A stretch of 64,000 nucleotides of DNA from Salinirubellus salinus (GTDB lineage: Archaea; Halobacteriota; Halobacteria; Halobacteriales; Haloarculaceae): contig NZ_CP104003.1 in the NCBI RefSeq assembly GCF_025231485.1, forward strand, positions 3,797,960-3,861,959. The letters run 5' to 3'. The notes below the pieces were generated by a model that saw only the letters and a program-made list of their open reading frames with translations, made no database searches and had not been told where the DNA came from. The position numbers and the translations under genes were made by a program. This document shows positions 1 through 64,000 of the stretch, one piece after another. Position 1 is the first letter of the stretch; each line of letters starts with the position of its first letter.

Positions 1-679
1 CGCCCGCAGCTATGTCGCGACGGTCCTGGATGGTCAGCAACGCCTCGACGAGCTTGGGCACGTACGTCATGCTCCGGAGGTTCCGCCCGTTACCGAAGAC
101 GAGCGGGTTCCCGCTCTGAATCATCCGCATCAGTCGGTTCATGCGGGCCGGCTGGCGAGGGCCGTAGTACCAGCATGGACGGACGATCGTGTAGTCGAGT
201 CCGGTCTCCTCACCGTACCGACGCACCGCCTGTTCTGCCCGGTATTTCGAGAGCCCGTAGTCGCTCTCGGGTCGGCAGGGCATCTCCTCGGTCATCAGTG
301 TACTCGGACTGTCGTTGAACCCCTGCGCGGCGTTCGAGGAGACGAAGACGAAGTGTTCGGCACCGGCGTCGCTGGCTGCGGCGAGCATGTGTTCCGTTCC
401 ATGTGTGTTGACGTCGTAGAAGAGGTCGGCACCGAAGAGGTCGGGAGAGTGGACGAGGCCGGCACAGTGAAACACCGTCTGGACGTCGCCGTCGAACAGT
501 CCCTCGAGCGAGTCGGGGTCACGCACGTCCCCCGTGTGAAACTCGACGTCGAAGGGATCGAGCGGGGCGGTGTCCTCGCCTTCGAGGACGAGACATCTCG
601 TCGCCTGATCGGTACGGTCGAGTTCCTCGACCAGTCTGGTCCCCAGCCATCCAGGTGCCCCTGTGACGACGACCGGCAT
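1..679 (-). CDS. NAD(P)-dependent epimerase/dehydratase (extended SDR), 3' end outside window
   Basis: Partial gene read leftwards; 226 codons are visible. It starts MPVVVTGAPGWLGTRLVEEL, which contains the TGxxGxxG dinucleotide-binding motif of extended short-chain dehydrogenases. Farther on comes the YGLSK form of the catalytic YxxxK motif, preceded by a VFVSSNAA strand carrying the catalytic Ser region. Family members act on nucleotide sugars or sterol-like substrates. The sugar-modifying neighbourhood suggests a nucleotide-sugar epimerase or dehydratase, but the substrate cannot be read from sequence. A TTAG-type TATA-like element near 706 would give an almost leaderless transcript. The missing C-terminus prevents finer assignment. 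Confidence 0.85.
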   Translation of the reverse strand, partial: MPVVVTGAPGWLGTRLVEELDRTDQATRCLVLEGEDTAPLDPFDVEFHTGDVRDPDSLEGLFDGDVQTVFHCAGLVHSPDLFGADLFYDVNTHGTEHMLAAASDAGAEHFVFVSSNAAQGFNDSPSTLMTEEMPCRPESDYGLSKYRAEQAVRRYGEETGLDYTIVRPCWYYGPRQPARMNRLMRMIQSGNPLVFGNGRNLRSMTYVPKLVEALLTIQDRRDIAAG

Positions 680-820
680 GTCAACAGAGTCCCGACCTAT
701 CGGTCTTAGTTGTATGCGAATTAACAGGTGGTCGGCCACGAGGGATAGTATCCACTCGAGACCGGCTGGCGGACGCCACCGGTCGTCACCGCGCCACGGG
801 ACGTGTACGGTCGATAGACA

Positions 821-2581
821 ATGAATAACTATTACCGTAGGTTCGCCTCCTCTTCACCGATGGCTCTCGGCCCCCGGCTCCGCTCGGTGATGGTCGGGCA
901 CAGACGCTTTCTCTCGGTTCTGATTGTCGGGTCACTGCTCCTCTTCACCGGCATCTGGAAACTTGACCCCCATCTGATGCTGGTCGACGAGTACGCCGCG
1001 GTCGGACGGAGTCTCCAGATGGGTGTTCAGCGCGACCCGTTTCCCGAGGCTGCTGTCAAGGGGGGGAACTTCCACCTGTACCTCCTCGCGTTCGCGTTCG
1101 CTGTGGGGTTCGTCTATCTCTTCCTGACGGGGAAGTTGGCCGACGTGGACCCTGGTGAAGTGGGCGGGACCGACGCCTGGAACCAGGTACTCGCCCGGCT
1201 CAACGAATCCCCCGCGTTCGCGGAGGTGTTCTACACCTTCGTGTTCGCCGGACGGCTCGTCTCGGTCCTCCTCGGAATCGGTACTATCGTCGCCGTCTAT
1301 CTGGCTGCCGACTGGGCCTACAACCGGCGGACCGCGCTGTTCGCCGCGGCACTGTTGGCGACCAGCGAGGGATTCGTCATGGCGGGTCACTTCGCGACCG
1401 AAGACGTCCTCATTACGCTACTCGTCGCGCTGTACTTTCTGACGTTGGTAGCCTACCACCGGAGCGAAGACGAGCGCCTCCTCCTCGGGCAGGCGTTCGT
1501 GATTGGACTCGCCGTCTCCGCCAAGGCCATCGGTGGGATACTCACTCTTCCGTTCGCGGCCGTACTCCTCTCGCGGTGGCGGCGGTCGGAGAGGTCCGTG
1601 CCCGGACTCGTGCGACTCGGGATGGTCCACGGGGCCGTCGCCGCCGTCGGGTACGCGCTGACGACTCCGACCGTCGTCGTCCATCCCCGGGGGTGGTGGG
1701 ACAGCATGATCGGGTCGTTCACCAGCTCGGTCTCGGGCTACACGAGTTTCGACCCCGAGACCGGTCCGGTACTGGCGGTCGGCCTCCTGATGGAGCAACT
1801 CGGACTGGCGACGTTCACGCTGGCCGCGCTCGGGTTCGGGTACGTCGCGTACCGGCTCCGCCGGAACCGGTCCCCGCCACTGGACTACTACCTCGTCGCG
1901 TTCGTTCCAGTCTACCTCCTCTTCGTGAGTTCCGTCTCGGGTATCCTCTCGTGGCGCCTGATTCCACTCATCCCGCTCCTCGCGATACTGGGCGGCCGTG
2001 TAGCCGACGCCGTGCTCGAGCGGGCGGCCATCGGGGTGACGGCCAGACGGGCCGTCGTCGGAGCACTCGCGGTCGTGCTGGTCTTCTCGTTGGCCAACGC
2101 CGCCGGTTCGGTCGCGCTCTTCTTCGACGACCCCCGGGAGAACGCGACGGAGTGGGCCGACGACGAGGTACCCTCATCGGCGACAGTGGACGTCTACTCG
2201 CCCCGGATTCACCTGCCGGAGTTCACCCCCGAGACGACGGTGAACCGTCATCTCCTGACGGTCGCGACGGAGACGGAGCGCGAGCGGGCGGTCGAGCGTG
2301 TCTACTGCGCGGCGCCGGAGTTCGTGGTGGTCAGTAGCTACCAGTACGAGAGCTATCTCCGTGACCCGGGGGTCCAACCGGCGGTGACGGAGATGTACCG
2401 ACGACTACTCGATGGACGGACCGCCTACGAAGTTGTGGCGCGCTTCGGTCGCTCGCGGGGTGCCGACCTCCCCGACGATCCGCTGGTCAGGGGAGCCGTC
2501 CTCGGAACGACCGTCGTCGAGACGCCGGGCCAGACGATACTCGTCTACCGCCGGTCGAACGAGGCGGCCGTCTCTTGCTAA
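821..2581 (+). CDS. GT-C fold (GT39/PMT-like) membrane glycosyltransferase
   Basis: 586 residues with a multipass N-terminal half (roughly 10-11 hydrophobic spans to about residue 430) and a soluble C-terminal part. The first loop carries LMLVDEYAAVG (Asp56-Glu57), the acidic pair typical of dolichyl-phosphate-sugar dependent GT39/ArnT-type enzymes. Enzymes of this fold take a sugar from a polyprenyl-phosphate donor on the outer membrane face. The C-terminal part (DVYSPRIHLPEF onward) resembles the outward-facing domain these proteins often have. The gene lies among other glycan genes and runs alone, with a minus-strand gene on each side. Acceptor and sugar are unknown. The annotated ATG is preceded by no strong Shine-Dalgarno. 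Confidence 0.75.
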   Translation: MNNYYRRFASSSPMALGPRLRSVMVGHRRFLSVLIVGSLLLFTGIWKLDPHLMLVDEYAAVGRSLQMGVQRDPFPEAAVKGGNFHLYLLAFAFAVGFVYLFLTGKLADVDPGEVGGTDAWNQVLARLNESPAFAEVFYTFVFAGRLVSVLLGIGTIVAVYLAADWAYNRRTALFAAALLATSEGFVMAGHFATEDVLITLLVALYFLTLVAYHRSEDERLLLGQAFVIGLAVSAKAIGGILTLPFAAVLLSRWRRSERSVPGLVRLGMVHGAVAAVGYALTTPTVVVHPRGWWDSMIGSFTSSVSGYTSFDPETGPVLAVGLLMEQLGLATFTLAALGFGYVAYRLRRNRSPPLDYYLVAFVPVYLLFVSSVSGILSWRLIPLIPLLAILGGRVADAVLERAAIGVTARRAVVGALAVVLVFSLANAAGSVALFFDDPRENATEWADDEVPSSATVDVYSPRIHLPEFTPETTVNRHLLTVATETERERAVERVYCAAPEFVVVSSYQYESYLRDPGVQPAVTEMYRRLLDGRTAYEVVARFGRSRGADLPDDPLVRGAVLGTTVVETPGQTILVYRRSNEAAVSC

Positions 2582-2637
2582 GCCGGGACAGGTCGCGCAG
2601 CGCCGGTACACTCGAGCGGACCGGGGCCTGTCCGCTC

Positions 2638-3555
2638 TCACATCTTGTAGCCGAGGTCGCGCAGGCGCTGTTCGAGTTGCTCGAGGTCCACGTCGTCGTC
2701 GTCCCCCCCCGGTTCATCGGCGACGATGCGCTTCCGGTCCCCGTTGTCGATGACGTGCCACGGGACCTTCGTCAGCGGTTCGTTGTAGAGGCCGTTCTGG
2801 TGACCGAAGTCCCGTATCGGGACGAACTGGTGGCGGTCACCGAGCATCTCACCGTGGTCAGCTGTGACGACGGTCTTTCCCGGGAGAGACGGAAGGAGGT
2901 CGCCGACCGCGTCGAGGGCGATGTCGAGGTTCTCACGGTACGCCTTCACGACCCGTTCCGGGGTCGCCTCCGGAGAATCTCGGAGTATCTCCTCGAGCGA
3001 ACTCGAGTTCGCCCGGAAGTGCTCGCGACCGGTCGGTCCGATGAACGGGTGGTGGGGCTGGATGTAGTGGACGATCAGTCGCTTGTCGGGGTACTTCTTG
3101 CTCACCTGGCGGGCTTGCTCGGTGACGACCTCCGGCACGACGACCCTGAACTCCTCGCTGTGGTAGGTCCCGTCCTCGTCCCCCATGTGGAGGTCGATGT
3201 AGTCGTGGACCGACGCGTCGATATCGTCCCGGAGCCGACGGTACCAGCTGTTGGCCGTCAGGTAGACGGTGTCGTGCTCGTGCCGGCCGCTGAAGTTCGC
3301 CCGGACGAACTCGGAGGTCGCGGCACCCCTCGAGATTCGAAACTCGAGCTGACCGGGGAGGTCGGACTGCTCCGCGAAGGTGTCGTGCCGGCACGCATCG
3401 AGGATGACGAGGTTGTCCCAGTCGGCTTCGAAGATGTCTATCCCCGCAGGGTTGAACTCTCGAGTGCCGAGCCGTGTGTGACACAGGCGATTCAACTCCC
3501 TGGCGACTGCTCGTGGTGACCGAACCGCCCGCCCGAGATCCTCGAGGGTGTACAT
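2638..3555 (-). CDS. Sulfatase-like protein of the alkaline phosphatase superfamily
   Basis: 305 residues. The metal-site signatures of the alkaline phosphatase fold are visible: NLVILDACRHD near residues 49-58 (first Asp at 53) and VVTADHGEM (Asp233-His234). A GAATSEF segment near 78-83 is where the catalytic Thr or Ser would sit. The sulfatase C-x-P-x-R maturation motif is absent, so a formylglycine arylsulfatase is unlikely. A phosphotransferase or phosphodiesterase acting on a surface glycan is equally possible. There is no signal peptide, so it probably acts in the cytoplasm. A paralogue with the same motif order lies at 17384-18340. An ATAATAAAC stretch around 3590-3600 is a likely promoter. 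Confidence 0.75.
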   Translation of the reverse strand: MYTLEDLGRAVRSPRAVARELNRLCHTRLGTREFNPAGIDIFEADWDNLVILDACRHDTFAEQSDLPGQLEFRISRGAATSEFVRANFSGRHEHDTVYLTANSWYRRLRDDIDASVHDYIDLHMGDEDGTYHSEEFRVVVPEVVTEQARQVSKKYPDKRLIVHYIQPHHPFIGPTGREHFRANSSSLEEILRDSPEATPERVVKAYRENLDIALDAVGDLLPSLPGKTVVTADHGEMLGDRHQFVPIRDFGHQNGLYNEPLTKVPWHVIDNGDRKRIVADEPGGDDDDVDLEQLEQRLRDLGYKM

Positions 3556-3717
3556 CGCTCGAACCTGTCGTCAACTGTACGATACGTCCAGATAATAAAC
3601 CCTCGGCCGGATGACCCGTCACCCGTGAGACGGGGACCTGACTTCTAGGGGTCAGCAAGCGTCAACGAGCTAGCGGCGGGACGTCGCGAGCGGTTCGCCC
3701 AGCGTCCGGTGTTCGGT

Positions 3718-5574
3718 TCAGGACGGCGCACCCGAACTCGTCCCGTTCTGGACGAGCCACCCCTCGAACCCACCGTTCGTGTACACGTGGTTCACCGTCG
3801 GGTCTCGTCCCATCCGTGCCACGTCGGATTCGTCGTACAGGAATAGGGTCTCTCGCTGCCTGGGGGTGAAGTAGTCCGCCTGGTAGAACGTCGTGTCGTG
3901 TTCGTTCGTCACGACGTAGGCTTCACCGTAGGTCGCACTCGCCCGGTCGTGTTCGAGATAGCCCAACCGTTCCGGTATCTGGTAGTCGGGCCCCATCGGG
4001 AAGGGGAAGTGGTGGGTCCGGTCACCGTAGATGTACCACTGCATCTTGACCGAGATGTGGTGTGTCCAGACGTGCAGGCCTGGGTCGTGATTGTCGAGCA
4101 CGAACTCCGTGCCCTGATACTCGGGTTCGGTCATGTGCATGTTCACCCAGTAGGTCGTCCCCACGAACGTTCCGAGTAGTGCCGCGGCGACGATACCGAG
4201 GACGACCACTACCGTGACGGCCCGTCCGACGGGCCGACCGGAGACCCTGATCTCCCCCTCGTTAGCCCGATAGGCGAGCATCCCGACTGCGATGACCGCC
4301 ATCGTGATCATGTAGCGCGAGACGCGTATCGGATCGAACGCGACGAGATACATGAAGAGGAAGGCGATGGTGACGCCGACCCCGACGACGAACTGTGTCG
4401 AGACGTACGTATCGGCGTAGCTCGTCCGTCTGCGACGGTACTGGAGGAGGACGTGGAGGACGAACAGCCCGGCGAGCACACAGACGAGCAGGACGACGCC
4501 GTACTTCTGAAAGAGTCTGACGAGGAGTTGGGCGAGCGAGAGCCCTCCCTCCTGTGCCTGCTGGAGCTGGTCACGAGCGAGCCCTCTATCACCGGAACCG
4601 AAGAGATTGAACAAGACCCCCTGCACGGCGACCTTCGTCCGGTTGAACCCGAGGTACCAGGTCACCGCCGTCGGGACGACGACTAGCGGGAGGTACGGGC
4701 TGATGGGTCGAGGCGTCTCGGTAGTCAGTCGTCGGTAGACACGCTGGAACACAACCACGGTGGCCAGCACGAGACAGAGCAACACCGTCGTCATCGGATG
4801 GAAGAACACGACGGCGGCGGCCACGAGGAGGAGGGCGCCGACGTCCGAGAGGTCGTGGTCGTCCCTGATGCGCTCGACCAGATAGAGCACTACCGGGACG
4901 AGCATGAACGAGAAGATGGCTGGGTGAATCCGGACCTGGAACTCCGCGAAGACGAGCGGCGTTGCCCCGAGGAGACCGAACCCGACGGCCCGCGACTGGC
5001 CGGTCAGCCGTCGGAGCAGGATCCCGACGCTGGCGATGAAGAGGAGAGTGAAGAGGAACGAGAACAGGTACCTCGAGGGCGCGAGCTCGAATCCTGTCAT
5101 CGAGAACTCCGCGATGAGCAGATGTTCGAGGGGGTAGAACACCACGGGGGCGCTTCCCTCGATCAGGACCTCCTTGACCATCCCCAGGTGGCCGAGCGAG
5201 TCGGCGCGGCTGCGATCGTAGAGGTGGTATCCCCGGTGGAGTGGGAGGAAGAAGAACACACCGTAGTTGGCGGCGAGCAACAGGAAACCAGCCCGCCAAC
5301 CGCTCCCGAACGCTCCGGCCGCGACGAACAGCAGGGTCGCGGTCACCAGTACGACGGTGAACACGGCCCAGAAGACCGGCGGATAGGCCGCAATCAGTGA
5401 CGATTCGAAGCCGGTGGCGGGCGGAATTACTACCAGCAGGACGGACTCTACTGCGAACGCGAGGACGCCGACAGTCACGAGGAACCGACGGGATGTAGGT
5501 GAACGCAACGGCCGCAACAGGCCGTCCCCGGACTCGTGCTGCGCTGCCGTCTGCCGGGGACTCGTCTCGTCCAT
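3718..5574 (-). CDS. Polytopic membrane protein, GT-C-like or polymerase-like glycan protein
   Basis: 618 residues from the ATG at 5574. The open frame extends to 6144, but the extra 190 codons are low-complexity, Arg/Ser-rich and overlap the divergent neighbour, so I reject them. About 12-13 hydrophobic spans cover residues 30-470, followed by an outward-facing tail rich in His, Tyr and Trp. The first extracytoplasmic loop has HRGYHLYDRSRAD. This layout fits integral glycosyltransferases of the GT-C superfamily or O-antigen polymerase-type proteins. I see no diagnostic motif that separates them. Neighbours are the sulfatase-like gene downstream and the divergent arylsulfotransferase-like gene. 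The GTAATAG element near 5603-5609 could be its promoter. Confidence 0.65.
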   Translation of the reverse strand: MDETSPRQTAAQHESGDGLLRPLRSPTSRRFLVTVGVLAFAVESVLLVVIPPATGFESSLIAAYPPVFWAVFTVVLVTATLLFVAAGAFGSGWRAGFLLLAANYGVFFFLPLHRGYHLYDRSRADSLGHLGMVKEVLIEGSAPVVFYPLEHLLIAEFSMTGFELAPSRYLFSFLFTLLFIASVGILLRRLTGQSRAVGFGLLGATPLVFAEFQVRIHPAIFSFMLVPVVLYLVERIRDDHDLSDVGALLLVAAAVVFFHPMTTVLLCLVLATVVVFQRVYRRLTTETPRPISPYLPLVVVPTAVTWYLGFNRTKVAVQGVLFNLFGSGDRGLARDQLQQAQEGGLSLAQLLVRLFQKYGVVLLVCVLAGLFVLHVLLQYRRRRTSYADTYVSTQFVVGVGVTIAFLFMYLVAFDPIRVSRYMITMAVIAVGMLAYRANEGEIRVSGRPVGRAVTVVVVLGIVAAALLGTFVGTTYWVNMHMTEPEYQGTEFVLDNHDPGLHVWTHHISVKMQWYIYGDRTHHFPFPMGPDYQIPERLGYLEHDRASATYGEAYVVTNEHDTTFYQADYFTPRQRETLFLYDESDVARMGRDPTVNHVYTNGGFEGWLVQNGTSSGAPS

Positions 5575-5872
5575 CGGACACGAACGTGGAGTGTCCCCGT
5601 CGTAATAGCGATTGTGGCGACTGTGCGTTCCGCCCCGCGGCCTGGTCGTCGGTGGAGAGCGGTCGACCGTGATTATCCGACCCCTTACTTTGAGGGGTGG
5701 TGCCCCATCTCCCCCAGCGTATGCAGTCCCGGCACGGCCGTCGACACGGCTCTCAGACCGACGTCCGAACGAAGACGACCGAGCGCGTCCGCGGTCGGCG
5801 TACCAGAGGGTCGACTGGTGACTGGAACCGACCGACTGACCGCGCCGCCCGTTGTCGGGGGCGAGTGCGTCG

Positions 5873-7273
5873 ATGACGGCGGCGACCAGCAGCCCGGTCC
5901 CGACTCGGACCTTCGTTCGAGGCCTGTTCGCTGTCCTGGTGGTCGTCTCCGCGGGGTTCCTCGTCGTCGCCAACAGCAGCGCAGCCGTGGCAGACCCGTA
6001 CGCGGAACTGCGGGCGCAGGCAGCTCTCCCCCCCGAAGAGCGGACCCCCGTCGCCCCGCCCGCCGACGGAACGACCGTCGTCACGTCCCACCAGGACGGA
6101 GACCTGTTCGTCCTGGCTCCGGACGGGACCGTCACGTTCCACACCGGCCGTCACGACGGCTACTGGGACGTCGATCCGGTTCCCGGGGGAGACCGGACGC
6201 TCCTGTACGCGGCGACCGACAAGCTGGACTCGAGCGACGCGGCGTGCGAACCCGTCGAACCCGACGGACACTGTGCTCGACAACTGGTCGAACGCGTCGA
6301 CCTGACTACCGGTGAGGTGACGGTGCTGTACTCCCGCATCGACCCACGGTACCGGGCCTCCGAGTGGCACGACGTCGACCGGCTCGACGACGACCACGTC
6401 GTCATCGCGGACATGTACCGGAACGCGGTGACCGTCGTCAACGTGACGAGCGACACCGTCTCTTGGGCCTGGAACCTCCAGTCGTACGCACCGCTGTCGA
6501 GCGGCGGTCCGTTCCCCGACGACTGGGCTCACCTCAACGACGTGGAGGTACTCGACGACGGCAGGATCGTGGTCAGTCTCCGGAACCACGATCAGGTCGT
6601 CTTCCTCGACCCGCCCGAGGGTGTCCAGGACGAGTGGACGCTCGGGGCCGACGGCGACCACTCGATCCTCTACGAGCAACACAACCCGGACTACATCCCC
6701 CGAGAGAACGGCGGCCCGGCCCTCCTCGTCGCGGACTCGGAGCGGAACCTCGTCGTCGAGTACCAGCGACAGGACGGGCGGTGGAACCAGTCGTGGGCCT
6801 GGACCGACTCGACGCTCCAGTGGCCCCGCGACGCCGACCGGCTCCCGAACGGGCACACGCTCGTGACCGACACCCACGGCGGCCGAGTCGTCGAGGTCGA
6901 CCGAGAGGGGCGGGTGACGTGGACCTTCGACCTCCCACGGCCGTACGAGGCGGAGCGACTGGAGACCGGGGACGAGAGTGCCGGTGGGCCGTCGGCAGTC
7001 GAGGCGGGCCTCCGTTCGTCGACGGATCTCGATGGGGCGGGTTCGAGCGCTGACGCCCGGTCCACTTCACTACTCGAACAGGCGAAGATTGGCCTCAAGG
7101 GGCTGGTCCCGACGAAGGTCGCGAACGGCATCACCAGTGTCGCACCGGTCTGGATGGGTGTGTTCGACCTCCTCGCCGTGCTGGTCGGTGTCCTCGCAGC
7201 CGTCTGCTGGGGAGCCGCGGAAAGCTGGTGGGCCGGGTACCGACTCAGGTCGCCGGTCGGGAGGCGATCGTGA
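5873..7273 (+). CDS. Arylsulfotransferase (ASST)-like beta-propeller, membrane-anchored
   Basis: 466 residues from ATG 5873; the frame also opens at TTG 5852, which is less likely. A hydrophobic span near residues 15-35 is a signal or anchor. The body is a repeated blade pattern (DVDRLDDDHVVIAD, DVEVLDDGRIVVSLRNHDQV, DADRLPNGHTLVTDT) as in PF05935-type arylsulfotransferases. The DWAHLND His and the SLRNHDQ Arg are the best candidates for the active site of that family, which moves sulfate between phenolic compounds without PAPS. A second hydrophobic span near residues 420-450 anchors the C-terminus. Whether it transfers sulfate in this archaeon is unproven. A close paralogue is at 9859-11301. 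It is divergent from the 3718-5574 gene. Confidence 0.75.
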   Translation: MTAATSSPVPTRTFVRGLFAVLVVVSAGFLVVANSSAAVADPYAELRAQAALPPEERTPVAPPADGTTVVTSHQDGDLFVLAPDGTVTFHTGRHDGYWDVDPVPGGDRTLLYAATDKLDSSDAACEPVEPDGHCARQLVERVDLTTGEVTVLYSRIDPRYRASEWHDVDRLDDDHVVIADMYRNAVTVVNVTSDTVSWAWNLQSYAPLSSGGPFPDDWAHLNDVEVLDDGRIVVSLRNHDQVVFLDPPEGVQDEWTLGADGDHSILYEQHNPDYIPRENGGPALLVADSERNLVVEYQRQDGRWNQSWAWTDSTLQWPRDADRLPNGHTLVTDTHGGRVVEVDREGRVTWTFDLPRPYEAERLETGDESAGGPSAVEAGLRSSTDLDGAGSSADARSTSLLEQAKIGLKGLVPTKVANGITSVAPVWMGVFDLLAVLVGVLAAVCWGAAESWWAGYRLRSPVGRRS

Positions 7274-7465
7274 CCCTGTCCACGCGGGTCACCGTTGGCT
7301 TGCGAAATCGCTCATCAGCCGTGGACCCCCCGTCGCCGGGGCGAGACGAACGATCACGTACCGATCTGCTGTCACGGAACCCCCTCGAGTCGGTGTGCGA
7401 GGGCGGGAGACTCGGGAGCGGCCCGACCACGTTTCGACTGAAGTGGCGACCGAGAGGTGAGGGTG

Positions 7466-8617
7466 ATGAGTGAACCGGGCCAACAGCCCCGGACAACCAC
7501 GAGAGAAGCGACGAGTCGACCGGAGTCGGTGGTTGACGGACGCCGTGTGGCGAGTGTCGTCGGCACCCCCGACAGAGGGGACTCGCAGATACGTGTCCAA
7601 CCGGTGTCGCCGGCCGACGAGCCCGAGTACGAGTCGTTCCTGTCCGACCACCCGTCCACGACCGCCTTCCACACGCTCGAGTGGAGACGGGCCGTCGAGG
7701 CGGCCTTCGACTACGATCCTGCCTACCGGATGGTACTCGACCGAGGCCGGCGCGTACTGGCGGCGATTCCGGGATTCCGCGTTCCGGAACTCCTCGGGAG
7801 GAGCGTCGTGAACCCCTTCTGTGAGTACGGCTATCCGCTGCTGGCCGAAGGTGTCGACCCGGTCGTGGTACTGGAGGCGCTGGGAGCTTCGCGTGGCCGA
7901 CTCGACTCGGTCGTCGTGAAAGACTGTCCCTTCTCGGGCGTCCGTGGGTACAGTACGGCGGGGTACGGCGGTATCGAGACCGGGTGTGCGGTCCGGTTGT
8001 CGGTCGAACTTCCCTTCGACCGTCTCTGGGAGCGCGTGTTCGACGGAGAGCTCAGACGCAACGTCCGGCGGGCGAGAGACCACGGGATATCGATCGAGGA
8101 GAGCGTCGACCTCAGTACGTTCTACGAACTCTACAGGGGCACGATGGAACGGATGGGGAGCCCACAGTTCCCCCGCTCGTTCGTCCGGGAACTCTCCGAG
8201 GCGTTCGGTGAGGACTTCAGCCTCCACACAGCCCGAAAGGGTGACGAACACGTAGCGGGCCTCCTGTCGCTGGTCCACGGCGACACCCGCCACCTCCTCC
8301 TCAACGGGACGGGCGGGCGTATCGACGACGCCCGGCCGAACCACCTGCTGTACGTCGACTGCATCGAGCGGGCGTGTGCGTCCGATCTCTCGGTGGTCGA
8401 CTTCGGCCGGACCGAGCCAGGCACGGGGGTACACGAGTTCAAGAAGCAGTTTGGCGGGACGGAGATACCGCTGGCAAGCTTCGTTACCCCTGCGCACAGG
8501 GCCTCCCGCGCGGACGTCTCGTCGCTCAAGAGCCTGGAACCGGTGGCCCGGATGCTGAGTCCGGTCGTCACCCATCCTTCGGTTGGACCTCGACTGAAGC
8601 GGTTCATCCACGAATGA
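7466..8617 (+). CDS. FemAB / BioF2-like GNAT-fold acyl- or aminoacyl-transferase
   Basis: 383 residues from ATG 7466, which has a good GAGGTGAGGG ribosome-binding sequence just upstream. An in-frame GTG at 7457 is the alternative start. The N-terminal half (about 45-190) and C-terminal half (about 190-370) look like the two tandem GNAT folds of FemAB-like proteins: TAFHTLEWRRAVEAAF, then LRRNVRRARDHGISIEES, then HLLYVDCIERACA and VDFGRTEPGTGVHEFKKQFG. The last segment is highly typical of this family. Bacterial members add amino acids to peptidoglycan; relatives in polysaccharide loci modify sugars. Archaea of this type lack murein, so modification of a surface glycan is my inference. Confidence 0.75.
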   Translation: MSEPGQQPRTTTREATSRPESVVDGRRVASVVGTPDRGDSQIRVQPVSPADEPEYESFLSDHPSTTAFHTLEWRRAVEAAFDYDPAYRMVLDRGRRVLAAIPGFRVPELLGRSVVNPFCEYGYPLLAEGVDPVVVLEALGASRGRLDSVVVKDCPFSGVRGYSTAGYGGIETGCAVRLSVELPFDRLWERVFDGELRRNVRRARDHGISIEESVDLSTFYELYRGTMERMGSPQFPRSFVRELSEAFGEDFSLHTARKGDEHVAGLLSLVHGDTRHLLLNGTGGRIDDARPNHLLYVDCIERACASDLSVVDFGRTEPGTGVHEFKKQFGGTEIPLASFVTPAHRASRADVSSLKSLEPVARMLSPVVTHPSVGPRLKRFIHE

Positions 8618-8661
8618 CCGACCACTACCCATCGACACGGAGGCCGGGCCACGTGCTGCTT

Positions 8662-8677
8662 CACCGTGCACACGGTG
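8662..8677. promoter_or_regulatory. 7-bp inverted repeat upstream of the DHHA1-like gene
   Basis: CACCGTG and CACGGTG arms separated by two bases form a perfect inverted repeat 70 nt upstream of ATG 8747. It could be an operator or a small hairpin. Nothing else supports it. Confidence 0.3.
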
Positions 8678-8746
8678 CCCACGCATCCAGAGGCTACAGC
8701 AACGAGTCCAAGCGACTGGGTCCGCGACAACTGATCACTTCGAAAC

Positions 8747-9544
8747 ATGAGTCCAACTGATACTGACCCCGGAGACGGGCGAGCGTCACGCGCGTCAACG
8801 GACGCAAACCGTGACGACGTCGGAGTGCACGACGAACGTCGAGCGAGCCGGACGGACCCCCGGGGCCGACGGGTGCCGTGGAGAGCGGCCGCCGAACTGC
8901 TGGTCCTCCTCGGGACGAACCTCTACTGGTATCTCAGACACCGAGCCACGAGACGAGCCTTGACCACGAGTCGTGACTGGGATGCGGGGGCGTTCGAGAC
9001 GGACGCCGACGACTCGGCGGATACTGCACGGCGAGCGTTACTGAACTCGACGACGGACGTGGCGAACGTCCCGCTCGAGGAGGTTCCAGAACAGTTCGGG
9101 CGACTCCAGGACCGGGTCGCAGAGCAGGAGAAACTGAACGCCGAACTCCGCGCCACCGCCGCACGCGCGTGGTGGAGGGGCCTAGAGGCTGGAAGGAAAC
9201 GCGCCGAGGACGGACACGATTCCCCGATCTATCTCGCCGATCCCCCGGAGGCCGACCACGAGATCGCTCGACAGGTCGCCATCCAGGCGGTCGAACACGA
9301 CCGAGGGGTCGTGGTCGCAGTCGGCCGTGAGGACGGCTCGGTCTCCGTTGGCGTCGGTGGTAATCTGTCGGACACGGTCTCGGCCATCGAAGTCGCGCGC
9401 GAGGTGCTGGCGCCTCTGGATGGTTCGGCCGGTGGGTCCGACGAACTGGCGAACGGCGGCGGGAGTGACCCGGAAGCGATACTCGCCTCGGCCCGGGAGG
9501 TCGTCGACCGACTTCGGGTGGAACACGGAGCCGGCCAGGTCTGA
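8747..9544 (+). CDS. Membrane-anchored coiled-coil protein with a DHHA1-like C-terminal domain
   Basis: 265 residues. An acidic N-terminus is followed by one hydrophobic span (AELLVLLGTNLYWYL, about 48-62) and a helical, probably coiled-coil segment (about 105-150, VPEQFGRLQDRVAEQEKLNAEL). The C-terminal domain (about 165-260) includes GVVVAVGREDGSVSVGVGG and GGSDELANGGG. This resembles the glycine-rich DHHA1 domain at the end of alanyl-tRNA synthetases and of DHH phosphoesterases, where a GGGRPDMAQGG-type loop binds nucleic acid or nucleotide. No DHH or synthetase catalytic part is present. I cannot state a function. It follows the FemAB-like gene by 130 nt on the same strand. Confidence 0.6.
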   Translation: MSPTDTDPGDGRASRASTDANRDDVGVHDERRASRTDPRGRRVPWRAAAELLVLLGTNLYWYLRHRATRRALTTSRDWDAGAFETDADDSADTARRALLNSTTDVANVPLEEVPEQFGRLQDRVAEQEKLNAELRATAARAWWRGLEAGRKRAEDGHDSPIYLADPPEADHEIARQVAIQAVEHDRGVVVAVGREDGSVSVGVGGNLSDTVSAIEVAREVLAPLDGSAGGSDELANGGGSDPEAILASAREVVDRLRVEHGAGQV

Positions 9545-9858
9545 CCGCCACAGCCACGGCACCGGAGAGGACGGCGGTGGCGGGTCGCTACAGGCTAGTG
9601 GCATCCCCCGCTTCAGATCCCGTTCGAGCTTGTATATCGCGGAGGTGTGTACTGACTCGCGGAACTGTCGATGCCAGGCCCGTACTTCGACGGAGGAGCC
9701 GACGAGCGCTCGCTCGTTGAGAGGACTGTCTCACACACCCATCGCTGGCCGTGACGTTCGCCGTCCACTCTCGTAGTCCAGTACCGGTGAGCACCCGGAC
9801 GGAGTCGGTGATGGCCGGGGAGTCAGTTGTCGCCGGTGAGTCGTTACGGCCCTCCCTG
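9545..9858. other. Intergenic spacer between convergent genes
   Basis: 314 nt between two convergent genes. Apart from a probable transposase relic (listed separately at 9605-9730), I see no conserved gene, RNA or strong terminator. Confidence 0.5.
9605..9730 (-). pseudogene. Degenerate transposase C-terminal fragment
   Basis: Read on the minus strand, this stretch gives DSPLNERALVGSS, then VEVRAWHRQFRE, then SVHTSAIYKLERDLKRG. This matches the general pattern of the C-terminal end of haloarchaeal IS4/IS5-type DDE transposases (R-x-W-Y/H-R-x-F-R-E followed by A-V/I-Y-x-I/L-x-R). A stop codon lies just upstream of the fragment and no catalytic core or terminal repeats are visible. It looks like a remnant of an old insertion. 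Identification rests on motif recall only. Confidence 0.4.
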
Positions 9859-11301
9859 TCAGTCCTTCCGGTCGGGAGCCGACACGGTCGGGTCGCCCGC
9901 GCGCTCGGCGTCGGCGGCTGTTTCGTCGGACGTCGTGACGGCCAGTGGTGAGCGGACGCGGACCACGTACTGGGACCAGCGGACTTCCGTGGCCGCCCAG
10001 ACCGCTACCACGCCGAGCTGTCCGACGAGGGCGAAGAGCGCGGGCGCGCTCATCCAGTCGGGGAGCCAGAACAGCAGCCCGTTGACCACGGGACTCGGCA
10101 ACAGGTCCTTGATGAACACGACGAGCCGTGCGGCCGGGCCGATTGTCCCTCCGCCGTCGCCTTTCCCGCGGACGCCCCCGTCCGTCGACCGGGACTCCAG
10201 CCCGAGTGCTGCGGCGCTCCGTCCGCCGGCACTCTCGTCACCGGTACCGAGCCGCTCGACGTCGTACGGTCCCGGGAACGGGTGTGACCAGACGATCTGC
10301 CCGCTCCGGTCGACCTCGAGCACTCGATCGCCGTTCGTGTCCGCGATCAGCGTGTGGCCATTCGGCAACCGGTCGGCGTCGCGGGGCCACTGCATCTGGG
10401 CGTCGCGCCAGACCCAGGACCGCCGCCAGCTGTCGCCCTCACGCTGGTACTCGACGACCCGACCGTTCTCGGAATCGCCGATCAGCACCGCCGGACCACC
10501 CTGCTCCGCCGGGATGTAGTCGGGGTTGTGCTGTTCGTAAAGGGTGGCGTGGTCGTCGTCCTCGCCGAGGGTCCACTCGCGGTCGAGGCCCGTCTCCAGG
10601 TCGACGAAGACGACTTGGTCCTGGTTGCGGAGGCTGACCATCACCCGCCCGTCGGCCAGGTACTCCACGTCGTTCAGGTGCGTCCAGTCGCTGGGGAACC
10701 GACCGCCGCTGTCGTGGTCGTACGCCGACCGGACCGGCCAGGCCCACTCGACGATCCCGGTCGTCGTGTTGACGATGTAGACCCGGTCAGGTTGGGCGAT
10801 CTCCGCCACGAGCAGCCGTGACTCGCCGACCCGGTCCACGTCGTGGATGGCGCCACCGCTCGCGGTACTGGTCCGCGAGTAGAGCCGCGTCACATCGCCC
10901 GTCGTGAGGTTCAGCCGCTCGACGACGCTCCGGACACACGATAACTCCGAGTGACACGCCGAGGCGTTCAGTTCGTAGGAGCCGACGTACATGACGGTCC
11001 TCTCGCCGGGCGGGTCGGGATCGACGTCGTGGTAGTACTTGTAGGTGTCATTGTAGTACAGCACGCTCCCGTTCGGCGCGTACGCGGCGATGCGACCGGA
11101 CCCGAACGCGTCGGCCGTGACGACGGTCACGTCGTCCCGGGGCGGCGCGGTGCGTTCGGCTACCGGATCGCCACCGTCACTGGTGGTACCGAGCGACCCG
11201 TACGCGCTCCCGATCGGGATCGCCAGGACGGCCAGTACGAGGACGAAGCCCACCCTGACTACGGTTCTGCGATCCACCACGCTCGTGCATCTCCGTTCCA
11301 C
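9859..11301 (-). CDS. Arylsulfotransferase (ASST)-like beta-propeller, second copy
   Basis: 480 residues from a GTG at 11301; a further in-frame GTG at 11280 is possible. It is a paralogue of the 5873-7273 product along its length, sharing the DWTHLNDVEYL, SLRNQDQVVF, EQHNPDYIP and RDADRLPNGHTL blocks. There is an N-terminal signal/anchor (about residues 13-32) and a C-terminal hydrophobic span near 410-440. The same His and Arg candidates (DWTHLND, SLRNQDQ) are conserved. Two copies within 4 kb and in opposite orientation suggest duplication and perhaps different acceptors. An AT-rich stretch at 11311-11332 probably carries the TATA element for a nearly leaderless transcript. Confidence 0.75.
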   Translation of the reverse strand: MERRCTSVVDRRTVVRVGFVLVLAVLAIPIGSAYGSLGTTSDGGDPVAERTAPPRDDVTVVTADAFGSGRIAAYAPNGSVLYYNDTYKYYHDVDPDPPGERTVMYVGSYELNASACHSELSCVRSVVERLNLTTGDVTRLYSRTSTASGGAIHDVDRVGESRLLVAEIAQPDRVYIVNTTTGIVEWAWPVRSAYDHDSGGRFPSDWTHLNDVEYLADGRVMVSLRNQDQVVFVDLETGLDREWTLGEDDDHATLYEQHNPDYIPAEQGGPAVLIGDSENGRVVEYQREGDSWRRSWVWRDAQMQWPRDADRLPNGHTLIADTNGDRVLEVDRSGQIVWSHPFPGPYDVERLGTGDESAGGRSAAALGLESRSTDGGVRGKGDGGGTIGPAARLVVFIKDLLPSPVVNGLLFWLPDWMSAPALFALVGQLGVVAVWAATEVRWSQYVVRVRSPLAVTTSDETAADAERAGDPTVSAPDRKD

Positions 11302-11521
11302 GACATGTAATTATTGTTATATTGATAATACATTCCGGTCGACAGAAATGGGTCCGAGAGCACACCGGTGTCGGGCGGCTGGCGAACTGTCCAGCGGCGG
11401 GAGGTGGGACGACAAGCAGGGTCTTCCCCGTCCGGGATCACGGGCCCAGCCATAGCAGTCCTCGGAGAATCCGACCGCGCCGTCCCGAGACGAACGAGAG
11501 ACTGCGCGTCGTCGAGGACGA

Positions 11522-12751
11522 CTACCGGTCTTCGGGACTCGCGGGACACGTGAGCTCCTCGTAGAGGATTTCGAAACGGTCGACCATGTGCGCCAGCGTG
11601 TACCGCTCGAAGGCCTCGGCCTGCGCCCGCTCGCCCAGCTCCGATGCGAGCTGTGAGTCCCGGCAGAGCCGTTCCACGGCGTCTCCGAGCGAGACCGGGT
11701 CTCTGGGTGGCACCATGAGGCCGGTCTCTCTGTCGGAGACGAGTTCGTCGCTTCCGGGGACGGTGGTGGCGACGATTGGGAGCCCGGCAGCCATCGCCTC
11801 CAGCAACGCCCCTGGGTGCCCTTCCCAGTGGGACGGGAACACGAACAGGTCCATCGTGCCGAGCAGTTCGGGGACGTCGTCGCGTGCGCCGGTGAAGTGG
11901 ACCGTCGACCCGACGCCGAGATCGTCCGCGAGCGCCTCGAGCGCGTCCCGTTCGGGGCCGTACCCGACGACTACCAGGTGGGCGTCGGGAACGGCATCGC
12001 TCACCCGTGCCCACGCACGGAGGAGGTCGAAGTGTCCCTTCCGCTCGACGAGTCGCCCGACAGTCCCCACGACGAGTGCGTCCGGAGGTACACCGAGGGC
12101 GGCACGGAGGCCGCCCCCCGACGCGTCCCTGTATTCGTCCAGCCGCCGCCCGTTCGGGATTACCCGGAGGTTCGACCACTCCACCCCCCGTTCGAGGTAG
12201 TGCTCCGCACCGGCCCTGGAGTTCGAGACGACGACGTCAGCGAACGGCAACGTGACTCGGTCCAGCACGTGGAGAAGCGTCCTCGTGGAGTTGTGGAACC
12301 CGCGCTCGCCGTTGACGACGACGGTCCCCGGCGAGACGAGGCCGGCGAGGCGACAGATGATGTTCTCGTAGAAGAGAAACGAGTGGACGATGTCTGGTCG
12401 GTCGAGGCGGACGGCCCGCACAAACTGGAGGGGTGCCGCGATGTACATACGTGGGTCGACCGCCCCCGTAATCTCGTGCGGGTCGTCCCCGCGTGTGGCT
12501 TCGACCCCGAGCGTTCGGTAGGTGACAGCGTCGTCGAGTCGGCTGGCGAGCGGGCAGACGTCGAAGACAGTCCAGACAACGACCTCGAACTGCTGGCCAG
12601 CGAGTCCGTTCGCGAGATCGACGATGGTCCGCTCGGCACCGCCGAACGAGAGGGACATGACGAGGATCCAGATGGTCCTCGGTTCGCTCTCTTCGGCCAC
12701 CCCGCGGGAGAGCTTGCTGTGGTCGGGGGTACTGTCGCCCGTCGCCGACAT
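11522..12751 (-). CDS. GT4-family glycosyltransferase
   Basis: 409 residues, GT-B fold. The N-terminal domain contains the SLSFGGAERTIVDLANGLA segment that follows the first strand in family 4 enzymes. The C-terminal nucleotide-sugar domain has GTVGRLVERKGHFDLLRAW and the EGHPGALLEAMAAGLP version of the E-x7-E donor-binding motif. Such enzymes retain anomeric configuration and act at the cytoplasmic membrane face, lengthening lipid-linked glycans. The sugar is unknown. It is transcribed divergently from the next GT4 gene, with a 175-nt AT-rich gap between them. Confidence 0.88.
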   Translation of the reverse strand: MSATGDSTPDHSKLSRGVAEESEPRTIWILVMSLSFGGAERTIVDLANGLAGQQFEVVVWTVFDVCPLASRLDDAVTYRTLGVEATRGDDPHEITGAVDPRMYIAAPLQFVRAVRLDRPDIVHSFLFYENIICRLAGLVSPGTVVVNGERGFHNSTRTLLHVLDRVTLPFADVVVSNSRAGAEHYLERGVEWSNLRVIPNGRRLDEYRDASGGGLRAALGVPPDALVVGTVGRLVERKGHFDLLRAWARVSDAVPDAHLVVVGYGPERDALEALADDLGVGSTVHFTGARDDVPELLGTMDLFVFPSHWEGHPGALLEAMAAGLPIVATTVPGSDELVSDRETGLMVPPRDPVSLGDAVERLCRDSQLASELGERAQAEAFERYTLAHMVDRFEILYEELTCPASPEDR

Positions 12752-12926
12752 GGAGACTCTGAATAGTCCGTTTTTCCGAGCGTTACATGATTATATATTG
12801 GCTAACGCGGCGTTCACCGATATCCGGACGACGGGGGACATCCCATCGGCCCACGGACCCGTGGGTACCCAGCGTATACTATTGCCCTCGGTACGTGATT
12901 GGCTCGCCAAGACGACGGAGCGTGCG

Positions 12927-14081
12927 ATGAATAGGATTCTGATACTCAACAGTGCAGACGTGATACGCAAGACGACGGACGCACTGGCCAGCGGGCTCTC
13001 CGCCCGAGGGTACGAGGTCAGCGTCATGACAGCGGAGCACCCGAAGACGACCGGCTACTTCGATTCGGACGAGAACGTCGAGTTGCTCCACTACCGGTCG
13101 AACTTCATCCCCAAGATTCGGTACTCCGTCCCCGGCCTCGACTTCTTCGAGACGATGCGTCGGGAAGCCAAGCGTGCGGATGCCGTCGTCGTCACGTCGG
13201 CAGTCTACCTCCCCTCGCTCGTCGGGACGCTCGTCTCGAACTGGTACGAGACACCGACGGTGATCACTATCGACGCGCTGCCCGGAATCAACTGGACGTA
13301 CGGGAACCGGCTGATCGACCTGTTCGGCAAAGCGTTCGTCCTGACCCTCTCACGTGTAGCGTTCCACCAGGCGGACAGGGTCGTCGGGTTGACCAGGAGT
13401 CTCGAGGAGCACCTGCCGAAACTGGTCGACGAGTCGAAGGTGCGCATCATCCCGAACGGCATCGACACCGACCACTTCCGCCCGTCGGACGAACGGGCGG
13501 ACGGATGTGGAGAGCGAGTCGAACTGCTGTTCGTCGGTCGGTTGAGTCCCGTCAAAGGCGTCGAGCATCTCCTCTCGGCACTCGGTGCGTTACAGCCTGA
13601 GGACCGTGAGTTCCACCTGACGCTCGTCGGCGACGGCGAAGAGATGGACGCGTACGTCGAGGAGGCCGAGCGTCTCGGGCTCGGCGACTCCGTCACGTGG
13701 ACTGGGTGGGTCGACGACGTCAGACCGTACTACGACCTGGCGGACGTGTTGATCCTGCCGTCCATCGCCGAAGGACAGCCGTCGGTACTTCTGGAGGCAC
13801 AGGCCTGTGGCGTGCCCGTCGTCGCGACGGAAGTAGGGGGCGTCCCCAATCTCGTCGGTGCGGGGGTGGTCGTCCCGCCAAGAGATCCCGACGCGATCCG
13901 GGACGCGGTGGTGGAACTCGTTCGGGAGCCGCCGGAGAACCTCCGGTCACGTGCCAGGGCGTTCGTCCTGGAACACTACTCGAGCGAGGCGATGATCGAA
14001 GGTTACGAGGCGCTGTTCTCGGAGATATCTTCATGGCCGTCCCTGCAGGCACCCAGAGCCGAGGAAGGACCCGCCCGATGA
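12927..14081 (+). CDS. GT4-family glycosyltransferase
   Basis: 384 residues from ATG 12927 (MNRILILNSADV), where homology-like sequence begins. The open frame reaches back to 12522, but that part overlaps the divergent gene and is not protein-like. GT-B fold: a Rossmann N-terminus, RIIPNGIDTDHFRP at the domain junction, LLFVGRLSPVKGVEHLL, and EGQPSVLLEAQACGVPVVAT with the E-x7-E donor motif. It presumably adds one sugar to the lipid-linked surface glycan. It ends 8 nt from the convergent asparagine-synthase-like gene. Confidence 0.88.
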   Translation: MNRILILNSADVIRKTTDALASGLSARGYEVSVMTAEHPKTTGYFDSDENVELLHYRSNFIPKIRYSVPGLDFFETMRREAKRADAVVVTSAVYLPSLVGTLVSNWYETPTVITIDALPGINWTYGNRLIDLFGKAFVLTLSRVAFHQADRVVGLTRSLEEHLPKLVDESKVRIIPNGIDTDHFRPSDERADGCGERVELLFVGRLSPVKGVEHLLSALGALQPEDREFHLTLVGDGEEMDAYVEEAERLGLGDSVTWTGWVDDVRPYYDLADVLILPSIAEGQPSVLLEAQACGVPVVATEVGGVPNLVGAGVVVPPRDPDAIRDAVVELVREPPENLRSRARAFVLEHYSSEAMIEGYEALFSEISSWPSLQAPRAEEGPAR

Positions 14082-14089
14082 CCGACTGG

Positions 14090-15937
14090 TCACCCCTCGA
14101 CGAACTGTTCGTACCACTCGTCCAGCATCATGAGGTCCCAGAGGCGATAGCCGGCGTCGACGGTACGGTCGGTGTGAGCCGAGAGCAACGCGGTCAGTCC
14201 GTCAGAGTCGAACGGGGGGCGGGTACCGAGCCGTTCGAGTCGGTCCCGCATCTCGTCCCGTAACTCCCCTCTGAACCACTCGTTCACCGGCACCCCGAAC
14301 CCCTGCTTCGAACGGTCGAGGACGGCCTCCGGGAGATCGGGTTCGAAGGCTCGCTTGAGCAACCACTTGCCGTCCCGCCCGCGCCGCTTGAGGTCGGCCG
14401 GTATCGAACTCGTGAACTCCATCACGTCGTGGTCTAGGAACGGGGAGCGGACCTCGATCGAGTGGGCCATGCTCGCACGGTCGACCTTCGTGAGGAGGAC
14501 GTCGGGGAGGTAGGTCTCGACGTCCACCTGCATGAGCCGGTCGAGGCGCGTCGGCCCGTCGGCCGCGTCGAAGGCTCGACGGAGGTGGGCGAGTTCGTCG
14601 CTCGGTTCGGGTCCCGTCCAGAACTCTTCGGACGGTTGCTCGTCTCGGATGACGAAGTTCGCGTACCGCTCGACGTCGTCACCGTTCACGCTCTCCAGGA
14701 ACCGCCGTGCGTGTTTCACGAGAGTGGCGCGTCTCGCCGGCTCCGGAAGCGCATCGATGATCGGCGGGACCGCGGTACGGACCTCCGACGGCAGTCGGTT
14801 GGCGTAGCCCGCCAGCGCGTCGAGGTAGTACCGGTCGTAGCCGGCGAAGTTCTCGTCCCCCGCGTCACCGGTGAGGACGACCGTGACGTCGTCGGCGGCG
14901 GCCTGTGAGACGTAGTAGGTCGGCAGGGCCGAGGGGTCGCCGAACGGCATCTCGTAGTGGGAGACGAGGTCGGCCAGCACGGCCGTTGAGTCGGGCGTCA
15001 CGGTGTACTCCGTGTGGTCGGTCCCGTACTGCTCTGCCACTGTCCGGGCAAACTCGAGTTCGGTGAACGCGTCCTCGTCGAACCCGATCGAGTACGTCTT
15101 GACCGGTGTCTCTGAGACCGCGTCCATCAGCGCCGTCACGATCGAGGAATCGATTCCGCCCGAGAGAAAGACGCCGACCGGGACGTCACTCCGCATCCGG
15201 AGCCGGGTCGCTTCGAGTAGCTTCGCCCGGAGCCGTGTCGCCAGCTTCGTGGCGTCGGGGCGGAACTGTCGCTCGAACGAGAGCGACCAGTAGGGCCGTC
15301 TCGTCACCTCCCCGTCGGACACGAGCATGTACTCACCGGGGTTCAGCTGGGAGATGCCGTCGAAGCCCGTCCTCGGTCTCGGCACGTACTGGTACGTCAG
15401 GTACGAGCGGATGGCAGCGAGGTCGGGGACGGCCTCGACGGCATCGTCGGTCAGGATGGCACTGATCGTCGACCCGAACCGGAACGCATCGTCGGTGTGG
15501 TGGTAGAACAGCGGTTTCTGGCCGACCCTGTCACGGGCGAGGAACAGCCGCTCTCTCGACTCGTCCCAGATGGCGAACGCGAACATACCACGCAGAAGCC
15601 GGAGACACTCGACGCCGTACTCCTCGTAGAGGTGCAACAGGACCTCTGTGTCGGTCTCCGACCGGAACGTGTAGTGCGAGACCCGATCGCGCAACTCCCG
15701 GTAGTTGTAGATCTCGCCGTTGAACACGATGCGGACCGTCCCGTCTCGGTTCTTCATCGGTTGCCGCCCCGCGTCGCTCAGGTCGAGGATACTGAGCCGA
15801 CGGTGGGCGAGGAGCACCCTCCCCGACTCGTAGATACCGCTCGCGTCCGGTCCTCGGTGGCCCATGACCGAGTTCATCCGCTCGCCGACGTCAGGAGGCG
15901 ACGACTCGAAGGAGAGTATCCCACCGATTCCGCACAT
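14090..15937 (-). CDS. asnB: Glutamine-dependent asparagine synthase-like amidotransferase
   Basis: 615 residues if started at the ATG giving MCGIGG, so that Cys2 becomes the N-terminal nucleophile of the class II glutaminase. An in-frame ATG three codons upstream is less likely because maturation must expose this Cys. The glutaminase domain (about 1-200) has GHRGPDASG, LAHRRLSILD and FNGEIYNY. The synthetase domain has the PP-loop SGGIDSS near residue 265. Free-standing AsnB makes asparagine, but relatives in polysaccharide loci amidate uronic acids, and the setting here favours that role (inference). The 9 nt after the stop lead directly to the convergent GT4 gene. Confidence 0.85.
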   Translation of the reverse strand: MCGIGGILSFESSPPDVGERMNSVMGHRGPDASGIYESGRVLLAHRRLSILDLSDAGRQPMKNRDGTVRIVFNGEIYNYRELRDRVSHYTFRSETDTEVLLHLYEEYGVECLRLLRGMFAFAIWDESRERLFLARDRVGQKPLFYHHTDDAFRFGSTISAILTDDAVEAVPDLAAIRSYLTYQYVPRPRTGFDGISQLNPGEYMLVSDGEVTRRPYWSLSFERQFRPDATKLATRLRAKLLEATRLRMRSDVPVGVFLSGGIDSSIVTALMDAVSETPVKTYSIGFDEDAFTELEFARTVAEQYGTDHTEYTVTPDSTAVLADLVSHYEMPFGDPSALPTYYVSQAAADDVTVVLTGDAGDENFAGYDRYYLDALAGYANRLPSEVRTAVPPIIDALPEPARRATLVKHARRFLESVNGDDVERYANFVIRDEQPSEEFWTGPEPSDELAHLRRAFDAADGPTRLDRLMQVDVETYLPDVLLTKVDRASMAHSIEVRSPFLDHDVMEFTSSIPADLKRRGRDGKWLLKRAFEPDLPEAVLDRSKQGFGVPVNEWFRGELRDEMRDRLERLGTRPPFDSDGLTALLSAHTDRTVDAGYRLWDLMMLDEWYEQFVEG

Positions 15938-15953
15938 GTTAGTCACCAGAAAA

Positions 15954-15984
15954 CTGGCTGGAGGGTACTTAGTTAGTCAGCCAG
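15954..15984. promoter_or_regulatory. Inverted repeat flanking the asnB-like promoter
   Basis: Arms CTGGCTG (15954-15960) and CAGCCAG (15978-15984) are perfect inverted repeats around a TATA-like CTAAGTACC read on the minus strand at about 15964-15972, some 30 nt from the start. The position fits an operator that would cover the promoter. Confidence 0.4.
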
Positions 15985-16144
15985 AACACGACTCGGGATA
16001 CTTATACTCCCGTGGACGGAGCGGGCTGAGGCGCGGCCGGGAACCGCGGAGGGTCAGGTGTGGCGACTGTCGAGTCAGCGGGGACGAACCGTTCAGTCGA
16101 GACCCGACCACCGAGGGTAGTGTCTCCCCGTGTCCGTTCGCTGG

Positions 16145-17257
16145 CTACCGGCCAGCGATGAGCGCCTCGTAGTTGTCTATCGCCGACTCGGGAGCGAAGT
16201 CGTCGGCCCGAGAACGGAGTCTGGACGCCTGCGGCGGGTTCGACAGGGTCTCTTCGACTGCTGTAGCGAGGGCTTCCGGGTCACCCACCGGAACGAGCTG
16301 GCCGAGCGCCCCGTCCTCGAGAATCTCACGCGGTCCGCTGGGGCAGTCGGTGGCGACCACCGGTGTCCCGCAGGCCAGCGCCTCGATGAGCACCGTCGGG
16401 AGCCCCTCGCGGATGGAGGAGAGCGCGAAGAGGTCCGCGTTGCCGAGGTACGCGTACACGTTCTCGACGTAGCCTGGCAGATCGACGACGTCCTCGAGCC
16501 CGAGACGGGCGACCAGGTCCCGGAGATCCTCGAGCGCGGGGCCCTTCCCGACGATCACCAACCGCACGTCGTCGCGGCGGTCGTGCAGACGGTCCATCGC
16601 GCGCACCAGGGTCGGGAAGTCCTTCTGTCTCGCCATCCGCCCGACCCCGAGGACTACGGAGCGGTCCTCGGCTTCGAACCACGGGTGGTCGACGGGGGTG
16701 GCAGCCTCGACGCGGATCGCTTCGACGTCGATGGGGTTGTGGAAGACGGAGACGTCCGACGCGTGACTCCGGGTGCCGGCGACGACGCTCTCGGCGACCC
16801 CCTCGGAGACGGCGACGACTTGGTCTGCACGCGAATAGAGGTGACGAGCGAGGAACTGCGTCAGCCGCACCTTCGGGCCGTGGGGCATCCCGAACGTATC
16901 GTGCTCCGCGAGGACGATTCTGGTGCCGCCCGCGTCACCGAGCGTCGACAGGAGCGTCACGACGTTGACGAATGTCATGGTGGAGACGAAGACGTTCGGA
17001 CGGACCCGTCGAACGTACGACCGGACCGACGGGAGTCCCGCCAGTAGGCCGACACCGGGCACTATCGGGATGTCGAGGTCGACGACCTCCACGCGCTCGT
17101 CGACCTCGGAGCGGAGGTCGCCACCCGGGTAGGCGACCAGGAGATCGATATCGTATCCCCGTTCCGCGAGCCCGCCGGTGATGGTGAGTGTGACTCGCTG
17201 GGCGCCCCCCATCGAGAGACTCGGAAGGAAGAACGAGGCGTCCGGTGCGCGGCTCAT
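16145..17257 (-). CDS. GT4-family glycosyltransferase
   Basis: 370 residues with a GT-B fold. LPSLSMGGAQRVTLTITGGLAERG at the N-terminus is the usual acceptor-side loop. VSVFHNPIDVEAIR links the domains, VVLGVGRMARQKDFPTLVRA and EGLPTVLIEALACGTP carry the donor site with E-x7-E. This is a third family 4 transferase in 6 kb, consistent with assembly of an oligosaccharide of several different residues. A TATA-like AATATC centred near 17284 lies 27 nt upstream of the ATG, which suggests a leaderless mRNA. Divergent from the sulfatase-like gene at 17384. Confidence 0.88.
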   Translation of the reverse strand: MSRAPDASFFLPSLSMGGAQRVTLTITGGLAERGYDIDLLVAYPGGDLRSEVDERVEVVDLDIPIVPGVGLLAGLPSVRSYVRRVRPNVFVSTMTFVNVVTLLSTLGDAGGTRIVLAEHDTFGMPHGPKVRLTQFLARHLYSRADQVVAVSEGVAESVVAGTRSHASDVSVFHNPIDVEAIRVEAATPVDHPWFEAEDRSVVLGVGRMARQKDFPTLVRAMDRLHDRRDDVRLVIVGKGPALEDLRDLVARLGLEDVVDLPGYVENVYAYLGNADLFALSSIREGLPTVLIEALACGTPVVATDCPSGPREILEDGALGQLVPVGDPEALATAVEETLSNPPQASRLRSRADDFAPESAIDNYEALIAGR

Positions 17258-17383
17258 CGTCGTTCCGATGTGTGCCAGAGATATTGAATGTACTCCTGAG
17301 ACACACGAACGGGCTCTCGCCCGAGCGTCCCCGTCGGGGAAAGTTTCATTGCATCTTCACGCTCCCATCTCGCAGGGTAGAGA

Positions 17384-18340
17384 ATGCAACCACCGAAGCA
17401 CCTGTCGAGGATAGTCGAGCAGATACGGAACGACGGCTTCGAGGGCGTGAGCGACGTTCTCTACGAGCTCTACGCCGGATTCCTCTGGAGCAAGGTCAGC
17501 CGTCGTGTCGGGGGACGACATCCGTTCGACCACGACTGGGACCTGCTCGTCGTCCTCGACGCCTGCCGCGCGGACGTGCTGCGGGAGGTCGCTGGTGAGT
17601 ACCCGTTCGTCGGCGACCTCGGCGAGACCCGCTCGGTCGGCTCGACGTCCGAGGAGTGGCTGCTGAAGACGTTCAGCCCCCAGTACCGGGAAGAGATGCG
17701 GCGAACGACGTACGTCACGGGGAACCCGTTCAGCGACTCGATGCTCGAAGCGGACGAGTTCGCCGCCCTCGACGAGGTCTGGCGGTACGCCTGGGACGAG
17801 GAACTGGGTACGATTCCGGCCGAGCCGATAACCGCACAGGCCGTGGCCCGGGGGCGAGCCGACGACGCCGACCGCATGATCGTCCACTATATGCAACCAC
17901 ATTTTCCTTCCGTGCTGGACCCGGGGTTCGGTTCGGCTATCGACCTCGACACCGTGGGCGAACGATGGGAGTCCGTCTGGGATCAGCTGCGCAAGGGCCG
18001 TGTTTCACGGGAGGATGTCTGGACGGCCTACCGGCGGAACCTCGAATACGTCCTAGAGCACGTCGCGGTGCTACTGTCGAACGTCGAGGCCGAGACGGCC
18101 GTCGTCACTGCCGACCACGGCAACTCGTTCGGTTCGTGGGGAGTGTACGGCCACCCGCCGGCGGCGATTCCCGCGGTACGGACGGTTCCCTGGTGTGTGA
18201 CGACGGCCGAAGACACGGGGACGTACGACCTGGCCGGCGACCTCGACTCGCGAGGCGTCGGTGAGGGACCCAGGGGACCTGGTCAGAGCCCCCTCGAGGC
18301 CGACGTCGAGGACAAACTACGCGACCTCGGCTATCTGTAG
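17384..18340 (+). CDS. Sulfatase-like protein of the alkaline phosphatase superfamily, second copy
   Basis: 318 residues and a paralogue of the 2638-3555 product. Shared landmarks are DLLVVLDACRAD (metal Asp at 59), GSTSEEW near 87-92 (candidate Thr/Ser nucleophile), MIVHYMQPHFPS and VVTADHGNSFG (Asp244-His245). It too lacks the C-x-P-x-R sulfatase maturation motif and any signal peptide. Such soluble members in glycan loci could transfer or remove phosphate-type groups; the reaction is not determinable here. It ends 162 nt from the convergent GT-C gene. Confidence 0.75.
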   Translation: MQPPKHLSRIVEQIRNDGFEGVSDVLYELYAGFLWSKVSRRVGGRHPFDHDWDLLVVLDACRADVLREVAGEYPFVGDLGETRSVGSTSEEWLLKTFSPQYREEMRRTTYVTGNPFSDSMLEADEFAALDEVWRYAWDEELGTIPAEPITAQAVARGRADDADRMIVHYMQPHFPSVLDPGFGSAIDLDTVGERWESVWDQLRKGRVSREDVWTAYRRNLEYVLEHVAVLLSNVEAETAVVTADHGNSFGSWGVYGHPPAAIPAVRTVPWCVTTAEDTGTYDLAGDLDSRGVGEGPRGPGQSPLEADVEDKLRDLGYL

Positions 18341-18502
18341 CGGCGTCTCCTCCAGCCGTCGCGTGGTGATGTCTGGCTGTACCCGACTGGCTCCTGAGAG
18401 GGTATTCCTGGCACCGTGGCTGGTGCTCGGTACACCACTGGCAACGACGCCTACACTGTTCCACCGGCGTCACCGTCGTCCGAGACCCTCCGACGAGGCA
18501 GT

Positions 18503-20137
18503 TCACTCGAACCCGAACACGACGAGCCTCTTTCTGTCCGGTGACTGCGTGAACATCATCCGGACATCGCCGTTCGAACGGACGTATCGGTAGAACGGCG
18601 TCCCCTGCAGTCGGCGATTCTGTCGCAGGTCGACGACGAACGCGACCTCACCCGATTCGATTCGTTCCCGGTAGGAACTGTACCTCGCCGCGTTCCCCTG
18701 CGGGTCTTTCGGGGTAAACGCGACGATCTCGATGTCGTCCTGCAGGTAGTAATCCAGGGTGGTGCCGTGATAGCTGATTACGACTATAGTCTCGTCCTCG
18801 TGTTGTGCCTGATACTCCTCTATGAACCGGGCGACTTCGTCGTACCCGGTATCGGTGTTGATGGGGCTCACGGCGGAGTTGGCGACCGGCGATGGGGGGA
18901 CGATCAGCAACAGTGCGACCACCGACAGCATCACTACTCGGTCGATATCTGGTCTCGATATCGACCAGGAGTTCAGGTCCCTCAGGCGGCTGGACATGTC
19001 TGCCGCGTAGTAGATGCCCGTCACGGCCAAGACGGGGACCAGCGGGAGGATGTACCGGGGGAACTTGACCGTGAGTAGACTGACGAACAGCAGCGGTAGG
19101 ACGACCACCCACGCCAGAAAGGCTCGGTCCCGCTGTCCGTCGTTTCGCAGCCCCAGCACTCCACCGCCGAGGGTCACGATGAGGGAGAGGAGATAGAACA
19201 GTCCTACTTCGGTCGTGAGCCAGTACACGTACGTCCAGATGGGTGGCTCTCGATAGACGGTCGAACCCACCTCGATAGCGTGCCCCCCGCCGACGTGCTT
19301 TAGATTGTGACCGAGCGTCGCGCCGACAACGTACGCGACGTTTCCGACGATCGGGATATTGAACACCAGTTGGACGAACGCCCCGACCGACTCGGGAAGG
19401 CCGAGGAACTGCTTGATCAGTTCCCCAAAGTCCCGCTCGACCGGTGGGTGAGCAACAACGTAGTACGGCAGATAGACGACGGCGACGAAGGCTACCGCAC
19501 TCCCGACGAAGTACTTGGCCTGTCTAAAGCGTTGTTGCCCACCGAAATCCTGCCAGAGGAACCAGAGAACACCGAGGACGATCGGGAGTGCGTATATGAA
19601 GCCGTACGCCTTGGACGTCAGGACCCCTCCGATTGCGAGGCCGGTCCAGACGACCCATCTCGTTTCGCCGGTCCGGCCGAAACAGAGGAGCGCGTAGATG
19701 CCACCGACGAAGAAGAACGTTAGCGGCACGTCCAGAATGGCCAGTACCGATCTGGTGGCGAAGAAGTACGTCGCCCCAAGTAGAGCCCCTGCCAGCAGTC
19801 CCACCAGTCGGTCGGCGAGCAGTACACCCAGCCGGTAGGTGACGTGGACCGTCGCGAGACCGAACAGCACGACCGGAAGTCTGGCTCCGAAGGTCCCCTC
19901 CCCAAAGACGAGTTGCCCGACCCCGATGAAATATTTCGCCGTGGGTGCGATCATGTGGGTCGGGTTCACGTACGGGTCGCCCGTGACCGCCGAGTACCCG
20001 TACTGAGCGTAGAGAACCTCTCCCACATTCATCGCTCCGCGGAGATTCAGGAGATACCAGGAACAGAGAACGATCAGGAGTACGACCTCGCCGAGATGGG
20101 GGAACGCTCCGAGTGTTCGCCTGACCCGTCCCTTCAT
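18503..20137 (-). CDS. GT-C fold (GT39/ArnT-like) membrane glycosyltransferase
   Basis: 544 residues from ATG 20137 (MKGRVRRTLGAFP). I prefer this to the upstream ATG 20164 or TTG 20182 because a TATA-like CTTAATAT lies 29 nt upstream of it and a perfect palindrome fills the gap. About 11 hydrophobic spans are followed by an outward-facing C-terminal domain. The first loop reads MNVGEVLYAQYG, so the usual acidic pair is reduced to one Glu. IAPTAKYFIGVGQLVFGEGTFGARLP is the typical second element of GT39 enzymes. It should use a polyprenyl-phosphate sugar. Its bases look less GC-rich than those of neighbours (32/60 GC at 18781-18840), hinting at transfer. Confidence 0.75.
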   Translation of the reverse strand: MKGRVRRTLGAFPHLGEVVLLIVLCSWYLLNLRGAMNVGEVLYAQYGYSAVTGDPYVNPTHMIAPTAKYFIGVGQLVFGEGTFGARLPVVLFGLATVHVTYRLGVLLADRLVGLLAGALLGATYFFATRSVLAILDVPLTFFFVGGIYALLCFGRTGETRWVVWTGLAIGGVLTSKAYGFIYALPIVLGVLWFLWQDFGGQQRFRQAKYFVGSAVAFVAVVYLPYYVVAHPPVERDFGELIKQFLGLPESVGAFVQLVFNIPIVGNVAYVVGATLGHNLKHVGGGHAIEVGSTVYREPPIWTYVYWLTTEVGLFYLLSLIVTLGGGVLGLRNDGQRDRAFLAWVVVLPLLFVSLLTVKFPRYILPLVPVLAVTGIYYAADMSSRLRDLNSWSISRPDIDRVVMLSVVALLLIVPPSPVANSAVSPINTDTGYDEVARFIEEYQAQHEDETIVVISYHGTTLDYYLQDDIEIVAFTPKDPQGNAARYSSYRERIESGEVAFVVDLRQNRRLQGTPFYRYVRSNGDVRMMFTQSPDRKRLVVFGFE

Positions 20138-20157
20138 GGATTGACAGGTGTCAATCC
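20138..20157. promoter_or_regulatory. Perfect palindromic operator candidate at the GT-C gene start
   Basis: Arms GGATTGACA and TGTCAATCC with a 2-bp centre form a 20-bp perfect palindrome. It sits between the TATA-like element (20163-20171) and ATG 20137, so a bound protein would block initiation. The core TTGAC-N4-GTCAA recurs at 42354-42367. Confidence 0.55.
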
Positions 20158-20162
20158 GAGTC

Positions 20163-20171
20163 ATATTAAGT
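20163..20171 (-). promoter_or_regulatory. TATA-like promoter element of the GT-C gene
   Basis: Minus-strand ACTTAATAT lies about 29 nt before ATG 20137, the spacing expected for a leaderless archaeal promoter. It is the reason for choosing that start. Confidence 0.5.
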
Positions 20172-20279
20172 ATGCTCTGCAAAATCGGGCGCCTCGGACG
20201 GAGATGGCGCAGCTAGTGACCGCTCAGATCACGGTCGGCGGGGTCTCTGTAGCCGGTGGGAGACATCGTCCCCGACCGG

Positions 20280-21587
20280 TCAGGTTCCGTCGAACACGGT
20301 CTGCCACGTATTGCCGTCCCACATCTTCACCCGGTACGTGCCGAACGACCCTCCGTCATGCCAGCCGACGTCGGTGGGCCGTACCCACGATGACCCGTCG
20401 TAGTACTTCAGAACGGCCGACGAGGAACTGTCGGTGCTAGTCTCGAACGCCCCGAGGTCTGGCGCCGAGCCGTTGTACGGGATACTGACGTCCGTCCCTG
20501 CGTCGATGTACGGACTCCCGTCGGGGAGGCGAAGGAAATCCGGACTCGAGACGTCGACGCTGCGGAAATCGACGGGGTCGGCGTTGAAGTTCCCGCTCTC
20601 GGACGAGTTCCAGTTGCAGGTGACGACCTCTGCCTCCGAACCGATCTTGAGGTCCCATCCACCGCCACCCTTCCCGAGGGTGTTCACGATTCGGTGGACA
20701 CCCCCCGAGCTGAGGTAGAGATTCTGACTCCCGTTGTTGTAGGCGGTGCAGTTGATTACCTCTACGCCGATGTCGATGCCGGGGTTGCCGATGCCACGAG
20801 TCTCGTTTTCGAACGCGACACACTGCTCCAGACGGTGCCCACCGGTCGATTTGTCGAGGTCGCCCATCTTGAACCCGTTACCATCGCCGACGATCGACCC
20901 GCTGAGGTCACGCCCGTTCCGATAGCAGACGACCCGACGGAGGAGCGCCGGTTGATCCGGATTACTTCCGCCGTCCGACGAGCCCTTGAGGTCGATCCCA
21001 TCGTCGGAGTTGTGGTGGATGAGACAGTCCTCTATCACCGTGTTGGCGATGTTGTCGGCGGCCCGGATTCCGTCGCTATTCCCGCCGGAGACGCCGTCGT
21101 ACACCTCGCACCCTCGGACGGTGAAGCGGTCTACTCCGAGGGCACACGAGATACCGGCGCCGAAACTGTCGCCAGCTCCGTGACCGTGAATCTCACAGTC
21201 CTCGACCACGACGTTCACACACGACGACCCGTGGGCGCGGACGTTGTGGGTATCGGCGTGCATCACCTCGAACCCACGGAAGGTGGTGTACTGTGAGTTG
21301 CTGAGGTCGACCCCTTGGCCGGAGTTCTGTGTGAAGTCGAGCGTCGGGACCTCGTCCTGGTAGGCTTCGACGACGATCCGGTTCGACTCCTGCCCGGGAA
21401 GGCCCTGCAGTCTGACCGCCGTCGAGGAGGGATAGGTTCCCCCCCTGACCTTCACGACGTCGCCTGCCTGGAGGTCGACGCTCCCGTTACTGGTGTCGAT
21501 GGGGCCGAAGTCAGCCCAGGGATCGCTCAGCGACGAACCGCTGTTCACGTTGTCGCCGTTCGCGGCATCGATGTAGTACGTGGTCAT
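20280..21587 (-). CDS. Right-handed parallel beta-helix protein (tail-spike / pectate-lyase-like)
   Basis: 435 residues. After a MTTYYIDAANGDNVNSGSS start typical of secreted or spike-like beta-helix proteins, there are repeated short turns rich in Gly, Asn and Val (VVVEDCEIHGHG, FTVRGCEVYDG, NTVIEDCLIHHNSDDGIDL, VEVINCTAYNNG) that stack as a parallel beta-helix. The last 50 residues hold two aromatic motifs (YYDGSSWV, MWDGNTWQTVF) like those ending phage tail fibres. No signal peptide is visible. The start lies 5 nt after the stop of the 107-residue head-like gene, so the two are probably translated together. The fold suggests glycan binding or cleavage; no catalytic triad can be assigned. 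Confidence 0.7.
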   Translation of the reverse strand: MTTYYIDAANGDNVNSGSSLSDPWADFGPIDTSNGSVDLQAGDVVKVRGGTYPSSTAVRLQGLPGQESNRIVVEAYQDEVPTLDFTQNSGQGVDLSNSQYTTFRGFEVMHADTHNVRAHGSSCVNVVVEDCEIHGHGAGDSFGAGISCALGVDRFTVRGCEVYDGVSGGNSDGIRAADNIANTVIEDCLIHHNSDDGIDLKGSSDGGSNPDQPALLRRVVCYRNGRDLSGSIVGDGNGFKMGDLDKSTGGHRLEQCVAFENETRGIGNPGIDIGVEVINCTAYNNGSQNLYLSSGGVHRIVNTLGKGGGGWDLKIGSEAEVVTCNWNSSESGNFNADPVDFRSVDVSSPDFLRLPDGSPYIDAGTDVSIPYNGSAPDLGAFETSTDSSSSAVLKYYDGSSWVRPTDVGWHDGGSFGTYRVKMWDGNTWQTVFDGT

Positions 21588-21592
21588 GTATC

Positions 21593-21916
21593 TCAGGACG
21601 TATCTACCCAGAGATCACCCTCTGAGGGGCTGGACGGCGCACTCGACTGTACGTCGATACGCGAGACGTCGTCCGAGACGACCTCACGACCGCTCGCCAG
21701 CTGTCCGATGTACTGCCAGTTGTTTCCATCGCCCACGAACACCGCGCCAGTGTCCGTGGCCAGGAACTTCGCCCCGCTCTTTGGTTCGTAGTTCCCCCGC
21801 TTCGTCGCTTGGTCTCGTATCTCAACGTCCGTGTCGAGCCTGGTGAAGTTATCATTCAGGGGGAGGTGCCAGTCGGTGGAACCCTTCTCTGGTGTCGCGT
21901 ATCTGTGGTCGGTCAT
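21593..21916 (-). CDS. Short tail-fibre-head-like protein
   Basis: 107 residues. It shares almost all of its N-terminal 60 residues with the product of 22034-23080: YATPEKGSTDWHLPLNDNF, then DVEIRD, then SGAKFLATDTGAVFVGDGNNW. The end, SSPSEGDLWVDTS, resembles the PxxGDxWxDTS motif found before the body domain of phage tail fibres. Here the protein stops exactly at that junction and the next gene begins 5 nt later with a beta-helix body, in a different frame. It may be an adaptor, or half of a split fibre. No signal peptide. Confidence 0.65.
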   Translation of the reverse strand: MTDHRYATPEKGSTDWHLPLNDNFTRLDTDVEIRDQATKRGNYEPKSGAKFLATDTGAVFVGDGNNWQYIGQLASGREVVSDDVSRIDVQSSAPSSPSEGDLWVDTS

Positions 21917-22033
21917 GGTCGTTCTATGTCGGTGTTGAGGTCGTGAGTCGGTCCTTCCGGCCGGTGGTGACGGGGCCCGAACGCTGTCGGTCGACGAGTG
22001 GTCGTGGCGCCCTGTTGGGGGAGTGGACTGTCG

Positions 22034-23080
22034 TCAGACGATTTCATAGTTGTCGTAGACCGCTCTCTGGGTCGTCGGGTTCTTGTACGACTCGTTGTAC
22101 ATGAACCCGATTCCGCCGGACGTCCACGTCGTGTCGGCCGTCGGGTTCTGGTCTTCGACGAACACCGACCCGTCAGAGTTGTAGATAGTGTACGGCATCG
22201 TGCCGTCGGAGTTCCACGTCACTTCGAGGGTGTACACCTGCCCGGTCGAGACCTCCGTTTCGATCGCCGAGAGGGAACTCAAGCTGTCGATGTTGTGCTG
22301 GTGTCGGGTTTCTGTCACTCTTTCCATCTCGACACCCGGCGAAGCACCGGCGTCGATTCTGATCCTGTACCCCTGCTCCGGGTTCGACACGCTCCCGGTG
22401 TTCTGGACGCCCCACAGCACCCCCCCGTAGGTGTTGGCGGTGTCGATTCGCACGTCACACCTGAACGTGTCGCCGACACTCGGATAGACGGGAAGCCCAC
22501 TCACGCTCGCTATCGTCCGATAGTTGTCGTCACGGTTGTCGCCGTTCGTCCGCTCTCGCATCAGCGACCTGCTTCCGTCGATTGTCAGACTGGAATCGGA
22601 CGTGAGCTCGAACAGGGTCAGGTCCTCACCGCCGAACGCCGACAGGTCGTTCGTCTCCGCATCGAACACCGTCCCCGTCGACGTCGTTACGTCGTCGCCA
22701 CTGGAACCGCCACTGTCTGGCCCAGTCCCCGCGATTGTGAGCCAGCCGGAGGAGGTCCACACGTTCAGCCCAGCGTTTCCGGTATCGATCCAGACGTCTT
22801 TGACGCTCGGGGACTGTGGCTCTGTGTCCTGTACGAGGAGGTCCCCGTCGGACCGGTTGATGTTCCCGAAGAACTCCCACTGCGACCCGTCCCCGACGTA
22901 CACGCGTCCCGTGTCGGTTGCCAGGAATTTCGCTCCAGATTTCGGAGTGTACGAACCCTTGTTCGCGTCCGAATCCCGTATCTCGACGTCACTGTCGATG
23001 AGCTTGAAATTCTCGTTGAGCGGGATGTGCCAATCGGTCGATCCTTTCTTCGGCGTGTTGTACTGGTGGTTCTCTGTCAT
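22034..23080 (-). CDS. Tail-fibre-head-like protein with a lectin/LamG-like body
   Basis: 348 residues. The head (about 1-75) has YNTPKKGSTDWHIPLNENFKLID and SGAKFLATDTGRVYVGDGSQWEFFG, then a PQSPSVKDVWIDTG junction and NVWTSSGWLTIAG. The body (about 150-348) looks like a concanavalin/LamG-type beta-sandwich: VGDTFRCDVRIDTANTYGGV, YTLEVTWNSDGTMPYTIY, TWTSGGIGFMYN. It has no signal peptide. Together with the two downstream genes it forms a three-gene minus-strand set. The head motif is reminiscent of viral tail fibres, but the flanks are glycan genes and no other viral gene is visible. Confidence 0.65.
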   Translation of the reverse strand: MTENHQYNTPKKGSTDWHIPLNENFKLIDSDVEIRDSDANKGSYTPKSGAKFLATDTGRVYVGDGSQWEFFGNINRSDGDLLVQDTEPQSPSVKDVWIDTGNAGLNVWTSSGWLTIAGTGPDSGGSSGDDVTTSTGTVFDAETNDLSAFGGEDLTLFELTSDSSLTIDGSRSLMRERTNGDNRDDNYRTIASVSGLPVYPSVGDTFRCDVRIDTANTYGGVLWGVQNTGSVSNPEQGYRIRIDAGASPGVEMERVTETRHQHNIDSLSSLSAIETEVSTGQVYTLEVTWNSDGTMPYTIYNSDGSVFVEDQNPTADTTWTSGGIGFMYNESYKNPTTQRAVYDNYEIV

Positions 23081-23240
23081 GGTTCGTTCTGAATCTGGTG
23101 TTCGTGTGCGTCAGTTCGCGTGCCGGTCCTCGCGCCGCCCACCCTCCGTGGGTGTCCGCGGTCGCCATCCGTGGGGAGCCGCGGAGTTCCCGTGCTGTCG
23201 GGTTCGGGGCGTGCTCGGTCGCTCACGCGGTCGGTCGCGC

Positions 23241-24005
23241 TCACTCGGTCCCTCCGAAGCCGTAGAACCCGTAATCTTGATCGCCGTAGTCGTCGTCCAC
23301 TATCGGCGTCGCTGTCGCCGTCGGGGTCGGCGTGGCAGTGGCGGTTGGCGTCGGCGTGGCCGTCGCGGTCTCCTGCGTTCCGTCAGTAACGGTGAGCGTG
23401 TACGATCCCGTCCCGCCGTTGAGGTCGACGAGTGCGACGAAGTACGTCCCTGTCGTGGAGACGAGTTCGGTCACCCGTGCCGTGTCCCCACCGACATACA
23501 CCTGGTCGCGGAACCCGTCCGGACCATACAGTGAGAGCGCGGCCACACCGTCACCGGTATCTCGGGTGACTTCGACCGTCAGGTCGGTCTCGCTGTCGAC
23601 GTCGAATCCGAACCAGTCCACGTCACCGCTGGTCAGTTCACCCGTGGCCTCCGTGTTGAGGGAGACCAGCGTCGCGTCCGGGCGGCTGTCGTTCGTCTCT
23701 GTCTCGGTGGCGGTCGCCAGACTGGTGACCGCGGCGTCCAGGACCGCGAGTTTGGATTCGTCCGTGACCACCGGCGGACCACCGTACCCGTACGCGCTCT
23801 CGAGGTCGTCTGCCTCTGTCGTCGCGTTTGACTGCTGGCCGGGTCGGGAACCAGCCACGTATCCACCTGACCCAACCGCCGCGACCGCAGTGAGTTTGAG
23901 CCAGAATCGACGGGTTGCGTACCGTTCATCTCCGTGGTTCGTGTCGCTTCTCTCGGAGGGCGGTTCACCCTCGTGTTCTGTGCGTTCGTTCGTGTGCCTC
24001 GACAT
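23241..24005 (-). CDS. Secreted protein with a PPC-like beta-sandwich and Tyr-Gly-rich ends
   Basis: 254 residues. The N-terminus has RRFWLKLTAVAAVGSGGYVAG, a Tat-like signal. A Tyr/Gly stretch (AYGYGGPP, about 71-78) follows. Residues about 105-205 form a bacterial pre-peptidase C-terminal (PPC) type domain: DVDWFGFDVDSETDLTVEV, LYGPDGFRDQ, GTYFVALVDLNGGTGSYTLTV. Then come Thr-Pro-Ala-rich repeats and a tail ending YGDQDYGFYGFGGTE. Such Tyr-Gly tails recur in haloarchaeal secreted proteins, and I suspect a sorting or binding tag. The Thr-Pro segment is a plausible O-glycosylation site. A TATA-like GTATATCT at about 24030-24037 fits a nearly leaderless start. Confidence 0.65.
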   Translation of the reverse strand: MSRHTNERTEHEGEPPSERSDTNHGDERYATRRFWLKLTAVAAVGSGGYVAGSRPGQQSNATTEADDLESAYGYGGPPVVTDESKLAVLDAAVTSLATATETETNDSRPDATLVSLNTEATGELTSGDVDWFGFDVDSETDLTVEVTRDTGDGVAALSLYGPDGFRDQVYVGGDTARVTELVSTTGTYFVALVDLNGGTGSYTLTVTDGTQETATATPTPTATATPTPTATATPIVDDDYGDQDYGFYGFGGTE

Positions 24006-24311
24006 CCGTCTATGAAATTTCTCGATATGTAGATATACTCTATTATAGTTTCATAGATATATTAAATATATTTATTATTGAGGTTTGACGAGGGGTCGTG
24101 AGTAACCATTCGGCGGAAGGCGTACTAAATGGGAATTTCGAGTCCGCAATTGAGTCGAGTGACACATTGAACGCCGGTGAGCGATCCCCGAGCGCTGACA
24201 GAACTGGCGGTGGACTACTACTGGTGACCAGTGTCTCACTGTCTCGAAGGGGTCGCGTAGCAGGGACCGGCCGTCGGGTACCGCGCCCCAGAGCGCGGCC
24301 GCCAGTCTCGC
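24006..24311. other. AT-rich promoter region and gene-free spacer
   Basis: 306 nt. The first 80 nt are markedly AT-rich with overlapping TATA-like runs and an inverted repeat: CTATGAAA at 24010-24017 and TTTCATAG at 24049-24056. This is probably the promoter and control region of the 23241-24005 gene. The rest holds an open frame starting GTG 24098 that runs antisense into the DUF1616 gene; I do not accept it as real. Confidence 0.45.
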
Positions 24312-25358
24312 CTACGACTCCGTGGCGGCGACGTCGATCCAGATGTGCGTCGATCTATCGGCGTTGTCCAGCGTCGGTTCGGGTGGTGGAGCACCGCGAT
24401 AGAGCAGGTACACGACCCGGAGGTCCTCGCCGGTCACGGATGGCCGGATCTCGTGCGCTTGACGCCACTCCTGTCCGTGTTCGAGCTGGACGTCCTCGAA
24501 CCGACGCAGTTCCTCGCGCTCCAGCACCTCGAGCGGCTCGTCGCCGGGTGGAGTCCCGTCTCCGGGGCCAACACTCGTCCGCTGGAGCACCACTACGACG
24601 TTATACGTCACCGCTCGGTGCTCGCGGTTGGTGATTCCCACCACGAGCGGTTTCGATTCGCCGCGCACGAAGGATGTCGGGTAATCGGCAGTGACGTAGT
24701 CGTCGTCACTGGTCTCGGTCAGGAGGTAGAACTCCGAGAACTGTTCACCATGACGGGGGGTAGCCGCGAGGTACGACACCGAGACCACCGAGACGACGAC
24801 GCCAGCGGCGATGACGACGACGAGCACGGTGTCGAGCGTTCCACCCTGTGAGACCCGTGTCCGTGCCGCTGTCAGCCACTGGTCTCCCCGGACCTGGAAC
24901 CGCCGGTCCGGTCCGAGTTGCTGTCGGCGATACCACGCCACCACGGCAGCCGTGCAGGTGAGTAGCGCCAGTCCGACGAACACGGGAACCGGACGGACAC
25001 CCCAGAGCGTGTAGTTCAGGACGAGTGCCAGCAGGGGACTCGTCACCAGACTCAGACCGACCGACAGTACGAGCCGTTCGAGGCCGCCGGACTCCCCCAC
25101 GACGTCGTCGAACGCGTCGTGTGCGGGATAGAGCGCCGCGACGAGAGCGTACCCCGGCCAGAGGACGACGAGCGGCAGGGCGAGTATCGGACGGACAGCG
25201 ACGAGCGACGGGAGGACCACCGCGACCGCACCGACGCAGGCGAGCAGGACGACGACTCCGAGGTCCCCGTAGCTCCAGACGAGCGAGCGGATCCGCGACC
25301 CATCACCGGTGGTCGATCTCCGCAGACCGTCTCCCGGAACCGTGGAATCCTCGTCCAT
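24312..25358 (-). CDS. DUF1616 family membrane protein
   Basis: 348 residues from the ATG at 25358 (MDEDSTVPG), which has GAGAGGTGAGAGG just upstream; a GTG four codons earlier is possible. Four hydrophobic spans lie in the first half: DLGVVVLLACVGAVAVVLPS, LPLVVLWPGYALVAALYP, VLSVGLSLVTSPLLALVLNY and VFVGLALLTCTAAVVAWY. A fifth is at about 180-205. After that comes an outward domain (FYLLTETSDDDYVTADYPTSF, then GITNREHRAVTYNVVV). This arrangement is diagnostic of DUF1616, a family common in haloarchaea and often near glycan genes. Function unknown. Confidence 0.8.
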   Translation of the reverse strand: MDEDSTVPGDGLRRSTTGDGSRIRSLVWSYGDLGVVVLLACVGAVAVVLPSLVAVRPILALPLVVLWPGYALVAALYPAHDAFDDVVGESGGLERLVLSVGLSLVTSPLLALVLNYTLWGVRPVPVFVGLALLTCTAAVVAWYRRQQLGPDRRFQVRGDQWLTAARTRVSQGGTLDTVLVVVIAAGVVVSVVSVSYLAATPRHGEQFSEFYLLTETSDDDYVTADYPTSFVRGESKPLVVGITNREHRAVTYNVVVVLQRTSVGPGDGTPPGDEPLEVLEREELRRFEDVQLEHGQEWRQAHEIRPSVTGEDLRVVYLLYRGAPPPEPTLDNADRSTHIWIDVAATES

Positions 25359-25472
25359 CTGTCCTCTCACCTCTCGGGCACGAGTACATAAATCGGTTCG
25401 CCTCGGCCATCTCCGGAGGCGAACCGGCGTCAGCGCTCCCGGCCCACGAGCTCCCCGAGAGCACGACTCACA

Positions 25473-27812
25473 TCACGTCTCTGACGGTGAACTCGCGACT
25501 ACCGCGTCGCGTATCGCGGACTGGGCGACCTCGTGGTCGACCGGCCGTAGCCCGAACGCGGCGCGTTCGTAACTGTCGACGAGTCGACGGAGTGCCGCGA
25601 CCCGTTCCTCGGCGAGGTCCGTCCCCTCACAGGCCACGAGGAACTGCCTCGGGGTACCACTGACCTCGGGGAGGAGGCGCTCCGTCAGTTCGCTCCGGGC
25701 CTGGAAGTACGCGGCCACGACGGCCTCGTCCGTCTCACCCGCACGAAGCCGTTCGTGGGCCTCGGCGAACGATGGGGCCGGCTGCCGAGGGCCTTCGGTC
25801 TCACTCACCGCGGGAGGCGAAGGGATACCTGCTGAACCGCCACCACCCCCCTCGTCCCCCTCGACGGACTCGGCGTCGTCAGTCTCGAGACTCGACACTC
25901 GTTGTCCTTCTGGCGACGGCTGCCTGCCAGAGCGACGCCGATACTCGTACAGTACCAGTCCAGCGAACGCCACGAGCGAGAGTGCGACGACCAGTCGACC
26001 GACGAACGTCGACGGGACCGAGACCCCGAAGAAGGGGTTCATGCTACCGATCCCGGTGTCGATGTCGAGCAAGTCGGAGACACTGGCGATGTCTCGACTC
26101 TCCGGCAGCGAGACGGTCGTCGAGGCTCGGTCGCCCACGAGGTTCGTGGCGGTCCCGTCGTAGACGGCCGTGACGTTCAGCGTCCTCGCCTGGCGTTCGA
26201 CCAGACCACTTCGAGGTTCGAGCGTCACGTCGTACGCACCGGAGCCGTTCGTCCGGACACTCTCCACCCCCGTGCCGTTGACGAGGATTCGGACTGTCTG
26301 TCCCCCGACGGCTCGACCCTCGCTGGTCTGGAGTCGCCCGTCGACGACGAGGTTCCCCGAGTCGAACCCTGCCGAGGTGGTGAGGTCGGTCCCGGTCTCT
26401 TCGACCGTGACCGTCCGGACGGTCTCGACAGCCCCAACAGCCGCCCTCTCGGTCGAGACGTTTATCGAGAGGCTCTGGGTGCCAGCCGGTACTCTCGCGG
26501 GGAGCGGATCGGAGACGGCGAAGGAACCGTTTTCTGCCGTCCGCACTCGCCCGAGTTCGGTGTCTCCGACGGTGACGGTCACCGGGAGTCCCCCGACGGT
26601 GACATTGTCGACGGCGACACGGCCCGAGACCCGGACAGGCTCTCCGAAACTGACGTTCGACGACACCGGGTCGACGGACATCTGGGGTCTCACCTGCTCG
26701 ACGACGACCGTGACGTTGGTCGTCGACCCGAGGTACGGGGAGGCCTCGCGTGGTCGGTACCGGACCGAGACGACCTGTCTGCCAACGTCGACCAGTACGG
26801 GTCTGATCGACACGTCGAACGTGCCGTTCCGGGTCGTCCGCACCGTCAGCGTTTCGTTCCCGAGGCGGACCCTCACGGTCGCGTTCGAGACCGACGTCCC
26901 GTTCGAGGTGGCGAGCTGGCCACTGAGGTTCAGGGGATTCACGAACGAGGCCGACTCCGACGTCACACTCGCCTGCAGTAGCGTCGGGTCGAACTCGCTC
27001 CGAATAACCGCAGTACGCTCCTCGGAGACACGGTCGGTTACGTTTCCGATGCGCCGGATCGACGGTGACAGGTCGGTGTCTGTCACCCGACCGACGGCCT
27101 GGTACACCTCGGCGAGGTCGCCCCCCTCGCGGACGACTCTCTCGGCTGTCGAGTTGAGTTCGCGCGCGAGGCGGTCGGCGCGTTCGTCTTCGCCCTCGGC
27201 TCTCGCCTCGCGATACTCGTCGAGCGTCCGCTGGTAGTCGGAGACCGCGTCGACGAACTCGTCCTGCTCCTCGGCGGTCCGGTCGAGCGTCTCCGCGACT
27301 CGGTCGTCCGAGCGGTCACGGGTCACATCAGTGATCTCGACGTACCGCTCGAGGGTGGAGTCGTACTCGTCCCCGAAGAGTTCCCGTGCCGCCTCGTACT
27401 CCCCCTCCTCGAGACGGACCGTCCCGAGATCTATCCGGGAGAGAGCCTGCGCGAGTGCCCAAGCCCGCAGAGCTGGCAACTCCGAGTCCCCTCGATAGAC
27501 CGCTGGGTCTTCGTGCTGGAGGTTCGACCTGTTCGCACCCTCCGCTCCCTCGGGCGTGGGAGTAGGTGTCTCTTGCTCCTGAACCAGCGAGTCTTCGGCA
27601 CTGGAGTGTCGAGCGGTCGGATCACCAGAATCGGCCGTGACCTCCAAACCGGACGGTGTCGACGGGTCCAACACGGTCCCCTCGACCGTCGACAAGGCGT
27701 CACCACTCGGTGTCGCCATTGCCACCGGGACCGCGACTGCGGCTACCACGGGGACGAGTGTTACGAGAACGACGAGGAGCAGTCCTAGTCGCTCTCGTTC
27801 TGATGATCGCAC
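25473..27812 (-). CDS. Membrane-anchored multidomain protein with DUF4129-like C-terminus
   Basis: 779 residues from GTG 27812. The frame runs back to 28691, but that part overlaps the divergent DUF58 gene, while GTG 27812 has a TATA-like GTTATTATC about 25 nt upstream. An N-terminal signal/anchor (LGLLLVVLVTLVPVVAAVAVP) precedes a helical region (about 100-270, many Glu/Arg, ELFGDEYDSTLERYVEIT). Two or three Ig-like carboxypeptidase-regulatory repeats follow (SGQLATSNGTSVSNATVRV, DGRLQTSEGRAVGGQTVRI), then a transmembrane span (LVVALSLVAFAGLVLYEY) and a cytoplasmic tail similar to DUF4129 (AHERLRAGETDEAVVAAYFQ, DSYERAAFGLRPVD). It is divergent from the DUF58 gene and fits the MoxR/DUF58 cluster. 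Confidence 0.75.
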   Translation of the reverse strand: MRSSERERLGLLLVVLVTLVPVVAAVAVPVAMATPSGDALSTVEGTVLDPSTPSGLEVTADSGDPTARHSSAEDSLVQEQETPTPTPEGAEGANRSNLQHEDPAVYRGDSELPALRAWALAQALSRIDLGTVRLEEGEYEAARELFGDEYDSTLERYVEITDVTRDRSDDRVAETLDRTAEEQDEFVDAVSDYQRTLDEYREARAEGEDERADRLARELNSTAERVVREGGDLAEVYQAVGRVTDTDLSPSIRRIGNVTDRVSEERTAVIRSEFDPTLLQASVTSESASFVNPLNLSGQLATSNGTSVSNATVRVRLGNETLTVRTTRNGTFDVSIRPVLVDVGRQVVSVRYRPREASPYLGSTTNVTVVVEQVRPQMSVDPVSSNVSFGEPVRVSGRVAVDNVTVGGLPVTVTVGDTELGRVRTAENGSFAVSDPLPARVPAGTQSLSINVSTERAAVGAVETVRTVTVEETGTDLTTSAGFDSGNLVVDGRLQTSEGRAVGGQTVRILVNGTGVESVRTNGSGAYDVTLEPRSGLVERQARTLNVTAVYDGTATNLVGDRASTTVSLPESRDIASVSDLLDIDTGIGSMNPFFGVSVPSTFVGRLVVALSLVAFAGLVLYEYRRRSGRQPSPEGQRVSSLETDDAESVEGDEGGGGGSAGIPSPPAVSETEGPRQPAPSFAEAHERLRAGETDEAVVAAYFQARSELTERLLPEVSGTPRQFLVACEGTDLAEERVAALRRLVDSYERAAFGLRPVDHEVAQSAIRDAVVASSPSET

Positions 27813-27830
27813 GGTACGAAAAGGTCCGCC

Positions 27831-27843
27831 GACGATAATAACG
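27831..27843 (-). promoter_or_regulatory. TATA-like promoter of the DUF4129-like gene
   Basis: Minus-strand ACGTTATTATCG centred near 27837 lies about 25 nt before GTG 27812. This spacing supports a leaderless transcript and the GTG start. Confidence 0.45.
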
Positions 27844-27981
27844 TCTTCCCCGACAGGAGGCGAGGATCTCGCAGCAGCCCCTCTATGCCCCGTTGCGTGC
27901 GGATGCGCCTCCCGAAACCGGGCCGGACCCAGCCTCGGTCGACTGCCCCGTCTGGTGGGGTCGCTGTACTGTCTGTTCGAC

Positions 27982-27991
27982 CAATATATTG
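27982..27991 (+). promoter_or_regulatory. TATA-like promoter of the DUF58 gene
   Basis: CAATATATTG centred near 27987 lies about 33 nt before ATG 28020, in otherwise GC-rich DNA. It suggests a very short leader. Confidence 0.5.
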
Positions 27992-28019
27992 AACTACACA
28001 GAAAACGACCGTATTGCCG

Positions 28020-29465
28020 ATGTGGACGATGCCGCGGGGGTGGGCAGTCGTCGCGGGAGGAGTCCTCGCGGTAGCGCTCGGCGTGGCGCTGGGGCGACCC
28101 GTGCTCCTCCTCGGCGCGGCTGGCGCCTGGTCGTGGGTGTTCGCTCGACGTATGGCCTTCGCCCGAACGGCCGCTGATGTCGCCACACGACTGAGCGTCA
28201 GCAGCACCGTAGTCAGCGAGGCTCCGCGGGCGACGGTCGAGACGGCACTGGAGACGAAGGTTGACCTGGAGCCTCCGAGCAGGATGCGGGTCGACGTCAT
28301 CCAGACGCTGCCCGCGAAGGTGGTCGCGGAGAGTGGCGTCTTCGCAGCCACGCTCGTGCCCGGGGAGACGTCGACGACCGAACGACTCCCGATTCGGTTC
28401 CCGACGGGTGGCGTCGAACGGTTCGACCTCCCCGTCGCTATCGTCTCCGACGAACGAGCTGTCTGGACGGCCTTCCACGTCGGTGACGAGTACACTGTCG
28501 ACGTCTCTCCGCGTAGGCCGGAGGCCATGTTCGACGTATCGACCCCCCCGTTCAGGACGCCCCTCACGACCGACCCTTCCTCGCTCCGTCGGTACACCCC
28601 GATTGACCCGGCGAACCGGATCGACTGGAAGGTGACGAGCCGACTCCGCGAGGCGCACGTCAAGGAGTACGAGTCCGAGGGGTTCGGCCACACGGTGCTG
28701 TTAATCGAACACGGGAGGGCGACGGCTCGGGGCGTCCCACCGGCCGGCGTCACGCTCCTCCGACACCTGCAGGACGCCGGGCTGGGGCTCGTCGAAGCGC
28801 TCTCCGAGACCACGCAGGGAGTCGGTCTGGTCGCGATCGACGACGAGGGTCCGACGACCGTCATCGAGCCGCGCGCCTCGAGGCGGAACTACGCGGACGT
28901 GCGCCGGGCCCTGAGTTCACTCGAGCCGAGCGGTGATGGCAGCCCCGAGACGAACGGCCCTGTTCCGGACCTCGACGCCATCGGCCGCGCCAGGTCGTCG
29001 CTTGAGGGCGAGGCCTCACAGTTCGCATCCCTGATTCGGCCGTTCTTCGCGGACGGAATCGCCCACGGCGAGCGGCTGGCGGCACACCCCCTGTTGCGCG
29101 CGGTCCAGACCCACGCGACGACCAGCACCGGACGGACTCGATACGTACTACTCACCGCGGGGGTCGACCGGGGTGTCATCCGAGCGGCCGTCGAGCAGCT
29201 CCAGCGGAGCGGCGCTCCCGTCTTCGTCCTGCTCCCGCCGGACGCCGCCTTCGATAGTGTCGAGACGGACGTCCACGTTGCCGTGCGAGAGGGGTCGACA
29301 GCTGTCGTCGACCAAGCGACCGTACGCGCTCGGCGCGAGGCAGCACGACAGTTCCGACAGTCACTCGGCGCGATGAACCGCGTCACAGCGGTGACGGTCG
29401 CCCCGACAGATGTCGAGTCTGCGACGGTCCAGTCTATCGAAACCCACGGGGTGGGAGACCGATGA
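28020..29465 (+). CDS. DUF58 domain membrane protein
   Basis: 481 residues from ATG 28020; a TTG two codons upstream opens the frame. Two hydrophobic stretches at the N-terminus (MPRGWAVVAGGVLAVALGVALG, PVLLLGAAGAWSWVFA) are followed by a domain ending in the DUF58 signature SLRRYTPIDPANRIDWKVTSR, then AHVKEYESEGF. The C-terminal part (about 330-470) looks like a von Willebrand A-type fold: TGRTRYVLLTAGVDRGVIRAAVEQL. DUF58 proteins work with MoxR AAA ATPases, which are encoded here at 31105-32112. Its stop overlaps the next start by four bases (ATGA), so the three plus-strand genes 28020-31068 form an operon. Confidence 0.85.
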   Translation: MWTMPRGWAVVAGGVLAVALGVALGRPVLLLGAAGAWSWVFARRMAFARTAADVATRLSVSSTVVSEAPRATVETALETKVDLEPPSRMRVDVIQTLPAKVVAESGVFAATLVPGETSTTERLPIRFPTGGVERFDLPVAIVSDERAVWTAFHVGDEYTVDVSPRRPEAMFDVSTPPFRTPLTTDPSSLRRYTPIDPANRIDWKVTSRLREAHVKEYESEGFGHTVLLIEHGRATARGVPPAGVTLLRHLQDAGLGLVEALSETTQGVGLVAIDDEGPTTVIEPRASRRNYADVRRALSSLEPSGDGSPETNGPVPDLDAIGRARSSLEGEASQFASLIRPFFADGIAHGERLAAHPLLRAVQTHATTSTGRTRYVLLTAGVDRGVIRAAVEQLQRSGAPVFVLLPPDAAFDSVETDVHVAVREGSTAVVDQATVRARREAARQFRQSLGAMNRVTAVTVAPTDVESATVQSIETHGVGDR

Positions 29466-30091
29466 GTGTGCCGTCGCCCGACCAGCGTTCGAGCGGCTGG
29501 CCCCCGACTCCACGACTCACGGTTCTCGAACTGGCCGGAGCAGGCGTCTTTTCTCTGACACTTGCTGTCACGGTCGATCAGGTGTGGCTCGCCGCGGGTG
29601 TCGGTGTCCTCCTCCTCACGGAACTCTACGGCGGAGAGTTCGGGTTCCTGTTCGGCAGCGTCGTCCTCGGCGCCGCCGGCGTGGCCGACCGGCCGTGGGT
29701 GCTCCTTCTGACCGCGGTCGGTCTCCTGAGCATCCTCGTCGAGCCTGCAGTCCTGTTCGACGAACCGCGGGTATCACTCCCGGCGTTCGTGGGCGGGTTC
29801 CTCGCTATCGCCTCGACTGGGGTCGTCTGGACCGTCCTCCCTTGGAACTCGTCTCCAACGCTGTCGATCGCAACCGTCGTCGGATACGTTGCCCTCGTCG
29901 GTGCCATCCTCGTGGCGATCGGTCGATGGTACGAGATTCGCGTCCTCCCGGCTCGTACGACCTTCGGGACAGGTGATGGCTGGCGGTTCCGTGGTCCGAT
30001 TCCCGATTCGGAAGAGCGCGCTGTGGACGCGCTCTCGTCGTCCCCCACGGCGGCTCATGTCGACGACACGTCCGGGGGTGAAGGCCGGTGA
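29462..30091 (+). CDS. Integral membrane protein of the MoxR/DUF58 cluster
   Basis: 209 residues with about six hydrophobic spans in the first 160 (LTVLELAGAGVFSLTLAVTV, VWLAAGVGVLLLTELYG, FLFGSVVLGAAGVAD, LLTAVGLLSILVEPAVLF, AFVGGFLAIASTGVVWTV, VVGYVALVGAILVAIG) and a short soluble C-terminus. I do not recognise a named family. It is always a guess, but the tight overlaps on both sides (4 bp with each neighbour) argue that it works with the DUF58 protein in the membrane. Confidence 0.75.
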   Translation: MSVPSPDQRSSGWPPTPRLTVLELAGAGVFSLTLAVTVDQVWLAAGVGVLLLTELYGGEFGFLFGSVVLGAAGVADRPWVLLLTAVGLLSILVEPAVLFDEPRVSLPAFVGGFLAIASTGVVWTVLPWNSSPTLSIATVVGYVALVGAILVAIGRWYEIRVLPARTTFGTGDGWRFRGPIPDSEERAVDALSSSPTAAHVDDTSGGEGR

Positions 30092-31068
30092 GTTCGAACC
30101 GGATCGGCGACGAGCGACAGGACGAAGATGAACAGGCGGGCGCCGAAGAGACCGAGGCCGGAGACACGGCCGTCGGAGAGACTGGGGGCAACGAGAGCAG
30201 CGCCCCGGACGGGGCGACGTCCCTCGATAGGCGCGTCGGTACCGTGGCCGTCGCGGGAGACGGCGACAGCGCGGCGTGGCTTTCGGCGAGCGAGCTTCGA
30301 GCCGGTGTCTCCCAGACCACGGCCTCGATGGCCACGCATCGTCGACGAATCGTCCTCGGCTTCGTCTCGTTCGGTGTCCTCGCGCTCGTCGTGGGGCTCA
30401 TCTTCCCAGGGGTCAGGGTGGTGATGCTCGCACTCGGCGGGATCGGGCTATCTGGGGCGCTGCTCACGACGACACTCGTCCCCGGGTCACCGGTTCCGAC
30501 CGGCGTCGGCAGCGCGACGTACAGCGCCCTCGCCGACTCGGGTGGGGCACTGGTCGCGGAACTCGGACTGTCTGATCTGCGGGTATACGTCCGGACCGAG
30601 CGTGGGAGCAGCGCGGTTCGTCTGTTCGTTCCACAGACGACCGACTACGTGGTCCCCAGCGACGAGGCACTCGAACACACGCTCGTCGTCACCGACGACG
30701 AACGGGAACGCGGAGTGTCTGTCCAGCCGACGGGCGAGTCACTGTTCAACGCGTACGCGGGGATGCTGGCCGAATTCGGGACCGACTCGCCGGATGCCAC
30801 TATCGAACAGCTGATGGATGCCCTCACGGAACAGTTCGGCTTGGCCGACTCGATCACGGTGTCCGAACGGACCGATCAGGGCATCACCCTTCGAGTCTCG
30901 GGAAGTGCGTACGGTTCACTCGAGCAGTTCGATCACCCGGTCCCGTCGTTCATCGCCACTGGACTCGCGCGACGTCTGGACCGACCGGTCCGACTGACCG
31001 TTCGGACTGGTCGTCTCGGAGAAGGCACCAGCGAGGTCGTCTGTGAGTGGGACGGCGACGCTACCTGA
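30088..31068 (+). CDS. Membrane protein of unknown family in the MoxR/DUF58 cluster
   Basis: 326 residues from a GTG that overlaps the previous stop (GTGA). The acidic N-terminus (about 1-80) is followed by two close hydrophobic spans (IVLGFVSFGVLALVVGLIFP, VMLALGGIGLSGALLTTTLV) and a soluble domain of about 200 residues: YSALADSGGALVAELGLSD, TDYVVPSDEALEHTLVV, GVSVQPTGESLFNAYAGML. No catalytic motif is visible and I cannot name a family. It is the third gene of the plus-strand operon and ends 36 nt from the convergent MoxR gene. Confidence 0.7.
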   Translation: MSSNRIGDERQDEDEQAGAEETEAGDTAVGETGGNESSAPDGATSLDRRVGTVAVAGDGDSAAWLSASELRAGVSQTTASMATHRRRIVLGFVSFGVLALVVGLIFPGVRVVMLALGGIGLSGALLTTTLVPGSPVPTGVGSATYSALADSGGALVAELGLSDLRVYVRTERGSSAVRLFVPQTTDYVVPSDEALEHTLVVTDDERERGVSVQPTGESLFNAYAGMLAEFGTDSPDATIEQLMDALTEQFGLADSITVSERTDQGITLRVSGSAYGSLEQFDHPVPSFIATGLARRLDRPVRLTVRTGRLGEGTSEVVCEWDGDAT

Positions 31069-31104
31069 GCTCGGGTCGTCCCCACCCGGAACGCCGGAGC
31101 CGGG

Positions 31105-32112
31105 TCAGTCGCCCGCGCTGGTCCCGTCCCCGAACCAGCGGTCCATGGCTGACCCCTCGAGGTCGAAGTCGGATCCGGGCGGTTCGACGGTGTCGACCAC
31201 GTCCTCGACGATATCTGCGGCCGACAGGTCGGACATGTTCACTTCCGGTGCTAGCACGAGTCGGTGGACCAGGACCGCGTGTGCGAGGGCGAGGACGTCA
31301 TCCGGGGTGACGAAGTCGCGTCCGTCGATCGCTGCGAGTGCCCTCGCGCCGTTGAAGAAAGCGAACAGCGCTCTGGGGGAGGCGCCGTACGTGACCTGTG
31401 GGTGGGCGCGGGATTCTTCGACCAGATCGACGATGTACTCCTTGACCGACGGTTCGACGTGTACCTCACGAACTGCCTCGCTGGCCTTCGCGATGTCGGC
31501 CGCCGTGACGACCTTCTCGACGGTTCCGGGTTCGAACTGGTGACGCTCGCCGAGACGGTCGAGGAGCGCCCGCTCGATGTCCCGGCCCGGGACCCCCATC
31601 TCCAGCTGGAACTCGAAGCGGTCACGCTGCGCGACGGGGAGGTCGAACGTCCCCGAGGTTTCGATGGGGTTCTGCGTCGCGACGACCATGAACGGGGTCG
31701 GGACCGGGAGGGTCTCCCCCTCTAGAGTCACCTGCTGCTCCTCCATCGCCTCCAGCAGGGCACTCTGTGTCTGCGGGGACCCGCGGTTGATCTCGTCCGC
31801 GATGACCACGTTCGCGAACACCGGCCCCCGCCTGAGTTCGAACTCCCCCGTCCCCTCTCGGTACACGTACGTTCCGGTGATGTCCGCGGGTCGGTGGTCG
31901 GGGGTGTACTGGATACGTCGTACGTCTAGATCGGACGCCTGGGCTAGAAGCTTCGCCGCCGTCGTCTTCCCAACTCCGGGGAGCCCCTCGATGAGGACGT
32001 GCCCCTGCACGAGAAGGGCCACGGTGAGGAGCTCGACGACGTCGGGACGACCGACGAGAACCGACTCCATCTCCTCACGGAGCGCCTCGTAGACGGCTTT
32101 GGCCTCTTCCAT
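31105..32112 (-). CDS. MoxR-family AAA+ ATPase
   Basis: 335 residues. Walker A is GLPGVGKT (43-50), Walker B is VVIADEINR (about 104-112), and sensor 1 is the VVATQNPIET strand. The C-terminal lid includes SPRALFAFFNGARALAAIDGRDFVTPDDVLALA. This layout is that of MoxR chaperone-type ATPases, which remodel or activate proteins together with DUF58 and vWA partners; those partners are encoded on both sides. A TATA-like ATATATAT at 32136-32143 lies 28 nt upstream of the ATG, so the mRNA is probably leaderless. Confidence 0.92.
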   Translation of the reverse strand: MEEAKAVYEALREEMESVLVGRPDVVELLTVALLVQGHVLIEGLPGVGKTTAAKLLAQASDLDVRRIQYTPDHRPADITGTYVYREGTGEFELRRGPVFANVVIADEINRGSPQTQSALLEAMEEQQVTLEGETLPVPTPFMVVATQNPIETSGTFDLPVAQRDRFEFQLEMGVPGRDIERALLDRLGERHQFEPGTVEKVVTAADIAKASEAVREVHVEPSVKEYIVDLVEESRAHPQVTYGASPRALFAFFNGARALAAIDGRDFVTPDDVLALAHAVLVHRLVLAPEVNMSDLSAADIVEDVVDTVEPPGSDFDLEGSAMDRWFGDGTSAGD

Positions 32113-32135
32113 GTAATGTTCATCAATCCAACCAG

Positions 32136-32143
32136 ATATATAT
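32136..32143 (-). promoter_or_regulatory. TATA box of the MoxR gene
   Basis: An ATATATAT run centred 28 nt before ATG 32112, the canonical distance for a leaderless haloarchaeal transcript. Confidence 0.6.
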
Positions 32144-32172
32144 CTCTCGCCGAGGTGCCGCTGTCTCTCCTC

Positions 32173-33123
32173 TCACGCCCGCCAGCGGGCTATCGCACCC
32201 AGTACGGCGACGGCGACGAATCCCGATATCGCGAGCAGTGGGTCCGACTGCCGGAGGAGTGATAGGCCGATACGGAGCGGTGGAAGATCTCCCCGAGTCG
32301 AGTAGTCGACGACCACTCTGTCGTGCGGTTCGAGAAGTCCGAGTGCCAGTCGCCGGTTCCCAGGTTGGTCGATCATCGCGTTGATGAACACGCTCGGATC
32401 TCCCAGCACGACCACCCGTCCGTTCCCGATTTGTTCGACCGTGGCGACGGGGAACGAGCGTGGCTCTTCGGCCGTGTTCGTCTCTCCGTCGAACTGGTCG
32501 TTCCCGTTCACGTCGAGGTAGGCGAATCGCGAACTCGCGACGAGCACCGTCGCGTTTCCAGGGTCGACGACGGTTCCGTAGTTCAGCGTCACCTCGCTGA
32601 CGCGTCGTGTTAGCGGGTGGTCGGTGACGTTCGTCGCCCTCGGCATCGCTGGCCCCTCGGAGTTGCGGACCTCGTCGCGGAGTGGTCTCCCGTCGACTCG
32701 TGCCTCGGTTCCGAGGTTCGACAGGAGTTCGTTCGCCGGGATGGCTCCCGCACCCGCATCGGACGCGACCACGAGTGTCCCGCCTCGCTGTACGAACTGC
32801 GATATCCGTTCGGTCTCGGATTCGTCATACCCGGTCCTGGGGGCGAAGACCACCGCGACAGTTCTGCTGGGGTCCCCTGTCGGGTACCTCGCGACGTCAC
32901 TGGTCACGAGGGTCTCGGTCCCGGTCCGCTCGGCCAGTCCCACGAATTCGGACGTCCCGTCCCAGCTGGGATTGTACGCTCCGAACGTTGCCGTGGAGAA
33001 GCCCGCACCGACGACGAGACCGAGGAGGACAGCGACCACCAGCGCGGCGAGTCCGACACTCGAGAGGAAGGGTCCCCTCTCCGATGTCGGCCCCCACTCC
33101 AACAGTCGATTCCGTCGACTCAC
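32173..33123 (-). CDS. DUF4350 domain membrane protein
   Basis: 316 residues from GTG 33123, whose first bases overlap the stop of the upstream small gene. One N-terminal span (FLSSVGLAALVVAVLLGLVVGAG... about 20-42) and one C-terminal span (LLAISGFVAVAVLGAIARW) bracket an extracytoplasmic domain with RISQFVQRGGTLVVASDAGAG and NGRVVVLGDPSVFINAM. These are features of DUF4350, a ThuA-like glutamine-amidotransferase-fold family without an evident catalytic Cys. It regularly accompanies MoxR and DUF58 genes. It lies 60 nt upstream of the MoxR gene on the same strand. Confidence 0.8.
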   Translation of the reverse strand: MSRRNRLLEWGPTSERGPFLSSVGLAALVVAVLLGLVVGAGFSTATFGAYNPSWDGTSEFVGLAERTGTETLVTSDVARYPTGDPSRTVAVVFAPRTGYDESETERISQFVQRGGTLVVASDAGAGAIPANELLSNLGTEARVDGRPLRDEVRNSEGPAMPRATNVTDHPLTRRVSEVTLNYGTVVDPGNATVLVASSRFAYLDVNGNDQFDGETNTAEEPRSFPVATVEQIGNGRVVVLGDPSVFINAMIDQPGNRRLALGLLEPHDRVVVDYSTRGDLPPLRIGLSLLRQSDPLLAISGFVAVAVLGAIARWRA

Positions 33124-33398
33124 GGGAGCCCTCCCGGCGGCAGGAGCGACAGTACCTCGCTAGCGATCAGGACTGCGACACTGGCCAGCGCGAGCGCGAC
33201 GAGCCAGCGGAGCTGGCGGTGCCAGGCCGGCGACAAACGCGCCGGGCGGGTCAGTTCGGTCACCACGAGGACCCCCGTCGCGGCCGCTACGACGAACGAT
33301 TCGATAGACAGCAGACCCAGTAGCGATAACCCGATAACTGCGGTCAGTAGCCAGGCAAGCAGCCACCTGATGTACTGCCAGCGGTGTGCCACCGTCAC
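33120..33398 (-). CDS. Small membrane protein upstream of the DUF4350 gene
   Basis: 92 residues from a GTG at 33398 (a second in-frame GTG is two codons on). It has two to three hydrophobic spans: WLLAWLLTAVIGLSLLGLLSI, SFVVAAATGVLVVTEL and WLVALALASVAVLIASEV. The stop overlaps the GTG of the DUF4350 gene by four bases, showing translational coupling. Family unrecognised. It is probably a subunit of the same membrane complex. Confidence 0.65.
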   Translation of the reverse strand: MTVAHRWQYIRWLLAWLLTAVIGLSLLGLLSIESFVVAAATGVLVVTELTRPARLSPAWHRQLRWLVALALASVAVLIASEVLSLLPPGGLP

Positions 33399-33515
33399 CC
33401 CGGCTCACCCCAAACTTTCGGCCCCGGACGCTGAGTCCCCTCTATGGGTCTCCGTCGACCGACACGCGAACTCGACCGCATACGTCCACGAGGGTTGTCG
33501 CAGAGACGCATAACT

Positions 33516-36389
33516 TCACGGGCTAGAGGTGAGCGAGGTCGGCCGCGTGCTCTCGTTCATCGTCCCTCTGTCGGGCGGTTCCCAGCCCGGTCGGGGCACG
33601 TACCACAGGTCGTCGACCTCGCCCACGAACCCGCCCGAACTGCTCGCGGCAGCCCCGATCGTGAGCGGAACCGGCGCCACCGGCGGTGCCGTGACGGCCT
33701 GCGAGTCGACCTGTTGACCGTCGAGATAGAGCTGTGCTCGGGTCCCGTTCCACGTCAGCGTCGACCGGTGCCACCGACCGTCCCTGACGGACGGACCACG
33801 GAGGATTGCAACCTCGGTCCCGTCTCCGACAGTCGCCAGCAGCCGCCCTCGCATGAGGGCGATCTGGTAGCCAGCCGCGGTCTCGAACCTGCCACCGCTG
33901 GTCTTGGCTACGATACGTGGGAACGGTCTCGAGTCGTTCTGCGGAACTCGAAACCGGACCGACAGCGTGAATCCATCCGAGCCGTTCAGTCCCTCCGACT
34001 CGTGGACCACACCTCTCACCGAGCCGTCGGTGGCCAGTGCGGTTCCGGCAGCGGTTCCGGTCCAGAGGGCGTCTGCTTCCCTGTGTGGCCCCACGACCTC
34101 GCCGTGTCGACCCTCTATGGGGTCGAAGAAGAAGTCGCCGCTGCCGGCGTCCAGCCGCCAGTGACTACTTCCATCCGCTTGGGCTTCTCGTCTGTCCCCG
34201 TCGACCGTTCCCGACCAGTTATCGGTCTGCCCCCCCGAGACGAAGGCTCCGGACTCGACGTCCGCTTCTGTCACCGCGAGAGAGCGGTTCCCGATTCGAT
34301 ACGTACCTGGATTGGCCACACGAACCGCGAACCACCCATTCGCGGTCGCCACGGTCTGGCGCCGATACGTGAACTGCTCCGCTGTCGACGGGAGGCGAAC
34401 CTCGGCATCGAGTCGAACCGTGGCGTTCGGCGGGGCGTGGCCGAAGACGACGGCCCCGGGAACGAGTCGGAACGCTTTGACACCCCCGCCGGGACTCGTG
34501 TCCACGACCCGGTAGTGACCGACGCCCGGGACGCCCGCGCCACGGCTGCCGTACCGCTCGTGCAGACGCGTCCACATCGACGCCTCGCCGGGTGACTCGC
34601 GGTCACTCCGTGTGACGACGTATCCGACGGGTCGCTCGCGCATCCGTTCGTACCAGGTCTCCGGCTTCGAGGAATGGAGGAAGGACGGATACGAGCGCTG
34701 GGCGTACGTGTACGACTTCGAGTGGTCGTTCACCAGCGAGTTGTACATCCGGACGCGGTCCCACCGACTCAGAACGTAGCTCTCTGGATACGTGAGCCCC
34801 GCGCTCGCCGCGTCCTGTTCTATGGCTCGAGCTGTGCCGTAGGTCTCGTCGTCGATGCTCGCCCCTGCCAGCATCGTGGGAGTCGGGAGGGCACTGACGA
34901 GCAACACCAGAACGAGCAGGACCGATACGACGATCCTCCCGCTCGCGGGGGGGCTGCCCCCGTCTTCGCGAGGCTGGCACTGACGAGCCCGGTGCCAGAG
35001 CGAGGCGAACGGACGACGCTCGTGTGTCCCGTCCAGGGCAGCCGTCTCGACACCGAACGGGTGGACGGTCGTTGGACGCAGCCCGACCCGTGAGGCCACG
35101 GCGACGACCGTCGCTCCCACGAGCAGCGCGACGAGTACCGACAGCTCCCCCGCGAAGCGGCGCTGAAAGAGTGCCAGCGCCAGGCACCACCAGCCGTAGG
35201 TGGCGACGACGAGCCAGTCGCGTCTTCCCTTCAGTAGAGCCGCACCGGTAGCGTACACCAGACCTGGGAGCGCGAGGAGGGGAAGCGCCCCGAAGAGTGT
35301 GAGCGGGCCGAGGACGAGCCCAAAGCGCCCCGCGAGGAGTGAACTGGCCTCGTCGATGCCGGACCCTCCCGTCGTCTGGAAGTACTCCAGTCCGGTCTCG
35401 AAGAGGCTTCGGGTGAGCGAACCATGCAGCGATGCGACGACCGACACGGCGACGAGGACCAGACCACCCCCCCAGAGGACACTTGCCTCGGTCACCTCTT
35501 GCCGCCGAGTCAGGGCCTCTGCACCGAGAGCGACCCCGGTCATCCCCGAGGCGAGTATCGCGGGCTGGAGGACGACCGTCTGCGAGTGCCAGCCGCAGAA
35601 CACGTGCGCGGCCACGACGAGTATCGATGCGAGCCAGGTGGCAACGACGAGCGGCGCGACCGCCACCGCCGGTGAGGTTGCACGCCGAACCGAATCGGCG
35701 CAGATTCCGATTGCGACGAGGCCGAGTGGGACGAGCAGCAGTAACGCACCACGCCAGGCGAGTATCTGGACTGCAATCGCCACACTGAGTCCGAACGTCG
35801 TCGTCGCACGCACGAGTCGAGGTGGCTCGGTCGTCCGCTCGTCACCGACGGTCAGCAGGAGGCCGAGCAGCACAGCCGCGAGCCAGACGAAGTCGAAGGC
35901 GTGGTGGTCGGCGTATCCGAGGGCGGTCCGGAACACGTTGGCGGGCGTCAGAGCCAGTGCTGCCGGGGCCACGACTCCGCCCCAGTGATCACCGACGAGC
36001 CGAGTACCGACGATGCCGACGAGGAGTGCCGTCGTCGCCCCGGCGGCCACCGGGTACCACGCGAGGACGTGTCCGAGGGCGGTGGGGCTTCCACCGAGGA
36101 GCGACGTCACCCACGCCAGCGTGACGACGAACAGCGGCGTCTGTCCCTGGTACTGTACGAGCGTCCCGACATCGAAGGGTCCGGCGACGTCGGCCACCAA
36201 CTGCCCGACGATGTGGCGGTAGCCGTACGGGTCGTTACCGAGGAGGACGACGCGTCCGTCTCTGAAGACCGATTCGAACACCTGCACTCGGAGGAGTAGC
36301 AACAGTACACCGACCCCGAGGAGGGCTACCGAGAGCGCACCCACCGCCGTAACAGAACCGCTGCTCGCCTCGGTCGACCCACGTTTCAT
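33516..36389 (-). CDS. STT3-like oligosaccharyltransferase-type protein with C-terminal LamG-like domain
   Basis: 957 residues. About 12-13 hydrophobic spans (to about residue 450) carry STT3/AglB-like loops: GNDPYGYRH (51-59), matching the first acidic metal motif, and GYADHHAFDF (158-167), matching the second. The WWDYG motif expected after the membrane part is replaced by SRWDRVRMYN (about 541-550). The C-terminal region (about 790-940) reads as a LamG/concanavalin beta-sandwich: DGFTLSVRFRVPQND, WHRSTLTWNGTRAQLYLDG, FVGEVDDLWYVP. STT3 proteins move lipid-linked glycans to Asn of secreted proteins. Here the loss of WWDYG and the added lectin-like domain raise doubt about the acceptor. No glycan operon partner adjoins it directly. 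Confidence 0.75.
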   Translation of the reverse strand: MKRGSTEASSGSVTAVGALSVALLGVGVLLLLLRVQVFESVFRDGRVVLLGNDPYGYRHIVGQLVADVAGPFDVGTLVQYQGQTPLFVVTLAWVTSLLGGSPTALGHVLAWYPVAAGATTALLVGIVGTRLVGDHWGGVVAPAALALTPANVFRTALGYADHHAFDFVWLAAVLLGLLLTVGDERTTEPPRLVRATTTFGLSVAIAVQILAWRGALLLLVPLGLVAIGICADSVRRATSPAVAVAPLVVATWLASILVVAAHVFCGWHSQTVVLQPAILASGMTGVALGAEALTRRQEVTEASVLWGGGLVLVAVSVVASLHGSLTRSLFETGLEYFQTTGGSGIDEASSLLAGRFGLVLGPLTLFGALPLLALPGLVYATGAALLKGRRDWLVVATYGWWCLALALFQRRFAGELSVLVALLVGATVVAVASRVGLRPTTVHPFGVETAALDGTHERRPFASLWHRARQCQPREDGGSPPASGRIVVSVLLVLVLLVSALPTPTMLAGASIDDETYGTARAIEQDAASAGLTYPESYVLSRWDRVRMYNSLVNDHSKSYTYAQRSYPSFLHSSKPETWYERMRERPVGYVVTRSDRESPGEASMWTRLHERYGSRGAGVPGVGHYRVVDTSPGGGVKAFRLVPGAVVFGHAPPNATVRLDAEVRLPSTAEQFTYRRQTVATANGWFAVRVANPGTYRIGNRSLAVTEADVESGAFVSGGQTDNWSGTVDGDRREAQADGSSHWRLDAGSGDFFFDPIEGRHGEVVGPHREADALWTGTAAGTALATDGSVRGVVHESEGLNGSDGFTLSVRFRVPQNDSRPFPRIVAKTSGGRFETAAGYQIALMRGRLLATVGDGTEVAILRGPSVRDGRWHRSTLTWNGTRAQLYLDGQQVDSQAVTAPPVAPVPLTIGAAASSSGGFVGEVDDLWYVPRPGWEPPDRGTMNESTRPTSLTSSP

Positions 36390-36483
36390 GTTCTCTCTCG
36401 GCCCGAGATACCACCGTCGGATTGCTCGCCAGTAACACGTATCGCTCGCACACTACGTGTCCGTTTAGACTGCTTAGTCGTGG

Positions 36484-36981
36484 TCACAACACCTCGTTCC
36501 CACCCTCGCTCTCGAAGGTGTCGCCGTTCCAATCGAACTTGGCGAGTTCCTCTCCGTCACCACAGTAGTTGCTGGGACTGATGGTCGGGTCGAACTCCGC
36601 TGCGGGCACGCCGTCACCGACCTCGAAATCCCCGCTCTTCACGGCGGGGTCGTACTCGATCACGTACAGGTCCGTCCCGGCTTTGTACGTGATATAGTCG
36701 ACCGCTGGCTCTGAACTCCAACTCGCCGCGATTGGCTCGCTGGTGTCGCCGTCCTTGTACTCGTCCGCAGTCACGCTCCCACTACCGAAGTCCGCGGACT
36801 CGTCGGTACAGAAGCCGACGAAGCTGATGGCCTTCACTCCGTTGCCCCCCTGATTCCCGTTGGCCGGTGCGTCGCCAGGACCATCGCTCGGTACTATACT
36901 TGGAACGCTTCCAACCGAGACGCCGATGATCAAGATGGTTGTGAGTAACACTCCACCGACGGCAAACAGTCTCCTGGCCAT
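36484..36981 (-). CDS. Small secreted protein of unknown function
   Basis: 165 residues. A hydrophobic N-terminus (MARRLFAVGGVLLTTILIIGVSVG) acts as signal peptide or anchor. The mature part is very acidic and contains VKAISFVGFCTDES and, near the end, PSNYCGDGEELAKFDW, so the two Cys could pair. Between them is VDYITYKAGTDLYVIEYDP. The phrases ISFVGFC and YITYKAGTDLY resemble a beta-rich module I have seen in other secreted halophile proteins, but I cannot name it. It lies 94 nt upstream of the STT3-like gene on the same strand and could be its substrate or just a neighbour. Upstream are CTGGG/CCCAG arms (36996-37010). Confidence 0.6.
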   Translation of the reverse strand: MARRLFAVGGVLLTTILIIGVSVGSVPSIVPSDGPGDAPANGNQGGNGVKAISFVGFCTDESADFGSGSVTADEYKDGDTSEPIAASWSSEPAVDYITYKAGTDLYVIEYDPAVKSGDFEVGDGVPAAEFDPTISPSNYCGDGEELAKFDWNGDTFESEGGNEVL

Positions 36982-37283
36982 GGCTCTGATCAGAACTGGG
37001 TATCTCCCAGCACAACTCGCAATGTTGTGGATATGTCATATGAATCTTTGTATTGATTGACATTATATTCGGGTTGGAAGTTAAGATTTTCAAGATAATC
37101 TTGATGCTGTAACTATGTTGTAATCGAAATCCTCTTCAGCTCGGTATTGATCCCCGGCTCCCCTGGTGGCGAGTCGTGCGAAGACTCGTCGTCAGAGGCC
37201 GGGAACAGTCGGGGGTTGGTAGCACGATCATGTCCGCAAACGGGTCCGTACCGCTGGTCACCATCGCCCGCTACATAGTGGGC
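36982..37283. other. AT-rich intergenic region with palindrome
   Basis: 302 nt, strikingly AT-rich between about 37015 and 37135, then returning to normal composition. It contains the 15-bp perfect palindrome TCAAGATAATCTTGA at 37090-37104 and a short hairpin (CGAGTC/GACTCG arms, 37170-37188) that may end the leftward YihY transcript. No gene is evident. Confidence 0.4.
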
Positions 37284-38042
37284 CTACCAGCCCACCGCGT
37301 CGTTGACGACCCCACCGAGCACCAGCACCGTGGCCGCCAGATACAGCGCCGTGACGAACAGGAGGACTGCCCCGAGGAAGCTGAACGCGGCGTATCGGCC
37401 CGCGTGCTGCGCGTAGGCGTAGAACCCGAGCTGGACGAGGACCCAGCCGACGGCCGCGAGCACCGCGCCCGGTAGGACGTGCCGGACCGTGGTGTCGACC
37501 GGCGACAGCAGGTAGTACACCGGGACGAACGCCACGGCGAGGACGACCAGCGCGGCCAGACTCCCGAGCAGTCTCGGGTACGGGACCCGGAACTCGACGT
37601 AGGCGAACGCCAGCCCCGTCGCCGACAGGAGGACGACGGCCCCGAGCAACACGCCCACGACCAGCAGGCTCCGGGCCACCCGGGCGGGGAGCGAGAGGCC
37701 GACGTCGTCACCGTATATCTCGCTGAACGCGACCGCGATGCCCTGGAACACCTTGCTCCCCGCCCACACCGTGACCAGCAGGCCGAGCACGCCCGCGGTG
37801 CGGTAGCCGGCCGCGTCGGCGAGGACGTGTTCGACGACCCGCTCACCGCTATCGGAGAGCGCGGTCTGCACCACGTCCACCAGCGCCCCGGTCGCCCCCA
37901 GCGCCGAGACGACGGCGAGGGAGACGATGAGCAACGGCACGAGCGACGTGATGGCGTAGTAGGCGATGCTCGCGCCCATGAACAGCACGTGCTCCTCCCG
38001 GACCGTGCGGACGACCTCGCGGCCGGTCGAGAGCGCACTCAT
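37284..38042 (-). CDS. YihY/BrkB-family integral membrane protein
   Basis: 252 residues from ATG 38042 (MSALSTGREVVRTVREEH). The open frame runs back to 38471 but that extension is not protein-like. Six hydrophobic spans and the family pattern are visible: MGASIAYYAITSLVPLLIVSLAVV near the start, SLPARVARSLLVVGVLLGAVVLL in the middle and FYAYAQHAGRYAAFSFLGAVLLFVTALYLAATVLVLGGVVND at the end (three consecutive segments). YihY/BrkB proteins are poorly characterised; some are proposed transporters. No link to the glycan genes is obvious. Confidence 0.85.
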   Translation of the reverse strand: MSALSTGREVVRTVREEHVLFMGASIAYYAITSLVPLLIVSLAVVSALGATGALVDVVQTALSDSGERVVEHVLADAAGYRTAGVLGLLVTVWAGSKVFQGIAVAFSEIYGDDVGLSLPARVARSLLVVGVLLGAVVLLSATGLAFAYVEFRVPYPRLLGSLAALVVLAVAFVPVYYLLSPVDTTVRHVLPGAVLAAVGWVLVQLGFYAYAQHAGRYAAFSFLGAVLLFVTALYLAATVLVLGGVVNDAVGW

Positions 38043-38334
38043 CGTGGGCGCCTCGACAGCTGCGAGTGTATCGCCGGGTCGCTCCCGAAGCCGGGCGAGT
38101 CGGTCATGTCGTGGTGAGGGCCGGGAGCGGCCAAGGGTGGTTCCCCTGCACTGGCAAGCAGAGATGTCCTCCTGGAGCGGTCCGTCAGTGGGTCCCACGT
38201 TCGCCCCGCCGTCCTCCCGGCTCCCGAGCAGGTAGCCGAGTCCGGTCGTCTCACACCGTGATGATAGTTGTGCGGTGGTCGAGGAGCCGACCCTCGTGGT
38301 GGCGAAGCGCGTCACGGATACCAGACTCGGGTCG

Positions 38335-39549
38335 TCACCCGCTCCACTTGTGGACCGGGAGCTTTCGTACCGCCTTCGCCACCCCGCTGACGAAGGGGCT
38401 CGGGTCGTCGAGATGGAGCACGTCGAAGTGTGGGTCGGTGACGCACGATACCAGCACCGACAGCGCGGCACGGCTCAACGACGGCCGAGTCACGAGCAGT
38501 GAGTCGTCGTGTCGGATGCTGTCGAGGTACCCCAGTTCGCCGTAGAGCTGGTGGGTCCCCACACCCAGCTCGTATCCCTGTCTCACCTCCTCGGGCCGTC
38601 CCGTCGCGAGGAGCCAGTAGTAGTACGGGAAGTCCGCGCCGGCCAGGACGGCCGTCGGGAGTGACTGCCACATCCGTGGATTGATCTCGGTGAGAACGTA
38701 CTCGCCCGTCTCCTCCTCGCGCATGTACTCGATGCAGGCGGGGCCGTGCCACTCCAGATGGTCGAGTAGCCTCCGGCCCACGGCCTCGAGTTCGGGGTTC
38801 GACACGGACTCACGGTAGACGCCGCCACCGCCGGTGTAGGATTTCCCCCGGATCTGCCGGTGCTGGAACGTCACGAGCGGTTCGCCTCGGTCGTACAGCG
38901 CACCGAACACGTACATGTCGTCGTGGCGGACGAAATCCTGCACGATCGGCGTGTGCCGCATCTCCCGCCGGATGGACACCCAGTCGATCTGCTCTTCGGG
39001 AGACACGTGCCAGAACCTCTTGACCACGTCCAGTTCGCTCGGCCCGAACGTTGCGACGTGTTCGTCGACGAGGATGTTGTAGCGGGACTTGACGATGGAG
39101 GGGCGGTCGATGTCGACATCGTCGGTGAGCAGTCGGGTCCGCGGAACAGGGACGCCTGCCTCCTGGGCAGCGTCGACGAGTCGCATCCGGTCGCAACTGC
39201 CCTGCAGCCGGTCGAACGGGAGGAGCGGGAGCGAGACGTGTTCGGTGAACTGTCCACGGAACTTCGACAGGACGTACACGTCGTCCGGCCGAACCGGAAC
39301 GACGGTTCGGACACTCGGTCGGGCCGCCAGTTCGAGCAGTGCATCGCGGTACGCCAGTATGTCGTCTCTCGGTGGGGGTAGCGTGGCCTCCTCACCGCAG
39401 AATCGCGATGCAGCTGCTGGCGGGTGCTTCTCCGAGGCGACGATCGTGTGGATGCCACGCTTCGCGAGCGAACGCACGCACGTGTAACTCGCCGGGTCGT
39501 GGCCCGTCGGAACGACGACTCCCGGCCGGTCGCTCCGCGACTCACGCAT
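38335..39549 (-). CDS. ATP-grasp ligase-type protein
   Basis: 404 residues. The N-terminal Rossmann-like domain (GVVVPTGHDPASYTCVRSLAKRG) is followed by the ATP-grasp region: RTVVPVRPDDVYVLSKF, then AAQEAGVPVPRTRLL, then IVKSRYN as the nucleotide lysine strand. The acidic metal-binding segment is EYVLTEINPRMWQS (Glu and Asn about residues 290-295). ATP-grasp enzymes join a carboxylate to an amine or thiol through acyl phosphate. Genes of this type are frequent in surface-glycan loci and are thought to add amino acids or similar groups to sugars (inference). It stands alone, 292 nt downstream of the YihY gene start. Confidence 0.8.
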   Translation of the reverse strand: MRESRSDRPGVVVPTGHDPASYTCVRSLAKRGIHTIVASEKHPPAAASRFCGEEATLPPPRDDILAYRDALLELAARPSVRTVVPVRPDDVYVLSKFRGQFTEHVSLPLLPFDRLQGSCDRMRLVDAAQEAGVPVPRTRLLTDDVDIDRPSIVKSRYNILVDEHVATFGPSELDVVKRFWHVSPEEQIDWVSIRREMRHTPIVQDFVRHDDMYVFGALYDRGEPLVTFQHRQIRGKSYTGGGGVYRESVSNPELEAVGRRLLDHLEWHGPACIEYMREEETGEYVLTEINPRMWQSLPTAVLAGADFPYYYWLLATGRPEEVRQGYELGVGTHQLYGELGYLDSIRHDDSLLVTRPSLSRAALSVLVSCVTDPHFDVLHLDDPSPFVSGVAKAVRKLPVHKWSG

Positions 39550-39851
39550 CGTTCCGTTCTGATGAACGCACTGTGAGCGTACTCGACCTCATCGTTGGGA
39601 CAGCAACCAAAGGACCACATAGTTATTCGCAGTTTTCGCCGGGATGGTCTCTCGGGCAGCACTGGACGGCCCGAGAGGGTCGACTGCGAGACTGCCGGAC
39701 CCTCCGTGCCGAGCCCGATGCCTGTCGTTCCACGACCCGCGTCCGGTCGTAACCCCAACTGTGAACACGATACCCGCCCGAGGGTAATACCGTCTTACTC
39801 CCCGGTCCGTGCTGTGTCGCCAGACGCCTGGGCCTCCGGCACACCCCTCGC
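39550..39851. other. Intergenic boundary region with hairpin
   Basis: 302 nt between two leftward genes. The one clear structure is a perfect 9-bp stem, CTCTCGGGC at 39649-39657 and GCCCGAGAG at 39669-39677, with an 11-nt loop. It lies 175 nt past the end of the Tm-1-like gene and could terminate that operon. A short AT-rich patch (about 39617-39636) precedes it. No gene is seen. Base composition changes across this interval. Confidence 0.4.
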
Positions 39852-41069
39852 CTACACCAGGCCCGCGTCCCGCATGTACGCGTCCAGTCGCTCGGCCATC
39901 GCCCGGGCGAACGCCTCGTCGTTCACGTCGGTCTCCATCTCGACCAGTTCGACGCCCTCGTCGAGCCCTTCGCGGATGGCGTCGAACAGCGCCCGGTCCG
40001 CCTCGGGGTCGTGGAAGTCCTCGCCCTCGACGTCGAGCATCGAGACCCCTCCGAGCGGGAGGTAGAGCGCCGTCGGGCCTGTCGCAGCGTTCAGTTTCTC
40101 GGCGACGATGCGGCCGAGTTCGGCACACTCCTCCGGCGTGGTCCGCATCAGCGTCACCTGCGGGTTGTGGACGTGGAACTGCCGGCCCTCGAACGACTCG
40201 GGCACGGAGTCACGCGGGCCGAAGTTGACCATGTCGAGTGCGCCGACGGAGACGACCTGTGGCGTCCCCGTCTCGGCCGCCGCATCCAGTCGGTCCGGCC
40301 CGGCGTTGAGCACGCCGCCGACGAGTTCGTCGGCCCACTCCGTCGTCGTCACGTCGAGCACGCCGTCGATGACGCCCTGCCTGACGAGGTTCTCCATCGC
40401 CCGCCCGCCGGTGCCGGTGGCGTGGAAGACGATGGTCTCGTAGCCCCGGTCCTCGAGGTACTCGCGGGCGGTCTGGACGCAGGGCGTGGTGACGCCGAAC
40501 ATCGTGATGCCGACCGTGGGGCGGTCCTCGGTCTCAACGTCGGGTTCGTTCGCGACCATCCCGACCATCGCCAGCGCCGCGTTCGAGATGACCGCCCGCG
40601 AGAGCTGGTTCAGCCCCTCGATATCCGCGACGGAGTACATCATCGTCACGTCCGTCGCGTCGACGTACGGCTCGACGTCGCCGGAGGCCATCGTCGAGAC
40701 CATCAGTTTCGGGACCCCGACGGGGAGCGCCCGCATCGCCTGCGTGGCCACCGAGGTGTTCCCCGACCCGCCGAGGCCGAGGACGCCGTCGAGGTCGCCC
40801 GCCTCGTGGAGACGGGTGACCACCGCGGCAGCGCCCTCGCCCATCGCGGTCATCGCCTCGCCGCGGTCGCCCGCCTCGCGGAGGGCCTCGAGCGTCGTGC
40901 CGGCGGCCTCGGCAACCTCGCTCGCGCTCGTGTCCGGCTCGAACTCGGGGTCGCCGAGGACGCCCGTGTCGACGACGTGGACGTCGATACCCTGCGCTTC
41001 GACGACGTCACGGGCGAACGCGAACTCCTCGCCCTTCGTGTCGAGGGTTCCGACGAGGACGACCGCCAT
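39852..41069 (-). CDS. Tm-1-like (UPF0261) ATP-binding domain protein
   Basis: 405 residues from ATG 41069; a GTG just before it overlaps the upstream stop. It begins AVVLVGTLDTKGEEFAFARD, the invariant start of the UPF0261/Tm-1 family, with GLGGSGNTSVATQAM and VSTMASGDVEPYVDATDVTMMYSVADI farther on. A second Rossmann-like domain has VFHATGTGGRAMENLV. Plant Tm-1 carries this fold and blocks tobamovirus replication; prokaryotic relatives are metabolic proteins of unclear substrate. It is the last gene of a coupled operon with the cupin and PEP-hydrolase-family genes (TGATG overlaps). Confidence 0.88.
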   Translation of the reverse strand: MAVVLVGTLDTKGEEFAFARDVVEAQGIDVHVVDTGVLGDPEFEPDTSASEVAEAAGTTLEALREAGDRGEAMTAMGEGAAAVVTRLHEAGDLDGVLGLGGSGNTSVATQAMRALPVGVPKLMVSTMASGDVEPYVDATDVTMMYSVADIEGLNQLSRAVISNAALAMVGMVANEPDVETEDRPTVGITMFGVTTPCVQTAREYLEDRGYETIVFHATGTGGRAMENLVRQGVIDGVLDVTTTEWADELVGGVLNAGPDRLDAAAETGTPQVVSVGALDMVNFGPRDSVPESFEGRQFHVHNPQVTLMRTTPEECAELGRIVAEKLNAATGPTALYLPLGGVSMLDVEGEDFHDPEADRALFDAIREGLDEGVELVEMETDVNDEAFARAMAERLDAYMRDAGLV

Positions 41070-41512
41070 CACTTCGCCTCCCTGTCCACGTTCTCCTGGG
41101 TCGGGAGCTTCCCGGCCGGGACGATCTCACACTCGGGCAGGTCACGTAACACGTCCTCCGGACCGGGTGGGGCGTACACCGCCAGCAACACCAGCGGCTC
41201 CCACCCCGTGTTGACCGTGCCGTGTTCGACCCCCTCGGGGACGAACACCATGTCGCCCGTCTCGATGGCGTGTGTCTCGTCGGCCACCTCCTGCTCGCCC
41301 TCGCCCCGGACCACGTAGAGTATCTCGTCGCTCTCCGGGTGGGTGTGTCGTTCGTGGCCCTTGCCCGGCTCCAGTTTCACGACACCGGCGCTGAACCGCT
41401 CGCCGCCCGTCACGCTCGGCGTGCTCATCCACTTCAGCGCCCCCCAGTCGAACAGCTGGCTCTCCACGTCGTCCGGTTCGACGACGTACTCCGAGTCGCG
41501 CTCGGCGGGCAT
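41069..41512 (-). CDS. Cupin-domain protein
   Basis: 147 residues from ATG 41512, which overlaps the stop of the upstream gene by one base (TGATG). The two cupin motifs are clear: GKGHERHTHPESDEILYVVRG with His, His, Glu metal ligands, and FVPEGVEHGTVNTGWEP with the second His. A single-domain metal-binding beta-barrel, commonly an isomerase, dioxygenase or sensor. The operon with Tm-1-like and TIM-barrel partners suggests a small carbohydrate or lactone acid route. The substrate is unknown. Confidence 0.88.
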   Translation of the reverse strand: MPAERDSEYVVEPDDVESQLFDWGALKWMSTPSVTGGERFSAGVVKLEPGKGHERHTHPESDEILYVVRGEGEQEVADETHAIETGDMVFVPEGVEHGTVNTGWEPLVLLAVYAPPGPEDVLRDLPECEIVPAGKLPTQENVDREAK

Positions 41513-42345
41513 CAGAACTCCACCTCCTTGAACTCGCGGGCCTGCTCCTCGATGGCCGTCTCGGTGGGGAGACGCTCGATGCTCGACGCGCCGAAGAACC
41601 CGACCACGTCCTCGGTGTTGTTGAGGACGTACTCTGCGTCGTCGGGCCACGCGATCGGCCCGCCGTGGCAGATGACCATCACGTCCTCGTCGACCGACTT
41701 CGCCGCGTCGCAGTGGGCCTGCACCCGCTCGGCGGCCGCCTCGAGGTCCAGCGCCGTCTCCGCGCCGATGTCGCCGGAGGTGGTCAGCCCCATGTGCGAG
41801 ACCACGACGTCCGCGCCCGCCTCGGTCATCTCGCGGGCGTCCTGCTCGCTGAAGACGTACGGACAGGTGAGCATCCCCTGGTCGCTCGCCTCCCCGATCA
41901 TCTCGACCTCCCTGTCGTAGCCCATCCCCGTCTCCTCGAGGTTCTGGCGGAACCCCGAGTCCTCGTCGATGAGCCCCACCGTCGGGAAGTTCTGCACGCC
42001 CGAGAACCCCCTCCGGCGAAGGTCCTCGACGAACACGCTCATGTCCCGGAACGGGTCGGTGCCGTTGACGCCGGCGAGGACCGGGGTATCCTCGACCACC
42101 GGGAGCACCTCCTGTCCCATCTCGAGGACGATCTCGTTGGCGTCGCCGTACGGCAGCAGACCGGCCAGCGACCCCCGGCCGTTCATCCGGTACCGCCCCG
42201 AGTTGTAGATGATGAGCAGGTCGACGCCGCCGCGCTCGGCGAACTTCGCCGAGATGCCCGTCCCAGCGCCCGCCCCGATGATCGGTTCGCCCGCCTCGAC
42301 CGTCGCTCGGAGTCGCGCTCGTGACTCCTCCCGTGTGTACTTCAT
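41512..42345 (-). CDS. Phosphoenolpyruvate hydrolase-family TIM-barrel protein
   Basis: 277 residues. GEPIIGAGAGTGISAKFAERGG at the N-terminus, IYNSGRYRMNGRGSLAGLLPYGDAN and VFVEDLRRRGFSGVQNFPTVGLID are hallmarks of the PEP-hydrolase/phosphonopyruvate-type barrel family that is habitually paired with Tm-1-like proteins. The C-terminal ICHGGPIAWPDDAEYV closes the barrel active site. Family members are thought to cleave or hydrate small C3-C5 acids. It heads the three-gene operon and carries palindromic sequence immediately upstream, so it is likely regulated. Confidence 0.85.
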   Translation of the reverse strand: MKYTREESRARLRATVEAGEPIIGAGAGTGISAKFAERGGVDLLIIYNSGRYRMNGRGSLAGLLPYGDANEIVLEMGQEVLPVVEDTPVLAGVNGTDPFRDMSVFVEDLRRRGFSGVQNFPTVGLIDEDSGFRQNLEETGMGYDREVEMIGEASDQGMLTCPYVFSEQDAREMTEAGADVVVSHMGLTTSGDIGAETALDLEAAAERVQAHCDAAKSVDEDVMVICHGGPIAWPDDAEYVLNNTEDVVGFFGASSIERLPTETAIEEQAREFKEVEF

Positions 42346-42353
42346 GGTGCGTG

Positions 42354-42367
42354 TTGACTCTTGTCAA
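42354..42367. promoter_or_regulatory. Palindromic operator candidate, TTGAC-N4-GTCAA
   Basis: TTGAC and GTCAA arms with a 4-bp centre lie 8 nt before ATG 42345 of the Tm-1/PEP-hydrolase operon. The same TTGAC-N4-GTCAA pattern sits directly before the start of the GT-C gene at 20137. Confidence 0.5.
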
Positions 42368-42377
42368 TAGGCTATTG
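42365..42377. promoter_or_regulatory. Overlapping inverted repeat at the same promoter
   Basis: CAATAG and CTATTG arms with a 1-bp centre overlap the TTGAC palindrome and cover the place where the TATA element of the operon should be (about 28 nt upstream of the start). It may be a second binding site or an extension of the first. Confidence 0.4.
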
Positions 42378-42472
42378 AGTGTTTCCCAGGGGGCGGCCTC
42401 GGGGGCGCTGGTGACGGTGGCGAGCCGGTCGGGCGACCGAGCGGGGGTGCGGATGGCCCCCCGCCGTCCGAT

Positions 42473-42886
42473 TCAACCGTACCAGACCCGCACGGTCACC
42501 GGCCCGTGCTGGGTCGTCACGCTCGCCTTCCCAACCGCCACGCCTGCCGGCTTGCGGAAGCCGACGCTCCCGTGTGGTGTCGTCACCCGATACAGCAGGT
42601 TGTCGGGGAGGATGCGGTCCACTCGCCGCTCCAGTGCTCCGGACTCGCGCTCGAACGCCCCGGGCGACCAGGCGACTTCCGAGAGCCGGGTGGCACCCTG
42701 GTGACGCGGCGCCTCCCCGGCGAGCACCGTCACCGCGTCCTCGGCGTACGTCTCCAGTTGCGCGTCGCGGGTGTCGGGCTGTGGGAGGCCGAACGCGAAC
42801 CCCACCGCGACGGCCAGCACGAGCACGACGCCGACCGCGGCCTCGGCCACCGAGAGCGAGAGCTGGCCTCTGTCGCGGTCACGCAT
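42473..42886 (-). CDS. Pilin-like secreted protein, last gene of the pilus-like operon
   Basis: 137 residues. The N-terminus RDRGQLSLSVAEAAVGVVLVLAVAVGFAFG splits as a short charged leader, then one long hydrophobic helix, as in type IV pilin-like prepilins. The remainder is a small soluble domain ending SVTTQHGPVTVRVWYG. No family name is certain. Its start overlaps the end of the previous gene by 8 bp, marking it as the last member of the six-gene operon begun by the ATPase at 48945. Confidence 0.7.
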   Translation of the reverse strand: MRDRDRGQLSLSVAEAAVGVVLVLAVAVGFAFGLPQPDTRDAQLETYAEDAVTVLAGEAPRHQGATRLSEVAWSPGAFERESGALERRVDRILPDNLLYRVTTPHGSVGFRKPAGVAVGKASVTTQHGPVTVRVWYG

Positions 42887-43583
42887 CCACGGTCACCGCC
42901 AGTGTGGCCTTCGTCGTCCGCGTGGGGTAGTAGGTGAGTTCGACGCTGCCCGGTGGGAGCGGTCCCGTCGTCCCGAACGTGAGGCGGACCGTCTCGAACC
43001 GCGAGACGTCCACGTCGTACGTCCCCGTGAGTCCGTCGGGGTCGTGGAGGACGACGCGGTCGTTCGCCCGGACGGTGCGGACCGTCGCGGCCGCCGGGGG
43101 GTCGATCTTGAGTCGAACCCGGTCGGTCCGTCGGGGGAGCGTGGTCACGTTCCCGGTCAGGCGTGGGGTGACCGTCACCGACTGCTCCTCGGCGACGAGG
43201 ACGACCCGACGGACCGTGGCGCCGCCGCTCGGCCGACCTCGTTCGAGGAGCGTCCGGTCACCCAGCCGGACCCGGAGCGCGTGTCCCTCGACGACCGGGA
43301 ACCGTGAGTCGAGGCGGGCGGCCGGAAGCGGCGAGACGGCGTCGGCGTCCAGGACGTTCGCGCGTCGCGTGAGCGGTCCGTCGGCCGCCACCATCCGGTC
43401 GGCCAGCGCCGTCGCCGCGCGCCGGTCGGCCGGGTCGCGGTCCGCGGCGGCGAACGCGCCGTCGGCGAGCGTCAGCGCGAGGCCCGTCGTCGCCGTCAGC
43501 AGGAGCAACGCGACGGCGACGGCCGGGAGGTTCGCCTGCGCCCGACCGGGGTCGGGCGCCGTGGCGGGTCCGGGTACACTCAC
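42879..43583 (-). CDS. Pilin-like protein
   Basis: 234 residues from GTG 43583 (VSVPGPATAPDPG), which overlaps the preceding stop as GTGA; the larger frame to 43652 is a shadow. The leader GRAQANLPAVAVALLLLTATTGLALTLADG has the charge-then-helix layout of prepilins. Residues about 120-234 look beta-rich (EGHALRVRLGDRTLLERG, VTVTPRLTGNVTTLP, FETVRLTFGTTG). Probably a minor subunit of the pilus-like machine. Its end overlaps the next start by 8 bp. Confidence 0.7.
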   Translation of the reverse strand: MSVPGPATAPDPGRAQANLPAVAVALLLLTATTGLALTLADGAFAAADRDPADRRAATALADRMVAADGPLTRRANVLDADAVSPLPAARLDSRFPVVEGHALRVRLGDRTLLERGRPSGGATVRRVVLVAEEQSVTVTPRLTGNVTTLPRRTDRVRLKIDPPAAATVRTVRANDRVVLHDPDGLTGTYDVDVSRFETVRLTFGTTGPLPPGSVELTYYPTRTTKATLAVTVDA

Positions 43584-44029
43584 GCCAGCACCACCTCCAC
43601 GCCCGCCTCGACGCTCCGAACGCTGACCACGGGGTCGGCGGTGCTCTCCCACGCTCCCCGGACCCCGACCACGTGGTCGGGGAGCGAGAGCGGCGTCCGG
43701 CCACCGACCGCGGGGTCCGGGTGGTCGAGGACGAGCGCCTCCGCGTCGGCCCGGACGGCGTAGCGGTCCCCCGCGATGGTCCGGGGGAGGTCGACGCGAA
43801 CCTCGACGACGACGGACTCGGCCGGCGGTGGGACCGCTCGCTCCAGCTCCGTCGCCGCCGCGGCGAGCGTCCGGTCACCTACCTCTGCCCCCGCCGTCGC
43901 GCGGTAATCCGGGACGACACCGCCGTAGAGCGTCGTCGTCACCAGCCCGAGGTAGAGGACGACCAGCGCGGCCTCGAGTGCCTTCCCGACGACCGGACTG
44001 ACCGCCCGGTCGTCGCGCGGAACCTGCAT
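43580..44029 (-). CDS. Archaeal pilin N-terminal domain protein
   Basis: 149 residues. DDRAVSPVVGKALEAALVVLYLGLVTTTLYG is the classic haloarchaeal type IV pilin start (R-A-V-S-P-V-V-G), cut by a prepilin peptidase before the hydrophobic helix. The C-terminal domain is small and beta-rich: AVRADAEALVLDHPDP, DPVVSVRSVEAGVEVVLA. A likely minor pilin. It overlaps both neighbours (TGATG upstream, GTGA downstream). Confidence 0.75.
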   Translation of the reverse strand: MQVPRDDRAVSPVVGKALEAALVVLYLGLVTTTLYGGVVPDYRATAGAEVGDRTLAAAATELERAVPPPAESVVVEVRVDLPRTIAGDRYAVRADAEALVLDHPDPAVGGRTPLSLPDHVVGVRGAWESTADPVVSVRSVEAGVEVVLA

Positions 44030-44805
44030 CAGCCGTCCACCTCCAGCGAGAGGTCGTGGACGACGAGGTAGGCCCGGCGCTCGCCGTCGAACGACGCGAC
44101 GACGCTCGGGAGGCCGTCGCCGTCGAGGTCGCGGGTGGTGACGGTCGCGCCCCGCTCGCGGAACGACTCGGCCAGCGGGACCGGGGTCCGCGTCTCGACG
44201 GCGACCCGGTATGCGCCCGTCCCGAGGTCGGTCCGATGGTGACGTACGTCGGTCCGGAGCGTGACGGTGCCGCCGCCGGAGACGCTCGCGGCCGTCGGGC
44301 CGAGGCGGGCCGCACCGACGACGAGGACGCCAGCGTCACCCCCACCATCCCCGTCGTCGCCGTCCTCACTGTCTCCTTCCGCGCTGCCCCGCGACGCGGT
44401 CATCGGGAGCGGCGTGACGAGGCTCGCCGTCCGCCCCCGGCCGGAGACGAGTGCGCCGCCGAGGAACGCCACGCGGCCGCCGCCCGGTCGTTCGTACACC
44501 AGCGCTCCCACCCGGACGCGTTCGACGACGCCGTCGCCGTCGAGGACGCGGAGGTCACGCTCGACGGTCCGGAGCGTCCCCTCGGCGAAGGAGACCCGGC
44601 CACGGTTGCGGCCGGTCGTCGTCACGGGGCCCAGCGCCGCGTCGAGGTCGGTCGCGACACGGGCCGTGTCGGTCCGGGCGGTGTGGTCCTCGACGACGGT
44701 GCCGACGGCCGCCGTGAGTGTCCCGAGCGAGACGACGGCGACGCCCAGGAGGAGGGCCACGCCGACGACGTTGGCCTGCGCGCGGTGGCCGTCGCGCCCG
44801 GTCAT
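44029..44805 (-). CDS. Pilin-like protein with an acidic insert
   Basis: 258 residues. The start GHRAQANVVGVALLLGVAVVSLGTL is pilin-like. A glycine- and aspartate-rich insert (SAEGDSEDGDDGDGGGDAG, about 143-161) interrupts a beta-rich domain with GTLRTVERDLRVLDGDGVVE and DVRHHRTDLGTGAYRVAVETR. The acidic loop is an adaptation or a calcium-type site (speculative). The start overlaps the end of the membrane platform gene by four bases (ATGA). Confidence 0.7.
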   Translation of the reverse strand: MTGRDGHRAQANVVGVALLLGVAVVSLGTLTAAVGTVVEDHTARTDTARVATDLDAALGPVTTTGRNRGRVSFAEGTLRTVERDLRVLDGDGVVERVRVGALVYERPGGGRVAFLGGALVSGRGRTASLVTPLPMTASRGSAEGDSEDGDDGDGGGDAGVLVVGAARLGPTAASVSGGGTVTLRTDVRHHRTDLGTGAYRVAVETRTPVPLAESFRERGATVTTRDLDGDGLPSVVASFDGERRAYLVVHDLSLEVDG

Positions 44806-46715
44806 ATCATCCCCGCCCCCGCGAAGACGACGTAACAGACGAGCGCCAGCGCCGCGGAGTGGAGCAACGCCTCGTAGCGCCCTCGTGAGGCCGTACCCGC
44901 GAACCAGCCGCAGGCCAGCATCGTCGCCTGCGTGACGAGGTAGAACCGGAACCGGTCACGTTCGGGCTGGACCGCGTCGGGCGCGATGGCGATGGAGCGA
45001 CTCGACTCGGCGACGGCCGAGAGCTGCGCGAAGCCGTCGAGGACGTGGAGGTTCACCGCGACGACGATGCCGACGACGAGGAGCGCGGTGGTCCACCCGA
45101 CGGCGACGTAGACCAGCATGGCCGAGCGGAGCGCCTTGCGTTCGTGGTAGAGCCGACCGATCTCCGCTTGCAGTGTCTCGAACGCGGCGTCCGCGTCCGC
45201 ACCCACGTCGAGCGCGCCTGTGACGAGACCGACGGTCTGCTCGGCCAGCGGGGTCCCGACGCGGTCGACGAACCGTTCCAACGCGGCCGCCCGGACGTCC
45301 CGGTCGTCCGGTCCGGTGACGAGGCCGAGGTTGACCGCGAGGTCGGCCACGTCCGCCTCGAGCGGGCCGAGGTCGCTCCCCGTCGCCACCTTCTCGACCG
45401 CCTCACCGAACGGTATCCCGAGGCCGACGTGCCCGGCGACGGCGTGGACGAAGTCACGCATCTCCCGGTCCTTCGCGTCGTCGCGTCTCGCCCGCTGCAC
45501 GGCGACGAGGCCGACCGGGAGGCCGTAGGCGACGTAGCCGACGACGAGGACGTTCGCGGGGTGGTAGTCGAGCCACCAGCCGAGGGCCGCGACGCCTGCC
45601 GCGACGGGAAGACAGACGAGTGCGGCACTGGCCGGGTTCGCCGTGGCCGCACGGAGCGTCCCGAGGCCTCCCGGCCGGTCGTACGACGGCGACCGCTGTC
45701 CGGGCGGACGGAGCTGCTCGACGAGCAGTGCCGCACCAGCCCCGACGGCGAGGACGAACCCGGCGCTGGCGTAGACGAGGAGCGCGCGGGCCGTGGTCGT
45801 CCCGAGTGGGGTCGGTATCGGGCGACCCAGTCTGGGCGCCAGCACGGAGAGGACGGTGACGATGACTACCAGCAGCGCGGGGAGGACCAGCAGGACGACG
45901 AACAGTTCCGCGAGGAGTTCGAGGAAGTCGCCCGCACGCTGTCGCTCGCGCTCCTGTCTGTGGCTCAGCATCCGCGACTCCATGCTGAGGTAACCCTCCA
46001 GCGCGTCCGAGCCGCGACTGCCGTGTTCGCGGAACTTGAGCAGGAACGGCGAGAGCACGCCACGGGAGGGGGTGTCACGGGCGGTCCGTCGCAACCCCTC
46101 GTTCAGGCTGCCGGTGAGCGCGGCCGTGTTGAGGACGCGCCGGAAGGCGACGGCCGTCTCGCCGTAGGCGTCGCGTTCGGCCACCTTCCGGAGCATCGCC
46201 CGTCGGTCGTCGCTCCCCGTCGCCAGCGCGCGGCAGTACCTGACCGCGCCGGGGAGCGACCGCTCGATGCCCGCCCGGCGCGCACTCGCTCGCCACGCGA
46301 GGTAGCGCCCACCTGTCCGGACCACGAGATGTTTCGCGGTCGCGAACGCGAGGAGACCGGTCACGACCGCGACCGGGCGCCGTGGGGCCGACGGGAGGTC
46401 GACGCGGTTGAGGACGGGCAGTCCGTCGTGGGCGAACCTGGCGACGGTCGCCGTCACCTCTGCCGGGAGCGCGAGCGCCAGCACCGCGACGGCGACGCCC
46501 GAGAGCAGTCCCACGAGCCACGACACCCCGTAGACGCGGGCGAGGTAGCGGTCGAACCCGAGCGAGAGCGCGGCCTCGCGGTAGCGCCGCCGGTCGGTCT
46601 CGTGACGCGACCGGTCGGCGTGCCGGGAGAACAGCGCGTAGAGACTCCGGTCGAGGGCTGCGAGCCCACCGCTCGGGCCGGCGCGTGACCGGGACCGGTC
46701 CGTCTCAGTCGCCAT
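44802..46715 (-). CDS. Type II/IV secretion F-type (TadC/FlaJ-like) membrane platform protein
   Basis: 637 residues from ATG 46715; the frame further upstream is a shadow of the ATPase gene. Two tandem F-domains are visible, each with a basic helical segment followed by spans: SLPGAVRYCRALATGSDDRRAML, ALTGSLNEGLRRTARDTPSRGV, and in the second half DFVHAVAGHVGLGIPFGEAVEKV, ALDVGADADAAFETLQAEIGRL. Eight to nine hydrophobic spans in total. It is the inner-membrane platform that the ATPase rotates or pushes against in pilus assembly. It overlaps the ATPase gene by 11 bp. Confidence 0.85.
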   Translation of the reverse strand: MATETDRSRSRAGPSGGLAALDRSLYALFSRHADRSRHETDRRRYREAALSLGFDRYLARVYGVSWLVGLLSGVAVAVLALALPAEVTATVARFAHDGLPVLNRVDLPSAPRRPVAVVTGLLAFATAKHLVVRTGGRYLAWRASARRAGIERSLPGAVRYCRALATGSDDRRAMLRKVAERDAYGETAVAFRRVLNTAALTGSLNEGLRRTARDTPSRGVLSPFLLKFREHGSRGSDALEGYLSMESRMLSHRQERERQRAGDFLELLAELFVVLLVLPALLVVIVTVLSVLAPRLGRPIPTPLGTTTARALLVYASAGFVLAVGAGAALLVEQLRPPGQRSPSYDRPGGLGTLRAATANPASAALVCLPVAAGVAALGWWLDYHPANVLVVGYVAYGLPVGLVAVQRARRDDAKDREMRDFVHAVAGHVGLGIPFGEAVEKVATGSDLGPLEADVADLAVNLGLVTGPDDRDVRAAALERFVDRVGTPLAEQTVGLVTGALDVGADADAAFETLQAEIGRLYHERKALRSAMLVYVAVGWTTALLVVGIVVAVNLHVLDGFAQLSAVAESSRSIAIAPDAVQPERDRFRFYLVTQATMLACGWFAGTASRGRYEALLHSAALALVCYVVFAGAGMI

Positions 46716-48945
46716 CCGGACCTCCTTCCTCCGTGCTGGACGCACCACCGTCCGCGGCGACCCCCCGACGGTGGACTCGCTCGACCGTCGCCGCCTCCTC
46801 GGTCCGGAGATCCGCGAGGAAGCCGAACAGGTCGTCGAAGTCCGTGCGGCCGTCGCGGACGAGGTACTCGACGTAGCCGTGTTTCCGACGGAACTCCCGG
46901 CGGACCGCCTCGGGCGAGCGGTCGGTGCGCCCGGCGAGTCGCTCGAACGCGAGGGTCCGGACGGACTCCGTGCTCGCGCCGAGGTCCGGGTGGTCGTAGG
47001 CGAAGCGGAACCCGTCGTCCGCCCGTCCGGCCCCACGCTCGCGCCGACAGACCCGGTTCCAGCAGACGACGGTCCCGTCCTTCTCGATGCGGCCGGCGCG
47101 CTCGCCGTCGGCGTGGTGCTCGAGTCGCTCGAACTCACGCTCCGAGAGCAGTTCGACGGCCTCGCCGACGTAGCGCTCGCCGTCGACGTGCCGCGGGAAG
47201 ACGACGAGGTCGATCTCCCGCAGGAGGTACGCCGGGAGGCCCTGTTCGACCACCCGGTTCACGAGTTTCTCGACGTCCTCGGCGTGGGTGGTGCCGACGA
47301 GACCGTGGCCCGTGTTCAGCGACTCCGCGAACGTCCGGAAGGAGGCGGGCGTGTTCACCTCCGCGATGACCTCCACGTCCGGGTTCAGGTAGTTTGCCTC
47401 GGTCATCAGGTCGGCCATCGACACCCGCTTGTGTGCGTCCTCGTGGTCTCGCGTGGTGAGCGAGACGCCCGTCTCGTGTGGGAGGCGGACCTCGCGGCTC
47501 CCCTCGTCGATGGAGACGGGCCGGTCCGAGAACGGGACGAACGGCATGTGGGCGTTCATCAGCGTGGTCTTCCCCACCCCGGTCGGTCCGGAGAACAGCA
47601 CCACGCCGCGGGACTCGTAGAGCATCCAGAGGAGCGTCACGAGTTCGGTCGGCAGCGCGTCACGCTGGACGAGGTCGACCGGCGTCATCGCGTCGGGCGC
47701 CTGCTTGCGGATGGAGATGTGCGGGCCCCCCTCGCTGACGACGGGCAGGGCGACGGCACACCGGATGGTCTCGTCGACGCCCGGCGGGTCGAGGTTCACC
47801 TTGGCGGAGGGCGTCGAGGCGTTCAACTCGACGCCGTCCTCGGCCGCCAGCTGCGTGACGAGGTTGACGAAGGTGGTCTCGTCCTCGAACGTGAGGTTGG
47901 TCGGGACGCGCCCGTCGTGGACGTCGCTCCGGGGGATGACCTTCACCCGCTCGCCGACGCGGTTTGCCTCCACGTCTTCGAGGTTCGGGTCCCGGATGGG
48001 GACGGTGAGCTGGCCGTACCCCACGAAGTCACGGAGAACGTAGTAGACGAGGTCGTCCAGCCGGTCGCGGGCGTAGCGCGAGTCGACCGGCGGTAACGCG
48101 AGGCCGTGTTCCGCGAGCGCCGCGCGCACCCGGTGGCGGGTCGACTCCAGCCATGCTCCCGCGTTCCGTGCCGTGAGTCGCCGCGAGAGCAGGTCCTCGG
48201 CCCGTTCGCGGACGAACGTGGCCCGGTCGCCGGTCCCCAGCACGTCGTCGGCGCTGGCCTCCCAGATGCGCTCCTTGCACTCGGCGAGCAGTCGGTCGTC
48301 CCCCGGGAGGAGGTCGGGTTCGAGCACCGCGTACCTGACGGCGAACGGGTCGCCGCCGAGCACGTTCGAGCGGTAGACCACCACGGGGACCGAGAACCCC
48401 TCGAACGACACCTCGTAGCGGGCCAGCCGTTCGCCGGCGAAGCGGTCGAGGTAGGCTTCTGGTGGGTCCACCGCGGTCCGACAGGGCGCGAAGTCGGTGG
48501 TGTGGACGGTCGTCTCACCCCCATCACTGTCGGCGACCTCGATGGTCTCGTCCAGCGCGTGTGGCGTCACCCGTCCGAGACACCGGTGGTCGGCCAGCGC
48601 GTGGTACTCGACCCGCCGGCGAGCGCTGGGCGAGCAGTCGGTCAGGCGGTCGATGGCCCGCCCGTACTTCGGCTCGAACCCGCGGTCCATCCGCTCGCGG
48701 ACGCCCTCCCGCGTTCGGGGTCGGCGCAACTCCGCGCTCGCGAGGTAGTCGTCCACCAGCGCCCGTGCCCGCTCGCCGGCGGCCGTCAGCCCGGGCGTGC
48801 GTGTCTCGTAGACGAACCCGTCCGGGCCGTCCCGTATCGTCGTCACGACGCCCGCGTGGACGGCCCGCTGGTCGAGCACTCGCGGCGCGTACCACCCCTC
48901 GGCCGGCGGTTCCGGCGGCGGCACCGTCGGCACTTTTCCTTCCAT
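46705..48945 (-). CDS. Type II/IV secretion system ATPase (GspE/PilB/TadA-like)
   Basis: 746 residues from ATG 48945 (MEGKVPTVPPPEPPAEG). The start is supported by a TATA-like CTTTAAAA 29 nt upstream. The C-terminal motor has Walker A SGPTGVGKTTLMN (about 452-464), then the Asp box SIDEGSREVRLPHETG and the His box NTGHGLVGTTHAEDVEKLV. VNLDPPGVDETIRCAVALPVVSEGGPHISIRKQ is split over the substrate-binding region of this family. It powers assembly of the pilus or adhesion filament. The N-terminal Pro-rich stretch TVPPPEPPAE also occurs at 60001-60033, see repeat. Confidence 0.9.
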   Translation of the reverse strand: MEGKVPTVPPPEPPAEGWYAPRVLDQRAVHAGVVTTIRDGPDGFVYETRTPGLTAAGERARALVDDYLASAELRRPRTREGVRERMDRGFEPKYGRAIDRLTDCSPSARRRVEYHALADHRCLGRVTPHALDETIEVADSDGGETTVHTTDFAPCRTAVDPPEAYLDRFAGERLARYEVSFEGFSVPVVVYRSNVLGGDPFAVRYAVLEPDLLPGDDRLLAECKERIWEASADDVLGTGDRATFVRERAEDLLSRRLTARNAGAWLESTRHRVRAALAEHGLALPPVDSRYARDRLDDLVYYVLRDFVGYGQLTVPIRDPNLEDVEANRVGERVKVIPRSDVHDGRVPTNLTFEDETTFVNLVTQLAAEDGVELNASTPSAKVNLDPPGVDETIRCAVALPVVSEGGPHISIRKQAPDAMTPVDLVQRDALPTELVTLLWMLYESRGVVLFSGPTGVGKTTLMNAHMPFVPFSDRPVSIDEGSREVRLPHETGVSLTTRDHEDAHKRVSMADLMTEANYLNPDVEVIAEVNTPASFRTFAESLNTGHGLVGTTHAEDVEKLVNRVVEQGLPAYLLREIDLVVFPRHVDGERYVGEAVELLSEREFERLEHHADGERAGRIEKDGTVVCWNRVCRRERGAGRADDGFRFAYDHPDLGASTESVRTLAFERLAGRTDRSPEAVRREFRRKHGYVEYLVRDGRTDFDDLFGFLADLRTEEAATVERVHRRGVAADGGASSTEEGGPDGD
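48897..48929 (-). repeat. 33-nt repeat, copy A (inside the ATPase start)
   Basis: It matches 60001-60033 in 32 of 33 positions. In the ATPase it encodes TVPPPEPPAEG. The far copy is on the same strand but outside any accepted gene. Confidence 0.6.
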
Positions 48946-48969
48946 GGTTTGTAGTAGAGTAATTTTCCG

Positions 48970-48979
48970 CTTTAAAATT
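48970..48979 (-). promoter_or_regulatory. TATA-like promoter of the pilus-like operon
   Basis: CTTTAAAATT centred near 48974, 29 nt before ATG 48945. It lies inside AATTTT/AAAATT arms (48961-48966 and 48974-48979). It should drive the whole six-gene operon as a leaderless transcript. Confidence 0.5.
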
Positions 48980-49061
48980 ACGGCGGTGATAGGCGGCACA
49001 ATAAGTGGTCGGTCGCCGGCCGGCGGGCGTACCGGGCCGAGCGGTCGTCGCGCCCGCGACA

Positions 49062-52000
49062 CTACGGCTGCTCCGATCGCCCACGTCTCGTCCGCCGCCG
49101 CAGCCCCAGCAGTCCGAGCAGGAGCCCGAGGAGCGCCGTCCACGGCCCGAACCCGGGGCCATCGGCCGCCGACGTGGCCGTGGTGGGTGCCGTCGGTGAC
49201 CCAGTCTCGGTCGTCGTGACGGTCGCGGTCGCCGCCGTCGGTGACGCCGTGGACGACGCCGTCGGCGTGACGGCCGTGGTCGGCGTCGGGGTCGTGGTTA
49301 CGGTCACCGTGACGGTCGGTGTGGCCGTGGGCGTCACCGCCGGTGTCGGCGTCGGTGTCGGTTCAGGTGCCGGAGTCCGCGCTGGCGTCGGGGTGGGGGT
49401 CGGCGTGGGCTCCGGGTCCCGCCCGTCGCTGTCGCTCCCGTCCGGCGTCGTGTCGTCCCCCGTCGTGGGCGACCCCGTGTCACCGGATTCGGAGCCGACG
49501 GTGAACGTCAGCGTCTCGGTGTGGGTGTTGTCCGCCCGGTCGACGACGACGACCTCCAGCGTGTGTGTGGAACCGTCCGTCAGCCCGGTCGCCTCGAACT
49601 CGGTGAACGTGCTCGTGACGGTGGTCGCGGGGTCGGTCGTGACCAGCGCGCCGTCGAACAGCACCCCGACCCGACCCGTTTCCACGCCGCTGAGTGCGTC
49701 CGCGTACTCGACCCGGAGCGTCGCGGCCGTGGTCCCGGCCGGCAGCTCCTCACCGTCCGACGGTATCGTCGCCGTGACGGTCGGCGGCGCGCGGTCGCTC
49801 GCGACCGCCCCGTAGGTCGAGAAGTGGGTCACGGTCGCGACCCAGTACTCGTCGGTCGTCCCGTCGACGGTGACGTTCTCGACGGTCGTCGGCACGTCCG
49901 ACCACCGGCCGGTCGTCTCGTTGTAGAAGCGGACGGTCACGTCCTCAACGTCGGTGCCGGACGCGAGTCGCGACCGGTTCACGGGGACACCGACGAGGGC
50001 GTGGTCGAGGTTCGCCGAGAGCTGACTCCCGATCTCCGCGTCGAGGAACGCCACGCCCGAGGGCTCACTTGCGAGCGGGGCGAGTGGCGAGTCGCTCTCG
50101 GTCACCGTGACGAACGTGTCGGTCACCGTCTGGCTCGCGGTGAACCTGACGAACAGGCCCGAGGGCACGAGCCGGACGGTGATGGTACCGTTCGCGTCCG
50201 TGCTGGCGGTCGTGACGAGTGCCGTCGCGGTGTCGTTGCCGCGGTTCCCCGCGAGGTCGGCGCCCGCCGAGACGAGGCCGTACTGCCCCTCGCCGGCGAG
50301 CGTGACGGTCCCGTTCCAGTGGCCCCCCTCGTCGGTCAGGGCGACCGGGACGACTGTGCCGTCTGGTCGCTCGACATCGAGGGTGAGCGATCCCGGTCGG
50401 ACCGGTTCGTCCGGCGCGACGGTCACCGCCGCGGCGGTCGCGTTCAGCCGGGTGACCGTCGCCGGCACGTTCGGGACCGCACGGTCGACGACGACCCGGT
50501 CGGCAGCCGCGACGGTCCGGCGGTTGCCCCGGTCGTCGACGGCCGTGACGACCACGTCGTACGCGCCGTCGTCGGGGAGTCGACTGGTTGGAATCGAGGC
50601 CGTCCAGTCGCCGGTCGCCGAGTCGTACTCGACGCTGCCGGACTCGGTGCCGCCGTCGAGAGACCCGATGGGTTTCGAGGCCGTCCCGTCGTCGGTCCCC
50701 GCGTCGTACGTCGCGTCAACCGTCTCCTCGAAGGTGGTGAACCGGGCGTCGAGTGTCACGCGCACGGCGTCGACTGTCCCGGTCGCGTCGGTGGCGTCGA
50801 CGGTGAAGTCGACGCTCTCGTTCGCGTAGACGGTCGACCCGTCACGTGCGGCGCCCGTCACCGCGACGTCGTGGACGGTCGGGGCGTCGGCGTCTTCACC
50901 GGTGCCGCCGAGGGTGACCTCGACTTCGGGCTCGTCCGGGTCGTCCGAGAGCACCGTAAGCGTGGCCTCGGCCGGGCCGGTGGCTGTCGGCGCGTACGCC
51001 ACGGTGAGTTCGTGGGTGCCGCCGTAGCCGAGCACCGCCGATCCAGTACCCGAAACCACTTCGAACGCACTGGCGTTCGGGCCCGAGAGCGCCGTGCCCG
51101 AGACGGTCAGATTCCGGTCGCCGACGTTGGCGACGGTGACTGTCTTCGTGGCGTTCCCGCCGGCGGGAACGGTCCCGAACTCGAGGTCGGTCGGGGTGAC
51201 CACGACGTCGGCGACCCCGGAGCTGGAGGCGTCGACGACGGTGACGGTCACCGGGACGAACGTGGAGTACTCGCCCTCGGCGTCGCGGATGCGGTAGACG
51301 TAGGAGTCGACGCCGACGAAACCGGGATCGGGCGTGTAGCTGAAACTCCCGTCCTGCGCGGAGCGATGGAGCGTACCGTTGTTGGGGTCGCTGTGATGGC
51401 TCGCGTCGAAAGTGTGGCCGTCGACGTCGTAGTCGTTCGCCAGCCGACCGGGGGCGTCCACCGTGAGCGTCTCACCCTGAACGACGACGTACTCGTCCGA
51501 GACCGCGGTCGGGGCGCGGTTCGTCGGGGGGAGCACCTCGATGGTGACGGTGGCGAACGAGGAGTACTCGCCCTCGGCGTCGCGGATGCGGTAGACGTAG
51601 GAGTCGGTGCCGACGAAGCCGGGGTCCGGCAGGTACTGGAAGCTCCCGTCCTGCGCCGAGCGGTGGAGCGTGCCGTTGTCGGTGTCGCCGTGGTGGCTCG
51701 CGCCGAACGAATCGCCGTCCGGGTCGCGGTCGTTGGCCAGGCGACCGGGGCCGCTCACGTTCAGCCACTCGCCCGCGTGGACCGAGTAGGAGTCGTCGAC
51801 GGCCTGCGGCGGCCGGTTCGGGTCCGGGAGTACCTCGATGGTGACCGTCTCGAAAGCCGAGTACGTGCCGTGCTCGTCGCGGACGCGGTAGACGTAGGAG
51901 TCGATGCCGACGAAGCCGTCGTCCGGGAGATATTCGAAACTCCCGTCCTGTGCCGAGCGGTAGAGCGTGCCGTCGTCGGTGTCGCCGTGGTGGCTCGCGT

Positions 52001-55000
52001 CGAACGAATCGCCGTCCGGGTCACGGTCGTTGGCCAGGCGACCGGGGCCGCTCACGTTCAGCCACTCGCCCTCGTAGACCGTGTAGCGGTCGGCCGTAGC
52101 GACCGGCGCCCGGTTCGCCGTCGCGTTCGGGTCCGGGAGCACCTCGATGGTGACGGTGGCGAACGAGGAGTACTCACTGTCTTCGTCCCGAACACGGTAG
52201 ACGTAGGAGTCGGTGCCGACGAAGCCGTCGTCGGGCCGGTACTGGAAGCTGCCGTCCTGTGCGGAGCGATGGAGTGTGCCGTTGTCGGTGTCGCCGTGGT
52301 GACTCGCGCTGAAGACGTCCCCGTTCGGATCGAGGTCGTTCGCCAGCCGACCGGGCCCGCTCACGTTCAGCCACCGGCCTTCGTAGACCGTGTAGTGGTC
52401 GGGGACCGCGACCGGTGCGGTCGTGGCCGGGTCGACGACCTCGATAGCGACTGCCCCGAACGTGGAGTACTCGCCGTCGTCGTCGCGGACACGGTAGACG
52501 TAGGAGTCGGTGCCGACGAAGCCGTCGTCGGGGAGATACTGGAAGCTGCCGTCCTGTGCGGAGCGATGCAGCGTGCCGTTGTCGGTGTCTCCGTGGTGGC
52601 TCGCGTCGAAGTCGTCGCCGTCGACGTCGTAGTCGTTCGCCAGCCGACCGGGGCCGCTCACGTTCAGCCACTCGCCGGCGAGGGTGGCGTAGTGGTCCGG
52701 GCCGACCGTCGGCGCCCGGTTCGACGGGAGCACCTCGATGGTGACGGTTGCGAACGAGGAGTACTCGCCCTCGGCGTCGCGGATGCGGTAGACGTAGGAG
52801 TCGGTGCCGACGAAGCCGTCGTCCGGGAGATATTCGAAACTCCCGTCCTGTGCCGAGCGGTGGAGCGTACCGTGGCTCGGCGAGCCGTGGTGGCTCGCGC
52901 CGAACGTGTCGCCGTCGACGTCGTAGTCGTTGGTGAGGCGACCGGGACCACTCACATTCAGCCAGGTGCCCTGCCGCACGGTGTACGTGTCCGGGACCGC
53001 GGTCGGGGCGCGGTTCGTCGGGGGGAGTACCTCGATGGTGACGGTGGCGAACGAGGAGTACTCGCCGGCTTCGTCCTGAACGCGGTAGACGTAGGAGTCG
53101 GTGCCGACGAAGCCGTCGTCCGGGAGGTACTGGAAACTCCCGTCCTGCGCCGAGCGGTGGAGTGTGCCGTTGTCGGTGTCGCCGTGGTGACTCGCGTCGA
53201 ACGAGTCACCGTCCGGGTCGTGGTCGTTCGCCAGCCGACCGGGCCCGCTCACGTTGAGCCACTGGCCGGCGTGGACCGAGTAGGAATCGTCGACGGCCTC
53301 GGGCGCCCGGTTCGGGTCCGGGAGCACCTCGATGGTGACCGTGGTGTACGCCGAGTACTCCCCCTCGCTGTCCTGCGTGCGATAGACGAACGAGTCGGTG
53401 CCGGTGAAACCGGGGTCCGGGCGGTACTCGAAGCCGCCGCTGGCGTAGAACGACTCGAGCGTCCCGTTGTCGGGAGCGCTGTGGTGGCTCGCGTCGAACG
53501 AATCCCCGTCCGGGTCGGCGTCGTTCGTGAGGACGTCGGGGGCACTGACGTTCAGCCACTCGCCCGCGTAGACCGTATAGCGGTCGGTGGCCACGGTCGG
53601 CGGTCGGTTCTGGCCGACGAGCGTTCCGGTACCGGACAGCGCGACGTTCACCGTCGGTTCGTCGGTGTCGTTCGTCGAGAGGGTGAGTGTCGCGTCGGCC
53701 GCCCCGGTGAACTCGGGGGCGAACTCGACAGTGACGTCGTGTGCCCCGCCGGCCGGGATGGTCGTCGTGCCGCCCCCGTCCGTGACGCCGTAGGCGGTCG
53801 CGGCGGTCCCCGAGAGACTGGCCCCGTCGAACGAGAGCGACGAGCCACCGACGTTCGAGACGGTCACGATCGTCGTCGTGCTGTTACCGACCTCGACGTC
53901 GCCGAACTCGTGACTCGCCGGCGAGACGTCGACCTCGGCGGGGCCGACGCCGACGCCGGTGAGCGTCGCCGTGACGGTCCCCGAGAACAGGGTGTCGACG
54001 TCGAGGCTCGCGGTCTTCGTCCCGCTCGCGGTCGGCGCGAACCGCAGCCAGACGGTCGCGCTGTCCCCCGGATACACGTTCGTCTGCGGGCCGCTCAGGA
54101 TGCGGTAGTCGGCGTCATCCGTCCCGCCGACCGTCGCGCCGTCGATGTAGAGCGTCTCCGTCCCCTCGTTCGTTATCTGGACGTACCGGTCGACCGTCTC
54201 TCCGACGGCGACGTCACCGAAGTCGCGGGTCGTGGGCGAGACGACCGGATCAGCCGAGGGCTCCGAGACGTCCACCTGGACCGGCGGCAGGTCCGCGACG
54301 GTCACGTCGTACGTGCCCGTGTTCGCGAACGCGTGCGTGAACGTCACCGTCGCCTCGTCGTCGTAGCCCGTCCCAACCGTGCCGTTCGTGGTGTCGACGA
54401 CGCTCCCGTCGACCGAGAGGTTCGTGGTGTAGGGGCAGGCGGCGGCACCGAGGTTCCGGACGGTCGCTTCGACGGTGACCGACTCGCCAGTCGAGGCGTT
54501 CCGGTCGGAGACGGTGAGTCCGGTGTACTCGAAGAGCGCCGACGGCTGGTCGGTCGTCCCACCACGGAGCGCCGCGAGCGAGTAGGTGTCGTCGGCGTTC
54601 TCCAGCCCCGTCGTGTAGAGGACGCCGTCCGCGACGGCCGGCGTGAACGACGCCTCGCCGTACGCACCGTAGCGCCACACCAACTCGCCCGTGTCGGCGT
54701 CGTAGGCCCGGATGGTGCTGTCGGCCATCGGGACGTACACCACGCCGCCGGCGGCGGCGAGCGAGTGTTCGGCGGCCGCACACACCGTCGTGTTCCAGCG
54801 CGCGTCGCCGGTCGACGCGTCGAGGGCCCGGACCGCCCCGTCGGCGGTGAGGTACAGCGTCCCGTTCGCCAGCGCGGGGGAGGCCCCGGTGTAGCCGTCG
54901 ACGTTCGCCGGGACGCGCCAGACCGTGCTCCCGTCCGCCGCGTCGAGCGCGTAGATACTCCCGTCAGTACTGCCGTACGCGGCATCGTCGACGTAGACGA

Positions 55001-58000
55001 CGCCGTCCTTCACGACCGGTGCGTGGAGCCGCGACCCTGCGCCGGCGATGCTCCGGTTCCACCGTTCGGTGCCGGTCGCTGCGTCGAGCGCGTACGTGTG
55101 GCCGTCGTCGCTCGTGAGGTACACCGACCCACCCACGACGGCAGGCGTGGTCATCCCGTACCCCGAGTCGGGCGTGGCGAACGTCCAGAGACGTTCTCGC
55201 GTCGTCGCGTTCAGCGCGTAGAGCCGGTCCTCACTGGGGCCTTCTCCGGCGACGTAGAGCACGTCGTCGACCACGGCGAGGCCGCCGTCGTCGCCCACGT
55301 CGAACGTCCAGAGACGCTCGCCGGTCGTGGCGTCCAGCTGGTAGAGCGTGCCGTAGGCGGTGACCGCGTAGAGGTGTCCCCCAGCGTACGCGGGCGGGAC
55401 CTCGACGTCGTCGAGGGTCTGGTACTGCCAGCGGAGCGACCCGTCGGTGGCGTCGTAGGCGAACACCGACTCGGTACCGCTGTCGTCGCGCCCGCCGACG
55501 AAGACGGTGTCTGCGGCCACCGTCGGCCCGCTGGACCACTCGTTGGAGTGGTCGACGGTCCAGTCCACGACGTTCGCACCGACCGCCGTCGGCGCGGTGG
55601 TGCTGGAGCCGCCGGCGTTCCCTGCGTCGAAGCCCTCGGTCGGCCAGGAACCGGCGTCGGGGGCGAGCGAACGCGGGCCGCCGAGGTCGACGACCGCCCC
55701 GTCCGCAGCGTCTCCGACGGCGACGGTAGCGCTCCCGGCCCGGTCGTACATGAACCGCTCCAGTGAGTCTTCACCCTCGTTCGGCTGGAGCGTGAACACG
55801 AAGTCGCCCCGGTGCTGGACCTTCACGGTCCAGCTGACCGTCGTGTGCTCGCCCGGCGCGAGCGTCCCCGTCCGGCCGACGTAGTCGTAGACGTAGTGGC
55901 TCTCGTCCGGGGCGACCGCGAGGTTCACGTCGTACTCTCGGGCGAGCGTCCCGACGTTGGTCGCCGTCGCGGTGACGGTGACGTTCTCGCCGACGCCAGC
56001 CACGCCCGAGTCGACCGAGAGGTCGGTGAACTCGATGGCGCCGCCCTCGACGAGCGCACGGAACCGTCCCGACCAGTCGTCGTAGGCGTAGACGGTCCCG
56101 TCGACGACCGACAGCGAGAGGCCCTGGCCACTGTGACCGAGCCGCTCGCCGTCCTCGGCGCTGTAGAGACGCGTGTAGCCGGGGTCGAAGGTGGTCTCGG
56201 CTCCGTAGACGACGCCGTCGACGACCTGGATGCGCGAGAGGAAGTTCGTGCTCGCGTTCCAGTTCGGGGTCCCGGTCGCCGCGTCGAGCCGGTGGAGGCG
56301 GTTCGCGTCGCGGTCCGAGTAGGCGGTCTGTCGGACGTAGAGCGTACCATCGTGGACCGCGGGCTTTCGGAGTCGCCAGCCGTCGTCGCCACCGCCGTAG
56401 TAGTTCTGGACGCTCGAGGGGGTGAAACGCCACTGCTCGGCCCCGGTCGCGACGTCGAGGGCGACCAGTTCCTCGGCCGGCTCGCCCGCCGCGTTCGTCG
56501 ACTCGTCGACGACGAACACGAGGCCGTCGGTGACGACGGGCGTCTCGTCCTGATCGACGCCGAGACCCAGCGAGTCCGTCGTCCAGGCCAGCGAGCCCGT
56601 CGCCGCGTCGAAGACGTGGAGTTCGTCCTCGTACGTCGCTGTCTCGATCTCGTCCATGGCAGTCACGAACACGTACCCCTCGCCGGCGGCGTAGGTGCGG
56701 TAGGAGTCCTGCAGCCGGAATTCGGCGTTCGAGTACGACCAGACCGGGGTCCCGGTCGCCGCGTCCAGCGCGACGACCGACGCGTTCTCGTAGTAGTCGT
56801 TCTGCTCGTAGACGTTGCCGGCGACGTAGACCCGTCCGTCGGCGACGATTGGGCCGTGGTCGTCGCCCGTGCTGACGTTGATCGACACCGACTGCTTCCA
56901 CGTCCGGGTCCCGGTCGCCGCGTCGAAGGCGTACACGGAGCCGTGCTCGATGGCGCCGGCTCCCTCCGCGAACAGGTAGGGCGTCGTGGCGACGTAGACC
57001 GTGCCGTCGACGACCGCCGGCGACCCCGAGGGGACCCGGTTCTCTGCCGTGAAGTTGTACTCCCACTGGACCGTGCCCGCCGCTGTGTCGTACGCGGTGA
57101 CGGTGTGGACGTCCGCCCCGCCGCTGTATCGGTTCTCGTGGCGGACGACGAAGACGGAGCCGTCGGCGACGACGGGCGTGGTGTCCTCGTCGGTGTTGCT
57201 GACGTTCCAGGCCTCCTGGAAGTGCCGTGACGGCCCGTCGGTGTCCGGGTTGGCGTCGGTCCGATTCGCGGCGAAGCCACCCATCGGCCACGCGTCGGCG
57301 GGACCGGCGTGGACGACGTCCACGGTGACCGGGCCGGCCGCGAGGTCGGATTCGAGTCGCCGCTGGACGGAGAGGTTCCAGGCGGCCGCGCTCGGGAGTG
57401 CCGCCGTGAACGTCAGCGTGGTGGTGGCACCGGGTGCGAGCGTGCCGTTCGTGCGGTCCAGCGTCCACCGGTCGCCCGGGAACGGCGCGTCCGCCACCAG
57501 CGAGAGGTCGTAACTCCGGCTCTCGCTGTCGACGTTCTCCACCGTCACGTCGACCGTGAACTGCTCACCCGGTGCGACGGTCGTCGCGGAGGCACCGACC
57601 CCGGAGAACCGGAACGGCGAGTCCTCCAGAGCGTAGACACGGGTCCGGTCCCCGTCGAGGACGTGGGCGTACACCCGGTCGTCGGCGACCGCCAACTCGG
57701 TCGCGGCGCCGTCGAGACGGTACTGCCACAGCCGCGTCCCGGTCGCCCCGTCCAGCCCGACCACGTGGCCACGGTTGTTCACCGCGTAGACGGTCCCGTC
57801 GGCGACGGCCGGCGACCGGGCGTCCGTCCTGACGTAGCTGAGGCCGTGGTCGAGGCTCGCGGGGAGCCGGTGGCGCCACGCCCGCTGGCCCGCCGACGCG
57901 TCGAGCGCGTGGACGGTGTTCCCCGACGCGAGGTAGACGGACCCGTCCGCGACGGCAGCCCCGGTCGGTCGCGTGTTCAGGTCGAACATCCACTCGACGT

Positions 58001-59003
58001 GACCGTCGGTGGCGTTCAGGCGGTAGAACTTCGGGTCGTGGTCCGTAGTCGACTGGTCGCGGAGCGCAGAGCCGGCCCCAACGTACACCGACCCGTCGCC
58101 GACGACTGGCGGCATCGTGACTGGGCCCTCCATCTCGAACTGCCAGCGTTCGCGGCCGTCGCTCGCGTTCAGCGCGTAGACTGCGTAGTCGCGGTCGTTC
58201 ACCCGTCCCGTGGCGTAGACCGTCCCGTCGGCCGCCGACAGGCCGAGCGAGACGTCATCGTTCACGTCGACGGACCAGCCCGCCGCGCCCGTCTGGAGGT
58301 CGTACGTGTACAGGTACTCCCCACGAGCGGCGTAGAGCGTGCCGTCGCTGATCACCGTCGCGTCGGCCTCGAAGGCGGTGACGTTCCACAGCTCGGTGCC
58401 GTCGGTCGCGCGGTACGCGCGGATCTCGTCGCCGGAGTAGTCGACCTCGGTCGTGACCACCACGCCCTCCGAGACGGCCACGCTGTCGACGTCGAGGCCA
58501 CTGAGGTTCCAGACCTGCGCACCGGTGTTACTGTCCACCGTCCGCAGTGTCTCCTGTCCGGGGACGAACACGAGGCCATCCGCGACGACGGGGGGGACGT
58601 CGCTGGTGTCGCCGTCGAAGGCGTAGACCCAGCGGGCGTCCGGGTCGCTCTGCGGCCCGGAGGCGTTCGGGTTGGCTCCGGTTCGCCCCGGGTCGCGGCC
58701 GGCGGTGCCCCAGTCGTCGGCGTCGAGCGTCGGCCCCGTCGTAGAGGACCCGGCTACGGTCGCCGTGTCGAGCGAGACGGCCGTCTCCTCGACGGTCCGG
58801 GAGTCACCGGTCGGCGTGTGGACGGCGTCACCGCCGACCGGCCCCCGTTTGTCGGCCGCAAGTGCAGGGGTGCCGAGTGCGGCTCCCGCCGGCCCGACGA
58901 CGACGGAGAGTACGACGAGCGCGGCGAGCGTGACCGGAGCGAGTGTGTCGAACGCGCCACCGAGAAACGACAGCAAGGAGGTGCGAACCGATAGTTCAGG
59001 CAT
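49062..59003 (-). CDS. Giant PGF-CTERM surface protein (propeller, ASH and Ig/cadherin-like repeats)
   Basis: About 3,313 residues from ATG 59003 (MPELSVRTSLLS); an ATG 13 codons earlier is rejected because the TATA element CATATAT at about 59028-59034 lies 28 nt from the chosen start. Order: signal peptide; three PQQ-type propeller blocks (near nt 58720-57620, 57295-56060 and 55650-54540) made of ALDAATGTxxW-like blades, each followed by a CARDB-like domain; two ASH domains (54250-53620); eight near-identical Ig/cadherin-like repeats (51230-53615); another ASH; Ig-like regions; a domain like those preceding PGF anchors; a Thr-Pro-rich stalk (49190-49470); and the tail ADGPGFGPWTALLGLLLGLL then RRRTRR. 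The PGF tail means archaeosortase processing and lipid anchoring. Function: probably adhesion or binding. Confidence 0.85.
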   Translation of the reverse strand: MPELSVRTSLLSFLGGAFDTLAPVTLAALVVLSVVVGPAGAALGTPALAADKRGPVGGDAVHTPTGDSRTVEETAVSLDTATVAGSSTTGPTLDADDWGTAGRDPGRTGANPNASGPQSDPDARWVYAFDGDTSDVPPVVADGLVFVPGQETLRTVDSNTGAQVWNLSGLDVDSVAVSEGVVVTTEVDYSGDEIRAYRATDGTELWNVTAFEADATVISDGTLYAARGEYLYTYDLQTGAAGWSVDVNDDVSLGLSAADGTVYATGRVNDRDYAVYALNASDGRERWQFEMEGPVTMPPVVGDGSVYVGAGSALRDQSTTDHDPKFYRLNATDGHVEWMFDLNTRPTGAAVADGSVYLASGNTVHALDASAGQRAWRHRLPASLDHGLSYVRTDARSPAVADGTVYAVNNRGHVVGLDGATGTRLWQYRLDGAATELAVADDRVYAHVLDGDRTRVYALEDSPFRFSGVGASATTVAPGEQFTVDVTVENVDSESRSYDLSLVADAPFPGDRWTLDRTNGTLAPGATTTLTFTAALPSAAAWNLSVQRRLESDLAAGPVTVDVVHAGPADAWPMGGFAANRTDANPDTDGPSRHFQEAWNVSNTDEDTTPVVADGSVFVVRHENRYSGGADVHTVTAYDTAAGTVQWEYNFTAENRVPSGSPAVVDGTVYVATTPYLFAEGAGAIEHGSVYAFDAATGTRTWKQSVSINVSTGDDHGPIVADGRVYVAGNVYEQNDYYENASVVALDAATGTPVWSYSNAEFRLQDSYRTYAAGEGYVFVTAMDEIETATYEDELHVFDAATGSLAWTTDSLGLGVDQDETPVVTDGLVFVVDESTNAAGEPAEELVALDVATGAEQWRFTPSSVQNYYGGGDDGWRLRKPAVHDGTLYVRQTAYSDRDANRLHRLDAATGTPNWNASTNFLSRIQVVDGVVYGAETTFDPGYTRLYSAEDGERLGHSGQGLSLSVVDGTVYAYDDWSGRFRALVEGGAIEFTDLSVDSGVAGVGENVTVTATATNVGTLAREYDVNLAVAPDESHYVYDYVGRTGTLAPGEHTTVSWTVKVQHRGDFVFTLQPNEGEDSLERFMYDRAGSATVAVGDAADGAVVDLGGPRSLAPDAGSWPTEGFDAGNAGGSSTTAPTAVGANVVDWTVDHSNEWSSGPTVAADTVFVGGRDDSGTESVFAYDATDGSLRWQYQTLDDVEVPPAYAGGHLYAVTAYGTLYQLDATTGERLWTFDVGDDGGLAVVDDVLYVAGEGPSEDRLYALNATTRERLWTFATPDSGYGMTTPAVVGGSVYLTSDDGHTYALDAATGTERWNRSIAGAGSRLHAPVVKDGVVYVDDAAYGSTDGSIYALDAADGSTVWRVPANVDGYTGASPALANGTLYLTADGAVRALDASTGDARWNTTVCAAAEHSLAAAGGVVYVPMADSTIRAYDADTGELVWRYGAYGEASFTPAVADGVLYTTGLENADDTYSLAALRGGTTDQPSALFEYTGLTVSDRNASTGESVTVEATVRNLGAAACPYTTNLSVDGSVVDTTNGTVGTGYDDEATVTFTHAFANTGTYDVTVADLPPVQVDVSEPSADPVVSPTTRDFGDVAVGETVDRYVQITNEGTETLYIDGATVGGTDDADYRILSGPQTNVYPGDSATVWLRFAPTASGTKTASLDVDTLFSGTVTATLTGVGVGPAEVDVSPASHEFGDVEVGNSTTTIVTVSNVGGSSLSFDGASLSGTAATAYGVTDGGGTTTIPAGGAHDVTVEFAPEFTGAADATLTLSTNDTDEPTVNVALSGTGTLVGQNRPPTVATDRYTVYAGEWLNVSAPDVLTNDADPDGDSFDASHHSAPDNGTLESFYASGGFEYRPDPGFTGTDSFVYRTQDSEGEYSAYTTVTIEVLPDPNRAPEAVDDSYSVHAGQWLNVSGPGRLANDHDPDGDSFDASHHGDTDNGTLHRSAQDGSFQYLPDDGFVGTDSYVYRVQDEAGEYSSFATVTIEVLPPTNRAPTAVPDTYTVRQGTWLNVSGPGRLTNDYDVDGDTFGASHHGSPSHGTLHRSAQDGSFEYLPDDGFVGTDSYVYRIRDAEGEYSSFATVTIEVLPSNRAPTVGPDHYATLAGEWLNVSGPGRLANDYDVDGDDFDASHHGDTDNGTLHRSAQDGSFQYLPDDGFVGTDSYVYRVRDDDGEYSTFGAVAIEVVDPATTAPVAVPDHYTVYEGRWLNVSGPGRLANDLDPNGDVFSASHHGDTDNGTLHRSAQDGSFQYRPDDGFVGTDSYVYRVRDEDSEYSSFATVTIEVLPDPNATANRAPVATADRYTVYEGEWLNVSGPGRLANDRDPDGDSFDASHHGDTDDGTLYRSAQDGSFEYLPDDGFVGIDSYVYRVRDEHGTYSAFETVTIEVLPDPNRPPQAVDDSYSVHAGEWLNVSGPGRLANDRDPDGDSFGASHHGDTDNGTLHRSAQDGSFQYLPDPGFVGTDSYVYRIRDAEGEYSSFATVTIEVLPPTNRAPTAVSDEYVVVQGETLTVDAPGRLANDYDVDGHTFDASHHSDPNNGTLHRSAQDGSFSYTPDPGFVGVDSYVYRIRDAEGEYSTFVPVTVTVVDASSSGVADVVVTPTDLEFGTVPAGGNATKTVTVANVGDRNLTVSGTALSGPNASAFEVVSGTGSAVLGYGGTHELTVAYAPTATGPAEATLTVLSDDPDEPEVEVTLGGTGEDADAPTVHDVAVTGAARDGSTVYANESVDFTVDATDATGTVDAVRVTLDARFTTFEETVDATYDAGTDDGTASKPIGSLDGGTESGSVEYDSATGDWTASIPTSRLPDDGAYDVVVTAVDDRGNRRTVAAADRVVVDRAVPNVPATVTRLNATAAAVTVAPDEPVRPGSLTLDVERPDGTVVPVALTDEGGHWNGTVTLAGEGQYGLVSAGADLAGNRGNDTATALVTTASTDANGTITVRLVPSGLFVRFTASQTVTDTFVTVTESDSPLAPLASEPSGVAFLDAEIGSQLSANLDHALVGVPVNRSRLASGTDVEDVTVRFYNETTGRWSDVPTTVENVTVDGTTDEYWVATVTHFSTYGAVASDRAPPTVTATIPSDGEELPAGTTAATLRVEYADALSGVETGRVGVLFDGALVTTDPATTVTSTFTEFEATGLTDGSTHTLEVVVVDRADNTHTETLTFTVGSESGDTGSPTTGDDTTPDGSDSDGRDPEPTPTPTPTPARTPAPEPTPTPTPAVTPTATPTVTVTVTTTPTPTTAVTPTASSTASPTAATATVTTTETGSPTAPTTATSAADGPGFGPWTALLGLLLGLLGLRRRTRRGRSEQP
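49190..49470. repeat. Thr-Pro-rich low-complexity stalk, internal simple repeats
   Basis: GGTGTCGGCGTCGG-type tandem hexamers that encode TPTPTP in the giant surface protein, just before the PGF-CTERM tail. Probably an O-glycosylated spacer. Similar but shorter hexamers lie at 23310-23370. Confidence 0.6.
51230..53615. repeat. Eight tandem repeats of about 297 nt inside the giant surface protein
   Basis: Each unit encodes about 99 residues: NRAPxAVxDxYxVxxG at the start, WLNVSGPGRLANDxDxDGD next, and GSFxYxPDxGFVGTDSYVYR near the end. Adjacent copies repeat at the nucleotide level, for example GAGTCGGTGCCGACGAA near 51598, 52206, 52502, 52796 and 53092. The pattern is an Ig/cadherin-like (VCBS-type) repeat. 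Confidence 0.75.
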
Positions 59004-59027
59004 TAGGATACTCTCCCTTCCTCGGTC

Positions 59028-59034
59028 GATATAT
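59028..59034 (-). promoter_or_regulatory. TATA-like promoter of the giant surface protein gene
   Basis: Minus-strand GCATATAT is centred 28 nt before ATG 59003. It faces the promoter of the regulator at 59133 across a 130-nt gap. Confidence 0.5.
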
Positions 59035-59100
59035 GCAGCCACCGGGTGTCGTTCGGGACCCGGACGCGTTCCGGAAGCCGAAACAGGCCCGGAGTACGAA

Positions 59101-59108
59101 CAGTTATC
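59101..59108 (+). promoter_or_regulatory. TATA-like promoter of the regulator gene
   Basis: AGTTATCG around 59102-59108 lies 28 nt before ATG 59133, consistent with a leaderless transcript and with this start codon. Confidence 0.45.
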
Positions 59109-59132
59109 GTAACTCTCGTCCAGTTGAGGTTA

Positions 59133-59927
59133 ATGGACGTTGCCGGACCGGACGACGGCGGGCTGCCCTTGGCGGGCATCAAGCGCGGAGACGCGCTGAC
59201 GGCGCTCCGGGACGGCCCCATGGACCGGGCCGCGCTGATGGAGAGACTCGACGTCTCTCGAACGACCATCCACCGTATCGTCAGGGCACTCGAAGCCCGT
59301 GACATCGTCGAGCAGCGCGGGAACGAGTTCGAGCTCACCACGTTCGGACAGACGGTCGCCGACGAGGTGGCGGCGTACCGGCGTCGTGTCCGTGCCGCCG
59401 GACACCTCAAGCCGTTCCTCGAGACGACTCCCGACCTCCCGGTCGAACTCGACGTCGGCCTGTTCCAGCGGGCGCAGGTGACGGAGACGGAGCCGACGAA
59501 TCCCTACGGCCCGGTCGCACGGTTCATGGAACTGCTCGTGGACTCGGAGACGTTGTACGGCTTCGACACCACCACGATCGCGCCCATCTACGTCGACGAG
59601 ATCCGGGACGAGATCCTCGGGGGGATGGAGACCGACGTCGTGTACCTCCCGTCGGTCGTCGAGGACATCGTCGACACCTACGCGGCGGAGATCGCGGCGG
59701 CCGTCGAGAGTGGGCATCTCACCCTCTCGACCCACGAGGACCTCCCCTTCGGCCTCGCCGTCTTCGACGACCGGGTCGGCCTGGGTGGGTACGACCCCGA
59801 GACCGGGATGTTACGCGCGTTCGTCGACACGGCCGACCCCGGGGCCCGCGAGTGGGCCCTCGACCTGTACGAGCGGTATCGCGAGGCAGCTACCCCGATG
59901 GAACTCTCGTCGGGCACGAGCGACTGA
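59133..59927 (+). CDS. Winged-helix transcriptional regulator with FilR1-like sensor domain
   Basis: 264 residues from ATG 59133. The first 80 residues are an ArsR/MarR-type winged helix: RGDALTALRDGPMDRAALMERLDVSRTTIHRIVRALEARDIVEQRGNEFEL (three consecutive segments). The rest (about 95-260), with VARFMELLVDSETLYGFDTTTIAPIYVDE and HEDLPFGLAVFDDRVGLGGYDPETGMLRAFVD, resembles the sensor domain of methanogen FilR1-type regulators, widespread in haloarchaea. Divergent from the giant surface protein with only 130 nt between starts, so it may control that gene as well as itself. The ligand is unknown. Confidence 0.82.
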   Translation: MDVAGPDDGGLPLAGIKRGDALTALRDGPMDRAALMERLDVSRTTIHRIVRALEARDIVEQRGNEFELTTFGQTVADEVAAYRRRVRAAGHLKPFLETTPDLPVELDVGLFQRAQVTETEPTNPYGPVARFMELLVDSETLYGFDTTTIAPIYVDEIRDEILGGMETDVVYLPSVVEDIVDTYAAEIAAAVESGHLTLSTHEDLPFGLAVFDDRVGLGGYDPETGMLRAFVDTADPGAREWALDLYERYREAATPMELSSGTSD

Positions 59928-60000
59928 CGTCGTGGCCCGGTCGTTCCGTCTCGTCGCCTCCAGCGGTTCACTGTCGTCCGCCTCGAGCCGGTGTAGCGCT

Positions 60001-60033
60001 CCTCGGCAGGCGGTTCCGGCGGCGGCACCGTCG
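60001..60033 (-). repeat. 33-nt repeat, copy B
   Basis: One mismatch (position 8) to copy A at 48897-48929. It encodes TVPPPEPPAEE behind an ATG at about 60042 in a minus-strand frame that runs toward the regulator gene in antisense. This could be a remnant of another ATPase-type gene start or a chance gene fragment. Confidence 0.5.
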
Positions 60034-60219
60034 AGCGCATCTCGTACGTGTGACCGAAGGAGATGCTCTGGGTTCGATTCTCGGAGCCAGTCGTGAAATC
60101 TGGCCGCAACAGTCGTTCTCGTGGTCGGCCTGCCCGCGTGTGACTGGGTCCAGTTTCGGCCATCGATTAATTCCGCCCTCTAATTATCTGGCTAAAGATA
60201 CAGTATTTTTCTCTCAGAA

Positions 60220-60233
60220 ACTATCAGATAAAT
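60220..60233 (+). promoter_or_regulatory. TATA-like promoter of the 55-residue peptide gene
   Basis: CAGATAAATTC at about 60225-60235 lies about 35 nt before ATG 60265 in the AT-rich patch. Expected transcription start is close to 60255. Confidence 0.4.
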
Positions 60234-60264
60234 TCATTCAAGCGCCGCCGAATTGTGGTCATGT

Positions 60265-60432
60265 ATGTCGCAGACCCAGACCCAGACGGCCGAACTGGAT
60301 TCCGAGAGCACCGTTTCCGAGTTCCTCCGTGACCACCCCCGCTTCATGGGCGCGCTGTTCACGCTGCTGCTGCTCCTCTCGCAGAGTGGCAGTGCTATCG
60401 CGAGTCAGGCCTCGACCGTCGCCGGCCCCTGA
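60265..60432 (+). CDS. 55-residue single-span membrane peptide
   Basis: Short gene of 56 codons, MSQTQTQTAELDSESTVSEF and then LRDHPRFMGALFTLLLLLSQ, followed by SGSAIASQASTVAGP and a TGA. An N-terminal polar segment with acidic residues is followed by one hydrophobic span (FMGALFTLLLLL) and a small-residue tail. The RDHPRFMGALFTLLLLLSQSGSA-type pattern matches, from memory, a family of tiny haloarchaeal membrane proteins (DUF7503-like, unchecked). Function unknown. It lies in tail-to-tail orientation to the CHAT protease gene, 156 nt away. ATG 60261 is in another frame and is rejected. Confidence 0.7.
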   Translation: MSQTQTQTAELDSESTVSEFLRDHPRFMGALFTLLLLLSQSGSAIASQASTVAGP

Positions 60433-60588
60433 ACACTACCGCCAGTCACGCCCGACGAGCGCCGTGTGTCGTACCGTCGTGTTCGCGAACACACTTGCCG
60501 TGCGCAGACCGGTCTCTTCGCTCCTGTCCGAGTCATCGATTCGCCGAGCGGCCGCCATCGGCCGTGGCAAGACGGGCTCCTCTACCGG

Positions 60589-63147
60589 CTACTCCGCTTC
60601 CCAGTCACCAGCCTGTTCTGCCTCGCTGCGGAGGTCGGCGGCGCTGACTTCATCCGACCACCCGTAGGTGCCGCTCCGCGTCTCCCTGACCGGCATCGGG
60701 TCGAGATTGAGGAACCAATCGAGCGTCGGCTCGTCGACACGGAACGTGTCGAGGTCGCCTGAGTTGAGGTAACTCACATCCTGTGGACCGAGGTGTACTG
60801 TCGTATGGCTCCCCAACCCGTACCGTCGCGTCCCGTAACCCTCCAGCGCCACGTCGAACTCGCCGTCCTCACGCGGCGTCACCCGTGCGACGAGCGGCGT
60901 CCCGCCCCCGTGCTGGACCAGCGAGAGCGACCCGTTCCCGAACGTCATGTAGAGCTGGCCGCTCAGCGGGTACTGCTCCTCGATCCACTCGACGGCAACC
61001 TCGAACGGGAACCCGCCGTTGAGCAGGCGGGCCATCTCCCGGCCGATCTCCGTCGCGGCCGTGTTGAACACCTCCGTCCGGGTCCCGACGCCGGCGAGCG
61101 CGCCGGCCTCGACGAGGGCCTGTGCCGGGGCGTAGGAGGCACACGCGTTCAGGACGAACGCGTTGCACCCCACGTCGAGCGTGGCGATGTCCTCGGGCGA
61201 GAGGTGGCCGTCCGCACACTCCAGCCCCTCGGGCCGGACGTGGCCGATGTAGTGCAGGAAGTCGGTCTCCTCGGTCAGCAGGTCCCGCATCTCCGCGACC
61301 TCGAGCGACTCGTGGATGTCGATGTCGAACGCGAGGTGGTCGCGAGTCCCGTAGATGTCGGTGACGTCCTGTTCGGCGCGCATCTCGTCGTCGTTGCAGA
61401 CGACGACCACGCGGGTGCGTGGCCGGTCGCTGACGCTCCGGTCCAGGTAGGTCATGAAACTCCCGGCGCTGACCGTCCCGGCGTTCTCCGGGAGGCCCTC
61501 GCCCGCCCACGCCTGCGCGACGCTGTCGCTGTCGGGGAGGCGGATGCGGTCGGGAGCGGCCGTGTCGGTGTCGCCACCTCTGACTCCGCCGCGGACCCCG
61601 TCTCGAACCGACGCGTCGGCTCGCAGGAAGTCCTCGATGGCGTCTCGCTGTGTCGAATCGCCCGCCGGGACCGACCGTCTGACCCACCGGCGACCCCAGC
61701 CCTCGTCCTCGCCCTCCCAGTCCGCCACGTCGAACTCGCCGGGAGACTGCGTCTCGGGGTCGAAGACACGTATCTGTGCCAGTTCGTTCGCGAGGAACGG
61801 CAGGAGCGGGGCGTACTCGAAACTCGGCGGTACGTCGACCGTGAGCCGCCAGCGGGGCCACGCCGGCTCGGTCACCGCTGGCGGGATGGTCAGGTAGGCC
61901 CGCGTCCGGGCCGTGAACGAGGCCCCGTAGAGGAGGTTCCGGTCGAACCAGTCGGGGAGGGCCGACTCGATGCGCTCGTACTCGGCCAGCTGGTCCGGGT
62001 AGAACCCCGCCGACCCGGTCCGGACCAGACAGTCGAGCGTGAACAGGTGCCGGAGCAGGTCGTGGACGCGGTGCTGGAAGTCGACCGGGTCGTCCTGGCC
62101 CCCGAGCCGGACCGAGACCGGCGGTTCGTCCCCGACAGCCCGGATCCGGTCGAGGAGCACCCCGCTCGTCGGGTCCTGCTCTGGCGGCGGACACAGGGTG
62201 AGCGACGGGTCGTCCCCGGTTCGCTCCGGCACCACCTCGGCGTCGAGGTAGTACGCGAGCGACGTGACTGGGTACACCCACGTCGGCTCCGGCGGCACCC
62301 GGAGCCGCGCCCGACGGTCGCTCGACCGGGCCTGCGTGCGCCCGTCGACGGACGGCCGTCGCTCTGGCCGGACGCTCGCGCTCCCCGTGGTCCGGCCCTG
62401 CTCGCGCTCCGCGAGCACGTCCGCCAGTCGAGTGACCGGCTCGACCGGGTCGTGGCCGTCGATGGTGCCCCCGTCGTCGGGGTCGGTGAACGTCAACAGG
62501 GCCGGCATCCCGCGGAGCGTCGGGAACGTCCGCTCCGGCGAGCGGGTCTTGAGCGCCTGCCCGAACCGGGAGATGCCCTGCAGGACGCTCTCGGCCGTCT
62601 GGTCGATGGCGAAGGTGCCGGCCGGCCGCTCGTGGAACGAGCGCACGCCGAGCCGCACCAGCGGCGGGTCGGCGGCCGTGTCCGTCTCGTCCGTCGCGGC
62701 CGGGTCGAACTGGACGACCGTCGCGCGGTCGTCGCTGAGGACACGGACGGGGGCGTCGGTCCGGAGGTAGACCTTGCAGCCGACGCTCGGGACCTCGAGC
62801 GAGTACTCGTCGTCGGGCGCGGGGAGTCCGGCCGACTCGCCCGCGGCGACCTTCCGGACGACGTCGCCGGAAGCGTCGCGGACGAACACCTGGACGAGTT
62901 TCGTCGTCTCCACGCGGAACGCGTGGAAGGCCGCGGCCGTCGTGACCGGGAAGTAGAACGCGTCGGTCGACGCCTCACGCAGCGCGACCGGCGCACCGGG
63001 CAGCAGGGTGAACACCGTCTCCTCGATGGGGTCGTAGACGCGGAGCCGGCGGCCCTCGTTGTCGGCGAAGATCTGTGGGCCGGTCTCCGGTGTCAGGCGC
63101 TCCTGCGCGAAGGCGGCCTCGGTCGGTGTGGGCTCTTCTCTGGACAC
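60589..63147 (-). CDS. CHAT-domain (caspase/gingipain-like) cysteine protease
   Basis: 852 residues from GTG 63147 (MSREEPTPTEAAFAQERL). The C-terminal third is a CHAT/clan CD protease: TDFLHYIGHVRPEG with His636, then FVLNACASYAPAQALVEAGA with Cys669, the expected His-Cys dyad, followed by GVGTRTEVFNTAATEIGREM and RLLNGGFPFEVAVEWIEEQY. About 600 residues upstream of this contain beta-rich and helical regions of no recognised family (VQGISRFGQALK-like helices, PTWVYPVTSLAYYLDAEVVP). They may be the sensor. CHAT proteases activate or cleave specific protein partners. Convergent with the small membrane peptide gene, which is a candidate substrate or effector (inference). Confidence 0.82.
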   Translation of the reverse strand: MSREEPTPTEAAFAQERLTPETGPQIFADNEGRRLRVYDPIEETVFTLLPGAPVALREASTDAFYFPVTTAAAFHAFRVETTKLVQVFVRDASGDVVRKVAAGESAGLPAPDDEYSLEVPSVGCKVYLRTDAPVRVLSDDRATVVQFDPAATDETDTAADPPLVRLGVRSFHERPAGTFAIDQTAESVLQGISRFGQALKTRSPERTFPTLRGMPALLTFTDPDDGGTIDGHDPVEPVTRLADVLAEREQGRTTGSASVRPERRPSVDGRTQARSSDRRARLRVPPEPTWVYPVTSLAYYLDAEVVPERTGDDPSLTLCPPPEQDPTSGVLLDRIRAVGDEPPVSVRLGGQDDPVDFQHRVHDLLRHLFTLDCLVRTGSAGFYPDQLAEYERIESALPDWFDRNLLYGASFTARTRAYLTIPPAVTEPAWPRWRLTVDVPPSFEYAPLLPFLANELAQIRVFDPETQSPGEFDVADWEGEDEGWGRRWVRRSVPAGDSTQRDAIEDFLRADASVRDGVRGGVRGGDTDTAAPDRIRLPDSDSVAQAWAGEGLPENAGTVSAGSFMTYLDRSVSDRPRTRVVVVCNDDEMRAEQDVTDIYGTRDHLAFDIDIHESLEVAEMRDLLTEETDFLHYIGHVRPEGLECADGHLSPEDIATLDVGCNAFVLNACASYAPAQALVEAGALAGVGTRTEVFNTAATEIGREMARLLNGGFPFEVAVEWIEEQYPLSGQLYMTFGNGSLSLVQHGGGTPLVARVTPREDGEFDVALEGYGTRRYGLGSHTTVHLGPQDVSYLNSGDLDTFRVDEPTLDWFLNLDPMPVRETRSGTYGWSDEVSAADLRSEAEQAGDWEAE

Positions 63148-63353
63148 GGGTCGGTGGGTGCTGGGTCGGTCTCGACGGCTCGGCGCTCAGGCCCACGAGT
63201 CTCGGAGGGCCCACCCCGCCTGCCGGTACAGGCGGCGTGAACGGTGCCCCACGTTCCCCCGTGGCGAGCGACCCGAGCCGCGTCGTTACCCGAGTCGTCG
63301 GGGCCCTACCCTAAAAGGTCTTCAGCCGGTTCGTGGTCCCACAGCGGTGGAAG

Positions 63354-63360
63354 GCTTATG
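63354..63360 (+). promoter_or_regulatory. TATA-like element of the lipoprotein gene
   Basis: GCTTATG centred near 63357 is 28 nt upstream of GTG 63385, so that GTG would be a leaderless start. An ATG in the same element (63358) is the alternative start. Confidence 0.4.
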
Positions 63361-63384
63361 TCTCTGGTCCGCCACGTCCCGCCC

Positions 63385-64000
63385 GTGTCCCCTACGCGAC
63401 GTGCCCTCCTCCGCACGGTAGCCACCGCGTCGAGCGCCGGATCTCTGGCCGCGCTGGCCGGGTGTCTCGGCGAGACGATACCCACGGGCGACGACGAGTC
63501 ACCCACGCCCACACCGACGCCCGACCCGGGTCAGGTCTCCGCTCGTGACGTCCGGTTCCTGCGCTGGCTCCCCGACCCCGCCGCGACGCCGCTCCGTGAC
63601 GGCTACGGCGTCCAAGTGTACGACACGCTGACCCTCCGCGCACGCCGTGACGACCTCCACCCGAACGCCTCCGACCGGCTCCAGTCCGAGGCGCGCTACG
63701 CCGGCCCGGACGAGCGCTACGTGGACTACGAGCGGGTCGACGCGACCGTGGAGGTCGGCTTCGACGCCGCCGTCGCCCTCGGGTCGTTCGACCCGGACGC
63801 GTTCCGCGAGCGGTGGACCGACGACCGGACCGAGAGTCGCACCGACCGCCCGAAGACGGCGACCCGCACCCCGACCGACCAACCCGAGTCCTACGGCGAG
63901 TTCACGCTGTTCGGGACCGACCGCGTCTTCGCCGTCTCCGAGGACGCCGTCGTGGAGGTCGAGCGTCACCGCGAGGGTGACGCCCTCACGTACGTCAAGG
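63385..64000 (+). CDS. Tat-exported lipoprotein, 3' end outside window
   Basis: Partial; about 205 codons from GTG 63385 (MSPTRRALLRTVATASSAGS), or 214 if ATG 63358 is used. A twin-arginine signal (TRRALLRTVA) is followed by the lipobox LAALAGC and a Thr-Pro linker (TPTPTPDPG), showing export folded and lipid anchoring through the Cys. The mature region visible (DVRFLRWLPDPAATPLRDGY, VYDTLTLRARRDDLHP) is not a family I recognise. Divergent from the CHAT protease gene, with 237 nt between starts. Confidence 0.75.
   Translation, partial: MSPTRRALLRTVATASSAGSLAALAGCLGETIPTGDDESPTPTPTPDPGQVSARDVRFLRWLPDPAATPLRDGYGVQVYDTLTLRARRDDLHPNASDRLQSEARYAGPDERYVDYERVDATVEVGFDAAVALGSFDPDAFRERWTDDRTESRTDRPKTATRTPTDQPESYGEFTLFGTDRVFAVSEDAVVEVERHREGDALTYVK

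Follow-up and report, generated by a model that had tools for sequence, protein, structure and literature searches.

A WWDYG-less STT3 paralogue with a LamG tail in Salinirubellus salinus and a candidate second class of haloarchaeal oligosaccharyltransferase

The window, that is, the whole stretch of 64,000 nucleotides of Salinirubellus salinus DNA that was analysed, carries the gene for an STT3 paralogue, here called P0001, next to a block of genes for DUF4350, MoxR-type, DUF58, DUF4129 and DUF1616 proteins (Table 1). The start of the DUF4129 gene is probably downstream of the one listed, because the listed ORF and the DUF58 gene overlap. Genes for DUF1616, DUF4129 and DUF58 proteins recur near STT3-LamG genes in Haladaptatus and Halorientalis, and the block is found in part in genomes G003 and G094; in the tree described below, P0001 does not cluster with the loci that have the DUF1616/DUF58 block. 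Further off in the window are two PMT-type GT-C membrane transferases (821-2581 and 18503-20182), with genes for GT4 enzymes, asparagine-synthase-like and arylsulfotransferase-like proteins in the same 20 kb. Amid these glycan genes, at 20280-23080, lie a right-handed beta-helix protein and a pair of small proteins that look tail-fibre-like, the pair repeating each other at their N-termini (KGSTDWH.PLN.NF). At 49062-59042, a minus-strand ORF of 3326 aa overlaps a plus-strand ORF of 2081 aa.

Table 1. Features of the P0001 locus (positions in the window; residues are those of P0001)
Feature	Position	Strand	Basis or remark
DUF1616 membrane protein	24312..25370	-	common to STT3-LamG loci of Haladaptatus, Halorientalis, genomes G003 and G094
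DUF4129-bearing protein, same block	25473..28691	-	true start probably downstream
Homologue of gene annotated DUF58 in Haladaptatus	28014..29465	+	
MoxR-type AAA ATPase	31105..32112	-	
DUF4350 protein	32173..33123	-	
P0001 CDS, WWDYG-less STT3 paralogue with LamG tail	33516..36389	-	ATG start, 957 aa
LamG / ConA-like domain, residues 739-942	33564..34175	-	Laminin_G_3 profile and sandwich fold
AglB_L1-type peripheral beta domain, residues 645-715	34245..34457	-	Pfam; common to canonical AglB
SRWDRVRMYN (replaces SWWDYGHWIT), residues 541-550	34740..34769	-	alignment and model
GT-C membrane domain of STT3 fold, residues 12-510	34860..36356	-	model secondary structure; 3WAJ match
QRRF, residues 409-412, R411 = AfAglB R426, phosphate site	35154..35165	-	profile alignment to 3WAJ
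TIXE equivalent, residues 344-347, E347 = AfAglB E360	35349..35360	-	profile alignment to 3WAJ
Second metal loop GYADHHAFD, residues 158-166, D161 and H163	35892..35918	-	profile alignment to 3WAJ
First metal loop GNDPYGYR, residues 51-58, D53 = AfAglB D47	36216..36239	-	profile alignment to 3WAJ

The Pfam match of P0001 to STT3 is weak (23.3 bits, with 25.4 bits for AglB_L1), and its residues 793-929 match Laminin_G_3 with 59 bits, far above the cut-off. An AlphaFold model built with 70 aligned sequences (mean pLDDT 86.5) has the fold of STT3, AglB and PglB, with a GT-C membrane part and a C-terminal globular domain. The best match of model residues 20-720 is AfAglB (3WAJ; Z 39.3, 596 residues aligned, 3.8 Å), and the same fold is seen in PglB of Campylobacter and the eukaryotic STT3A/B, at Z 27-37. 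Residues 739-942 match sandwiches of the ConA/LamG type (Z 19.8, AbnA domain 4). The sequence-only reading had described the C-terminus as a lectin-like sandwich that canonical AglB does not have; profile and fold agree with the description, and the segment has no counterpart in the 1020-aa AglB of the same genome. The LamG domain of P0001, which would be extracellular, would probably hold the acceptor or a surface glycan, and is a dispensable addition. Among the relatives of P0001, Laminin_G_3 was found in all 14 long members scanned. The tail occurs in a minority of the family, and since the LamG-tailed proteins are scattered in the tree among tail-less members, it has probably been gained or lost more than once. 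For the same reason LamG as the mark of a single clade was rejected as the simplest reading; the group statistic for LamG, which was counted against canonical rows only, does not demonstrate a single origin. The tail is an accessory and not a family hallmark.

Four STT3 proteins are encoded in the Salinirubellus genome, namely one canonical AglB (1020 aa, with VISWWDYGHW and 862.7 bits in TIGR04154) and three WWDYG-less paralogues, including P0001. Against the TIGR04154 cut-off of 450 bits, P0001 scores 145.6 and the other paralogues 114-141. In the tree, the canonical AglBs, both haloarchaeal and from other archaeal classes, are separated from the paralogues by a branch with support 100. The identity of P0001 as a canonical AglB is thus ruled out by the cut-off, the missing WWDYG and the tree position. 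It had been suggested from the sequence that P0001 is a paralogue, and that the genome be checked for a separate AglB with WWDYG and the phylogeny for clustering with known AglB; the separate AglB is there, and P0001 lies on the opposite side of the 100-support branch. Canonical AglB (TIGR04154, 3WAJ/7E9S) and the family are alike in the STT3 fold, the GND and DHH loops, the TIXE Glu, the QxRF Arg and AglB_L1. Unlike the family, which falls far below the TIGR04154 cut-off and in a subset carries a LamG tail, canonical AglB has WWDYG and, in the sample, no PF02397 gene within 20 kb.

The family was searched for in 146 genomes of the taxonomic family, 155 of the order and 197 of the phylum, together with a named genome collection. 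In these searches, close relatives turned up widely within Halobacteria and nowhere else; outside the class there were only remote matches in the phylum, nine of which were aligned, eight having WWDYG and one WWSYG. Members carry automatic RefSeq names (STT3 domain-containing, LamG-like jellyroll fold domain-containing, or hypothetical). No curated model covers the paralogue family, and no publication on it, nor any analysis of its function or motif, was found in the openly readable literature. No phage record matched the Halobacterium family member, in a search bearing on viral origin. P0001 is among the most divergent members, with a terminal branch longer than any other in the tree (1.37 changes per column) and a weak sister, L127. 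Four members (L120, L123, L124, L129) are apparently split or frameshifted and are possibly decaying copies.

The catalytic centre of P0001 can be read against that of AfAglB, in which D47, D161 and H163 are metal ligands, E360 is the TIXE Glu and R426 is near the phosphate site (PMC8342417). In addition to the equivalences given in Table 1, D161 and H163 of P0001 correspond to AfAglB residues of the same number, so that the metal ligands D, D and H and the TIXE Glu, the residues that mark the STT3 superfamily, are all kept. The two acidic metal loops noticed in the sequence are confirmed, as both map onto the solved AfAglB. An alignment of 116 paralogues, drawn from the order-wide genomes and the named loci, keeps D53 in 116, D161 in 114, H163 in 110, and E347 and R411 in 115 each. 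In a divergent subclade (L181-L183, L186, L191, L192) the DHH loop has become EHR or DHQ, and these proteins are thereby without the third metal ligand, the rest being kept. Because the metal and catalytic residues of AfAglB, including the TIXE Glu, are all kept in P0001, a protein amide would be the favoured acceptor, with other acceptors possible.

The Ser/Thr pocket of AglB is formed by WWDYG plus DK (PMC8342417, PMC3703281). At the position of SWWDYG, all 116 aligned paralogues have a motif of the VxSxWxxNRxxN type, with W543 in 115, R547 in 115 and N550 in 116 of them; the WWD triad is found in none. The residue after the conserved W is Gly in 88 and Ser in 16 of the 116, and P0001 and five other paralogues keep D there. 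P0001 itself carries VLSRWDRVRMYN, with V546 where the family usually has N, and V546 and D555 both deviate from near-invariant positions. In register, SRWDR of P0001 faces SWWDY, so that W543-D544 correspond to the second W and the D of WWDYG; P0001 lacks the first W, the Y, the G and the residues that follow. The earlier claim that SRWDRVRMYN replaces WWDYG is therefore right as to the absence of WWDYG, but two of its residues stay in place. The model has a strand at 538-540 and a helix at 543-554 (pLDDT about 95), and the motif sits at the strand-to-helix junction, as WWDYG does in AglB. The DK/MI kinked-helix region is much shorter in P0001, and no alignment of it to AfAglB was obtained. 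Since V546 is unusual and W-D is in register with WWDYG, the pocket of P0001 may differ from that of its family. The idea that the paralogue has another acceptor sequence is borne out as far as paralogy and a conserved motif change go; an altered acceptor rule fits, because the motif at the acceptor site differs and is conserved across 116 proteins.

What, then, would be the donor? PF02397 enzymes make polyprenyl-pyrophosphate-linked sugars, and they also start exopolysaccharides. In the order-wide sample, PF02397 is present in 72 of the 74 genomes with a paralogue vs 29 of the 81 without (Fisher p about 1e-17, a value that is indicative only and overstates independence, the rows being related genomes); the exceptions are those 29 genomes and two with a paralogue and no PF02397. 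The PF02397 gene, usually single-copy per genome, lies less than 20 kb from the paralogue in 46 of 74 genomes and from canonical AglB in 0 of 50. Among the named loci it is at most 9 kb from the paralogue in 36 of 75, and at most 7 kb away in nine of the 14 LamG-tailed ones; genes for sugar epimerases, nucleotidyltransferases, GT4 enzymes and PF02397 sugar transferases recur around named members. Within the genus Halobacterium, three of 13 genomes have both genes, no more than about 8 kb apart, nine have neither and one has the paralogue only, so that the two genes agree in presence or absence in 12 of the 13. This genomic association is the strongest finding of the analysis. We infer from the type of product of PF02397 enzymes that the family uses a dolichol-pyrophosphate glycan. 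Because such enzymes also start exopolysaccharides, the linkage is no proof of a protein acceptor. No PF02397 gene lies near P0001; the single one of its genome sits 2.7 kb from another paralogue. P0001 itself lies in the DUF58/MoxR/DUF4129/DUF1616 block. As P0001 is divergent and has no PF02397 gene nearby, conclusions about the family carry over to it less confidently.

The S-layer glycoprotein of Halobacterium salinarum is a case to which this linkage may apply. Its Asn-2 glycan, a repeating one, is built on dolichol pyrophosphate (PMC2952790; also PMC4335974) and is still attached after replacement of Ser-4 by Val, Leu or Asn, a result left without explanation (PMC2952790). No second transferase for Asn-2 was found in the genome (PMC2952790; also PMC4335974, PMC6591318), and whether AglB makes the Asn-2 glycan is unclear (PMC6591318). 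In Hbt. salinarum DSM 3754, the paralogue adjoins a glmS-like gene, two nucleotidyltransferase genes and PF02397, and the gene of the S-layer glycoprotein is 3.3 kb off; the genomic link comes from this type strain, while the published experiments used laboratory strains. The arrangement in Halobacterium sp. CBA1126 is similar, with one nucleotidyltransferase; in a third Halobacterium species the block is complete, but the S-layer-like match there is weak. The DSM 3754 S-layer glycoprotein (L109:2806-5346) reads ...GGAAA/ANADQVL at its presumed mature start, where the slash marks the presumed cut, so that by position its Asn-2 would stand in N-A-D, not N-A-S, provided that signal peptide cleavage is the same as in the published strain; the site of the Ser-4 experiments would then be a non-sequon by nature in this strain. 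A second N-oligosaccharyltransferase of Hbt. salinarum would have to use a dolichol-pyrophosphate donor and do without Ser/Thr at +2; its link to the family is a genomic one. As a hypothesis, a WWDYG-less class tied to PF02397 fits each of the Asn-2 points. A tempting but tentative proposal is that haloarchaea have their missing second N-oligosaccharyltransferase in this family, which would use a dolichol-pyrophosphate donor and act on Asn without the Asn-X-Ser/Thr sequon.

We propose that P0001 is a member of a second haloarchaeal class of oligosaccharyltransferase, with a rebuilt acceptor site and an intact catalytic centre, and give this reading a probability of roughly 0.55. An enzyme of the family would take a glycan from dolichol pyrophosphate and transfer it, outside the cell, to the amide side chain of Asn in surface proteins. 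PglB and STT3A/B use pyrophosphate-linked donors, as may the family, and both keep WWDYG.

An alternative explanation concerns the acceptor. The family might attach dolichol-pyrophosphate-linked surface polysaccharide to an acceptor that is not Asn (an O-site, a lipid anchor or another polysaccharide) in exopolysaccharide assembly. The genes for PF02397, epimerases, GT4, flippase and sulfatase proteins around many members do look like polysaccharide clusters, and the site that reads Ser/Thr is rebuilt. However, the amide-activating site still has the TIXE Glu and its full set of metal ligands, the AglB peripheral domain is retained in the family, and the Halobacterium module is near the S-layer glycoprotein gene. 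We regard this alternative as rather unlikely, and the earlier suggestion that P0001 transfers a glycan to a polysaccharide or lipid finds no support, the kept metal and catalytic residues, the TIXE Glu among them, favouring a protein amide.

Could the family instead be an ordinary second AglB, which follows the same sequon rule with a pocket made of other residues and differs only in its donor? The modelled strand-to-helix junction, the D that P0001 and five others keep beside the conserved W, and the precedent of Archaeoglobus, whose three AglB paralogues all have the same pocket type (PMC3703281), are consistent with it. The prevalence of Gly and Ser at that position, the lack of WWD throughout the 116 proteins and the Asn-2 glycosylation of Hbt. 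salinarum without need of Ser (PMC2952790) argue against it and make it improbable. Least likely, a degenerating or neofunctionalised, inactive P0001, which might serve as a glycan-binding partner by means of its LamG domain, would account for the long terminal branch, the off-consensus V546 and D555 and the want of a PF02397-type pathway gene beside it, but fits poorly with an open frame of 957 codons in which every catalytic residue is kept, with a high-confidence model and with similar gene blocks that hold STT3-LamG genes in other genera.

Returning to the second-class reading, it would mean that a previously undescribed type of oligosaccharyltransferase is widespread in haloarchaea, with P0001 as a divergent, LamG-tailed member. 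The Asn-X-Ser/Thr rule and WWDYG are commonly taken as general marks of N-glycosylation; here is a family that keeps the catalytic centre, swaps the sequon-reading motif and travels with a pyrophosphate-donor gene. It puts forward a definite candidate gene for a finding that has lacked an explanation since 1998, the sequon-independent glycosylation of Asn-2: if the proposal is true, sequon-free Asn glycosylation would explain the outcome of the Ser-4 exchanges on the Halobacterium S-layer glycoprotein. The family is, likewise, a candidate for how one haloarchaeon may carry two chemically distinct N-glycans.
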